A stretch of DNA of 64,000 nt. Origin: Psococerastis gibbosa (Eukaryota; Arthropoda; Insecta; Psocodea; Psocidae). Shown here piece by piece: positions 1-64,000 of this stretch (its first letter is position 1; the number at the start of each line of letters is the position of its first letter). Below the pieces are notes generated by a model. The model had not been told where the DNA came from, ran no database searches, and saw only the letters and a program-made list of their open reading frames with translations. A program made the position numbers and the translations under genes. Location of the stretch: the NCBI GenBank assembly GCA_963971405.1, contig OZ020489.1, positions 19,928,290 to 19,992,289 on the forward strand, given 5' to 3'.

Positions 1-17
1 ATAATCTCTCACTGTAT

Positions 18-2079
18 ATGGCACTACGTGATGCCAATTATGAGTTACTTTATTCTAAATCTAATGTTGATGAAGCCTGTCAATCCTTCTACTCGATTGT
101 CTATGACACTTTAGATAAAATTGTTCCCAAAAAGTGTACCACCCTAAATCCTCGCTACCCGGCTTTTTTCACCATCAGTATTATCAATAAATTAAAGAAG
201 AAGAACAGACTTTTTAAAAAACTTAAGTATTGTGCTAGAGACTCTACTAAAGTTACCGAATACAAGGAGTTAAGGAAAACAATTAAGACGGAAATTGAAA
301 GAGCCTACAGTAGATATGCTAAAGAATGTGAAGACGAGGTCAAGGTGGATCCAAAAAAACTTTGGTCTTTTACAACAAATAAATTGGGTAAAAGGGGTGC
401 TTTCCCTTCAGCACTTTCTTTTAATGGGAAGGTGTATAGTGATCCCAGTGAAATTGCCGACAACTTCGCAAGGATGTTCGAAAAAAATCTACGTACAGTA
501 TGATAGGTTTGACGCTCAGTTGCAAGATGCATTAGGATCTGCTCCCAAGTGCTGCGAATCGAACTTTGTTACAGAAGAAGAGGTGTCCAAGTGCATAACC
601 AAATTGAAAACCTCCAAAACTTGTGGCCCCGATCTAATACCCCCATTTATCATTAAGGGATGTGCTGAACATTTTATAAAGCCTCTTGCGTTTTTATTTA
701 ATCTTTGCTTAAAGAGTTATACGTATCCTGAGCTCTGGAAAAAATCGCGGGTATGCCCTATTTTCAAAAAAGGGGATAAAGGAGTGGGCGAGAATTATAG
801 AGCAATCTCTGTCCTCGCTGTTTCAAGATGCTTCGAGATTTTGTTATACAACAGGTTGTACGCTTGTGTCAGCAACTCAATATCAGAAGCTCAACATGGT
901 TTTGTAAAAAACCGTTCCACTGTCTCGAATCTTATGGTCTTTTCGGATTATGTGACTAGTAGGCTAACAAAAAAACAACAGGTAGATGTTGTATACTTTG
1001 ATTTCAAAGCCGCCTTTGACACGGTGAATCATTCTCTTTTAATCCTTAAGTTGTGTAAAAACTTCAATGTACCGCAGTACTTAGTTAGACTTCTCCAGTC
1101 ATATCTACAAAATCGGCAGCAATATGTGAACTTCCAAGGTAAATCCTCTAAGTCCTTCGTTGCTCATAGTGGCGTGCCTCAAGGAAGTAATTTGGGTCCA
1201 CTCCTCTTCCTTCTCTTTATCAATGACATTTCGACTCTCGTTAAATTCGCCAGAGTCCTCTTATATGCGGATGACCTAAAAATATTCCTCACTATTCTGA
1301 GCATACAGGATTGCTACAATCTACAGTCCGATATTGATAATATTAGTGCTTGGGCTAACACCAACTGTATGACTTTACACAACGGAAAATGCGAAGTGGT
1401 TAGATTCCACAAACGGAAACCGTTATTGTATGATTATCAACTACTGGGTTGCAATCTTAAATGCAGTGTCCAAATCAAAGACCTAGGGGTTATTTTTAGA
1501 AATGATTTTAATTTTAAAGCGCACATTGTTAGTATGGTTGCATCTGCTTTAAAAACTTCAGGATTCACGATCAGAATATCACACTTCTTCAGGGACATTT
1601 CGACCATAATCCGCATATTTTACGCATTAGTTAGATCTAAAGTCGAATATGGTAGTGTAGTCTGGGGTTCCAAGCACGTTACTTACAACACTGAAATCGA
1701 GAAAGTGCAGAAGCGGTTTTTAAGATATATCTACTATAGAAGACATGGCATTTATCCTCATTACGTGCTTCACCCAGTGTCCACGAATCAGTTGTTACTT
1801 GAATTTGACATGAGATCGTTAGCATCCAGGAGGAAAATTAATGACTGTATTTTTGGTTTTAGGTTACTTAATGGTTTTATTGACTGCCCCGATTTATTAT
1901 CGGGGGTACGTTTTAGAGTTAACACGGCAAATTCTCGATTAAAGAATTTATTTTTGTATGACAATGACGAGCCTCAACTAGGCAGAATTCTTAGGCTACT
2001 AGACACGTTTATAGAAATTGACCCTTTTGGAACCTCTCTGAGTGTATTTAAGACAATGTTGTTAGCCATAATTGATTAA
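18..2079 (+). pseudogene. LINE ORF2: endonuclease-RT linker plus reverse transcriptase
   Basis: Two open frames overlap. Positions 18-503 encode the linker, with a YPAFFTISIINKLKKKNRLF-type basic segment and the stretch leading into the RT. The frame reaching 2079 encodes the RT. The switch falls at or near a run of seven A at about 481-487, which suggests a single-base slip or a sequencing error. RT motifs visible in order are FKKGDKGVGENYRAIS (about 766-813), FDFKAAFD (997-1020), GVPQGSNLGPLLF (about 1171-1209) and the catalytic YADD (1264-1275). A thumb region with LVRSKVEYGSVVWGSKH follows. The enzyme would copy the element's RNA into DNA at a nicked target. The methionine at 18 is arbitrary, because the true start lies upstream of the window. 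Apart from the frame switch the RT is open to its natural stop, so the copy is recent. Confidence 0.85.
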
Positions 2080-2147
2080 ATGTTAGATTGTAAGATTGTA
2101 TTGTAATGTAACCTATATTGGAGCTGTCTGTTGGTTGCAATACACGC

Positions 2148-2181
<34 letters not shown>
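2148..2181 (+). repeat. (TTA)n tail of the LINE
   Basis: A perfect trinucleotide run sits directly after the LINE 3' UTR. This position marks it as the element's 3' tail rather than an independent microsatellite. Confidence 0.8.
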
Positions 2182-2182
<1 letters not shown>

Positions 2183-2547
2183 TTATTTCGGTTACATTAC
2201 GAACAATAGTGTGGTGCAGTCTAAGCTGGGGTTGAATCCAAAGTAAATATAAACATATATTAACTATGGGTAGAAATATCTTTTGGTGGCATTAAAATTT
2301 GGTTGAGAATGCTGGAAAGGGGAGTTCAAGAGGAGTCATAACGGCTATCTTGGAATTTTCAAATGGAAACATGTCATGTTCCATTTCAAATAAAAGGTCC
2401 TTGTGATGGCTTTGATCTGTTGTGGTAATTATAAAGGTTAAAAAAAAAAAAAAAAAAACAGTATCTCCCATCTAGCTTCTGCCGTACCATAAATTGAAGT
2501 AAATTTTATATTGTCTTAGACAGAAAACATTCACTATGAATCAAATC
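2182..2547. other. Unassigned AT-rich sequence
   Basis: No gene or recognised repeat is visible here, apart from an A run of about 19 at 2440-2458. Confidence 0.5.
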
Positions 2548-2785
2548 GAACATTTTGACAAAATAAACAAATAAATAAATAATGACTTTTGTTCTATTAC
2601 TAAGCCAGCGTAGCGGAGTCAGGGCTATAAAGCCCTCTCTTACACTCAACTAAGAAGACCCAGGACCGCCTGCTTTACAAGCCCTCCAAACCATGGCCAG
2701 GAAATGTAGCAAGTGTAGGACTCGAACCAACAACCTTTCGGGTGAAAGCCAGAGTCCGTACCACTATTCTGCATGTCCCGATACA
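2548..2785 (-). mobile_element. tRNA-Glu-derived SINE (S2)
   Basis: On the minus strand a tRNA-like head (about 2711-2775) contains TAGTGGTACGGACTCTGG, then the anticodon-arm sequence CTTTCACCC, then a good Pol III box B GGTTCGAGTCC (2718-2728 on the plus strand). The anticodon-arm sequence is that of tRNA-Glu(UUC). The head is followed by about 100 bp of non-tRNA body and a (TTTA)-rich tail reaching about 2548. The tRNA fold itself is degenerate, so this is a SINE rather than a tRNA gene. The body recurs at 47132-47190 and 47571 onward, where it has been split by a MITE. Confidence 0.75.
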
Positions 2786-5190
2786 GGTCCGAATTCACAT
2801 GAGAGATTGATCATAGAGCCATAAATTAGATGCCATAAAGTAGAAGAAATGTTCCTCTACCTGTTAATACATACACCGTTTGGCGTTAGGTTAGGTCCGA
2901 TTGTCTCTTGACAATAAGCATGATCTTTCAACACTTCCCTAACTGCTAATTAACTGTTTCGACAGTCAATAGAGTAAATAAGGTTAAACACAGGGTTACC
3001 TTTCTATTAATGAACTGCATATGAAAGGAAAGTTTCGACCCCAGTACTACGAAATTATATTAATTAAAACAGAGTCCAATAAGTTGCAGCCAGATAGCTC
3101 GTTAGAAAACTTGTTAACTCGACGAATGGACTAGCAACACAAAGGCTCAAAGATATCAAAATTGTTGATGCGTAGCCTGCCCCAGAGTTGCAGGAACACA
3201 ATTCAAACTTCAGTAAACTGAATGTTCAGATTCTATTATAAAGTTACTAATAGCGCTTCTCCAATGCATTGACTGGCCCTTAACACTAAAACTCAAGAAT
3301 ATGCTAAACAGGAAGTGTTGAGGTCAATTGCAAAATCTGATAAAATTTCATTTTAGTTATTGTAAATGTAATAAAAAAAACTTAATCAAAAATTTAAAAA
3401 ATGCTTATAATTCAATGTATAATATAAAGTTAACTACAACTCAGGCTTATTACATTTTTGATTACTTTCGTTAAATTAATTAATTAAAAATTAAAGATTA
3501 TCAGATTTTGGAGTGATCGTGTGACTAAATACACTTTTCATTACGTATTTTATTGCAGCAGCCTGTTAAATTACCACTACTACTCCTGGCTTTCTAATTC
3601 GCCAGCTAGTCTAACACTACATGCACATGTACCATTAATGGAAATAACAACAGGAAATTGCTGTACAACTTAAGATCCGAAAAAAAAAGTTCTTCCTCCT
3701 CCCACCCAAACTTTAATTTTCTATCGCCAAACAAACGTCAATAGCAAACCACTCTTGTCAAGTACACTGAACTCCCCAAAAAAAATCATGGGAAGAAAGA
3801 AAACCGCATGCATAGAGATATAAAATTACTTTTGGGGTAGAATTTCTTGAGTTAGCAATGGTGGAGACTCCCCTGGGACTGTCTGTGGGGGTTCAGCCCT
3901 CCCCCACCCCACCTGGCACGTGATCTGCCTGCTATATACGTGACACACCCCCTCCCCAACTACCCTCGTCCGAAAACAGTATATGAAAGACTCCCCAAGT
4001 GTTAAATACAATGCTTACACCCCTCTCCTCCTCTTTACCATCTATGGCGTTATTTTTCAACAAAAAGAGGCTGGGGGTATCAAATTATTTATACAACATT
4101 GATTGATGTGTGTGGCAGAGCAAGTGCCACGTTTCCAACCCATTTTCCTTCTACCCCAAAATTTCATATAAAAACTACTGGAAAAAAAAGAACTCCAGTA
4201 TAAAAATTGAAGTGTCTGGAACTACATTCCTATATTAAATATCGCATTATGGCCCAGCCTAGAACAGCAAGTTTGAAGTTCGAGACTCGACGCAGAAGGA
4301 ACAAATTTTCCGCAAAGTCTGCGTCCATCACTACCCAACTGGGAAAAACGCGAGAATCTTGGAACAGTCCTCCCATCTACTACGCCCTCGAAGGGTCATC
4401 GTGTCACTGCGTTTTTTAACAGTCACATCTAATCTATGTGACAACTACTATGCCTGAATCCAAAATAGTGACTAAAAGAAATTAAAAAAGAAATGGGCTA
4501 TAATGAAACTTTTATATAATTGGGCAATCTGTGAGGTAAGAAAACGAATTTGAATTTCCAACTTCTGTGAAGCACGGCAGACGAAGCGCACTCAGACAAC
4601 TGCACCTTAATGGAACGCATGACAGCTCCAGGCTTTTAGGAATTTTTTAGACGACACGCAAATCCCAGTGAATTTATTTAATAGCCAAGAGTGAGCAGGA
4701 ATTTTCATTGGTTAAAATTTCTTCGGTTCACAGACGATCAATTTTGGGGATGCGTATTTCATCAAGATTGAGAAACTTTTGAATATTTACGAATTGGAGG
4801 ATTGACGGATAATTATCGACCCCAAGTAAGCTTGCTCGAGTAGGCAATACGTAGGGTCTCTCAAAAAAAATTCCGGAAACTGCCGCCGGGGGTGATATTT
4901 AGATCAGTCCCCTAATTATAGGAATTACCCCCAAATACGCTCTCATTTTCATTTTTCAAACGGCAATTCTTGCCTTTTCGGAGCCCCAAAAGAATGTTGT
5001 TCCCGTGTTTCTTATTCAATTTATTCCCTTCATTAATAAAACAAGAAATTTTTTGAGGAAAAGTAGACAGGGGGAGATATTAAAATTACACTATCAGAGC
5101 TGCCATATTTATGGGTTTGATGATTGTCAATGATGTCAAGTAATGATTATTAAAATGTACAATAAATAAAGGTCAGAATTCAGTTCTATT
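2786..5190. other. Gene-free sequence, unassigned
   Basis: No coding region or clear repeat was found. A possible degenerate SINE lies at about 4245-4430, with a box-B-like AGTTCGAGACT near 4277. The C-rich stretch near 3890-3970 is noncoding. Confidence 0.5.
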
Positions 5191-5194
5191 ACTG

Positions 5195-5430
5195 AATGAT
5201 CAGGAATACTCCAGCTGGTAGAGAACTGGAGTATAAAACGGAAGGTCTAGGTTCGAGACTCAACATAAAAAAGATACTACCCAGCCATAATGGGTACCAT
5301 ATCTTCATTGGTAGGAAAAAACGCAGCTGCCGGGAGTGCTGCTGACCACAAAATCCTAAATCGTGCAGTGTCAAGAGGTAGAAGAGATAGGATCCACTAC
5401 CAGTCCTCAGACAACTGGTTTTCATGCCAC
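5195..5430 (+). mobile_element. Probable tRNA-derived SINE (S3)
   Basis: Starting near 5208 the sequence reads CCAGCTGGTAGAGAACTGG, like a tRNA D-arm and box A. About 40 bp later comes AGGTTCGAGACTC, a close match to box B. The distance between them fits a tRNA. The sequence then continues as a non-tRNA body of about 170 bp. No second clear copy exists in the window, so family status is an inference. Confidence 0.45.
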
Positions 5431-5929
5431 GACATATGTGTATTTTTCAAAATACGCAAAATAAAATTGTGAACTTTAGAAGAAAATAATATGGCGCCAT
5501 CAATTTGTTTATTGGATTTCAATGAATTTCGTTAAAAATTCATAAAACTTTTCACCCCTCTGGTTTGACAGGTGCATTCTCTGTTATGTAAATGGGAGCA
5601 GGGGATAGTAATGCATAGTATACGTAAGGGTGTAACTTTGAGAGGTTCCAAATGGCTTTGTAATTTACAGGATTTCATCACTTTTTTTAGATTCAGGATT
5701 CTATTATTCTCTGCTATAGCTATTGCTTGATTCCAAAATAAAAATTTAAAAAAACCGTCAATGAATGCTTTTTTAACTAGCTAGGGCGGCTATTCCACTG
5801 GTCAATTTTTCTTCAATATTGATAATATAGACAAAAATATCATGAATTGCAATTCAATTTATTTTTACACCCCCCATTCCAAACTCCAAATGATTTTTTC
5901 CACAAAACCAAATATTTGTTTTGGAAAGC

Positions 5930-6062
5930 AACCTGTACGGTTTTGTTACTCTATTTAACACCTAAAACATACCTGAAGGTAGAAAGCATCGATAGAACAT
6001 GTTCCACAGAAAAATGATTTTTTAGCCATTTTTCATGAAAATTGAGTCATTTTTATATTTGT
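5930..6062 (+). repeat. Dispersed repeat X, copy 1, 5' part
   Basis: Repeat X occurs at least five times in the window. This segment carries the shared GTTTTGTTACTCTATTTAAC block seen inverted near 41100 and in diverged form near 57030. It is cut off by the RTE fragment that follows. X has no visible coding capacity or TIR, and its class is unknown. Confidence 0.6.
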
Positions 6063-6418
6063 GCGGTACTGTCTGGGTTACAAATTGACAGACAGGAGGA
6101 GAAACGAGGACATCCGGGTGGAGATGCAAGTAGCACCGATCACCGACAAAGTCAGGGAACGAAGACTGGCATGGTGGGGCCATACGCTAAGGAGTGAATA
6201 TGGACACCTGCTACAACGTGTGAGGGACTACACGGTGGAGGGCCCAAGACCTATAGGACGACCGAGGATGTCCCTTGAAACAAAAGTGAAGGAGGACCTC
6301 AGGACCCTCGGTCTCTCGCCGGATGATAACCAAAACCGAAACACCTGGAAGATTAAGATCCGTGCCGCCGACCACGTACGAGTACGAGTACGAGGCAAGT
6401 AAAGTAAGTAAGTAAGCA
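6063..6418 (+). pseudogene. 5'-truncated LINE, RT C-terminus, RTE-like
   Basis: An open frame from about 6061 to 6402 encodes about 110 residues. It includes PITDKVRERRLAWWGHTLRS and a GRPRMSLETKVKEDLRTLGL segment. This ITDK-RERRLxWxGH ... GRP pattern is the familiar C-terminal tail of RTE-type and related LINE reverse transcriptases. The catalytic RT core is absent. The fragment ends in an AAGT-repeat tail (about 6396-6417), as expected for reverse transcription started at the 3' end. It interrupts repeat X, so it inserted after X. The frame appears to open with GTG, and no host start codon is implied. Confidence 0.75.
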
Positions 6419-6718
6419 AACTATCAAGGGGCAAACGACCCATTGCGTGTAGTTAACAATAATAACTACTACAATATACAATATGTGAATTTAAAAGAAA
6501 TCGTTGAAGCCGTTTTAGAGAAATCATTTTTTAGCAGTTTTTTTTTTGTTTTTAGAGAGTAAAACCCCCCAAAATTGAGTTAGCCCAAAATATAAATAAA
6601 GATCCCGAGGTATGATTTTTGGGAACCTACATCCCAAATCGCATCAAAAACCACCGAGTAGTTTGCCCGCACATTGAAGAATTGACAGACATTTTGTAAA
6701 AACCACCTATTTGGGTTC
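6419..6718 (+). repeat. Dispersed repeat X, copy 1, middle part
   Basis: This continues X after the RTE insertion. It includes the CTATCAAGGGGCAAACGACC block, the GAGGTATGATTTTTGGGAAC block and the GACAGACATTTTGTAAAAAC block also present near 8900, 9050 and 39800. Confidence 0.65.
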
Positions 6719-6893
6719 CAGCAGCCTGATTGAGGCGATTATAATACCGGTATTTATTTAATCCCCTGGTAGTAAAAATGTGAACAAGATAATTTTGTAA
6801 TGGAAAGTGCTATTCAAAATTTGTTTGTTTACAGTTATAATCCTAGGGTATTTATTTAACCCCGGTATTATAATCGCCTCGATCAGGCTACTG
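6719..6893. mobile_element. Short palindromic MITE inserted in repeat X
   Basis: Inverted arms of about 40 bp (6723-6763 and about 6848-6889) share AGCCTGATNGAGGCGATTAT and surround a loop of about 85 bp. Flanking X sequence resumes directly on both sides; compare the uninterrupted site at 39838-39855. No convincing target duplication is visible, so the superfamily is not assigned. Confidence 0.65.
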
Positions 6894-6995
6894 GGACCTC
6901 AAAACGTGTAAATCCATAGAAATCTCGGAATCGAACATTTTGACCATCACAAAGCTTTCCTTACACTACGTATAAATAGGAAAACAATAAAGCAA
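6894..6995 (+). repeat. Dispersed repeat X, copy 1, 3' part
   Basis: It carries the X terminal block ATCTCGGAATCGAACATTTT and the CACAAAGCTTTCCTTACACT block, matching 39870-39925 closely. Confidence 0.65.
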
Positions 6996-8874
6996 ACACA
7001 GCACTATGAACAGCTTTGACAATCTAAAATGAAAGGTGGAATGTGAAGAATTCCAAAGTCGCTACCCAGATAGGTGCACCTTGCATAGTTCCTTGCTATC
7101 GCCTTCAGCAATTCCATCCACAACCCTACCCCCTCCCCTGCTCTCAAAAGAAGAGAACAATTTCCCCCTTTCCATTGCTCATTTCCATGCATACACACGT
7201 CAACATCACGACCATCCAACTTAGCATAATCATGTTAGGCTGATGTTAATACGCATAGTAAGTGGTACGCCATGGTACATGCTCATGGACGAAGTAACAC
7301 GCATAACTAAAACATGGAAGGGACAAAAAGAGGGAAAGGGTAAAAATTACAGCCATGTATGCAAAGTATCAAGCACATGACACTTGGGTTAGGGCGTGAT
7401 GCTTTCATATACTGTATATTGATGATGAATTTCAAAACACGCACAACAGATTAATTGAATTTGAGCATGTTTGCAACAATATAAATCAGTCCTCGTCGGT
7501 AAAATCTAGACTGTTATGCTGTTAAAATACGTGAAACCCCACTATTTTTTTTGTTTTCCATACGTCTCCTCGGGGGGAGATCCTCGGGCCCCCCTATTAG
7601 GAGTAATATGAATAGGTGTTTATCTGTATAAAATTTAAACATTACTGCTGTAAAAATGGGTAAAAATGCCAATTGTTTCCCCCGAATCCTGCTAATAAAA
7701 TTGAATTTACAGTTGCCACCTTCTCTACCGTACCGTAAGGTACGCTTATTTTTTTTTATAAGCTTTAAAACCACAAAACGACTGTTGTTACAATGCCAAA
7801 TTAACCCTACTATAGGCCTAGCAAAGTCAATCCATGGGGAATTCAAGCCATTTTTTCTGGCTTACTTATTTGAAACTAGTTTTTTTTTTAAATGTAAATA
7901 AAGATAAATATTAAATACGTATACCGGGCCTAAATTTCACATGAAATATTCCTATACATTGATATAGTGTTTGGCGTGATGTCGCAGATAAATCACCATA
8001 TAGTCTTCCTCTCTGATGATGGGTACAAAGAGCGAAAATTGATGTGAAGGGCACAGAAGTTGAGCATTTGCTTTATGTTCAAATCCTTTGCCTAATAAGT
8101 GTAAGTGCTTAATACCTTCATAACTTAAGGAACCTTCTATTTACGATAAAAAAAAGTTGCTGAAATTATTATTAAGAGAAACTGAAGAATATTCTCCTTA
8201 TATATGAAGTAGACGGTTGTTTCTTTTGATCTAACTTTCAAATCCTTTGCTGTGGCAGCAGAAATTCACCCTCTTGAATAATAGTTAGCATAGATGGAGT
8301 TTTGAAGTATTACAGACAACTGCACATATTCGTCATCTCCTATGTACTTACGGGCAACCGTAATGTCTATATGAAATAATACATAGGGAGTCGCAAAATT
8401 ATAGCTTTAAAGCAATGTTTGCGTAATGTCATTTCCAACAAAGTTATAGTAAAGTTGCACCTCTGCAGAACCGGTGGGCGGTATTTTTATAGCCTGTCGT
8501 TACTGATTTGCCTTTCCGTCAGCACTCCCCTATTAATATTTTTATAGCGCTATAAAGCTAGAGGGTGGTTTGTTGTTTGTTATTATGAATTGATTCTGGC
8601 CCCGGCTGCTGGCACTTTCATGTGGTTTTTATGATGACACGGTCTATTTAAAATTACATTTATCAATGTCAGTTTGTGTAAAAGCTGTACGTCATATGAC
8701 ACACTAGCCACAGTGATGCGTTAAATAGATTATAGTTTGTTATCATAGCAGCTGTAAGTGTCTTTTTCAGTGTCAATGGGAACGAAGCTGTAATTTTATT
8801 GTGCAAAGTTATATTTATTAAATTTCAATTTATTATGTTTCGCTCTCATGAATCCACTGAAGAATCCCTAACCT
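6996..8874. other. Gene-free sequence, unassigned
   Basis: No gene was recognised. Short open frames near 7514-7901 lack family motifs and lie in low-complexity AT-rich DNA. Confidence 0.5.
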
Positions 8875-9190
8875 GTATTTTGTTGCGCCCAGAACCCAAC
8901 TATCAAGGGGGGATGCGACCTAGTGGGTTTTGTTCACATTCATTAATAAGTAATAATAGTATAGTGAATTTAAAAATAGTCGGAGCTATTTTTGAAAAAA
9001 AAATTTAGGCTTTTGTAGGTGTAAAACCTCCCTGAATGAAATTATCCAAAAAAATACCCCTGGATATTATTTTTGTGAACCTACACGCAGAATTTAATCA
9101 AATTTAAGAGTATGGAATCTCAAAATCGATCATTTCGACCATCACAAAGCTCTTAACAAACTTATAAAATATAGGAAAGCAATAAAAACT
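8875..9190 (+). repeat. Dispersed repeat X, copy 2
   Basis: The shared blocks are ACTATCAAGGGGGGATGCGA, GACCTAGTGGGTTTTGTTCA and ATTTCGACCATCACAAAGCT, in the same order as in copy 1 and inverted in copy 4. The (GACA)n part seen in copy 3 is missing. Confidence 0.6.
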
Positions 9191-10493
9191 GTGTAATCCA
9201 GGATTTTTTCAATTTCACCAATATGTTAAGAACAAATTCTAAGAAATTACAATAGATACTGTGTATGGGACTCAGGGGTAAGTTGTATAGGCTCATTTTT
9301 AAATTGAGAAGCTAACCAGCACATTGGCACAGAATCCAAATAATACAGAAGAGGATAGAGATTTATATGTCCACCATGGTACCTATTGAAATTCCTGCTT
9401 TCCAAACTGCACTTAATCTGTATGCCTAATCTAATAAGTTTCTTAAGTGAAGGGATTTGAAAAACTCATCAAAGCGCGATCACTCCAGAAGCAAATCTGC
9501 ACGGAACTGTCCGCAAAACAATGAACATAGAAAACTTGGCAAGAAATAAGCACACTTCCGTTAACGAACATATCCTACTCATGCAGTTATATCACGAGAT
9601 CACAAAAATATAATAATAAAAACTCAACAAGAAACTCGAGTTTCCGACTCATACCGTACGAGTTGAAAGCTGCACCAGACTAATGAGCTGGAAGCAACAT
9701 CACAAAAAGAATTCACCGCGTATTTCCTCTCTCAATTCTCAATCGTAAGGGTGAACCACAACAATGATTCTCGGTCAATTTGTATTTGTTTTTGTAATGT
9801 TACAACATGTTCTTATTCTGCTGCGATTACTCATGTGAACGAATACATCACACAAGTTTTGTAACATGCACTAGATGTAACATGCAATAGAATAAGTCTA
9901 TTAGTTTAGACATCCGTTCACAACCATTCAGTCCATTCCAGTTAGGAGAGACCGACGCAAGCTAAGTCGGGAAAATCTGAAATTTCCCTGGGTTTAACTT
10001 GATGCGATACGTAGATATTAACCACCCCAGTCCAATCCAATCATTAAATTTTAGTCCCTAGTAATTTTTCATGAAATAATTACAGCAAAAATGAGCAATG
10101 CCTTATGATACAATATTTTACATGAAATCGTCTTCTACAACTTGAATAGACTACATCCATAGATTTTAATAGTAATACTAGATAGCGAACTCCCCTACAT
10201 ATTTTGAAGCCAGCCGCCATTGCTATAAGTGTATAGAAAACGTTGTTTACATTCATTTACACCTTGAGTTCTTATGAGATTTCCTAATATTTTCTGTGAA
10301 AATTACTTTCAAAAGTTCAATCCTTCAGTTTATTTTCAGTGGATTTTGATCAACAGTTACATAAAAGACAATATTAACTGAAATTAAATCAAGATAACAT
10401 GTATTTATTAGTCGAGAAGTACCCATTAATTAAAGAACAGGTACTTTGCGTTCATTCCGTTCTTTCTATCCACTTATAGCAGTGGCGGATGGC
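9191..10493. other. Gene-free sequence, unassigned
   Basis: No feature is supported here. A CAGTGGCGGATGG motif at about 10481 resembles a hAT-type end, but no partner end was found. Confidence 0.45.
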
Positions 10494-10500
10494 TTCACAA

Positions 10501-10725
10501 TCATAGAAATACATTAACTGGGGCGGCGGGAGCCATAATTTGCCTTACGAGGCACCCGTTAACCATAAGCCAACTATCAGAGATAAGTACCAACGCAAAA
10601 AATATCGAAGTCTTACACATTGCAGCACAGCAGAACGGATACCTGGACCCGGTCAAAAAATTTGTACTTAGCTTGTGCAGGCTACACTAGCAGCCATATT
10701 GATAACGGTCTCCAGCCCCGGGATG
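10501..10725. mobile_element. Short repeat R, copy 1
   Basis: This 225-bp sequence matches 15152-15396 along its length. The shared blocks include TAAGCCAACTATCAGAGATA and GGATACCTGGACCCGGTCAA. It is flanked by TTCACAA (10494-10500 and 10726-10732), a likely 7-bp target duplication. It has no terminal inverted repeats, no recognised promoter boxes and no coding capacity. It may be a SINE-like retroposon, but its class is open. Confidence 0.65.
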
Positions 10726-10732
10726 TTCACAA

Positions 10733-12579
10733 CACTCCCTACAGAGAGCATGGGAGTTCGCTATCTAGTATTATTATTAAAATCAATGACTACATCTTAT
10801 TTAAATAGCGTAGCTAAATACGGTCTACGGTCTAAACTACTAAAAGCAGTGTGCGAAATGTTTTAATTAATTATCTATCAAACATTCAAACCCAAAATAT
10901 TAAATAATGCTGGATACGTTAAATTGGTGTATCTTAGCAATAGTATTGAATACATAACAATGGCAATAATAGTTACAGCACAGTACTCTCGATGCGGCGT
11001 GTGGTTGAGTCCCCTTTAATTTACCAGTGCAGCATTCACAAGTACTGAGACAAACAAACTAAAATAAAAGTTGAAAGCAATGCCTGTGGAACAGATTTAA
11101 GCACACAAAAAGCTACCCGCCGTAGCCCCTTTCAATTAAGATGGCGGAAATGGGGACCGGAAGAGAAGACAGACGGTGGGCCCCAGTTATATAATGCGCC
11201 ATGTATGACAAATTTCACAAGTTTTTATTATAAATGTCAATGGGGTGAAGTCTATAAGTCTACTGTCGCCCCTTCTTAATAATCAGCGTCATAAAAATAT
11301 CATCTCGCCTTCGCAAGCAAACCGAGATAAATATCCCACAGAAATTAACAGGAAGACACTGACAATCGACTGATCCCAGAATTTCTGTTCCACCGACTGC
11401 CGTTAGTTGCCTCGTGAAAAGCTTTGAGTCCTCCGAACATTCTTCTTCTTTATATGCCTCTTCTAGGGAAGACTGGCGATTATCAGCATTATCTTCAGGT
11501 TTTTCAACCAGGATGTTCTTCTGCCGGGAGCTCTCAGTGTTTCTATCTTCTATCCCTTGGATTATATACATGAATCTGAACAGTAAGCAACAACTCGGCT
11601 TCTGTATCCATTCGCCTGAGAACTGCGGCATTAGGGACAAGTTCTCTCCAAAATATGCGCAGCATTCGTCAGTGTATTATTTCAAATGCACTGATTCTGT
11701 TCTCCTCAGCTTCCGTCAACATCTATCCATTCCTACCATGTAGAACGATTGTGAACACATAACATTTCACCATTTTCAATCTCTGAACATTGACACCCAT
11801 GAAATAATTGACAAAGAGGGTCTATGCCTGAACTAAGATACCCATTAGTACACCCTTTTGGAGCAGCACACCGGTTCATAAACCTTCAAAACCAATAAAA
11901 TAACAATAACCGTTCTCATACCAATTGCATTCTATCCCTCCAATAGAGCATCTAAATTTATGTTTCCTGTCGTTTGTACAAGACATTCACGCCCGCTCGT
12001 GATTCATGGCATCGTCGAATATTTGTTGATATTCAAAATAACGGCGGGAAATTTCTCTGGAGAAATTTTGGGGCGACACCCTGAGGGAAATAGTGTCGTG
12101 CGACCCGCAGCAGGGTGACTCATCCTCCCTTTCGCATTCGTTCTACCTTTCATTGCGTCACACAATACGGCACAATTGCCCAGCTCAATTCCAACTATTC
12201 GTGTTTTATTCCCAATGTTCAAATAGTGACAGAGAACCGTTTTGGGAATAAAATCGCTATCGATCATTGCACGAATTTCTAAAATGTCACAATAACTTTA
12301 TTTTGGCTGCCTTTCTATTTTATGCACAAAATAAACTTTCACAAGGAATATTTATCGTAAAGCTATCATCGAGGACGCTTGGGATAGAATAAATGGATCC
12401 CTTACATTTTGATAATTTTATGTAGCCGTCTCTAATCCAGATTGGTCGATTGATAGGAAAAGGAATACCCATATAGTTCCAGTGGCTACAATATTCTCTA
12501 TATTAAAATACTAAATGGCAGATTGAAACCTTTCCTTTTACAGATGTCCAAAGATGCGGGCTAGATAAGAGGACATGCT
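10733..12579. other. Gene-free sequence, unassigned
   Basis: Overlapping open frames on both strands near 11260-11743 and 12004-12267 show no family motif and no splice context. They are treated as chance. Confidence 0.5.
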
Positions 12580-12945
12580 ACGTGTAAAATGACCACCCCC
12601 AAATTTGTTGTTTTTATTGACTTTTCATTTTTTTATTCAATTAACAAAGCAAGTTATTCAAGATTTGGCTCAAGTAAGTTTTGTAGAAGACTACTTCATG
12701 CATAATTTAATAGGAAATATTAAGTTTTTGGTGCCTTTTTTCTTCCATAAATACCAGTGGGGACTAAAATTTCGCGTAATCTAGGAGTTTTGGGAAAACT
12801 ACAAAACCGAAAGGTAAAAATACCCGATTATATGATGCACGAAGTAGTCTTCTACAAATTAATTGAGCTACATTGTTAATAACTTGCTGAATTAATGAAA
12901 TAAAAAATGATAAGTATTTGATTTTGGGGTGCCAATTTTCTCTCT
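12580..12945. mobile_element. Palindromic repeat P2, copy a
   Basis: Long imperfect inverted arms carry GTAGAAGACTACTTCATGCA on the left (about 12683-12702) and its complement on the right (about 12834-12854). The outer segments (CAAATTTGTTG... and its inverse near 12920) pair as well. The whole unit folds into a hairpin of about 365 bp. The same structure recurs at 37458-37823 and 51329-51655. It has no coding capacity, and a foldback MITE is the simplest reading. Confidence 0.7.
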
Positions 12946-13784
12946 TAAGTTTCCGTGAGAACAGCATTTCCCCACGTGATTATGCACTAATGCATAAAAA
13001 AAGGAGAAGCCTCACTAGTGATTCACTAAGTTTCTGGGGCAATAATACGTCTATGCAAAAATCTACGATAAAAGATAATTCCACCACAGCAAATACAGTT
13101 CACTAAATACTCTCATTTCTCAACTAATCAGCAGACTACATTTTAAGAATAATACTACACAACCTTTTGTTCTTCAAGCTCCCTTGTGCATCTATAAAAA
13201 TTGCCCCGTAACACCAATATCAACAAAAGACCGTAGTGAAGGGTTCTCTGGTTTTTATCCCTATGTGTAACTTGTCAAGCATACTGAGAGTCACAGATGC
13301 TAAAAACAGGTGTTAACCAAAAGCCACGTAAACATTAAAAACATTCAGGGATTAGAAAAACGGATGGACAACTAATCCCAACGAATTGTCTCCGCAATTC
13401 ACTCTTCCCCTGTAATTTCTAACGTTAAAGCATGCCTAAGTTTAAATTCATTAATGCTTTTAACATCAATGTCTGAGTAGTAGCCTCCCTTCATTTAACC
13501 AACAAAGTTCCCAGGGAAGAAGCTATAGAGGGGGAAAGTTGCACTCCACTTGAGGTACCCCTCCAGAATAAGGGCTAATTTCAGAAGGGCTGAGGGATCT
13601 CCACATGCATGTGCTCCCCATATGTATAATAAGCTAGTGAATTATTACTAAAACATTAACAAATTAGCCTCTGTTATTACCGGAGCCATTTAGCCTTTCA
13701 TGAAACCTTAAGTAAGGTTACCGACCTTTAAAGGGTGATCTCCAGGGCCGGAAGTAGAATAAAGGGTTATTCACCGCAAGGGGA
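12946..13784. other. Gene-free sequence, unassigned
   Basis: No gene or repeat was recognised. This is the last sequence unique to the left contig before the overlapped block begins. Confidence 0.5.
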
Positions 13785-14202
13785 GGTTCTTTGTCTATTA
13801 AATATACATTATTGTGCTGAGTCCTATGCATTTATAATACTGTGAAATTCTTCAACTCCCCCCCCCCCCCTCATCGTCATAATTATTTTACTGCAATTTA
13901 CAATGATGATAGATCGGAATTATTGAGGTTGTTATTGCTATTATAATTACATTAATATTTGCATAATGTTTTAATGGACACAGGCCTCGTCGTTAGGGCT
14001 CATTTATGCCTCATGGTGTTTCAGTGTACTGAAATTTATTGGCATTGTTACAGCCATTGGCATCATTTCATGCTTTTACATTTACAGTATCTGTTTGCTG
14101 TTGATACACTGCATCAAAAAACATGCATATTAGACAATATGTAGGAAATAGTAGGAAAACTAATGCATCCTGTACAATAATAAATAACTAAGGCGCCCGG
14201 CT

Positions 14203-14253
14203 CCTATGGGCCCTCACCGTGGCCTGGGACTCTGCCAAAAAAAATCTACTACT
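14203..14253 (+). mobile_element. 51-bp microinsertion with (ACT)n tail
   Basis: The direct repeat ACTAAGGCGCCCGGCT (14187-14202 and 14254-14269) flanks a short insert. The insert begins CCTATGGGCCC, contains GTGGCCTGGGAC and ends in an ACT-repeat tail. The first letters of the repeat merge with the tail, so the true target duplication is 13-16 bp. It resembles the 3' end of the RA retroposon (51253-51328) and the insert at 36722-36775. It is read as a severely 5'-truncated retroposon copy. Confidence 0.6.
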
Positions 14254-15114
14254 ACTAAGGCGCCCGGCTATATCAGTCAGCTAAATCAAACTAAACGAGA
14301 TAGCCAAAAAAAAATTGATCTCGTTTAACTAAAAATATCAGTCAACTCCCGCAACAAGAAAAAAAACTTTTATGTGAGTTTTGAAGCGCTAATAAGCTTC
14401 TGATAAAATATACATCCGGCTGGAAACAGTTTAAGTTAGCTTATGATAAATTTCATATAATGTATCATCCCCAGAATAACATTAGCATTTTATCTGAGCG
14501 CTATAAATAGCGTCCAAAGTTTTCAAACTGGGGGCAAGTCGATTAACGGCAGTTAATCACCAGCTTTCAAGCTCAATAAACCCCCTAACAAACATTTTTA
14601 ACCCGAATTATGGCGGCAGTTAAAGGCATCTGGAGTTTAACTCGGAAATGTATTTCCAGCGGGAGAGGAGTTGCCATTGTCACTAATAAGCCGTAGTCGG
14701 TATTTATAAAGGGGGGGTGTCATTTCAAATTGTTGGCAACATCAAAAAAGCAGCAACAACAAAAGGAGACATGGAAATACAATAATAAATCTATACATAA
14801 TTTCATTAATTCTGTCCGGTTTTTTCAATTGGTTTTAGTGACAGCTAGTGCCAGTGTTTACGTTCTCAGCCGATCATCGTGATCATCATTATATCGCATG
14901 GACCGGTTTCTGTGAGCAACCCGTCCAAACCATCATTGGTGGAGATACCCCCTCCCCTCTTTGCAATTCACCCTCCATATCAGTATCACGTCTCAAGGAC
15001 CAAGTGTTGAATGAAGCGCCCCTACTACCCCGAAAGGGCAGAGAGAAGACGCCACAATACCTAGCCTATGTAAATGGGGCGGACTTGTAGTGTGACCCAA
15101 GCAAACTCTTTTAA

Positions 15115-15564
15115 GGCCAAACCGGAGGGTTGTGGCCTTGACCGTTGAATACATAGAAATATAATAGAACTGGAGCGGCGGGAGTCATAATATGACTTAC
15201 GAGGCACCCGCTAACCATAAGCCAACTATCAGAGATAAGTACCAACGCAAAAAAAAAAAAAAAAAAAGTCAAAGTCTTACACATTGCGGCATAGCAAAGC
15301 GGATACCTGGACCCGGTCAAAAACTCTGTAGTTTAGTAGTTAGCTTGTGCAGGCTACACTAGCAGCCACATTGATAACGGTCTCCAGCCACGGGATCGTT
15401 GAATATCCATTTTATAAACAAAGCCCCGCGTCTCGTACCTGTTCCGTATTTGACTTGTATTATTTCTATCGATTTTTACTATACCACTGCGGTTTAAAAC
15501 ATATATTACGAACCCTCTGCAAAGACATTTCCAGGCCAGTCACGTGACCCCCTCCGGTTTGGCC
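15115..15564. mobile_element. TTAA-flanked MITE (piggyBac-like), interrupted
   Basis: The terminal inverted repeats GGCCAAACCGGAGGG and its complement are flanked on both sides by TTAA (15111-15114 and 15565-15568). That tetranucleotide target duplication is the piggyBac signature. There is no transposase, so the element is non-autonomous. About 245 bp of it is a later insertion of repeat R, leaving an original MITE of roughly 200 bp. The assignment rests on TTAA, because the TIR does not match a piggyBac consensus I can recall. Confidence 0.7.
15152..15396. mobile_element. Short repeat R, copy 2, nested in the TTAA MITE
   Basis: It is flanked by a perfect 9-bp direct repeat CGTTGAATA (15143-15151 and 15397-15405). 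It matches 10501-10725 along its length, except for an internal A run of about 19 near 15250 where copy 1 has a short A-rich stretch. Confidence 0.75.
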
Positions 15565-15698
15565 TTAAGGTTTGCCAATAGCCTCCTCGGGTATTTCCAG
15601 TCATAGAACCATTCCGCCTGTCTGTCAGTCCCCGTACAGCATTAGTTCAACATGGGTGACAATGATCCAATAGGAGAAACAGTATAATAGTACCGGGA

Positions 15699-15891
15699 TC
15701 GACTTCGATGGCAAGGTGGTAGCGTGCTTGTACCTTTTGCGAGTCTCTACCCGCCATGCGATCGGAGACGTGTCGTAACTCAACACGGGTACTAACCTAC
15801 AGAGGCGACTGAAGAGATCAATCGGATGCATTTATTAAATTATTTGTATGCGATTAACCTTTTAATTTAATAAAAAAATAAAAAATAAAAA
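15699..15891 (+). mobile_element. SINE S1, copy 1
   Basis: It starts at CGACTTCGATGGCAAGGTGG, which resembles a Pol III box A, and ends in an A-rich tail of AAAATAAAA units. The body is shared with 21153-21350, 38268-38456 and, inverted, 43735-43909. Box B is poor (GATCGGAGACG). Derivation from a tRNA is inferred from box A and overall layout. Confidence 0.7.
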
Positions 15892-16605
15892 TCGAAGTCC
15901 CCATTACAATCCGAAAATATCGCTTGTAAAGCTGTTTGATTTTCTTCGTCGGGTTTCAGGCAGCCAAAATTTGCGCATCCGCTTAAACTTGTTATTCAGC
16001 ATTGCGAATAGTTGCCGGGTTCAAAATAATGGCGATGATAGCCCCAAAGAAAGTAGAACTAAGTAAGAAAATTAAAAATTAAGGAAAAATTGAAGATTTC
16101 AAATAAAAAATTGTTTTCCTAGCCGATTAATTTCTTTTAAATAGAAAATAACCCAGACAGTTCAAATTTCAGCTTATTCAATACAATGGAAAAAATTTCC
16201 AGTTCTTCCGTTTGGGCGTAAATATATTTAATATTGTAATGCAGCTGTACAGTATTATACCAACCACCTCAAAATCATAGGTTATGATATCCAACAATGA
16301 GTTACAGATTGTAAGGCAAAAACTAGATGAAACAGTGAGATGGGAGCCACCCCTTCATTTAACCCGGCACGTGCATGTACAGCCCTCCCTCCCTCCCTCC
16401 CTGCACACGATAATCACAAGATAAGCAAATTAGGAAGGCATATAATCCTTTTTTTTATGCAGCGGTATTCAACCATAAATAAATTCTGGAAAAGGTTCAT
16501 GATTATACTATAAAGGGATCATTCATTAGTAGACCACACCTGTGATAAGAGACGCCGCGCATGAAGGGTAAAAAATAATGAGCAGTAAACTGATTATTGA
16601 CTTAC

Positions 16606-16685
16606 CCCTGGTGTTTGGGCTTGCGGTCCGAACGGGTAGCGAGTCCATTCTAATCGGGATTCATTAGTGGTGTCTAATATCACAA
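16606..16685 (-). CDS. Eph: Eph receptor tyrosine kinase, ligand-binding-domain exon (duplicate copy)
   Basis: This is identical to the exon at 26600-26679, including its flanking splice sites, and lies in the falsely duplicated block. It should not be counted as a second exon. The exon is 80 bp long, which is not a multiple of three, so a model using both copies in tandem would shift the reading frame. Confidence 0.8.
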
Positions 16686-16689
16686 CTGA

Positions 16690-19600
16690 AACAAAATAAT
16701 GCAAATTTAACAGTCAATGTAACATACACCCAAATGTCAAATGTCCAAGGAACTGATTTTATAATAATGAGTGGTTTGCATTGTGGAACGTGCTTTTTGC
16801 GTGAGTGAATTTAAAACAAAACATTTTCAGCAGAAATCGAGTCGAAAATGTTTCAAAAATGCAATTCAACAATGCAACAAATTACACTGCTCAACAGCAT
16901 CAGAAATCGGCGGTACAGGCAAAGCACCAACGGAATGATGTTTAAAACATTTAAATACGGTATTAAAAGTTACCCGATCCAAAGCAGGCGACACTAAATT
17001 GTTTTGTCACGTCACTAGAAGGTAAAAAATAGCGAACAACATCGCACCAACTCAGTCTGTGTTTGGGTAAAGCAGGTCAATCGATGATGAAACGTTTTAA
17101 ATTCAATTTAAAGCAATAGATGAATAGACAAATGCGATTAATCATTGATTAGCTTTTACCATCAATATAACGCTGAGAAAACCCGACCATTTCATCAAAT
17201 GGCGACTACTTTTTTTGAAACACGGCATCAAAGTTTATAATTACGAAATTAAACATTAAACGTTTCACCGTATGGAGCCACTTCTATCCGTCAGCACTCT
17301 AGAATTTTTGCATTTGGAAACCAAATTGGGAATGCCTATGTTTTTTAATTTGATCCTTTGTATATTGCTTTACAAATTATATCCGCAATGCACAAATCGT
17401 CACTGACCATGCCTCTCTTTATCCGTCCCGAAATGGAATAGTTACTAACAAAACTAGATACGATGGAATGGACTTTAATAAATAGCAGCACTTCACTAAA
17501 TGTCGGCAAGGCATTGGAACCAATATTGGGGCTCATATTTGCACAGTACTAGTAGAATTTACTGGTCAATGTTTATGAAAATCAGTTCAAAATGAATACA
17601 GGCACGATCAGCCTTGGTGCCTCAAGGAAAAATGTTCAAAAACAGTATCTGTCTCTGTGTAACCAGCATCTTTCTTATCTAACATTATCTTTAAGCATTA
17701 ATTAACTGATGTGTTTTACATACTGACGTGTTGCAGCCTATTATTATGTGATTCATATGTATGTCCGAATTGGCATAACTTAAAAACTGAATCAAGAGTG
17801 AAGAAATTGAGCTGTCCCATCTCAAACACCGAGCGATATTCATCGGTCTCCAAGTCAAAGTCATAAAAGGATGCCGTCATAAGACGAATATTAATGACAA
17901 AATCACGTGCATACACATGATAACATCTACTCCCTTTTAAATGCCTGAGAATTTTACGGCCCGAACTAAGTCTTGGGTCATCTGCATAGTCTTTTGTATA
18001 GCATTTTCAAACGGCTGTCAACTGCAGCGGACGGATTCCAAGAAATTGAGCCCACTCACGCCTCACCAAGCAATGCACCATCGAAAAGAAGAAAACTAAA
18101 CGACAGGAAACCCATGTCAATTGTCCCACCGTTTAAGTTTAGTTGACGAGTTGTATATCTACAACTAAGTTAATGAAACATTTTCCATGGTAATTAATGA
18201 TTTGCATTGCCAGAACTTCTATTAGAAAATTTAAACAAGTTGGTAGGTTACCTCTATTATCAGGGACGTCATTTTTTCACGCAATGGATAGGTGAATAGA
18301 CAAAAGTCCAGTGTAGAAAATGAGTAGGCTACTACGCATATTGCATTTAGTGTTGGATGGTAAATCGTCTTACTGTATTATGTTATTCTTTCCGCCCAAT
18401 ACCTATTGATAACTGCATCGAAAAAACCGATAAAAATCTGCAATAAGTTAGAGCCGTCTGGCATCATTAAAATGTTCCCAACTTCAATACCAGAATGTCC
18501 CATTTAATGAATGAAAAATGTAGCAATAACCCACAATCTCGGCTAGACCATACATAAACTGACGGGATAGTGGAAACAACACAATACTCATCATTAAAGA
18601 GGTTACGACCTTCGCAACTGTCACAAAGGAGTGAAAGGGTCGGCCGGAAGGAGAGGGGATTCCATTGACGGTTCGCAGTCAAAGGAACAAGCTAGAGTCA
18701 AAGGCATAGGCAAAACAATACGTGTACTTGACAGCCAAGAGCACCCTTAGATTAAACCGATTGCTATCAATACTGTATATTCCAGCGCGACTGGGCAGTA
18801 AATAGACAGTTCTCCACCCAGAAGGGCAAAACAGCTAGTGCAATAGGGACGGTAGGCTCAAAGGAAATCCTAAGTGGAAGATTTTGCAATGGTGTAATAG
18901 CCGCAAAGGAAAATGCAGGTTCCCAACACGTCGTGCATGGAACACGGCAAAAAATTCACGGCCGTCAATTGAAACAATTTCGATAATACAATATAACTCC
19001 ACAAGAAGTCAAATCAAAATTTTCACACACACAAAAAAAAACAATTTGAAATCTCGCTATAAAATCTAAAACTATTAAACCCAATATACATCCACATTTG
19101 ATTCAAAAGCCGGGGAAAGAGGAAAGTGGGGACAGTTAATAGATAAGGATGAAATAAAGGGAATAAAGCTTCCCGTAGCAACCAAAGCGGAGAGAAGAAT
19201 CCTCGAAAACTCGGCAAGGGGAGAGTGCGCGACAGAAGGGATCGCCACTGCGAGGATTTGGCTTTACCGCCACTGGAAACGAGCAGACACCCCTACAGCG
19301 ATCGATAAGTGTCAGCCTGGGCTCCGAGCTCCCTTCATCCTGGGCCACCACGCCAAAATCCAATCCTGCCACTTGTTACTAATCTTAGCGATTCCAAAAG
19401 TACCTATTTTCGTAACATTAAAATAAAGCCAGTGTTTTATATTATTACATTTCCCGACACACTCGCGTCCTGATAATTCATCGAACGGAAGAAGAATGTT
19501 TACTTAGTGTTAGGAATGTTTTTAACATTTTCGGGACACTCCAATAAGTTACCAGGTGTGAATCTACTTCGTACTAGTACATTATCAAGAAGTGGCTATT

Positions 19601-20829
19601 ATAATGGCGTCGTCGATAAGGCAAAGACGACGAAACAGTTTAGTGCTTCTATTCTTCCCCTTGGGTGAACTTATGTAATCTCAAACCTCAACTAAAGCAA
19701 TGAATACCCACAAATAAACAATCAACCTTTATTCCATCAGTAATATTCCATTTATTTATTTGATTTTTTAAAAGAATAAAACTACCCAAAGTTTGCAACT
19801 GGTTGCTATAACGCGTTGGTTCTGGTCTTACGTACAGTATATAAAGTCGAGTGGTATCAGCAAAATACGTATAAAGATTCCACCTTCATTTTATTTCTAC
19901 TAGTGATCATAATTCGATTTCGGTTCTCTCTCTTTCCTTATATTCTGACTGTTTCAATACTCGTACATTGAAGATTGATAACTGATAACTCTAAAAAAGG
20001 AGGATCTTAGCTCCCCTTTTTCTTTTCATTTCACACTTGATTGTCTTCCCTATACACCATCCTCACCCTTCATTAAATTTCTCATTATAGAAAAATTACA
20101 GATTGTTCACTCAATCACGCAAGATCTGACAGGTTTTCAATCTTTTCCGATAAAATAAATCGGGGGGATAACCAACAAGAACTGTAAAAATATGGCAGGA
20201 GTTTTGTGCACATGCTTCACCAACCCTGGCTTCAGGTTCCATTTTGTTGCTCGGGACAATCTCCGATTGCAGAAAACTTGGCTGCTTTTAAAATTTAATG
20301 AATTTTTATACCTTTGCCAAACCCAACAAAAAAACAATGCTATCATTCTAGCATAAGCATCTAAGAACTTCGAAAGGCCAAAAATGAACAAGGGGTAAAA
20401 AATCCTTCGAAAAAAATTATAAAAGCAAAAAATATTAAACATTCTAGTGGGAGCGTAGTCTTGATCCAATATCGGATTTTTTCCGGTGCACACCGCAAAG
20501 GTTTACCCCATACCGCTTCGGTTTCCGTTTTTGTTTGTACTCTGCATTCTGTTTGCGTGTATGTGTATTTTTTTTTTTTGTGTGCAAATTGTAGTGGTCT
20601 GGTAGATGATTACGCTAATGGTGGAAATGCGTGTTAGGATACGCTGTTCTGCCTGCAATTGTCAGCCAATATTAATATCGCCAAAACAAACATTTACTCC
20701 CATTTGCTGATGTAAATGCTATGCACAAGTCTGCATTTCCACATGATTTGACTACATTTTGTGTAATGATCTAATTATGATTCGGAGATTGCGCACAACT
20801 CTGCCAAACAAACGCAGTTAGAATAGTAG
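16690..20829. other. Probable Eph intron sequence
   Basis: No further exon or repeat is visible between the exon and the features near 21 kb. A (CCCT)n run lies just left of the exon at 16383-16402. A GC-richer patch at 19100-19380 has open frames on the minus strand but no recognisable domain. Confidence 0.4.
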
Positions 20830-20900
20830 CAGTGGCTAAACTATAAATTTGGGGCCCCTGTGCAAGGATTGAAAATGGTGCCCCCTCCAGGTAGCTCTAA
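20830..20900 (+). mobile_element. Possible hAT-type transposon end
   Basis: The sequence CAGTGGCTAAACTATAAATT followed by GGGGCCCCTGTGCAAGG resembles the CAGTGGCGTAACTA terminus common to many hAT elements. No matching opposite end was found, so only one end is claimed. Confidence 0.35.
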
Positions 20901-21152
20901 ATTTTAGATTACAAATTAAGTATTTTGGTGTGTGGATAGTGCAAAAAGTGGGGTTTTACGCATTTGAACAGCAAAAAACTTAACAATTTTCACATGAAGT
21001 ATTGTTCATAAAACTGCAAACAATGGGAGAATTTTCTTTAATAAATAGGCGCAAAAAAGTGGGCTTCTTGATACACAACTTGCTGTCACTCATGGTAAAT
21101 ATTACAATTCTTAGTACAGATCTTATTACTTACTTTTATATTATAATAAATA

Positions 21153-21350
21153 AGCGGCTTCGGTGGCCAGGTGGTAACGTGCTTGTACTTGTGCGAGTCT
21201 CTACACACCTTGCGGTCGGAGACGTATCGTAACTCGACACAAGTAACTATTAGGTTACTTAGTGAGGCGATTGAAGAGGTTAATCGGATACATTCATTAA
21301 ATTGTTTGTACGCGAATAACCTTTTATAAAAAACTTTTAAGAAAAACTAT
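21153..21350 (+). mobile_element. SINE S1, copy 2
   Basis: It has the same body as copy 1: CGGTGGCCAGGTGGTAACGT, GCGAGTCTCTACAC and GTTTGTACGCGAATAACC. The tail is A-rich and more degraded. Confidence 0.7.
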
Positions 21351-22239
21351 AAAATACATGACCGGTTAAACAAAACACAGAAAAATGTAAACTAAAACAG
21401 TCAAGTCAAGACGCATGGTAAACAACTAATAATTCACTAATAACACAGGATCCAGTTTTTAGTACTTTATATTTAAAAAGGTAATGCCATCAAGATGGCA
21501 CAAGATGGAAAATATATTACATTTTCTTCCCACTGACTTTTTTTACTAGCTAAGCAGAGCCTTAGAATACAAAAAGTAGCTCTATCAGTCATTGAGATGA
21601 AGCATACAAGCCCTCCTCGATTTACTCAGGATGAAACACGTTTTGAATATTATTAGAAAAGCAACAGGGAACAAAAGCCAATTGCAGCTCATAATTTACA
21701 ATTATTTAAAAAAAAAACGTAAAGAATTAAAAAGAATGTAGGATCGACTATGGGCACGGTTTCATATGAATAAAAATGGGATGAGCCGGAGATTTTAGTG
21801 TAGGAAGGTTCCATGTCGGGAACGAATAAAGTCGATAACGCGGAGCCTGTTTCAAATGGAGACTCATGAATAGATTTCGTAGCAAAGTTTCAAGTGCCTC
21901 CTATAAATCTGCTAAGTAATTGGACTGAATGAATATTATACCACAATGTTCCCCACAACCTGTGGCATTCAATTCTACAAATTTCTATAAGAATCAATTA
22001 ATTCCAATTACATATTGTCACCCATTCGTTAACTCACATTAATTAGGTTTTAGTCGGATAAAGAGAAGAAATGGTTTTACTTGCAGCTGCGGCTGTAGCA
22101 AGTCTTGTCTGCGCCAATATGAAGCTATCTGTAGTGGCCTAGTGGATGTCTGGGTCAAAAACAGGTATTTTAATATCTTATCGCTGTACAAGACACTGGG
22201 TATAGTGAATATTTACCATAGGTAAATCCCTATGCTGGA

Positions 22240-22590
22240 TGGCACCGCCATGTGCCAATGCATGACGGTGCCCTGCAGAAAACTAACCAGCGTGTTATCT
22301 AAACGCATTTCAGAGTTGGTTAAACCGAGTTAAACTAGTAATATTAAAGCGGCGCAGCGATCGATTGTAGTGTCAGCAGCCACCATGATTAATTAATAAT
22401 ATTTATATAAACAAACGTGACACCAGAATGGACTTCGTTTATAAACGTGGCACGAACATCGCGACTCCTATCACGTTGTTTACACTGTCAACTTGTTTCG
22501 ATTTAGCACAATAACCCTCTCAGAGGTCCACTCACGATGTGTGGTGACTTGGATAACACCTTTTTAGTCGACTTTGACATAGTGAATACC
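22240..22590 (-). mobile_element. Degraded relative of the TA-flanked MITE at 49319
   Basis: Read on the minus strand, several blocks align with 49319-49798 in order. These are the GAGGTCCACTCACGAT block, the CACGTTGTTTAC block, the GTGGCACGA block and a gTTAAaCtAG block near the far end. The termini have decayed. The relationship rests on visual block matches only. Confidence 0.4.
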
Positions 22591-22621
22591 ATTTGTGAAC
22601 TTGGCACAAATCAGCCTGTAA

Positions 22622-22812
22622 AGCGGCCCCTACACGGTCAATATTAATGACATTATCAGTAATGTCATTACTATTCAGCTGTGATCAGAAAATCCGGATC
22701 CACATCATTATTTTTCGTCATTCCAACTTTGTCCACCTTACACGATCATTATTACTGTCATCTTGATAAGGTAATGTCATAATTATTTATTACTGACCGT
22801 GTAGGGGCCGCT
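22622..22812. mobile_element. TAA-flanked MITE, 191 bp (PIF/Harbinger-like)
   Basis: The terminal repeats AGCGGCCCCTACACGGTCA and the complement of their shared part are flanked by TAA on both sides (22619-22621 and 22813-22815). A TWA target duplication is typical of PIF/Harbinger elements. The arms also share an ATGACATTA-type motif. It has no coding capacity. Confidence 0.75.
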
Positions 22813-23525
22813 TAAGAATACGAGCATTGCATTGAGCAGGCTTTACAAATTAAATCGACGCAAAACTAAGAGAATTCCAGTCCAGAGGCCCTATTCACTA
22901 GACCTTCCAGGATAATAAACAGAATTGCAGCGAGGCTTACAACCAGCAGCATTGCAGGAGGACGTGACAATCAGCGCGAATGTCCGGCTCACCCTAACGA
23001 AGCCTCTTCACATTTATCTATAAAACAATTTACTGTCATTGTCACCATGAGAGTGGACAAGTGGGGTCCAGAGAGTGGGGAGGGGGGCACAGTTTGAAAT
23101 TCAAATATTTAGGTTCATTATGACAAAGTCTATCTCTACACATCAACCACGGTGCTATGTTGGTTATTATCATATGAGTCTACTTTTGCCGTCCAATCAC
23201 ACATAAATAATGAAGTTACACCTACACTAATTACAATCTTTTGTTGTGTGCTTTTCCAAAACGTATTTTGTCTTCTCTATTTAGCATTGCGTCTATTTCC
23301 GAGTTTCTTACACGCCACTCTCTGTTTTCGTAGAGGGGTCCATAAATTTTCCTAATTATCTTCCTTTCCAATACTTGCGGAGTTTATTGGCGTCGTTGGC
23401 GGTACGATTCCAGTATCCGAGTCGTACGTTGCAACCGGTCTTATAAGGGTATTTTAGATAGAAGTGTAACTTCTCCAATGATCATAACAGTAACATTTTA
23501 TAAAAAGTAGAGCTCAAATTCTTAA

Positions 23526-23578
23526 GCCTGAGTGTTCAAAATGTTTTGTAAACAAGAAATTATCGTAATTTTTGAACG
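23526..23578. repeat. Truncated left arm of a foldback element at the contig end
   Basis: The last 53 bp before the gap equal 33520-33572, the left arm of the inverted repeat described at 33520-33844. The contig stops part-way through this arm. Confidence 0.85.
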
Positions 23579-23778
23579 NNNNNNNNNNNNNNNNNNNNNN
23601 NNNNNNNNNNNNNNNNNNNNNNNNNNNNNNNNNNNNNNNNNNNNNNNNNNNNNNNNNNNNNNNNNNNNNNNNNNNNNNNNNNNNNNNNNNNNNNNNNNNN
23701 NNNNNNNNNNNNNNNNNNNNNNNNNNNNNNNNNNNNNNNNNNNNNNNNNNNNNNNNNNNNNNNNNNNNNNNNNNNNNN
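23579..23778. other. Assembly gap, 200 N
   Basis: A round-number run of N marks a scaffold join. The open frames that cross it are meaningless. Confidence 0.99.
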
Positions 23779-24196
23779 GGTTCTTTGTCTATTAAATATA
23801 CATTATTGTGCTGAGTCCTATGCATTTATAATACTGTGAAATTCTTCAACTCCCCCCCCCCCCCTCATCGTCATAATTATTTTACTGCAATTTACAATGA
23901 TGATAGATCGGAATTATTGAGGTTGTTATTGCTATTATAATTACATTAATATTTGCATAATGTTTTAATGGACACAGGCCTCGTCGTTAGGGCTCATTTA
24001 TGCCTCATGGTGTTTCAGTGTACTGAAATTTATTGGCATTGTTACAGCCATTGGCATCATTTCATGCTTTTACATTTACAGTATCTGTTTGCTGTTGATA
24101 CACTGCATCAAAAAACATGCATATTAGACAATATGTAGGAAATAGTAGGAAAACTAATGCATCCTGTACAATAATAAATAACTAAGGCGCCCGGCT

Positions 24197-24247
24197 CCTA
24201 TGGGCCCTCACCGTGGCCTGGGACTCTGCCAAAAAAAATCTACTACT
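24197..24247 (+). mobile_element. 51-bp microinsertion (second assembly copy)
   Basis: Same sequence as 14203-14253. Confidence 0.55.
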
Positions 24248-25108
24248 ACTAAGGCGCCCGGCTATATCAGTCAGCTAAATCAAACTAAACGAGATAGCCA
24301 AAAAAAAATTGATCTCGTTTAACTAAAAATATCAGTCAACTCCCGCAACAAGAAAAAAAACTTTTATGTGAGTTTTGAAGCGCTAATAAGCTTCTGATAA
24401 AATATACATCCGGCTGGAAACAGTTTAAGTTAGCTTATGATAAATTTCATATAATGTATCATCCCCAGAATAACATTAGCATTTTATCTGAGCGCTATAA
24501 ATAGCGTCCAAAGTTTTCAAACTGGGGGCAAGTCGATTAACGGCAGTTAATCACCAGCTTTCAAGCTCAATAAACCCCCTAACAAACATTTTTAACCCGA
24601 ATTATGGCGGCAGTTAAAGGCATCTGGAGTTTAACTCGGAAATGTATTTCCAGCGGGAGAGGAGTTGCCATTGTCACTAATAAGCCGTAGTCGGTATTTA
24701 TAAAGGGGGGGTGTCATTTCAAATTGTTGGCAACATCAAAAAAGCAGCAACAACAAAAGGAGACATGGAAATACAATAATAAATCTATACATAATTTCAT
24801 TAATTCTGTCCGGTTTTTTCAATTGGTTTTAGTGACAGCTAGTGCCAGTGTTTACGTTCTCAGCCGATCATCGTGATCATCATTATATCGCATGGACCGG
24901 TTTCTGTGAGCAACCCGTCCAAACCATCATTGGTGGAGATACCCCCTCCCCTCTTTGCAATTCACCCTCCATATCAGTATCACGTCTCAAGGACCAAGTG
25001 TTGAATGAAGCGCCCCTACTACCCCGAAAGGGCAGAGAGAAGACGCCACAATACCTAGCCTATGTAAATGGGGCGGACTTGTAGTGTGACCCAAGCAAAC
25101 TCTTTTAA

Positions 25109-25558
25109 GGCCAAACCGGAGGGTTGTGGCCTTGACCGTTGAATACATAGAAATATAATAGAACTGGAGCGGCGGGAGTCATAATATGACTTACGAGGCA
25201 CCCGCTAACCATAAGCCAACTATCAGAGATAAGTACCAACGCAAAAAAAAAAAAAAAAAAAGTCAAAGTCTTACACATTGCGGCATAGCAAAGCGGATAC
25301 CTGGACCCGGTCAAAAACTCTGTAGTTTAGTAGTTAGCTTGTGCAGGCTACACTAGCAGCCACATTGATAACGGTCTCCAGCCACGGGATCGTTGAATAT
25401 CCATTTTATAAACAAAGCCCCGCGTCTCGTACCTGTTCCGTATTTGACTTGTATTATTTCTATCGATTTTTACTATACCACTGCGGTTTAAAACATATAT
25501 TACGAACCCTCTGCAAAGACATTTCCAGGCCAGTCACGTGACCCCCTCCGGTTTGGCC
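25109..25558. mobile_element. TTAA-flanked MITE (second assembly copy)
   Basis: Same sequence as 15115-15564. Confidence 0.65.
25146..25390. mobile_element. Short repeat R nested in the TTAA MITE (second assembly copy)
   Basis: Same sequence as 15152-15396, with the same 9-bp flanking repeat. Confidence 0.7.
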
Positions 25559-25692
25559 TTAAGGTTTGCCAATAGCCTCCTCGGGTATTTCCAGTCATAG
25601 AACCATTCCGCCTGTCTGTCAGTCCCCGTACAGCATTAGTTCAACATGGGTGACAATGATCCAATAGGAGAAACAGTATAATAGTACCGGGA

Positions 25693-25885
25693 TCGACTTC
25701 GATGGCAAGGTGGTAGCGTGCTTGTACCTTTTGCGAGTCTCTACCCGCCATGCGATCGGAGACGTGTCGTAACTCAACACGGGTACTAACCTACAGAGGC
25801 GACTGAAGAGATCAATCGGATGCATTTATTAAATTATTTGTATGCGATTAACCTTTTAATTTAATAAAAAAATAAAAAATAAAAA
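25693..25885 (+). mobile_element. SINE S1 (second assembly copy of copy 1)
   Basis: Same sequence as 15699-15891. Confidence 0.65.
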
Positions 25886-26599
25886 TCGAAGTCCCCATTA
25901 CAATCCGAAAATATCGCTTGTAAAGCTGTTTGATTTTCTTCGTCGGGTTTCAGGCAGCCAAAATTTGCGCATCCGCTTAAACTTGTTATTCAGCATTGCG
26001 AATAGTTGCCGGGTTCAAAATAATGGCGATGATAGCCCCAAAGAAAGTAGAACTAAGTAAGAAAATTAAAAATTAAGGAAAAATTGAAGATTTCAAATAA
26101 AAAATTGTTTTCCTAGCCGATTAATTTCTTTTAAATAGAAAATAACCCAGACAGTTCAAATTTCAGCTTATTCAATACAATGGAAAAAATTTCCAGTTCT
26201 TCCGTTTGGGCGTAAATATATTTAATATTGTAATGCAGCTGTACAGTATTATACCAACCACCTCAAAATCATAGGTTATGATATCCAACAATGAGTTACA
26301 GATTGTAAGGCAAAAACTAGATGAAACAGTGAGATGGGAGCCACCCCTTCATTTAACCCGGCACGTGCATGTACAGCCCTCCCTCCCTCCCTCCCTGCAC
26401 ACGATAATCACAAGATAAGCAAATTAGGAAGGCATATAATCCTTTTTTTTATGCAGCGGTATTCAACCATAAATAAATTCTGGAAAAGGTTCATGATTAT
26501 ACTATAAAGGGATCATTCATTAGTAGACCACACCTGTGATAAGAGACGCCGCGCATGAAGGGTAAAAAATAATGAGCAGTAAACTGATTATTGACTTAC

Positions 26600-26679
26600 C
26601 CCTGGTGTTTGGGCTTGCGGTCCGAACGGGTAGCGAGTCCATTCTAATCGGGATTCATTAGTGGTGTCTAATATCACAA
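26600..26679 (-). CDS. Eph: Eph receptor tyrosine kinase, N-terminal ligand-binding-domain exon
   Basis: On the minus strand a pyrimidine-rich tract ending TTTTGTTTCAG precedes an 80-bp open segment followed by the donor GTAAGT. The exon opens with two bases that complete a codon. It then reads VILDTTNES followed by RLEWTRYPFGPQAQTPG, and ends in phase 0. The peptide matches the start of the Eph ligand-binding domain as I know it from insects (VVLLDTT ... EWTKYPYGPQAQTPG, continuing WVEESF). Eph receptors are membrane tyrosine kinases that bind ephrins on neighbouring cells and guide axons and tissue boundaries. Only this first part of the ligand-binding domain is present. The kinase, SAM and other exons are not in the window. 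An exon beginning with W was looked for to the left and not found. Sequence, splice sites and phase all agree, so I regard this as a real host exon. Confidence 0.87.
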
Positions 26680-26684
26680 CTGAA

Positions 26685-29600
26685 ACAAAATAATGCAAAT
26701 TTAACAGTCAATGTAACATACACCCAAATGTCAAATGTCCAAGGAACTGATTTTATAATAATGAGTGGTTTGCATTGTGGAACGTGCTTTTTGCGTGAGT
26801 GAATTTAAAACAAAACATTTTCAGCAGAAATCGAGTCGAAAATGTTTCAAAAATGCAATTCAACAATGCAACAAATTACACTGCTCAACAGCATCAGAAA
26901 TCGGCGGTACAGGCAAAGCACCAACGGAATGATGTTTAAAACATTTAAATACGGTATTAAAAGTTACCCGATCCAAAGCAGGCGACACTAAATTGTTTTG
27001 TCACGTCACTAGAAGGTAAAAAATAGCGAACAACATCGCACCAACTCAGTCTGTGTTTGGGTAAAGCAGGTCAATCGATGATGAAACGTTTTAAATTCAA
27101 TTTAAAGCAATAGATGAATAGACAAATGCGATTAATCATTGATTAGCTTTTACCATCAATATAACGCTGAGAAAACCCGACCATTTCATCAAATGGCGAC
27201 TACTTTTTTTGAAACACGGCATCAAAGTTTATAATTACGAAATTAAACATTAAACGTTTCACCGTATGGAGCCACTTCTATCCGTCAGCACTCTAGAATT
27301 TTTGCATTTGGAAACCAAATTGGGAATGCCTATGTTTTTTAATTTGATCCTTTGTATATTGCTTTACAAATTATATCCGCAATGCACAAATCGTCACTGA
27401 CCATGCCTCTCTTTATCCGTCCCGAAATGGAATAGTTACTAACAAAACTAGATACGATGGAATGGACTTTAATAAATAGCAGCACTTCACTAAATGTCGG
27501 CAAGGCATTGGAACCAATATTGGGGCTCATATTTGCACAGTACTAGTAGAATTTACTGGTCAATGTTTATGAAAATCAGTTCAAAATGAATACAGGCACG
27601 ATCAGCCTTGGTGCCTCAAGGAAAAATGTTCAAAAACAGTATCTGTCTCTGTGTAACCAGCATCTTTCTTATCTAACATTATCTTTAAGCATTAATTAAC
27701 TGATGTGTTTTACATACTGACGTGTTGCAGCCTATTATTATGTGATTCATATGTATGTCCGAATTGGCATAACTTAAAAACTGAATCAAGAGTGAAGAAA
27801 TTGAGCTGTCCCATCTCAAACACCGAGCGATATTCATCGGTCTCCAAGTCAAAGTCATAAAAGGATGCCGTCATAAGACGAATATTAATGACAAAATCAC
27901 GTGCATACACATGATAACATCTACTCCCTTTTAAATGCCTGAGAATTTTACGGCCCGAACTAAGTCTTGGGTCATCTGCATAGTCTTTTGTATAGCATTT
28001 TCAAACGGCTGTCAACTGCAGCGGACGGATTCCAAGAAATTGAGCCCACTCACGCCTCACCAAGCAATGCACCATCGAAAAGAAGAAAACTAAACGACAG
28101 GAAACCCATGTCAATTGTCCCACCGTTTAAGTTTAGTTGACGAGTTGTATATCTACAACTAAGTTAATGAAACATTTTCCATGGTAATTAATGATTTGCA
28201 TTGCCAGAACTTCTATTAGAAAATTTAAACAAGTTGGTAGGTTACCTCTATTATCAGGGACGTCATTTTTTCACGCAATGGATAGGTGAATAGACAAAAG
28301 TCCAGTGTAGAAAATGAGTAGGCTACTACGCATATTGCATTTAGTGTTGGATGGTAAATCGTCTTACTGTATTATGTTATTCTTTCCGCCCAATACCTAT
28401 TGATAACTGCATCGAAAAAACCGATAAAAATCTGCAATAAGTTAGAGCCGTCTGGCATCATTAAAATGTTCCCAACTTCAATACCAGAATGTCCCATTTA
28501 ATGAATGAAAAATGTAGCAATAACCCACAATCTCGGCTAGACCATACATAAACTGACGGGATAGTGGAAACAACACAATACTCATCATTAAAGAGGTTAC
28601 GACCTTCGCAACTGTCACAAAGGAGTGAAAGGGTCGGCCGGAAGGAGAGGGGATTCCATTGACGGTTCGCAGTCAAAGGAACAAGCTAGAGTCAAAGGCA
28701 TAGGCAAAACAATACGTGTACTTGACAGCCAAGAGCACCCTTAGATTAAACCGATTGCTATCAATACTGTATATTCCAGCGCGACTGGGCAGTAAATAGA
28801 CAGTTCTCCACCCAGAAGGGCAAAACAGCTAGTGCAATAGGGACGGTAGGCTCAAAGGAAATCCTAAGTGGAAGATTTTGCAATGGTGTAATAGCCGCAA
28901 AGGAAAATGCAGGTTCCCAACACGTCGTGCATGGAACACGGCAAAAAATTCACGGCCGTCAATTGAAACAATTTCGATAATACAATATAACTCCACAAGA
29001 AGTCAAATCAAAATTTTCACACACACAAAAAAAAACAATTTGAAATCTCGCTATAAAATCTAAAACTATTAAACCCAATATACATCCACATTTGATTCAA
29101 AAGCCGGGGAAAGAGGAAAGTGGGGACAGTTAATAGATAAGGATGAAATAAAGGGAATAAAGCTTCCCGTAGCAACCAAAGCGGAGAGAAGAATCCTCGA
29201 AAACTCGGCAAGGGGAGAGTGCGCGACAGAAGGGATCGCCACTGCGAGGATTTGGCTTTACCGCCACTGGAAACGAGCAGACACCCCTACAGCGATCGAT
29301 AAGTGTCAGCCTGGGCTCCGAGCTCCCTTCATCCTGGGCCACCACGCCAAAATCCAATCCTGCCACTTGTTACTAATCTTAGCGATTCCAAAAGTACCTA
29401 TTTTCGTAACATTAAAATAAAGCCAGTGTTTTATATTATTACATTTCCCGACACACTCGCGTCCTGATAATTCATCGAACGGAAGAAGAATGTTTACTTA
29501 GTGTTAGGAATGTTTTTAACATTTTCGGGACACTCCAATAAGTTACCAGGTGTGAATCTACTTCGTACTAGTACATTATCAAGAAGTGGCTATTATAATG

Positions 29601-30823
29601 GCGTCGTCGATAAGGCAAAGACGACGAAACAGTTTAGTGCTTCTATTCTTCCCCTTGGGTGAACTTATGTAATCTCAAACCTCAACTAAAGCAATGAATA
29701 CCCACAAATAAACAATCAACCTTTATTCCATCAGTAATATTCCATTTATTTATTTGATTTTTTAAAAGAATAAAACTACCCAAAGTTTGCAACTGGTTGC
29801 TATAACGCGTTGGTTCTGGTCTTACGTACAGTATATAAAGTCGAGTGGTATCAGCAAAATACGTATAAAGATTCCACCTTCATTTTATTTCTACTAGTGA
29901 TCATAATTCGATTTCGGTTCTCTCTCTTTCCTTATATTCTGACTGTTTCAATACTCGTACATTGAAGATTGATAACTGATAACTCTAAAAAAGGAGGATC
30001 TTAGCTCCCCTTTTTCTTTTCATTTCACACTTGATTGTCTTCCCTATACACCATCCTCACCCTTCATTAAATTTCTCATTATAGAAAAATTACAGATTGT
30101 TCACTCAATCACGCAAGATCTGACAGGTTTTCAATCTTTTCCGATAAAATAAATCGGGGGGATAACCAACAAGAACTGTAAAAATATGGCAGGAGTTTTG
30201 TGCACATGCTTCACCAACCCTGGCTTCAGGTTCCATTTTGTTGCTCGGGACAATCTCCGATTGCAGAAAACTTGGCTGCTTTTAAAATTTAATGAATTTT
30301 TATACCTTTGCCAAACCCAACAAAAAAACAATGCTATCATTCTAGCATAAGCATCTAAGAACTTCGAAAGGCCAAAAATGAACAAGGGGTAAAAAATCCT
30401 TCGAAAAAAATTATAAAAGCAAAAAATATTAAACATTCTAGTGGGAGCGTAGTCTTGATCCAATATCGGATTTTTTCCGGTGCACACCGCAAAGGTTTAC
30501 CCCATACCGCTTCGGTTTCCGTTTTTGTTTGTACTCTGCATTCTGTTTGCGTGTATGTGTATTTTTTTTTTTTGTGTGCAAATTGTAGTGGTCTGGTAGA
30601 TGATTACGCTAATGGTGGAAATGCGTGTTAGGATACGCTGTTCTGCCTGCAATTGTCAGCCAATATTAATATCGCCAAAACAAACATTTACTCCCATTTG
30701 CTGATGTAAATGCTATGCACAAGTCTGCATTTCCACATGATTTGACTACATTTTGTGTAATGATCTAATTATGATTCGGAGATTGCGCACAACTCTGCCA
30801 AACAAACGCAGTTAGAATAGTAG
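26685..30823. other. Probable Eph intron 1 (second assembly copy)
   Basis: Same content as 16690-20829, with no exon seen. Confidence 0.4.
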
Positions 30824-30894
30824 CAGTGGCTAAACTATAAATTTGGGGCCCCTGTGCAAGGATTGAAAATGGTGCCCCCTCCAGGTAGCTCTAA
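30824..30894 (+). mobile_element. Possible hAT-type end (second assembly copy)
   Basis: Same sequence as 20830-20900. Confidence 0.3.
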
Positions 30895-31146
30895 ATTTTA
30901 GATTACAAATTAAGTATTTTGGTGTGTGGATAGTGCAAAAAGTGGGGTTTTACGCATTTGAACAGCAAAAAACTTAACAATTTTCACATGAAGTATTGTT
31001 CATAAAACTGCAAACAATGGGAGAATTTTCTTTAATAAATAGGCGCAAAAAAGTGGGCTTCTTGATACACAACTTGCTGTCACTCATGGTAAATATTACA
31101 ATTCTTAGTACAGATCTTATTACTTACTTTTATATTATAATAAATA

Positions 31147-31344
31147 AGCGGCTTCGGTGGCCAGGTGGTAACGTGCTTGTACTTGTGCGAGTCTCTACAC
31201 ACCTTGCGGTCGGAGACGTATCGTAACTCGACACAAGTAACTATTAGGTTACTTAGTGAGGCGATTGAAGAGGTTAATCGGATACATTCATTAAATTGTT
31301 TGTACGCGAATAACCTTTTATAAAAAACTTTTAAGAAAAACTAT
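31147..31344 (+). mobile_element. SINE S1 (second assembly copy of copy 2)
   Basis: Same sequence as 21153-21350. Confidence 0.65.
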
Positions 31345-32233
31345 AAAATACATGACCGGTTAAACAAAACACAGAAAAATGTAAACTAAAACAGTCAAGT
31401 CAAGACGCATGGTAAACAACTAATAATTCACTAATAACACAGGATCCAGTTTTTAGTACTTTATATTTAAAAAGGTAATGCCATCAAGATGGCACAAGAT
31501 GGAAAATATATTACATTTTCTTCCCACTGACTTTTTTTACTAGCTAAGCAGAGCCTTAGAATACAAAAAGTAGCTCTATCAGTCATTGAGATGAAGCATA
31601 CAAGCCCTCCTCGATTTACTCAGGATGAAACACGTTTTGAATATTATTAGAAAAGCAACAGGGAACAAAAGCCAATTGCAGCTCATAATTTACAATTATT
31701 TAAAAAAAAAACGTAAAGAATTAAAAAGAATGTAGGATCGACTATGGGCACGGTTTCATATGAATAAAAATGGGATGAGCCGGAGATTTTAGTGTAGGAA
31801 GGTTCCATGTCGGGAACGAATAAAGTCGATAACGCGGAGCCTGTTTCAAATGGAGACTCATGAATAGATTTCGTAGCAAAGTTTCAAGTGCCTCCTATAA
31901 ATCTGCTAAGTAATTGGACTGAATGAATATTATACCACAATGTTCCCCACAACCTGTGGCATTCAATTCTACAAATTTCTATAAGAATCAATTAATTCCA
32001 ATTACATATTGTCACCCATTCGTTAACTCACATTAATTAGGTTTTAGTCGGATAAAGAGAAGAAATGGTTTTACTTGCAGCTGCGGCTGTAGCAAGTCTT
32101 GTCTGCGCCAATATGAAGCTATCTGTAGTGGCCTAGTGGATGTCTGGGTCAAAAACAGGTATTTTAATATCTTATCGCTGTACAAGACACTGGGTATAGT
32201 GAATATTTACCATAGGTAAATCCCTATGCTGGA

Positions 32234-32584
32234 TGGCACCGCCATGTGCCAATGCATGACGGTGCCCTGCAGAAAACTAACCAGCGTGTTATCTAAACGC
32301 ATTTCAGAGTTGGTTAAACCGAGTTAAACTAGTAATATTAAAGCGGCGCAGCGATCGATTGTAGTGTCAGCAGCCACCATGATTAATTAATAATATTTAT
32401 ATAAACAAACGTGACACCAGAATGGACTTCGTTTATAAACGTGGCACGAACATCGCGACTCCTATCACGTTGTTTACACTGTCAACTTGTTTCGATTTAG
32501 CACAATAACCCTCTCAGAGGTCCACTCACGATGTGTGGTGACTTGGATAACACCTTTTTAGTCGACTTTGACATAGTGAATACC
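32234..32584 (-). mobile_element. Degraded TA-flanked MITE relative (second assembly copy)
   Basis: Same sequence as 22240-22590. Confidence 0.35.
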
Positions 32585-32615
32585 ATTTGTGAACTTGGCA
32601 CAAATCAGCCTGTAA

Positions 32616-32806
32616 AGCGGCCCCTACACGGTCAATATTAATGACATTATCAGTAATGTCATTACTATTCAGCTGTGATCAGAAAATCCGGATCCACATC
32701 ATTATTTTTCGTCATTCCAACTTTGTCCACCTTACACGATCATTATTACTGTCATCTTGATAAGGTAATGTCATAATTATTTATTACTGACCGTGTAGGG
32801 GCCGCT
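32616..32806. mobile_element. TAA-flanked MITE (second assembly copy)
   Basis: Same sequence as 22622-22812. Confidence 0.7.
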
Positions 32807-33519
32807 TAAGAATACGAGCATTGCATTGAGCAGGCTTTACAAATTAAATCGACGCAAAACTAAGAGAATTCCAGTCCAGAGGCCCTATTCACTAGACCTT
32901 CCAGGATAATAAACAGAATTGCAGCGAGGCTTACAACCAGCAGCATTGCAGGAGGACGTGACAATCAGCGCGAATGTCCGGCTCACCCTAACGAAGCCTC
33001 TTCACATTTATCTATAAAACAATTTACTGTCATTGTCACCATGAGAGTGGACAAGTGGGGTCCAGAGAGTGGGGAGGGGGGCACAGTTTGAAATTCAAAT
33101 ATTTAGGTTCATTATGACAAAGTCTATCTCTACACATCAACCACGGTGCTATGTTGGTTATTATCATATGAGTCTACTTTTGCCGTCCAATCACACATAA
33201 ATAATGAAGTTACACCTACACTAATTACAATCTTTTGTTGTGTGCTTTTCCAAAACGTATTTTGTCTTCTCTATTTAGCATTGCGTCTATTTCCGAGTTT
33301 CTTACACGCCACTCTCTGTTTTCGTAGAGGGGTCCATAAATTTTCCTAATTATCTTCCTTTCCAATACTTGCGGAGTTTATTGGCGTCGTTGGCGGTACG
33401 ATTCCAGTATCCGAGTCGTACGTTGCAACCGGTCTTATAAGGGTATTTTAGATAGAAGTGTAACTTCTCCAATGATCATAACAGTAACATTTTATAAAAA
33501 GTAGAGCTCAAATTCTTAA

Positions 33520-33844
33520 GCCTGAGTGTTCAAAATGTTTTGTAAACAAGAAATTATCGTAATTTTTGAACGAAATTAATTAATTGCTCGTTCCACAGCC
33601 ACAAAGACATAAAAGGGAACAGATGAAAAAATCTTAAAAAAATGCAAGTTTTCTGTGAAAGCTGTCTAATTCCCCTACAGATTTACATTTTTCTAAGGTA
33701 ATAATATTTCAGTTCAGAAAATATAAACTTCCTGGGATAACTTGTATTTTGTACAAGTATTTGTATCTGTGGAACGAGCAATAAATTAGTTTCGTCATAA
33801 AATCAGCGAAATTTCTTGTTTACAAAACATTTTGAACACTCAGC
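33520..33844. mobile_element. Foldback element with arms of about 78 bp
   Basis: Inverted arms (33520-33597 and 33767-33844) share CTGAGTGTTCAAAATG, TTTTGTAAACAAGAAATT and ATTGCTCGTTCCACAG with few mismatches. They enclose about 170 bp of unrelated sequence. The direct repeat CTTAA (33515-33519 and 33845-33849) flanks it. It could be a 5-bp duplication, or a TTAA target plus a chance C. It has no coding capacity. The left contig breaks inside the left arm. Confidence 0.8.
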
Positions 33845-33988
33845 CTTAACAACTCCTGTGTAATTTTAACTTGCGCCTCCTACAACATATTAAGTTACCC
33901 TGCTGATGAAACAAGATATCAGGTTTTGTTCGTAACCGACAACCCTAGACCCAGTGGTATGTGTCTAGTCCAGTGTACTACTAGTACA

Positions 33989-34047
33989 TAAGGCCGAACG
34001 CGGGGGGTTCAACCCCCCTCCCCTAAAAACTTCTGGGCACGGCCTTG
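33989..34047. mobile_element. Tiny element with AAGGCC ends, related to the hAT MITE
   Basis: It begins AAGGCCGAACGCGGGGGGTT, has an inner C tract, and ends GGGCACGGCCTTG. The layout and ends resemble the much longer MITE at 41579-41841. No clear 8-bp target duplication is visible. Confidence 0.45.
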
Positions 34048-34379
34048 ACTGTACAGCTGTGCCTCCTGTTATTTTATATTACTCGACTCTGTCACACAAA
34101 AAAATAACATTGCACCGTTGCCCGCCATGTGAAGTTACACTTCAAAAAAGCATAACACTAATAAATATAATAATAAGAACTGTCAGTTAATAAGAAGAAT
34201 CCATCGAACACCGGAAGAAACACCAGAGCAGGGCAGCGGGAGCGGCAGTGTCATTAGACACTGCGAATCTCACGGCGGCCTCTAATTCAAGGTTACGCTA
34301 AGTTTAGTTAATCCCAGACCCTCACTCAAACAAAAAAAATGCCACAAAATGTAAAGACAACACAAAAGACACAATTTAC

Positions 34380-34440
34380 TGAGAAGTCTGTTCAAATCGC
34401 AAGCTAAGCATAGACAACAATGCATACCAAATAGAACCAT
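34380..34440 (-). CDS. Eph: Candidate first coding exon of Eph (signal peptide)
   Basis: On the minus strand an ATG at 34440 opens a hydrophobic peptide, MVLFGMHCCLCLACDLNRLL. The exon reaches a donor site (CTCA then GTAAAT) that leaves one base over. The exon at 26600-26679 needs one base to complete its first codon, so the phases agree, and the join would read ...NRLL then IVILDTT. The peptide resembles a signal sequence but lacks a basic N-terminal end. The start context (CTCATGG) is mediocre, and an in-frame stop lies a few codons upstream. Phase agreement alone happens one time in three. The true first exon could lie elsewhere. Confidence 0.33.
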
Positions 34441-34603
34441 GAGAGCAACACTTAAAACTACTTGCAATCAGAAGAATATAATTTTAATGCCATTCGCGGT
34501 CAAATCTTAAAAGACTGTCCATAGAATAGAGAGTTTTCATAGGATTGCGGAAATTAAGGAATTCCTTCGTAAGTAATTTAAAAATATTATTGAAATACTT
34601 TTA

Positions 34604-34897
34604 TTGTATCCTGCATTAAAACACCAACCAACCACTAGTGAAGGAAGGAAAAAGCCTTATATAGGTGTACTACGATCGTATGGGATGGGTCACCTGATCA
34701 GACAAGAAGGACTCCTAAGCACCATAATAGAAGGCACAATCGAAGGCACCAATGCAAGAGGGCGACCAAGGAAGGCGTACGCAGAAGACCTCAAGAAAGA
34801 TATGAGATGCGGAACCTACTTGGAACTAAAGAGAACAGCCCAAGACAGGAAGGAGTGGAGAAGGAGGTGGAAAGATTTGCTGCAAACCAATCGCTAG
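34604..34897 (+). pseudogene. LINE fragment, RT C-terminal tail
   Basis: The frame to 34897 encodes GMGHLIRQEGLLSTIIEG, then EGTNARGRPRKAYAEDLKKD, then a LKRTAQDRKEWRRRWKDL ending. This GHLIR ... GRPR ... AQDRxEWR pattern is typical of the C-terminus of LINE reverse transcriptases (L2, CR1 and RTE groups all show versions of it). The catalytic core is absent, so this is a 5'-truncated relic. Recognisable homology begins near 34640. It lies just upstream of the candidate Eph first exon and is unrelated to it. Confidence 0.7.
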
Positions 34898-36682
34898 ATT
34901 GAAACCAATGAAGAAGACGATGGTATATCAAACATCACAGGAAACATCAACAGTATAGCAATCATTGAGTTATTAGTATTAGAGGAAGAAGTGTCTCTGT
35001 ACATTTGGATACGATTTACCATGAAAATTGAAAATAGGGAAATGGTTCACTCGTACCGCTTTTTCATACGGTCAGCGAAGTAAATATCTGCTAAATTTGG
35101 TAGACGAAAAAAAAATTGATCAACTATTAAGGAAGTTATGGCACATACCTCTACGCCACATAATCCAGTAAATAAGTATTGTAACAGCTGCCACGAATGT
35201 TATTTGAAGTATTTTACCCTTATCATTTACAACGCAGCCATCTCTAAGTAAAGTTATTATGCGCGGAAATAATAAAAGTCTTACAATTCCTGCAGCTACT
35301 TTGTACGCTCACTGCCTTCTAAGTTTTAGATGAAAATAAAGTGTGGTGTGGAGAGCAGTGATTCATGAGAAATTATAAAAATTGTTCAGTTGGGTTAGCA
35401 CGATCTTCACATTAAAATAATTTATATCTAACTGCGGCAATATGAAGCTTTTCACTTTTCAGGGAGGCCATTTCCATTTTTATGACTGTCCTGAAAAATT
35501 CTTCAAGTGAGTTTCTCCAGTGATCAACTAGAACCTTTTATATTTAAAGATAGCATGTTGAAGATGAAGATGAATGAAGCAACATGTTTTCACATTAAGA
35601 TATTGGATTGTAAATAATACGCCAAACAAATATCCCGTTATCTTACTCTAAAGAAGTAAAAAAAAACAATGAAAACATACAGGTAAAATAGATCTCCACA
35701 ATCCACCCGCACCACTTAATACTGTGACTCATGAATATTCTATGAAAGCAGAATCACCAAATGATATGAGCTATTATGCGCAACTTTTAAAAAATGAATA
35801 CAGCAAAGTAGTTTTCTGATGTCCCCGCATATGACTGATTGGCGATTCTGCTTTCATGGAATATTGATGGGACCAACAGTAGTAGGTATGAAAGCTATTG
35901 TGAAATTATTGGATAATCAGTTTTTTTTTACGTCGATGAGTTTTTCCTGCATAAAACGACTTCAAAGAAATATAAGACAGCCCCATAGCATTAATAGGCG
36001 CGTTCTTCATTAGAGAGCCTACCTCATTAATTTCAGAGAAATATTAATCTCGGTGCAAAACACGAGACATTAATCCAGAACTCAAGCATCTGTACATCTA
36101 AGAGCGGCTGTTGTTGAAAAGTTGAAAGAAAAGTAACAAATCCGTCTAATTCCACCCTCTTTTGGTGAAAAAGCTCCAGAAAAACGCACTTAAACCTCAA
36201 AGTACAAGACAATAAAACATGGGGGAAATTGCAACAGCACTGCATTAGCTATTAGCCTACTGAAAACCGAGACTGCCACTTGCCACGGGCAATCCCCTCA
36301 GCCAGCCAATTGCACATTTCAAAAAAACTCCATTGTATAGACACAGAGACCCTCATTGCAAAAATTAGCCCTTTGTCTTTGATCAGGGCCTTCAAGGGCG
36401 CACCAAATGCCGCATATAACTCTCCCTCTTGTTTTTTGGTTGTTTTCTCGTAAGCGCCCTAATTCAGCTCTACAAATGTAAGTACTTTACCTTCGAAATA
36501 TTTTCTAATGTTTTATTTTTAACGAATGTTACCGTAATATAGGTTTTCAAATGTGTGTGCACTATGCACGTTACCTAATAAAATGTTGCATAATTATTTT
36601 AAAACTTATATTTTTATATTCATAATTTCCCAATTTTAAAAAAAAAATTATTTACAGAAACACTGACAGATATAAATATCAA
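34898..36682. other. Gene-free sequence, unassigned
   Basis: Nothing recognisable was seen. Two separate motifs, TCTATGAAAGCAGAATCACC (35739) and GATTCTGCTTTCATGGAATA (35844), are partly inverse to one another and could mark another decayed palindrome. Confidence 0.4.
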
Positions 36683-36721
36683 ATGAACAACGATGCTATT
36701 AAGCCACTAAGGGATACACGG

Positions 36722-36775
36722 GGGACCTATGGGCCAGAATTGTGGCCTGGGTCCCGGCTACAAGTTCATACTACT
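36722..36775 (+). mobile_element. 54-bp microinsertion with (ACT)n tail
   Basis: Imperfect direct repeats ACTAAGGGATACACGG (36706-36721) and ACTAAGGTATACGCGG (36776-36791) flank an insert. The insert contains CCTATGGGCC and TGTGGCCTGGGTC and ends with an ACT-repeat tail. It is the same kind of insert as 14203-14253 and has the same first seven target bases. Confidence 0.6.
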
Positions 36776-36859
36776 ACTAAGGTATACGCGGAGGTGAGAA
36801 ACCTTACAGGTGTGCAGAGTCGAAATTCTCGCGATCGTAGAGCTATCATAGAGGAAGCA

Positions 36860-37163
36860 GTAAATGAAGGAATGAGTGAGTCTGGTTATTAACTTGAGGC
36901 ACAATAGGAGCAGACTCCTTCACTTCAGGGAGAAGGGGAGTTGATTGAACGAGTAAATCTCCTGAATATAGTGGATTCCGAACCACTTGGGTAACAGTTA
37001 ATTCACATTAATTCGGTGGTGACCAGGACTCGGCACGCACTTACAGTGACTGTTAATCTGAGCACGTTATAATGTCCCACTAGGTTCCCCTGCCAACCCT
37101 GTGCACACTACCAAGTTTGCTGCAATTTGGAACAGGCTCTGTTCTAGTGGATTTAACTTGGTA
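36860..37163 (-). mobile_element. RB retroposon, diverged copy
   Basis: Read on the minus strand it begins TACCAAGTTAAATCCACTAG. It continues through the shared CCAAGTGGTTCGGAATCCAC block and the CTCCCCTTCTCCCTGAAGTG block, and loses similarity after CAGACTCACTC. The left boundary is approximate. Confidence 0.6.
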
Positions 37164-37457
37164 AAAAAATATATTTGTAGCGCCCGGTGAAAGGAGTCGA
37201 TAACTGTGACCAATCGGTTTTAGTAACAGCCATATTTCAATAAATAGAAGAACGTGTCTTCTATTTTCTAAGTCCTCAACTACCAATATTTCCTGAGAAA
37301 TTTGGTTTTGTGTAAAAACCAGATATTTGGGGTGGGCGGTTGTCTCTTACACATACGCAGCATTTTAACCACTGATGTCCGGTAAAAACAAATGTACACA
37401 ATTGCATACTCGTTAAATCGCAGGAAACCAATGACCAGACTACTATTAAGAGTGTAC

Positions 37458-37823
37458 AGCCCGTAGGAAAGTGGCAGCCCGAAATTTAATACTTTTTTTA
37501 TTTTTATTTAAATAACTAAGCATGTAATTAAAGATTTGGCTCATCAAAGTTGCAGAGGACTACTTCATGCATCATATAATAAGGTATTTTTAGCATTCAA
37601 TATTGTAGTTTTATAAAATCGACAATACGTGAAAAGTTATTGTTTATAAAATATTTGCATGTTTCTGAAAAAACTACAATTTCGAAAATTAAAAATATCT
37701 TATAATATGATGCATGAAGTAGTCTTCTACAACTTTGATGAGCCAAATCTTTAATACCATGCTTAGTTAATTAAATAAAAAATAAAAAGTATTAAATTTC
37801 GGACTGCCAATTTCCTACGGGCT
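37458..37823. mobile_element. Palindromic repeat P2, copy b
   Basis: The terminal arms AGCCCGTAGGAAA and its complement are followed by long inner arms containing AAAGATTTGGCTCATCAAAG and TACTTCATGCATCATATAAT. The 366-bp unit is close to a complete hairpin. It is the best-preserved copy in the window. No target duplication is evident. Confidence 0.75.
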
Positions 37824-38218
37824 CTTAAACCATAGACCCAAGTCCGAACCCCACAATACCCGCCAACTTTTCAATGCGTATAATGTAAGCATGGTTTTTA
37901 ATTTGAATGCATTATGCTTTTTGCACTGATATCGAAATTCGCTGCTCAATTAAATTAGCTCATCACATCAAACAAAGAGTCCCTTTGATCACGAAACATG
38001 CACAATATTTCGCAGATTTAATAAAGGAAAATACGGTAACGTGCTGCCAATACATATTGTATGCACATTTCGTTCAATTCAAGCAATATTAATTATAATT
38101 TTAGGGCAGCTTCCAGTACATCAATAGGATGCTGACTGTATACATTAAACAACCATAAACTTGGCATTTTTATTTATTTAATTCACATATTTGCGTTTTA
38201 AGTTTTAAAAAATCTCAA

Positions 38219-38267
38219 TCCGTCAACTCCCCTTCTCCCCGAGGTGAAGGAGTCTGCCCAAAGTTAT
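38219..38267 (+). mobile_element. RB retroposon fragment, left of a SINE insertion
   Basis: It contains the RB 3'-half block GTCAACTCCCCTTCTCCCCG and GAGGTGAAGGAGTCTGCCC, matching 44514-44550. RB continues at 38457 after the SINE. Confidence 0.6.
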
Positions 38268-38456
38268 TGACTTCGATGGCCAGGTGGTAGAGTGCTTGTA
38301 CTTCTACGAGCCTCTACACGCCATGCAATCGGAAACGTGTCGTAACTCAACACTGGTATTAACCTACATACGAGACTGAAAAAGTCAATCGGATACATTC
38401 ATTAAATTGTTTGTATGCGATTAACTTTAAAAATAAAAATAAAAGTAAAATAAAAA
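38268..38456 (+). mobile_element. SINE S1, copy 3, nested in RB
   Basis: It starts TGACTTCGATGGCCAGGTGG and ends with AAAATAAAA-type repeats. RB sequence resumes immediately on the right (ACAGACTCACTCCCCC), so S1 inserted after RB. Confidence 0.75.
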
Positions 38457-38497
38457 CAGACTCACTCCCCCGCCAGGCTGACAGGGTTGCTTATAAG
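38457..38497 (+). mobile_element. RB retroposon fragment, right of a SINE insertion
   Basis: It contains CAGACTCACTCCCCCGCCAG and CTGACAGGGTTGCTT, which are continuous with the left fragment in the intact RB copy at 44351-44640. Confidence 0.6.
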
Positions 38498-38585
38498 GTA
38501 TTTTTAATTTTTGGTGTTGTAATTTCTCCATAAATTTGCAAATACGGTAAATTTGTGCCCCCTATCATTTCTAAGAAACAAAGCA
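38498..38585. mobile_element. Palindromic repeat P2, partial
   Basis: It contains ATAAGGTATTTTTAATTTTT and a following GTTGTAATTTCTCC segment shared with the arm-loop junction of P2. Only this part is present. Confidence 0.4.
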
Positions 38586-39689
38586 CTGCACCAATACTGA
38601 ATTATTTCTTTTAATACTCGTCTTCCCAACTTTTCTTAGCTACATTTGTAAAGCATACACAGTATATGAAAAATAAAAAATGACAGATTTATGTTTGATC
38701 TAGGTTTGGACTAATGTCTACTGACAGCAAAGGTATAATAGAATAATTATAATCTGCAAGAAGGGATCTCATTTTTAAATTAAGTCAACAGAGCATGCTA
38801 GTTTTAATGTGGTTGCTAATACTCATATAACATCAAAGTTATTAAATAAGAGAAATACTTATGCTAATTTAATAGCGTAATCAACAGTTCGCAGACAAAA
38901 AGCTAATTGAATGGGCGAAGGAAATAAAGGTTTGAAAGTAAGGTAGGCAGGCGGATGTGAGCCGTACAATGGGCTGCCATGAGATTGATGTGTTTGAGGA
39001 GGGGGGCGCTAATTTCTTAATAGGCCCCTTCTCGAGCCCCTGCTAATTATTTGGATTATGAGTTCATCTCAGGTATATGCGGAGCCCCCATCTTCGGCTA
39101 TTCGAGAAATCCCTGCGTTTAATCGCCGGATTTGATTCACGGGAGCCTGCAGGAACGTACGTTCAATTAAATTGATTTTATTTCCTCAGAAGAATATTGT
39201 AGAATGTAGAATATACGGTTTTTTAGCCTCGTACAGCTTATAGAGTTTAATTATTTTGGCGTCGTTTTTAAAATAAGAATTCAAGTGAATGAATAGCAAC
39301 AACAACTCTGCAAGGGTATTTAAGACATCGTCATCCACTTGGACCGCACTATCCACTTTTTTTGAAATAGTTTCAAATGAAATATCGATCGTATGAACAC
39401 TATAGAGGCGTCATTATGGGAGGATCTCACAATCACTTGAAAAGTAATGGAACGCCACTGCCATGCATTGGTACATGGCGTCATTGAATACATAACATGT
39501 ACATGAAGTTATACGTTGAAGTTGACGTTATATGTATTATATCATACAAGTATATTCCTTACCAGACTTTTCAAGCTATCGTAGAAGGACCCTTAGACAT
39601 TGGTATCCAGAAGTGTTCCTATAAATTATAATATACAGTATATATAGTACTTATGTGTAGTTATGTAAATCCTCCCACCAGACTCTCCA
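38586..39689. other. Gene-free sequence, unassigned
   Basis: No feature is supported here. Confidence 0.45.
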
Positions 39690-39945
39690 CACTGTTCGCC
39701 GTTTAAAAAAATGGTCCTGAGGTATGATTTTTGTGAACCTACATGCCGAATTTAATCAAAATCGACCGAGTAGTTTGCCCGGAAATCAACGAACAGACAG
39801 ACAGACAGACAGACATTTCGTAAAAACCACTTTTTTGGGTTCCTGGGACCTTAAAACATGTAAATCCGTTGAAATCTCGGAATCGAAAATTTCGACCGTC
39901 ACAAAGCTTTCCTTATACTACGTCTAAATTGGAAAGCAACAAATT
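39690..39945 (+). repeat. Dispersed repeat X, copy 3
   Basis: This is the cleanest copy of the X 3' part: GAGGTATGATTTTTGTGAAC, TCGACCGAGTAGTTTGCCC, a (GACA)n run, then the uninterrupted TTTTGGGTTCCTGGGACC site that is split by a MITE in copy 1. Confidence 0.7.
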
Positions 39946-40719
39946 AATTTACATACTGTATAGTAACTGCGGCCAATCGGAATTAGTTACATACTATATA
40001 TAACAAAATGTAGAGAAACGTTTCTTATTTTTAACAATGCCTTCAATGATAACTCTACTATTAATGTTGCAGGTGAAATTTTGCTCTTAATAACAGTAAG
40101 TTTTTTCCCCTTGGCTTCTCGGATCTAACTACGATGAATAAATTCAAATTAGTGATGTTCCATTGTTCAAACAGTACACAACGCCTAGGGTAAGTTTCCC
40201 ATCAAAATGTCCCCCCGCTCCCTGTACTGTATGTTGCCGAATGCTTATTAATAGGAAACACAGAGTCAATATCAATTGATAGGTGGTAAATCGATGTTTA
40301 CCAACCCCGTGGGGTTCCAGCGCGGCGATATTCTCTGGTCACTCCAGTGAATACATTGTAAATATTGGTTTCCTCTCAATATTTGACTACGAACTCCCTA
40401 TGTAAGGTGCACTATAAAGGGTAAGAGATTAAAAATGACTCCCCCTTTAAAAAAAATAGCCATAAAAATGAAATAATAAAAATTGAGGCAGTTCTGTGAT
40501 GTTTATATGTATTTTGTATAATGCACAATTAGCCTACATATAAAAAACTTAATGTTAATAAAACTTGATGAGATGCAGTATGTCGGTGAGAGAACCATTT
40601 TCCCTTACTACTGGGTACAAAATATCGTAAACAATAGCAATAGAGGCTTCAACCATCTTCCCTCAAACACAGTGTGTCAAAATCTACACTCCGAAACTTC
40701 TTTGCTTTCCTATTTACAG

Positions 40720-41150
40720 CACAAAAATCAGATCTCAGGACAACTTTTTATATTTTGGGCTAACTCAAATTTTGAGGGATTTTACAAAAAAAAACTCCGA
40801 AAAATAGCTTTAAAAAAATATTTCTAAAAACGGCACAACTGTGAAAAAATGTGAAAAAAAATGTGAAAAAAAACCCACTAGGTCGCTCCCCCCTTGATAC
40901 CTAGTTTAGTTCAAGGTGCAAAAAAATGAAAAAAAAATGTGAAAAAAACCCACTAGGTCGCTTCTCCCTTGATACCTAGTTTAGTTCAAGGTGCAAAAAA
41001 ATGAAAAAGGTTCAATTTTCATGAAAAATTAATAATAAATAATAAATAATTTTCTGACGAACCTATCTATCGATGTTTTCTAATTTTAGGTATATTTAAG
41101 GTGTTAAATAGAGTAACAAAACCGAAACGGTTCCTTTCCAAAGTAAAGTT
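40720..41150 (-). repeat. Dispersed repeat X, copy 4, inverted, with internal tandem duplication
   Basis: It contains the X blocks in reverse complement, ending with GTAACAAAACCGAAACGG near 41110. A segment of about 75 bp, including CCCACTAGGTCGCTNC and CCTAGTTTAGTTCAAGGTGC, occurs twice in tandem (from 40874 and from 40949). The duplication is specific to this copy. Confidence 0.65.
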
Positions 41151-41578
41151 ATGGTTGGTCTGCTATGCCAACTAAGTACAATGCAATCGTCCCATCGATC
41201 AATTCAATGCTTTGGGATAAGATTTAACCAGGTATTTACCATCTATTTTGGTACATACTATACTAATTGAAAATAGGAAAGCATGTTACGGTGCAGAGAA
41301 AAAACTTTCGTGCCAAATATATGACACACAATACAATATGAATTATGTATTGAATGACGTCTTTGGACACAATCACAATTGCAGCGGTTTTTAACCAAAG
41401 ACTACTTCTGCCACGGTTCCGATAAACGAGGTTAATTATATTATTATGCTTTTGGGACAGTTCCAACTCACAGTAACAATCGGTACAATCGGTATACTAC
41501 ATGTATGTATACATTGATCTCTTTGAGTGTGCAATAGGCGGTATGATCAAGTTTCGTTCTGACTTCAGCCAGTACAGG

Positions 41579-41841
41579 CAAGGCCGTAGCCAAGGGGGGT
41601 TCATAGGGGTTCAACCCCCCCCCCCCCTGAAATGAAATGGCTTGACACTAGATAGAATCGGATTTTGAGAGGTAAAATAAAAAATGCTATGAAATATCCA
41701 ATGAAATTTCTGAAAACCCCCCCGAAATGGAATGACTAGACACTAGATAGAATCGGATTTTGAGAGGAAAAATAAAAAATGCTATGAAATATCCAATGAA
41801 ATTTCTGAACCCCCCCGAAAAAAATCCTGGCTACGGCCTTG
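41579..41841. mobile_element. hAT-type MITE with perfect 8-bp target duplication
   Basis: The termini CAAGGCCGTAGCCAAGG and CCTGGCTACGGCCTTG form an inverted repeat, flanked by AGTACAGG on both sides (41571-41578 and 41842-41849). An 8-bp duplication and a CA-starting end are hAT hallmarks. Inside, a unit of about 90 bp is repeated in tandem with a 95-bp period (41629-41721 and 41724-41815), separated by C tracts. It has no coding capacity. A second terminus of this family appears at 63985-64000. Confidence 0.85.
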
Positions 41842-41849
41842 AGTACAGG

Positions 41850-43470
41850 GGTAACTATACGAGAATAGGAGTTGGGGCAGCTTAGCCAAGTCGAAACCAC
41901 CAGCAGATTGCCATTATTTTCTAAACTGGGTCAGCAGGATTCTAAACTGGCCAAATAGGGTCATTCGCATTCAATGCTGGTTTGTACTTTCGTACCATAA
42001 TAAATTGAATTCGAAGTTGAGTATTTTAACTACAGTATGTTTGGAATTACGACTTAACAAGTGTACTAGAAGAAATTAAGTTGGAAAGTATAGGTTTCTG
42101 ACATCTTTTGGGGAATTTTTAGCTAATGGGGTTTGGACAGTAAATTTCATTTAAACTGACGGTTCCTACTATTTAACATCTTTCGAGCAGATATACTTCC
42201 TGCTGTTATTACAATGACTCTGAAAACAAATGACCACACGCCTTTAACAAGTGTATTATTTAGATACGGTTAAAAATTCGTAAACCAAAGGGATTCAACT
42301 ATCTTTTCAACGAAAACATTTCTAAGGGGGCCAAGAATGTGGGGCCTAGGCAGTATCGCGGAATTTTCAAATGTAAACGTACGTCTAGTTACAGAAGCTC
42401 TCTTTAACACCTAAAATTTGATAATTCTATTAATTGCAAAATTAAACGTTAAGGTTCAGGAATAATCAGCACAAACGCCTTCGTTAAGGTAGTGTCTTTT
42501 TTCTGGATATTTTTAATGTAAAATTAATTAATTTTATGGTGTTTTTCTAGACCCTACCGTAAATTAGGATTCATTTAATGAAATTTTCGTGAACCTGAGT
42601 AATAAAGTAGACGTGCCAGATATCATGGGATTTTCCAACTTTGTTAATGTTCCACATCAAATGACAGCCATTTAATATACGAATATTATGAGTTTGCAAA
42701 GGCTGATACAGAAGCCAAGTTGCTGCTGACGGTTATGAAACAGAAACTAACATAATTCAGGCATGTGCTGAGAAACTAAATATATCGCCATCTGCATGTA
42801 ATAATCCAAGCGAAGATAAAAGGACTGTGGGCTCCCGGCAGAAAAAAGAAAGAAAATTGTCTTTATTTTCCATAAGAAGAAAAACCTGACACAGTGGTTT
42901 GGCAAGAGCACGACTTCTCTTTTCAGAGCTTTTCTCCAAGGTCCAAAATGCCATGATGGTCGTCAATATTCGATAGAAGAAGCATTTAAAGAAAAAAGGC
43001 CAGCGCAAACGCCCAAGCAAGGAAAAAAAGAATCATGAGCAAATGGATTTGAAATATGTAACTAAAAATTCTCCGTGATAATAATTTTCTCCTATTTGTT
43101 AGGCATTAATGGATCATAACAGCATTTCTGTGGAATGTGAGTGCCAGTGTTGCAGTTTCGCAGGTCCCCAAGATGAAGTGGCTAACGGTGCCAGTGTCAC
43201 GAGCGCAGGTGTATTATCACAGACAAACCATAAGGCATTATCCCACTCTATTTACCGTCACAAAGCCATAATCTTCCAAACAACCAAATACGACATGCAG
43301 GTAGCGGGAAAACATTACGTATCACTTACCGGCATCATAACCACTTCAGGCACACAAATAATTTGCCTCTTAAGTCTGACATGGATATCGTTAGGCCCGA
43401 AATCATACCTAGCCAGCATTTATAAAACGCATTGTAATGCCTCAATGGCCCCGGCTACAGTTCTTTAAAA
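41850..43470. other. Gene-free sequence, unassigned
   Basis: A 119-codon open frame at 43109-43468 on the plus strand shows no domain, no signal of splicing and no repeated copy. I do not call it a gene. Confidence 0.4.
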
Positions 43471-43494
43471 GAGAGATGGGACATTCGAGCGCTC

Positions 43495-43527
<33 letters not shown>

Positions 43528-43631
43528 CACCTCTTACGTTTTTTCAATGGCTGGTTATAGGAAACGTGGCATCAGGAGGCCCATGATTAAAACAAACATA
43601 AATATTGGCGGGCTCGAATGTCCCATCTCTC
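43471..43631. mobile_element. MITE M3, copy 1
   Basis: The terminal inverted repeat GAGAGATGGGACATTCGAGC and its complement flank about 120 bp that includes a T run of about 23. Related copies lie at 46926-47085 and, interrupted, at 52660-53190. The target duplication is unclear. Confidence 0.7.
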
Positions 43632-43734
43632 CTACATAGACCTCTAACCCCGGCATAGTCTGGCTGAGAACTAGTCCACTCCAAAATATCGACGCAGTTG
43701 ATAAATCTAATTATAATCATATATGTATATATAT

Positions 43735-43909
43735 ATATATTTTTTTTAAAGGATAACCGCATACGCGAAATTTAATGAATGCATCCGATTGACCTCTTCA
43801 GTCGCCTCTGTAGGTTAGTATCCGTGTTGAGTTCCGACACATCTCCGATCGCATGGAGTGTAGAGACTCGCACAAGTACAAGCAAGCTACCACCTGGCCA
43901 TCGAAGTCG
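43735..43909 (-). mobile_element. SINE S1, copy 4
   Basis: This is an inverted copy. The head TCGACTTCGATGGCCAGGTG lies at the right end and the tail runs into a T-rich and (TA)n stretch on the left. Confidence 0.7.
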
Positions 43910-44350
43910 ATGAATTGAATTGCAGTAGCATTCAATAATATGTGGATCAGTGTAAGAAAAACATTGGAAATAAACTACCCATACACCATGTGTCATAAAC
44001 CATTATTCTAGCCGCACCACGTTAAACACACAGTGACAAAAAGCGATCTAATTCAGGAAATGCCAAAATATCATCGGAGACACGTGATACGACTGAGCAA
44101 CTTGTTTTTTAAGCTGCCGTAAAATGTTAAGAGGACCGTTTGTAAACTTTGCGCTTCTTTAAACAAAACCCAATAAAACTGCCATAACTTGGGAGAATTA
44201 CCGGCACGTACACAGAGAGCGCTCCCGACATTTCAAAGTTTTGATCACTTTTCCGGTTCTTAATTACGAGTCTCCACCTCTACAGCAAACAGATACCATT
44301 GCATAGGAGGGCAACACTCGTTATCACTTACTATACTAGCCTAGTAAGGT

Positions 44351-44640
44351 ATACCAAGTGGAATCCACCACAGCAGAGTCTGTTGAAAACTTTAGCACTA
44401 CAAGTCTAAGTGCGTGTCGAGTTCTGATCACCTTCCAATTAATCGTGTGACTTTACCATGTTCCCCAAGTGGTTCGGAATTCACTATAATCAGAAGGATG
44501 TTCCTGTCAGTCAACACCCCTTTCCCCTGAGGTGAAGGAGCCTGCCCTTAGGGTGCCTCAAGTTAGGAAACAGACTCACTCCCCCCACCAGGCTGACAGG
44601 GTTGCTTGAAGCAGAAACGCTCAAAGCAGGAGTTTGAACA
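44351..44640 (+). mobile_element. RB retroposon, apparently full-length, 290 bp
   Basis: It begins ATACCAAGTGGAATCC and shares its 5' half with RA, including CCAAGTGGTTCGGAATTCAC. It then switches to a different 3' half (GAGGTGAAGGAGCCTGCCC, CAGGCTGACAGGGTTGCTT). It is flanked by CTAGTAAGGT (44341-44350) and CTAATAAGGT (44641-44650), a probable 10-bp target duplication with one mismatch. It has no coding capacity. Confidence 0.65.
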
Positions 44641-44689
44641 CTAATAAGGTCATTGGTGGGGGGGGGGGTAATTGTGGGTAAAAATAGAA

Positions 44690-45540
44690 CAAACAAACAA
44701 GTACGGCGCAGGGGTCGGTGTGTCATACAATTCAGATCTACTCCTCATACCTTTATTGCCGCAAGCGTCCGTCTATACAGCTGAACTTGTAGCTAAACAT
44801 CAAGCAATATTGCATATTATACGACATTCCATAGACAGAGCACTTATCATCTCCGACAGCTTAGCCGCACTCACAGCTATCCAGCAATTGTACCCTAAAA
44901 TCCCCTAATACACCTAATTATTAATTTAATCGCATGCCTACCACCGACCCAATGCATTGAGTTTCTCTGGGCCCCATCCCACATAGGGATAGAGGGTAAT
45001 GACAGAGCCGACAACGCAGCCAATTCTGCAACAAGTCTTCATTCTCCCCCCTTCCCTTACTTTCCCCCGTCAGACTTCAAAAATACAGCACACAACCTCT
45101 TAAAAGAATGTTGGCAGACAGAGTGGAGTACTGCGAAGGAAAATAAATTAAGAACAATACAACCAATGGTGGGGGGTGGAACTTGTTCGAACACCAGATG
45201 AGTAGAAGAGACCAAGTGAAGGTGGTTCGTTTGAGAATAGGCCATACAAGGTTAACACATGGACACCTAGTGGCGGGCACCCCACCACCCATATGCCACA
45301 ACTGTCAGGTGCGACTAACTATTCCTCACATTGTCATAGAATGCCCTGTCTACTCCCTCCTGATACAGATTTCCAGAAAGCAGTCTCCCACAATACAATA
45401 CTTCTCCAGCACACCATTCCTTTTCTTCACGCAGCAGCTCTGGCAAGCCTCATCTAGCAAACAATTCAATGGTTTAATACAAGCATCGGCAAACTGCCCT
45501 TAGACGGTCACTGGGCAACCCGTTGTCCAATTGTTTTTTT
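44690..45540 (+). pseudogene. LINE 3' end with RNase H, I-type
   Basis: This is a 5'-truncated LINE. Read in order, the frames give YGAGVGVSY, an ASVYTAELVAKHQAI segment, IISDSLAALTAIQQLYP, then WAPSHIGIEGNDRADNAA. These are the conserved blocks of the RNase H domain found in I-clade LINEs, including acidic residues in TAEL, SDS and ND-AD. A frame change lies near 44905 and another near 45180. The last part (45183-45503) reads VVRLRIGHTRLTHGHL and then CHNC-x12-H-x4-C, the zinc-knuckle-like C-terminus of the same family. RNase H would remove the RNA strand after reverse transcription. The RT core is absent and the copy is inactive. Confidence 0.8.
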
Positions 45541-45599
45541 GGGGTAGGGCAATGATTTGTTTGAGCTTACCTTGGTCGGAGGCTGATTGGTGGTAGAGG

Positions 45600-46030
45600 A
45601 GAAGCAGCAGTAGGTGACACTGCAGCAACCTATGGAGGACCTCTCCCATCAGGCCAGCCAGCGACTGCTGCCGCCGTGCATTACCGTCTCACCCCACACC
45701 ATCTGCAACAGCGAAACACTTCACGTCACAAAAACAACAAGGAACAGGTCCCTAAACTATAACAAAACTAGAAGGGATCCAACTATAAAACTCCCGATTG
45801 AACTGAGAGCGGCGAGAAATGCTTCTAACTTCCATAAATTGCTTAGAAACCATCTCTTAAAGAAAGCTTTCTACACTGTCACTCAGGCACTAGGACAATC
45901 ACAATGACAGAACTACCTGATTTTGACGATATTCTGACGATTTTATCTTATACTTTACTTGTATTGTATAATTTAACTGAAATATATATTGTGGAAAATC
46001 TGCATGGTAATACAGTCCAAAGGACAATTT
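45600..46030 (+). pseudogene. LINE C-terminal fragment, CR1/Jockey-like
   Basis: The frame ending at 45907 reads KTRRDPTIKLPIELRAARNA and then FHKLLRNHLLKKAFYTV. The LPxELRxA...FxxLLRxHLL pattern closes many CR1/Jockey-type reverse transcriptases. The upstream RT motifs are missing. The AT-rich region to about 46030 is probably its 3' UTR. It sits directly after the I-type fragment, but its motifs belong to a different group, so two separate insertions are inferred. Confidence 0.6.
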
Positions 46031-46604
46031 AAGAGTGTTGCCACCTCGTCTTAGCCGACCTAAATCATGGGGCAATTCGATTTTTATCCGGATGGTAGGA
46101 GGCAGCTTTAGGTTTAATCCAATGAACGTTGGCTAGTGCTTTAAATGTTTATAAGTCCATGAACAAGATTTATCGGAACAACAAATTCACGCACAGGCAG
46201 AAAATTTCATTATTTTAATTGAATGTCCACAAAAAAATTATTTTTCCTTTTGGCATGTCTCATTGGGCCAGTCTATTTGTAAATGAGGAACCTTAAAAGT
46301 TCAGGTAAATGAAAGCTAAAATTCACCCCTTGATGTTTCACGCTATTATGTCAATTCCTTTAAAGTAGCTTCAATAGTTCAATACACGAAAATTATAGTG
46401 CAACGTAGCACAGGTACCAGATGACTTAAATTTAAATATTGTTGTAAGGTCGGACGTAAACATCTGGGCAGAACAAAAGAAACATTGCAATAAGCTCGGA
46501 GGAAGCCAAGCGCGGACCACCACCAAAGCAAGACAGCTTCATCAATTTTATGTAGCACATACAATAATAAAGAACATTTGTCGTAGCTCACCAAGCGAGT
46601 CACT
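46031..46604. other. Gene-free sequence, unassigned
   Basis: No feature is supported here. Confidence 0.45.
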
Positions 46605-46620
46605 GTTACAACTAATATAG

Positions 46621-46910
46621 TAGTATAGCAGTAGTAGTAGTGTTCGTCGGGTTAATAACGACTTAGGCCTCATATTTGGGCCCATAGAACGACCCCGACT
46701 TGGCTGTCCTACGCCCATAGGACAGTGGACCTCCTGATTATAGTGGATTCCGAACCACGTGGGAAACACAGTCATGTCACACGATTATTTCGGAGGTGAC
46801 CAGGACAAGTCCTACCATGTTTCCCTACCGGTACTGTGCTCACGACCAAGTTATCTGCAGCTTTGAACCTGCTCTGGTCCGCTGGATTCAACTTGGTATG
46901 GCGGCCGACT
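46621..46910 (-). mobile_element. RA retroposon, full-length 290 bp
   Basis: This is the reverse orientation of 51039-51328 and has the same length. The 3' end on the left carries an imperfect ACT-repeat tail. Flanks GTTACAACTAATATAG (46605-46620) and GTAACAACTAAATAG (46911-46925) look like a slightly decayed target duplication. It has no open frame of note. Confidence 0.75.
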
Positions 46911-46925
46911 GTAACAACTAAATAG

Positions 46926-47085
46926 TTCTATATCGGAGTGATGGGACATTCGCTTCCCGCCAACAATATTCATCACGTCTCCTATGAACAGTAATAATAA
47001 TAATATGAAAAACGTAGCAGGTGGCCCCAGGATTCAAAATATATTTTTGGCGGGTTCGAATGGCCCATCTCACCTCTAGCTACAA
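46926..47085. mobile_element. MITE M3, copy 2
   Basis: The termini GTGATGGGACATTCGCTTCC and the inverted GGCGGGTTCGAATGGCCCAT pair with each other and with M3 copy 1. It lies directly beside the RA element. Confidence 0.65.
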
Positions 47086-47131
47086 CTAGTAACAATCGCA
47101 GGCGTAGATGGGTAGACTTGCTATTTTTTCA

Positions 47132-47190
47132 GGCCATACTTCGGAGGGCATGTAAAGGAGGCGGCCCCGGGTTTTCCTAGTTGAGTGTAA
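47132..47190 (+). mobile_element. SINE S2 body fragment, split by a MITE
   Basis: It contains GGAGGGCATGTAAAGGAGGC and CTAGTTGAGTGTAA, close to the S2 body at 2639-2700 (minus strand). S2 resumes with TAAGAGA at 47571, on the far side of the MITE. Confidence 0.7.
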
Positions 47191-47570
47191 AGCGCCCATT
47201 CCACCAACCGGCTAGGGCTATTTAAAAAAACGGTGACGTGGTAGCAGACATTCAAGACTTAGGTGGCGTTTCCACCGACCTCACATTGCAGAATGCAAAT
47301 GACATTGACGGAAATTAGAATTTTTCTCTTTATAGAAATCTATTAAAATGTTTGTACTTAACATATCCCATGACGCCATTTTTTAATTTTAGTTTGATTG
47401 TGATTTTACTGTATGATCATTGATCAATTTTAACTATGGCATAGAGGAAAATAAACATTTCCGTCAATTCCGCAATGCGAGGTCGGTGGAAATCCCGGCT
47501 AAGTCTTGAATGTCTGCTACCACGTCACTGTTTTTGTAAATAGCCCTAGCCGGTCGGTGGAATTGGCGCC
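47191..47570. mobile_element. Two-tier palindromic MITE, copy A (PIF/Harbinger-like)
   Basis: It is flanked by TAA on both sides (47188-47190 and 47571-47573). The intact S2 SINE supplies the empty site (GAGTGTAAGAGA), confirming a 3-bp TAA duplication. The outer ends AGCGCCCATTCCACC and GGTGGAATTGGCGCC pair. Inside lies a second inverted pair with its own GGTGGCGTTTCCACCGACC-type ends (47262-47499). TTA/TAA targets fit PIF/Harbinger. It has no coding capacity. Confidence 0.85.
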
Positions 47571-47741
47571 TAAGAGATAGCGGTAACTACGTGAACACTG
47601 TTCGTTTATTGAACCAAATATCGTACATTTCATAACTGAACCCAATCTATGTCAATGATGACCGCATATTATTTACCAACATGAAGAGGAGCATTTTCTG
47701 CTATTTACTAACGATATCCCAACGATTATAAACCCCTAGGG

Positions 47742-47812
47742 TAGCTGGTAGAGTAGCCCTTCGGGGCCGAAGCTCGTCCAATACAATAAAGACGTTTTTT
47801 ATTTCATTTCAT
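47742..47812 (+). mobile_element. Short LINE-like 3' tail
   Basis: The segment GTAGAGTAGCCCTTCGGGGC, then CGAAGCTCGTCC, then AATAAAGACG and a T-rich ATTTC-repeat end looks like a LINE 3' UTR terminus. A stem (GCCCTTCGGGGC) is visible. There is no second copy here to confirm it. Confidence 0.35.
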
Positions 47813-49029
47813 TGCGTTACGATCGTTAGTGGCCTCTAAACGATTCACTAGATGTAACAGCAAATGCTTTCACGTCCGGAGTCGATTGAAGAACTCAGTC
47901 GCTGCTGAGCCTCCGAGATACAATCTTAGAAGTCTACGCAGTTCCACTGATGATGTCGACCGCAGATGCTGACGAAAAGTTTGGAAGTTCGCTTTCATTT
48001 CGACCACGGCCCATCAGCCCAGATTCTAGTGGTTCTTCGATTCACTAGATACTCGAACTTGGCTTTTCTCCGGGTAGCAGTAGCACAGCATAGCTACTAG
48101 GCAGGGGTAGAGCCGTAGAAGAAAAGAACATCAAGATTCATAAGGCCACTCTAAACAGTGTTGAATTTATATTAAAATTTGAATTACAGCTTAATTAGTA
48201 AATAGGAATCCGGCAGGTGAGCCATAGCAATCGGCATGCCAGCTCCTAAAGCCTCTTTGGGGTCGAATTTCTACGTCAATCGAATTATGGAGAAAACTAG
48301 TGCCATGGGACAGGTGCTCTATCAAACAATGTTATTATTTTGGGTTAAGGGCCATTACACAAGGATCAAAAGTCGAAGCCCCTTGTGGGTATCGAGACAC
48401 GCACTCCCGACAACACTGCCTCAGTCTCCTTACTTTAGTCTTTTTAGCCTTAAAATGTAATTTATCATACAATTGAATGGATCGTTTTGGAAGAGGTACT
48501 AACTTTTTTTTCATTTACCCCCTCTTCCAATTAATCTACGTCATGTAAAATTAGTTTTTTAGTAGCATTATATAGAAAATGGTATATTTTGAATTTCGCC
48601 AGCATTACTTGCAGGTTATCGGTTCACTTAGTTTACGTAAACGTATTCACTCTAGATGGGTTCCCCCATCAAACAGATGGCGTAATTCAATTCAAAACGT
48701 CCTATCTAAATTCAAGGTTTTACTTGTCAGAACACTAACAAAAGCGCGGAAACCCAAAAGGTTACAGCGCCTATTTATTAAAAGAAGAAAGTAGAGTGAA
48801 AAAAAATTGTTCTTTTCATAAATAGCAGAATAAACTTGAAGGAGTGCATGTTTAGACCTTAAAAGCGATGCACCAAGGCAAGGCACGTCGCGATAGCAAC
48901 GCCGTGCTATCGTCGTCCGTCGAAAAACATTGCTAGCTATGATCGTCGATAAATCGCCTTTCTGCATAAACTCAATTTTTACCTTACACTCTGTTAATCA
49001 GACCTTAAGGTTGTAATTTTTTCACCATG
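47813..49029. other. Gene-free sequence, unassigned
   Basis: A 71-codon basic open frame near 48579-48794 has no recognisable motif. No gene is called. Confidence 0.45.
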
Positions 49030-49031
49030 TA

Positions 49032-49289
49032 TATCGTCACCCTTAAGTCAGAAGGGCGTATCCAATATTTTGTGGCGAAATAGAGTTATGATCAGATTTA
49101 GTGGCCCCAGCTTTCATGAGCTGTGCATTTGCATATAAGGTAAAAATTCAATCGTGAAATTTAAGGCTGAAATTTTCGATTAGGATGGCGTATCTGACTG
49201 TCTGTTATGACCAAAATCATCTTTAAACGCAATTATGTCAAAATGTTGTTTTTGATGGTATACGCCGTTCTGACTTTAGGGTAACGATA
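49032..49289. mobile_element. TA-flanked MITE of 258 bp
   Basis: The inverted ends TATCGTCACCCTTAAGTCAG and TATCGTTACCCTAAAGTCAG (read inward from each side) are flanked by TA at both ends. A TA target suggests the Tc1/mariner group. It has no coding capacity. Confidence 0.7.
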
Positions 49290-49318
49290 TAGTGCCAACT
49301 TGGCTCAGCCAAGCACTA

Positions 49319-49798
49319 GGGGTCTTCACAGTGTTCGTGTTATCGAGTTAGATGTCCTATTCACGCACAATCGTGAGTGGACCTCGGGAGTGAGTTATCA
49401 TGCTATATCGACAGAGTAAACAACGTGGTAGTAGTCAGACGTACGTGGCACGGGTTTAAAGAAAGTGGCAGAACTCTATTCTAGTGCCACATTTGTTTAT
49501 ATTTTTGTTCATTTTGGTTATTCTAATTTTAAGTATTTACGGTAAATTGCTTGTGATAATAGATTATACAAATAAATTTAAATACTACAAAATTTTAAAC
49601 GCGTATTTCAAATCAATCGACAAAAACAAATATGGCGGCGGTCAAACCTGAGCTATAGCAAGGTAAATAACACGTTAACCAACTTGGAAGTGGGTATAGG
49701 ATAGGACGCTGGTTAGCTGGTTATCGGTGTGTTAACTTAGCTTGATATAACACACTTAACTAGGTATAACTCGATAACACAAACACTGTGAAGACCCC
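49319..49798. mobile_element. TA-flanked MITE of 480 bp
   Basis: Inverted ends of about 33 bp start GGGGTCTTCACAGTGTT and include GTGTTATCGAGTTA. They are flanked by TA (49317-49318 and 49799-49800). This fits a Tc1/mariner-type non-autonomous element. A decayed relative seems to lie at 22240-22590. Confidence 0.75.
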
Positions 49799-49800
49799 TA

Positions 49801-51025
49801 CTGTGAATCATCGGACTGCCTGAGTCACAAAGTGCATCGGAACAGAGCACGCCCATTTCATTTTTACTACGAATATGACTCGCTGCAAGGTAACACAAAA
49901 TCCTGAGTCACATGCAGTGATTAGTGGCGGCGAGTGCCCTGGGGTACGAAACCACAGGATCACCCAGGCATGGCCCACCTGCGGCCCAACCACGGCCCGA
50001 CGACGCCTCTAATAGCATGCAGCAAAAACCGAGACCAACTTCCGGAGCTCACTCTCGGTTTTCCAAATAAACCCCCCGAGAGAGACTGATACCCCCTCCA
50101 TCCCCTCAGCATCATCTTTCAACTTTTTGTCGGATGCCGTCATCCGTTTTTGTCGCGGTTATTTTCCAAACGGGTAATTTTCAAATTCATGCACCAAAAA
50201 AACTTAAAAACTTTTCGGGTATACGCTCAGTAAGTGATTACAGAAGTTATTCAAATCAACTCTGAATGAATTTGCTTTTGGCTTACCAAATTACAATTAA
50301 GAGCAAATACTAGTAGTACTACCCCCACTACGCGTTTTTGGTAATAAGTCGATTTTCACACGAAATATAGATGGTAAAAATACAGACAACTTGCTTTGGG
50401 TTTGTGCCTTCAGCTCTGGGCTAATGTCGTACAACTGGGCTGGTCAGGGTGAATTTTGACTGTATATTATAATGGCTTTTGTGAGAAATACGCGGGGTTA
50501 CGTTGAACGGCGAAACGTCACGTTACCTACGTTAACGCGGAAAGTCAAGCTCATTGCGAGCCAAGAATTTTTCTGATCTTGTCAGAGGACAGAGTCGTCT
50601 CGACATTGCATGTTCCTGACAATCCGCCCTACAAATGTACAAACGTGCTGAGGGACTGCCCTGGCCTGTAGGTAATATAGAGCCTTGTGTGGTCCACCCA
50701 CACACCTATTTATTGCAGACTCCACCTCGTCAGCCCACCTAGCTGCAGAGCTGACAACACATAATGTGCAACAGGACCCAGGGGAACGACATTACCATAC
50801 TGCACCGTAATTGCATTCCACAGGTGCAATGCAACATTTACTGCCTACAAGGCTACAACCCTACTGGGAAAACATAAAAACCAGGCAGAGCCTGAAATTA
50901 CTGAAACAATATACCGTGTGTATCACGCCACCCGTCCACCCCTTATGTTTCGGTTATTGTGTAGAAAATTAAGATGGGTAATAAATTTAATTATCAAGTC
51001 TGGTTCGATTTAATATTGCATTTGC
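49801..51025. other. Gene-free sequence, unassigned
   Basis: No coding region or repeat was recognised. Confidence 0.45.
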
Positions 51026-51038
51026 GTACTGGAAGATT

Positions 51039-51328
51039 ACCGGCCGCCATACCAAGTTGAATCCAGCGAACCAGAGCAGGTACAAAGCTGCAGATAACTT
51101 GGTCGTGTGCACAGTGCCGGTAGGGAAACATGGTAGGACTTGTCCTGGTCACCTCCGAACTAATCGTGTGACTTCACTGTGTTTCCCAAGTGGTTCAGAA
51201 TTCACTATAATCAGGAGGTCCACTGTCCTATGGGCTGGCGTAGGACAGTCAAGTCGGGGTCGCTCTATGGGCCCAGATATGAGGCCTAAGTCGTTATTAA
51301 CCCGACGAACACTACTACTACTACTACC
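51039..51328 (+). mobile_element. RA retroposon, full-length 290 bp, perfect target duplication
   Basis: It begins ACCGGCCGCCATACCAAG and ends with CCCGACGAAC followed by an ACT-repeat tail. It is flanked by a perfect 13-bp repeat GTACTGGAAGATT (51026-51038 and 51329-51341). Long target duplications and a simple-repeat tail are signs of LINE-driven retroposition. No tRNA-like head or clear Pol III box was recognised. It has no coding capacity, so it is SINE-like but of unknown origin. Confidence 0.85.
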
Positions 51329-51655
51329 GTACTGGAAGATTTCCCTTTTCATTTTTTATTTTATTAACTCAACAAGTCATCTAAGTTGTAGAAGATTACT
51401 TTGTGCATCATATAATCGGGTATTTATACTTTTCGGGTTTGTAGTTCTTCCAAGAAAACCAGAATACGCGAAATTTTAGTCCTGCCTGGTATTTATGAAA
51501 GAACTAAGGTACAAAAAATTTAATATTTCCTCGTATGATGCATGAAGAAGTCTTCTACAACTTCCATGAGCCAAATCTTCAATGACTTGCTTTGTTAATA
51601 AAATAAAGTCAATAAAACCAACAAATCTTGGGGTGCTCATTTCCATCCTCTTAAG
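51329..51655. mobile_element. Palindromic repeat P2, copy c
   Basis: It carries the arm motifs TAAGTTGTAGAAGATTACTT and, inverted, GAAGTCTTCTACAACTTCCA, plus the outer TTGGGGTGCTCATTTCC on the right. The left outer arm is shortened beside the RA insertion. Confidence 0.65.
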
Positions 51656-52659
51656 GGATTATCTTTGTTTACATGCACTTTTTTAGTTGAGGTATGATTA
51701 ACTAAGTCCGTATCAGTTTGTTTACTTTCCATGGTTGCGGTGGTAATCTTACCATAGTGGAGCCACTCAATAACCGCCTCACACTATTACCAAAACCCAA
51801 CAGACCAGCAAGTGTGACTAGTCTGATAAGTTACTGGCAATATGTATTATGTATGTACGTTCATTGAGATCATCAAACATAGCAGTATATTGGATGCCCA
51901 GAGTTTCCAGATTGGTAGGATTGCGAGTTGCTGCAAGTCCAGTACCAATGAGGTTCTGTAGGGACAGTTTTGGTCACTAGGTTCGCTGACGACAAACCGA
52001 TATCAATATTATTCAAAATGGCCGCAGTTTGCATGTGAAAACTAAGCTCTTAGCATCTAATTAATTATTTTAATATTTTTTTATAATATTTTTACTATGC
52101 CTGGACCTTATTTCGCTGCATATAATTTAATATATATATTCTCCATGATTTATAGAAAAATATCACTTTAAAATAATACGTAATTAAAAATCATTTTAAA
52201 ATAGTATTGACGCTTATGGAAAAATCAACGCTTTGATATCATTGCAACTGGTGCTGCCATCTACAAAATGACGTCACAAATGAACCTCATATGAACCTCT
52301 GTGTTTCCACAAGCTATGGCCAATGGCGTGGCTGGTTTTACTTTTACCGGCTCCTGTAGGTCTGTCCCTCTGACATTTGTAACGAACGGTTCGCCTCCGG
52401 TGGTAATATAATAACACAAGCGGTTGGCCCTGACTGCCGGACAGTTTCATTGGCACTAAGATCCGTTATTTATTGACAAATTCTTAAAGATATATCATAT
52501 TACACTGGTGAAATTACAAACATTGACAATTTTCGGCTGAATGATAGTTATTATGCAACTATTGACATTTCTAGGCAAACAGCGCAATGGACCACTTTAT
52601 GGGCGATTTTTAACATACAATTATACAATTAACAGATTTAGTTTCTTGCTCTAGAGTTC
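51656..52659. other. Gene-free sequence, unassigned
   Basis: No feature is supported here. Confidence 0.45.
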
Positions 52660-52738
52660 TATGTAGGAGAGATGAAAGATTCGCTTCCGCTAAAAATGTC
52701 TGGGGCAATCTGTCAAGTTTCTTCAATGGTTGGTCTTA
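52660..52738. mobile_element. MITE M3, copy 3, left part
   Basis: It begins ATGTAGGAGAGATGAAAGAT, close to the M3 end, and includes CAATGGTTGGTCTTA, which aligns with CAATGGCTGGTTATAGG in copy 1. It is interrupted by the MITE at 52739. Confidence 0.6.
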
Positions 52739-53123
52739 GGCGGGGATTCCAAAGACCTGCAAGTGCAAAATACAAATACGGTGACGTGGTAGCAGACATT
52801 CAAGACTTAGGCGGGGTTTCCACCGACCTCGCATTGCAGAATGCAAATGACATTGACGGAAATTGTAATTTTTCTTTTTACGGAAATCTATTAAAATGTT
52901 TGTACTTAACATATCCCATGACGTAATTTTTTTATTTTAGTTTGTGATTTTACTCTATGATCATTGATCAATTTTAACTATGGCATAGAGTAAAACAAAA
53001 ATTTCCGTCACTGTCATTTGCATTCTGCAATGAGAGGTCGGTGGAAACCCCGCCAGTCTTTAATGTCTGCTACCACGTCACCGTATTTGTATTTTGCACT
53101 TGCAGGTCTATGGAATCCCCGCC
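52739..53123. mobile_element. Two-tier palindromic MITE, copy B, nested in M3
   Basis: Outer ends GGCGGGGATTCCA and TGGAATCCCCGCC enclose inner ends at 52810-53054 (GGCGGGGTTTCCACCGACC and inverse). The flanks are TTA on the left and ATA on the right, probably a TTA duplication with one change. M3 sequence continues on both sides. Confidence 0.8.
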
Positions 53124-53190
53124 ATAGGAGTCGTGTCAGGTGATACCGGAAATACCAAAATATATTTTTGGCGGAAAGCAAAGTCTACTA
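53124..53190. mobile_element. MITE M3, copy 3, right part
   Basis: It continues ATAGGAGTCGTGTCAGG, matching copy 1 (ATAGGAAACGTGGCATCAGG), and ends near TTTTTGGCGGAAAGC. Confidence 0.55.
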
Positions 53191-56100
53191 ATCTACTATA
53201 TTACACCATATGAAGATAATCCAGTCCTGCTTGATTCATAAACCTCCTAAATTCCCCAAACTTGCTACAGCATAATCACTCTGTATTTTCATTAAAGGAA
53301 GCCACAATTGCCAGGCAAAGGCGCAATATTTTTTGTTGACTCATTTACTCATTAACTAATGCAACAAACATTTTTTATTTTAAAACAAATCTAGAAATAC
53401 CATTTAAATTATCTTAAAGCACATCCCCATTAATAAGAAAGTCCGGTAAGTTTTTTCCGACAGGTTTATCTTAGGGATAAACTTACTTACTTAAATTTAT
53501 ACACGATGTATTTTCGAGATGAAACAATTTTTGTAATTCATTTCACTCGGAAGTCGGAACAACAGCTACAGTACAGTTGTCAAAGCATTTATATTATTGT
53601 ATATTATACAATAGAAACTACAAGTAGTACTACACTACATAAATTATTTCCTGATTGCTACTTGTCTACTAAGCTCATTACTTCAGAAGTAGTGGTACGT
53701 TTCACTGTTATAACATGTTCTTCGTAGTAAAATAATAATTGGTTATTCTTTGGTAGTGCGGTTCAGATATCAACTCAAACTGCTAAATTAGCAACAACTG
53801 TGACATTCACAATAAAACGAGCAAAATTAACAGTAAAAAGTGTTTTCAATCTTATTATTACTTGATATAACCCTACAATGAAACAGAATTATTTATTTGT
53901 CTCTAGCTATATCACTAACCATGAAACAGCTGTTCTACTATCATCATGACATAGGCTTTGAACTTTTCATTCATATAAATCAGATTAGCATTCCACCTCA
54001 GCTTCAGTTCCTCAACAATCTGTTCTTCAAAGCAGAAACCTCCTTCTCCTAGCAACACCAACATACAGTATAGATCTGCGAGAGATGCAACTTTAGCAAA
54101 GCTGAGTTCACAGAGTTTGAGGAAACATTGTTGACGAACAAACAGACTCGAGAAGTAAAGACAAGACCAAGTTAAAATGACTGTAACTCAGGGTGAGGAT
54201 TATACAACTTGCTACAGTTCGGTTCAACCCCTTTCTATGCTTAGCTTTTGTATCCTAAATTCGAATGTAACACTGTATCTCGTTTGCTCGGAAAGGGTTA
54301 ACATCAACACTGCTCACATTTCATAAGTGAATTACAGTACCTTTTTCATAGTACCGTACCTTGTATTTGGAGTTACTTCTATTTCGCAAACTCCGACCAG
54401 GTCAGCAATTACTCGAGCGTTAACCTATTTTTGGAAATTTTAAACTGGATGTAGACAATACAATTATTAAGACCACTGATTACAAGGTGCACATGGATGA
54501 GATTCCCTTGACTTACTGCAAGAACAAGAAATACTATGAAATTACTTGAAAAAGAAATACTGACGCACCGTGAAACATATAACAGGTAGAAAACCCTCCA
54601 TTACCAAATGGAGTGGCAAACCAAAGTTACAAAACTGGGGGAAACGATCTCTTCAACTATTCCGGGCTCCAGGTCTCCGAAAACGAAACAGTGGAACACG
54701 CAAGCAGAATTACCAGCCACCATCTATTACAGGTAATGTCCCAACTTTTATGCCACCCCTCATAATAATTCAAAAAAAAAAAAATGTCAGCTCCCTTGCA
54801 ACATATACATTATACATAGAGTACATACAACAAACTCGACAAGGTTTTTATTGCATAAGGGAGGACAATATCTATCAAGCAAATTCAGAAGCCAATGCTT
54901 GAACATTAAAAAGTATATTAAATTTAGGGCTTAGGCATAAAACCTACTAGAAAGCGGAAGCCCATTAAATCATCTATCTACAATACACCATGCCGCTAAC
55001 CTCTATCAACAAATCTGCCGTTCACTAGTCCCCGAAGAAATAACACTCGTAGTAATTGAAGCTTTTCCTTCACGCCTCCCACGCACGCTTCTACAACACA
55101 TAGTGACAAGACACATAACAATAGTAAAACCATAAAATATATGCTATCTATTGCAACAAGTTAGCAAAACAATGTAGCAAATAAAACCCGTTTAATGGTA
55201 CTACAGTACCACCACAAAAAACAACGGCAGTTATTTCAACGAATTATTTAAAAGAACGGCATTCTTTTCTTGTCTTTCGCGGTAGAAGTTCAACAAAAAG
55301 AGGTCCCCATCGATCTGCCAGCGGAACGGCAAAATATAACAAATTTAATGGAAAATATTATTATAATTGATTCCTCTGTCATTGTTTTCATCATACAAGG
55401 GATTTATTATACTCGCCGTATAATCATTTCATCTTCTTTACTTTGGAGTACCTTTTGAATTTTGCCAATGTACTGCGCCCCCTTCTTATCTCTATTATCT
55501 ACGTATGCAATAACAGATAATGACTTCCCATTATGCAATATATTGTAATTTAGTTTAACATCATCAGAGCGACTGTGAGAGCGATAACTTGTAACGCGTT
55601 CTTCGGGTCGTACGGGTTAAAAGAAGAGGAAGATGTCACAATAATTTTATCTAAAAAAGTTGAACTACTCGTATTTACAATACTATCAGAGGTCAAGTTA
55701 TGTTCTTCCTTTTGGATGGGAAATTTAACCGATGAAGTAACGGAAATTCATTAATACTGGTGAGATTCAATTTTGAGATGCAAGGAAGTCAGGGGGTGCG
55801 TTTCCTGTGGCAGGCGGGGGACGGGGGGGGGGGGACTAAATCAAACGTAGTTGGGCGATATGCAAATTGTGTTGCGTGTGTCGCGACATGGTGACTGCGA
55901 CAGCTGCCGCACTTAACACACTATACACAATTGCAATATGCCACCAATTTGCAGCTGATGCCGTACTGAGAAACATATCTAATAAAATGACAATAAACAG
56001 ATTATAAGACCTCTTTCAAGAATTACTACCCCCAGCAAAAGGTCTCAGAGGCAAAAGTTCTGAAATTGAAAATAAAGGTCCACGGCATCATTAAATTATT

Positions 56101-56764
56101 ATTCTAACCGCTAATGTTACTTAACAGAATCACCAACTGTGGAAACATACATTACTTAACTGTTTCGAACTGTGCGTTTACCCACGGATATTCACGTTCT
56201 ATGTACATACACCATACAAACGTGACTAGTTTACAAAATAAATAAAAACATGTACTCACTGTATCATGTAAGCAGGCAGCAAAAAAACCTAATGAGTTCT
56301 TGGAATTTTTAAAAGTGAAAACCGTTTTTCATCCTCAAGACATTTCAGATATTCGAAATACGCCGTAATGCAATATGCACAATGACATAGCAACGTATGA
56401 CGCACCTGAATTAAATAATCTTGGAAGGGCCGTTTTCCACGGAAATAAGTCTGCAGCTGATAAAACTGGAATCGCGTGTTAATTATCAGCAACATACTTA
56501 AGATGCCACCAAAATTCGAAGCGAATGGCGGCGCCAAACGCAAAACTGCCATACATGGTATCAAGGCCCAAGGAATGTCATCGCAAGGTTTATGTCTTCA
56601 TTTAAAAAATGGCGCTCTCGCGTGTCCTATGCTCGGGTTCTAACTCTTATCTATATCCTGTTCATATATTTAGCGGTCAAGACAAAATCTTTCTTTCAGT
56701 GGGATTTAAAGTGATTTTGTGTTAAATTCCTATAAAGAGACTGACAGTAGATATTGGCCACCCC
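53191..56764. other. Gene-free sequence, unassigned
   Basis: There is no gene with a recognisable domain. A 110-codon open frame near 54570-54902 shows nothing familiar. A G-rich tract near 55810-55835 (runs of 5 and 13 G) could form a G-quadruplex. Confidence 0.45.
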
Positions 56765-56960
56765 TGGATCCCACCAAAATTTGTTGGTTTCTATTTTATA
56801 TTACATTTAATACGTAAGCGATAAAGATTTGGTCTATCAAAGTAGTTGTTAAGCAGAGGACTAGTTCATTCTACACAATTATTATAAGGTATTTTTAATT
56901 ATTGATTGAATTAACTTCCCCAATAATTTGATATTTGATAACTCGGTAAATAACGGCCCC
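56765..56960. mobile_element. Palindromic repeat P2, left half only
   Basis: It contains AAATTTGTTGGTTTCTATTT, AAAGATTTGGTCTATCAAAG and ATTATAAGGTATTTTTAATT, in the order of a P2 left arm. The right arm is missing. Confidence 0.5.
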
Positions 56961-56984
56961 TATCAGTTTCCATAATTTCCCAAA

Positions 56985-57300
56985 AACATTTTTTTTTCCA
57001 AACACTGTTCTTAGGAGAGTTTGGTTTTGTAAATCTATTTAGCACCTACAACGAACCTGAACTTAGAAAGTATCGTTAAAATCGTTCGGCAGAAAAATTA
57101 TTTTTATTAATATTATTTTATTATTTTTTTGTCATTTCTCATGAACATTTATTTTTTGCCTCCAAAAGCAAACAATTCAGGCGGAAGCGACCTAGATTGG
57201 CTTCTTTATATTGATGACGACAACAATATTCGTGAATTTCATCACAAAGCTTCCCTTATAACTAGGTAACATACGAATAGGAAAGCAATAATGAACAGTG
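56985..57300 (+). repeat. Dispersed repeat X, copy 5, diverged
   Basis: It carries a diverged GTTTTGTAAATCTATTTAGC block, AGAAAGTATCG and the terminal TTTCATCACAAAGCTTCCCT and AGGAAAGCAATAA blocks. The middle of X is deleted. Confidence 0.5.
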
Positions 57301-60300
57301 CAGGTGTTAGGAGGAAGGAGTTCAAAAACTGTTACCAACCAGCGATAGTGACTGTCATGTGTCATACAGTATATCAAAATGTAAAGAAGTATTTGTTCCA
57401 AGGGATGTGACATTTTTTTTATAGCTCTACAATCGAAAAAATTCTGTGACATTTGATTTACTTCAAAAAAGCTGATATTGGGGGAGGATTGTCCATATTG
57501 CTCTCAACAGCGAGTATCACCAACCCCACTTCTCTTAGCGATAATTATCCCAAACATTCCAAATAACATGGTTCCACAATAGCAATCCTTAGAATGAACT
57601 CTTATCATGTTATCAATCAAAGTGTTTCACATAAAAATGCACAGCTACCCATTAACACATTTTTTAGTCCCTTAAAAAAATCCTAGGCGCTAAGCCATGG
57701 TCGGTTTATGTCTTTATTAAAGGAACGAGGCATTCGCGTGCTATGAGTACTTGACGTGCGCGTTATCGCCCCTTCCACCCCCAAATTACCAACGCAAAGC
57801 ACGGCAACGCATAAATACGGTTATGCCTATTGATTCTCCAAATTGGCTTTCTTTGATCGCGCCAATTATTAAGCATGCAACAAATAGCGCCTCGAGCAGA
57901 AACACTAACAAGATCTGTTTCATTAATTCCCTAATCACGTATTGTTTCTTGGTGCATATAAATATTAAGGAAAGTTACACAGTCCATAAGTTACAAATTT
58001 GCAATAACCCATAATGCACGGCAGATTAACTTTATTGCAGATTTTGTAAATATTGCGGGAAAATCAAACAGCTACAACTGCATTTAGAAACTGATAAAAA
58101 TTAGAAAATGATTCACATTTAAAATGGGTAAGATGCAAAATCTTCAGCTGCGGGTACGAAGACAGTGGCTTCATAGGAAATGAAATGATAAATTATTTAT
58201 TTCTAACGTATGAGTTTATCAATTGAGCTTAAAATTTGCACAGTTAAGATGTTTCAAAATCTTCATGTATGCAAAATTTGACATAACTTATCAGCAAATT
58301 TTAATATCTCTCAATTGAGATTATTATTAGTTGTAAAATTACTTTAAATTTACCCGGAAAAAAATTAAGTCTTAACTACAAAATATTTTTTATAAACTTT
58401 TACTGTTGTACAGTAGTGACCATATTGGAACGATCAGAATACTTAAGTATAACATTTGAGGTTATGACTGAAAATTGTAATGCCATGCGAATCGGCTGAA
58501 TTTGAAATGTTTTGTCTGGGAATCGACCCCAAATTAATCGAAAGCTGTTTGTGGAAATAGGAATAGGAAACCACGTACGTGCCCTCCGCGCCCATCTGAA
58601 CACGTCTTTTACGGTTCTGCGGTGACCGGCACACCATTAACTGCATGTGACCCCTTCCAATTTAAAAATTTATCCAACCCAATGGAATATTCTCACCAGC
58701 GTCCATAGAAGCTGTGCGGCAGCTGCTTCAGGGCGGCATAATGATAATAAATTAATTAAACAAACAAATAATACATTTATAGTATAATAAATATAAGTTA
58801 AAATATAATATATAAATATAATATAAGTTAAATAAAAGTTTAAAAACAAAAAACAAATTCAATGTTCAAGTTTAACTTTCACCAATTAAACAAAACAGCA
58901 GCAATCACATAAATAAGGTAAAATTGTCAAATTGCGACTAATATAATATACTCGTCTAGTACATACACTGTGTACTTGTTTGTAACATACTCCGCTACCA
59001 CTAACTAGAGTAACCACTGATCAACATTGTTCTAAATTTGAAAGAAGCAACAAATCACCTTATCATCAAAAATATAAATGGATCCCACACCCCCAAACTA
59101 TTGCCATTTGCTGTTTATAATGAAAACTCAAACATTATGGCAGAAAACTCTGCAGTCAGCGTCCATTCAACTTGAACAATTTTCTTTAACAATGAATTAT
59201 TTCCAAAAAATAAATAACAACAATATGAGAATGCCGAGCTCCTGTCCCCCACTTTTCTGAACCAATTGGCAAAGGTGACAAAAGCCTTCCGGAGCCAATT
59301 GAAGACAGATTGCCCCAAATTGAATGCGCCCCACCAAGCTGAATACCTTTATTACAAAGCCTCCATCCTGAACACATTGTGCTTGCCCAAAAGCAGCCCA
59401 ACCAACCAGCATTTCCTTATGTTTAAACATTTGATTTCGAAAATGAATTAAACATGGCAGAGATCCAGAAGCACAAAATAGTACTAACGAGTACAGAATT
59501 GGGACGCAATGGCTTCACGCTATAATTCTTGAATGTTAAATTGCAAAAACACAAAAGGAGAAAAATTACATCCAAGGCAACGCTGGATCGGTGCACATTG
59601 CCCACCGCATTTCCAACTTTTCCTCTTAGCTTTTTTTACACTTTTGCAATACCAACCCAAGAAAAATTATCAACACATCAAGACACTACGGTTGCCTATA
59701 TCACTAATAGCGCATATGAAGTCACTACAACACTGGTAGGCTAAATAACTGTAAAATTTCAATTACAATGAGCGACAAGAATGCTTGCTGACGTTCCCTT
59801 GTTGCTCATTAGTTACTGCAATTAGTAATTGACACTTAGCCAACCCGTAATTTTTAATTTTTTCGCAATACATATCTCTACGTATTGGACAATAGCATAA
59901 CATGTTATACGATCGTTTAGTACAATATTTCTAATCACCCATGCAACCGAATGCATTCTGTAATTTATTTTTTATTTTTGGCACGGCTCTTTCGAGTATT
60001 CTGTATTATGCATAGCAGTGAATTTAACAAAGGAGCACTAATTTTAGTACGGTGGACATTTTGTTTGCATTCCACATCGACATTTGGCCGCACAATTTGT
60101 AATTGTACTGCATATTTCTTTTGTAAAATATACCCAAAAAATGTAAGTATAGAATAAAAAATAACCCACTAAGTATAAAAATTAAAACCGACTGAACTAT
60201 TTAAAAATTTGGGCAGTCTACCATGGATGAGAACGGAACGCACGATGCCTAGGCTGCGTCGCATTAGGCTCACAGGTAGGGGGTATCACGCTAATCGATG

Positions 60301-60370
60301 TACGGCGCATCGACCTCAATTAATGAAAAAAGAACCCTCCAGGATCCTGTTATCGGAGTTTTATCGCTTA
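57301..60370. other. Gene-free sequence, unassigned
   Basis: It includes a very AT-rich stretch at about 58740-58860. Overlapping open frames near 59078-59744 on both strands carry no recognisable motif. No gene is called. Confidence 0.45.
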
Positions 60371-60675
60371 GGCGGGGTTTCCACCGACCTCGCATTGACG
60401 GAAATGTTTGTTTTACTCTATGCCATAGTTAAAATTGATCAATGATCATAGAGTAAAATCACAAACAAACTAACGAAAATTAAAAAATGGCGTCATGGGA
60501 TATGTTAATTACAAACATTTTAATAGATTTCTATAAAAAGGAAAACAAACATTTCTGTCAATGTCATTTGCATTCTGCAATGCGAGGTCGGTGGAAACCC
60601 CGCCTAAGTCTTGAATGTCGATTACTACGTCACCGTATTTGTATTCAGCCCTAGCCGGTCAGTGGAAACCGCACC
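60371..60675. mobile_element. Two-tier palindromic MITE, copy C, with mismatched ends
   Basis: The left end is the inner terminus (GGCGGGGTTTCCACCGACC) and the right end is an outer terminus (GGTCAGTGGAAACCGCACC). The usual left outer arm is absent. The flanks are TTA on both sides (60368-60370 and 60676-60678). The core between the inner ends runs opposite to copies A, B and E. Confidence 0.75.
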
Positions 60676-60998
60676 TTAAGTAATGGACTAAATTTATAGA
60701 CATGAAAATCCAACTGTCTTGGACCACAGTCAGAGTCATACAAAATAGGCATTTCTCATAAATTTCATGAAATCCAAACAAAAAGCAATGAAATCTATGA
60801 ACTCGGGCAGTCAACATCAAATTAATGCTCGTACCCACAGGGACAGGACACCTTACTAACTCCCACACTTAGTAAGACCAAGCTAATTCGGTAAATAATC
60901 CAATCTGTTAACTAGCCAATAGCCATGTTCAACATGTAGGTATCGAGTTTCATCATTTGGCGGGCCAGCCAACATAGAAATTAGGAGATAGTTACTAA
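60676..60998. other. Unassigned spacer between two MITE copies
   Basis: Nothing recognisable. Confidence 0.45.
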
Positions 60999-61388
60999 GG
61001 CGCTTATTCCACCGACCGGCTAGGACTAAATACAAATACGGTGACGTGGAAACAGACATTCAAGACTTAGGCGGGGTTTACACCGACCTCGCATTGCAGA
61101 ATGCAAATGACATTGACGGAAATGTTTGCTTACTCTATGCCATAGTTAAAATTGATCAATGATCATAGAGTAAAATCACAAACAAACTAAAATTAAAAAA
61201 ATGGGTCATGGGATATGTTAATTACAAACATTTTCATAGATTTCTATAAAAAGAAAAACAAACATTTCCGTTAATATCATTTGTATTCTGCAATGCTAGG
61301 TCGATGGAAACCCCACCTAAGTCTTGAATGTCTGTTACCATGTCACCGTATTTGTATTTAGCCTTAGCCGGTCGGTGGAATATGCGCC
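60999..61388. mobile_element. Two-tier palindromic MITE, copy D
   Basis: It is flanked by TAA (60996-60998 and 61389-61391). The outer ends GGCGCTTATTCCACCGACC and GGTCGGTGGAATATGCGCC pair. The inner pair spans 61070-61317. The core has the same orientation as copy C. Confidence 0.85.
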
Positions 61389-61612
61389 TAAGACTCATAA
61401 CTAAGCTACGTTGGCCGTTGGGCTCTTGAGTATTCCTCTTGTTTGACAATACGATGTTTTTTAGTTTTCCTTTGCAATAGGAAGCTCCATAAATTATGGA
61501 TATAATTTTTAATAGCAAATGGAGCCCCCTCACTATCTGCTTGTTGTACAATGTCAAATTTCTCATAGATAAAATATCAATCGCAGAGAGCACGAGATTA
61601 ATGAGAAGTAAT

Positions 61613-61680
61613 AAAGTCTTCTTCTTCTTCTTCAGCCAACGCCCGCCCTTGGCTGGTAGGCCATTTGACGCCGTTCCGCA
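61613..61680 (-). mobile_element. Very short LINE 3' end with (GAA)n tail
   Basis: On the minus strand the sequence reads CCAGCCAAGGGCGGGCGTTG, then GCTGAAGAAGAAG. This is a small hairpin (GCCAA...TTGGC) followed by a trinucleotide tail, as at the 3' end of several LINE groups. The flanks AGTAATAAAGT and AGTAATTATAAAGT may be a decayed target duplication. Confidence 0.5.
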
Positions 61681-61883
61681 TAGTAGAGTTGAGTAATTAT
61701 AAAGTAAAAGAAATGCTCCTCTATATTTTGATGGACATTATGTGGCAGTCACAAACAATGATCACAGTTAGTGAACTCGATTTCAAAAAATAACGGATAC
61801 TAACGATGTCAGGCCAAAAGAGTTGTGGTCAATTGGTGTAACATACTACGCGTAGATTTAAATTTTTATTTATTTTTAATTTA

Positions 61884-62282
61884 GGCGCATATTCCACCGA
61901 CCTGCTAGTGCTAAAAACAAATACGGTGACGGTGACGTGGTAGCAGATATTGAAGACTTAGGCGGGGTTTCCACCGACCTCGCATTGCAGAATGCAAATG
62001 ACATTGACGGAAATTAGAATTTTTCTTTTTATAGAAATCTATTATAATGTTTGTACTTAGCATATCCCATGACGCCATTTTTTTAATTTTAGTTTGTTTG
62101 TGATTTTACTGTATGATCATTGATCAATTTTAACTATGGAATAGAGGAAAACAAACATTTCCGTCAATGTCATTTGCATTCTGCAATGCGAGGTCGGTGG
62201 AATCCCCCACTTAAGTCTTGAATGTCTGCTACCACGTCACCGTATTTGTATTTAGCACTAGCAGGTCGGTGGAATATGCGCC
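61884..62282. mobile_element. Two-tier palindromic MITE, copy E
   Basis: It is flanked by TTA (61881-61883 and 62283-62285). The outer ends GGCGCATATTCCACCGACC and GGTCGGTGGAATATGCGCC pair almost perfectly. The inner pair spans 61961-62210. A GGTGAC hexamer is doubled in the left arm only (near 61925). Confidence 0.87.
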
Positions 62283-62925
62283 TTAAATTTAACTTTTGAT
62301 GAACATTATCCCTACTTGCAATTTCATTTAGTGCAAAAATACGAAAAGACAGTGGAGGACACAATTTGCTCTCAAGGCCCATAGGCCATAGTTTTAAAAG
62401 GTACACTGAATAAAAACCATCGTTCATACAAAGCCCAAGAATAATAATTTTCAGTATTGAAACAGAGGTAACAGAGAACTGGAAAAGGTCCCGTGATGGC
62501 GATTTATGCTGAAATCTGCAAATGGAAATGAACGGTAAAGCTATCAAACACCCCGCCGTGATGCACGAACACATACCTCTTGTTCAATGCAAACCTTACT
62601 CAGAGAAAGAGAGAGAGCGAGAATTGATAGCAACGCAACGGTGTAACTAAAATATAAATACATACTCCACCACTTCATGAAATACTCGTCAGAGGAGCAT
62701 GAACGTTTCCCTTTTGGGGGGCGCACATGTAATTTTTTAGGTGGTGTAGTTAGCTAAAAGGGTGTGATGAAAATCAAATTGTAGCACTCACTAAAATGTA
62801 CGAAAAATAACTTTCTGTAACTGTAAATTATTTGTATGCTAATAGATTGAATATACATGTACATGTAATATAATACTGTATACACCAGCGCAGAAGAGCC
62901 CAATTATGCATTAATATGAACAGGA
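62283..62925. other. Gene-free sequence, unassigned
   Basis: The open frames here are partly made from MITE copy E. No gene is called. Confidence 0.45.
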
Positions 62926-62929
62926 GGCA

Positions 62930-63215
62930 TCTACGTGTGATCACAGGTTCCTCTTTGGGCATAGCAACTTGAATGGACATCTGACTAACATAGGTGTCAC
63001 AGAGTCTAGAGCATGCAGATTCTGCAATGAAGGAGCGGAGGACCCCGGGCACATCCTCCTTCACGGCGATGCAATCGCAAGAAGAGCAGCATGCTTGGGA
63101 AGCTTGCAGTTACATGTAAAAGACCTACCCACTCAAGATCCTGGCTCTCCTGAGGGAGATAGGCCTCGAGGAAGTGATGTAGATACTTTGTTGTAGGGGG
63201 CACAGTAGGCCCATG
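62930..63215 (+). pseudogene. LINE C-terminal fragment with zinc-knuckle-like motif
   Basis: The frame at 62969-63196 reads NGHLTNIGVTESRACRFCNE, then GAEDPGHILLHGDAIARR. The C-x2-C ... H-x4 pattern after an HLTNIG-type segment is the C-terminal end of RNase-H-bearing LINEs (I and R1 groups). The last expected cysteine is replaced by G in LLHG. Upstream, another frame gives HLRVITGSS, so at least one frame change is present. It is an old, 5'-truncated relic. Confidence 0.65.
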
Positions 63216-63984
63216 CAATACGCTTAAGTGCACATAGGTAACACCTATACCCCAATTACAAAAAAAAATGTATACAATTGCTTATTCCTACCCACCTTTG
63301 ACCGAGGAAGCTGGTGGAAGGGGAAGGGAAGACTAGCTCACATGCCAAGCAATAAGTAATAGTAAACAAGTGTGATTATCGGCTGGCTCTAAGGTCAATA
63401 TAGCATAAATGCTGCAACCTCTAAGAAAATCAAATTCGCCTCTAGCTCCGTCCCCAGCTGCTGATAGGCTACCCCCGTTAAACTGCTTACCTCTCTTAGT
63501 ACGAGGCACCAATTCAAACTGTGGACCTTAAAGCTAACAAGAGACTTCTCAGGAAGAAGTATTCAGAAGTATACGGGGTTCATTCACCACCATAAGCCAA
63601 TTAGCCAATTTTATATGTACTGCATAATTATAATATAATAATATAATATAATCGTATAAATACAATAATAAATCCAAAATACAAAATATAATTAACATAA
63701 TAATTACTATTAATACTCCAAAATCAGATTTTTTAAGCGCCAGGAGGAATCTGATATAATACGGATTTCTCAATGCAGGTACATAAATACAATATGTGTA
63801 TTACCTTCCTAGACTAGTAGCTAATAACTAAGTTAGTTAAACTACTGTACGTTATGGTACTGGTCACCGAGCACTACGCTTGAAACAAATAGGAAAGTCC
63901 AGACAGACTACGTAGAAAAATTAATTTTGGTGGTATGCGAGTCCGGGACTCGAGGCCGTGGTCGGTCTGTGTGTACCCAGTACC
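63216..63984. other. Gene-free sequence, unassigned
   Basis: It includes an AT-rich low-complexity stretch at 63600-63720. Nothing else was recognised. Confidence 0.45.
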
Positions 63985-64000
63985 CAAGGCCGTAGCCAAG
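63985..64000. mobile_element. Start of another hAT-type MITE of the 41579 family
   Basis: The final bases up to the window edge read CAAGGCCGTAGCCAAG, identical to the left terminus at 41579. The remainder lies outside the window. Confidence 0.6.

Follow-up and report, generated by a model that had tools for sequence, protein, structure and literature searches.

An exact 9.8-kb repeat on either side of a scaffold gap in the Psococerastis gibbosa assembly is almost certainly an unmerged contig overlap

Introduction

Rhie et al. (2021; PMC8081667) divided the false duplications of genome assemblies into two kinds. The homotype kind originates in overlap-layout-consensus assembly, which leaves the ends of adjoining contigs overlapping; according to the same account, the overlap is often the size of a corrected read, and after scaffolding it appears as a tandem pair interrupted by a gap. 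In the heterotype kind, which is haplotypic, the copies differ at heterozygous sites. Ko et al. (2022; PMC9516828) treated a gap between the members of a duplicated pair as one of the principal marks of a false duplication, and reported that depth is halved in heterotype copies and very low in homotype ones.

The locus described herein resembles the homotype case of Rhie et al. as drawn in the legend of their Extended Data Fig. 5b (PMC8081667), in that identical copies occupy neighbouring contig ends with a gap between them; the likeness extends to a size that would fit a long read, and no point of difference from that case was found in the sequence. It also resembles the false duplications of Ko et al. 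(PMC9516828), because the gap lies within a pair on one scaffold and the copies are without differences.

The size of scaffold gaps was considered as a fingerprint of a single scaffolder and was dropped, since gaps of 200 N have been reported for another scaffolded assembly (PMC12134992) and gaps of 100 N for a further assembly (PMC12360841); the available sections of the YaHS paper, and likewise those of PMC11310861, state no gap size.

Results

The repeated block and the gap

The window, by which we mean the whole stretch of 64,000 nucleotides that was analysed, spans 19.93-19.99 Mb on one of the 68 sequences of a 409-Mb genome; the sequence in question is 46.5 Mb long. Copy 1 of the block, at 13785-23578 on the forward strand, forms the right end of the left contig, and its last base adjoins a run of 200 N (23579-23778), which is the sole N run in the window and which we read as a scaffold gap of fixed placeholder size. 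Copy 2, at 23779-33572 on the same strand, starts at the first base after this run and forms the left end of the right contig. A direct comparison of the two copies, each of which is 9,794 bases long, revealed no differing position (0 of 9,794), and the offset between them is 9,994 (9,794 + 200). The nine homopolymers of at least 8 bases, the longest being A19, C13, and T12, have equal lengths in both copies. The original prediction, made from the letters alone, that a 9.8-kb block is present twice against a 200-N gap, with an offset held constant at 9994 over the shared frames and homopolymers, was therefore exact in its coordinates and in its offset.

The identity is not extendable on either side because the partners of bases 13784 and 33573 would both be N (23778 and 23579, respectively). 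With the offset kept, agreement upstream of the block was 39-58 of 200 positions in eight windows between 12001 and 13600, and that between copy 2 and the sequence after it was 37-65 of 200 in six windows, both of which are chance levels. Only N lies between the two copies, and the sequence thus neither displays a junction leading from copy 1 to copy 2 nor speaks against one. A length of 9.8 kb is a size that would fit long reads, and long reads often cross such a length.

The right edge of the block inside a dispersed element

The right edge of the block falls within a dispersed, MITE-like element of approximately 340 bp with inverted-repeat ends (33513-33852), the arms of which (33513-33608 and 33757-33852) are 84% complementary. 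This element is whole in copy 2, whereas in copy 1 (23519-23578) it ends approximately 60 bp in, at the gap, where the contig end cuts it; bases 33450-33572 equal 23456-23578 letter for letter. Among the best 40 of 1,388 candidate matches in the genome, one of which was this locus, all 39 of the non-self copies of the element that were scored aligned across the boundary 33572/33573. Their principal matches begin between 33511 and 33517 and extend to 33687 or beyond, many of the alignments containing insertions. Since the other scored copies cross this boundary, the sequence from 33573 onward is the natural continuation of copy 2, and copy 1 is cut short. The left edge showed no comparable element feature in the junction sequence examined (13585-13984). 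An arbitrary cut through an element fits the ends of reads, but real duplications also break anywhere, and this observation is thus regarded as support and not as proof.

Uniqueness of the block and its flanks

No second gap was present in the window together with 100 kb on each side (264 kb), the 20 flanking 10-kb stretches being free of N. In a search of these 264 kb of contiguous sequence that left out 40-mers occurring more than 20 times, the longest exact direct repeat other than the block measured 257 bp, which places the block far beyond chance.

Two pieces of the block were compared with the whole genome. Each of them, 14000-16000 (best 40 of 5,854 candidates) and 22000-23578 (best 40 of 2,531 candidates), gave two full-length matches of 100% identity, both at this locus, and the other matches listed for them had at most 99% identity over fewer than 500 bases, and they resemble dispersed repeats. 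The left flank (13000-13784) had a single genome match (one of one candidate). The left junction (13585-13984) was found whole at one place (400 of 400 bases) and at another only from 13785 onward (two of two candidates). The right flank (33573-34400) had one full match among the matches listed (best 40 of 1,179 candidates). Each outer junction of the block was found intact once among the matches listed. Among the matches listed for both block pieces, both flanks, and both outer junctions, no further full-length match indicative of a third copy or an alternative haplotig appeared. The best 40 of 1,388 matches to the right junction omit the 123 identical bases of copy 1 itself, and a short further copy could thus escape such lists.

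Regarding the origin of the DNA, six TTAGG units in a row gave 21,159 matches on both strands of the genome (13,642 + 7,517, overlapping places counted), all of those listed being near the end of one sequence, and the reversed pattern gave none. Telomere repeats of the TTAGG type point to an arthropod.

Coding content of the block

Sixteen stop-to-stop frames of at least 70 aa lie wholly within copy 1, frames running into N not being counted, and the longest of these is 121 aa. None of the 16 reached the curated Pfam cut-off; three had weak matches below it (DUF6501, DUF2188, and SBF_like), which we take for chance. No Rfam family at the gathering threshold and no tRNA was found in the window. 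Since the block yielded no recognisable protein family, its duplication is unlikely to have created a false gene copy, short exons being invisible to a search of this type.

Mobile elements and repeats in the surroundings

Traces of mobile elements are numerous in the window and include several families of short repeats. A stop-free frame of 601 aa at 274-2079 carries a reverse transcriptase domain (PF00078, E 6e-28) and resembles structurally solved proteins of R2 and L1 (best E 9e-12); it is part of a LINE-type element. Short tandem arrays are present at 40844-41008 (period 75, 2.2 copies) and 41622-41820 (period 95, 2.1 copies). At 47182-47573, 52733-53126, and 60393-62294, related short repeats (families D1, D2, D4, D5, D7, and D13) form clusters in which both orientations occur; they include an exact pair of 61 nt separated by 717 bp. 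These are probably inverted-repeat mobile elements, some of which are nested.

Outside the window, a young copia-type LTR retrotransposon lies approximately 9-14 kb upstream (from position 6049 of flanking stretch L017 to approximately 673 of L018). The 257-bp exact direct repeat corresponds to its ends (LTRs of approximately 256 bp), which are accompanied by an apparent target duplication of 5 bp (GTTAC). A stop-free frame of 1,303 aa lies between the LTRs; the part of it that begins at the first ATG and runs to where L017 ends (1,191 aa) matches gag of the copia type (PF14223) as well as RVT_2 (E 1e-63). In the downstream flank, an inverted repeat in stretch L019 (4844-5178 and 5963-6297) has 335-bp arms with 8 mismatches and 784 bp between them, and may be a mobile element whose inverted ends are long.

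Discussion

The 9.8-kb repeat is best explained as the overlapping ends of two contigs that were placed side by side without being merged, and not as a real duplication, a reading to which we assign a probability of approximately 0.94. This conclusion is based on the exact identity of the copies, the size of the block, and the published precedent of homotype duplications (Rhie et al.; PMC8081667). The original prediction had named the same cause, and it is supported by the identity, the lone gap between the copies, the lack of a third copy among the scored matches, the outer junctions, each of which was recovered intact once, and the position of one edge inside a mobile element. The overlap is almost certainly a routine, ordinary assembly artefact of the published kind.

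In such a sequence of events, both copies would represent a single locus of the genome. A long-read assembler that works by overlaps may have closed one contig and opened the next within the same stretch, so that the two contig ends would have retained the shared dovetail of a single read-read overlap (9,794 bp). The scaffolder would then have ordered the contigs and inserted a fixed gap of 200 N with their ends uncompared. From the form of the product, we infer a process of long-read assembly and scaffolding, in which the contigs presumably failed to join due to a branch or a weak edge in the graph.

The position of the inner breakpoints, exactly at the gap, had been taken in the original prediction to speak against a tandem duplication. 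The edges are indeed flush; however, an uncrossed real duplication would leave the same flushness, and this part of the argument is weaker than it was made out to be. A repeat is visible only as far as sequence exists, and any overlapping contig ends will therefore look flush with a gap; the flush edges show that contig ends overlap, not what caused the overlap. A real tandem duplication, extremely young or recently homogenised and repeating 9.8 kb or more, may thus be envisaged, the perfect identity of which broke the assembler, so that the contigs ended in different copies and the gap now hides the junction. Contig breaks do happen at duplications that an assembler fails to pass, any junction would be concealed by the gap, and a very young duplication of this type could yield identical letters. 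We nevertheless consider this to be very improbable because it requires zero differences over 9,794 bases, long homopolymers included, as well as a unit of near-read length that reads would nonetheless have failed to cross, although long reads often cross 9.8 kb; furthermore, no third or partial copy was present among the matches listed, and the arrangement has the shape of a known error.

The heterotype alternative, in which both parental versions of the locus were set in succession, appears to be even more remote. Haplotypic false duplication is a common assembly error, as stated in the treatment of false duplications by Rhie et al. (PMC8081667), but the haplotypes of an outbred animal normally differ, and the absence of even one difference would be compatible with this origin only if the locus was homozygous. 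It was rejected on the basis of zero differences between the copies.

If the block is single, the true locus measures 64,000 - 9,994 = 54,006 letters, which agrees with the 54 kb originally estimated. The consequences are a matter of curation only. The overlap, as long as it is left in the assembly, adds 9,994 letters, of which 9,794 are the block and the rest the placeholder, and, if uncorrected, it would mimic a perfect segmental duplication, falsify the copy number, and make the mapping of reads ambiguous.
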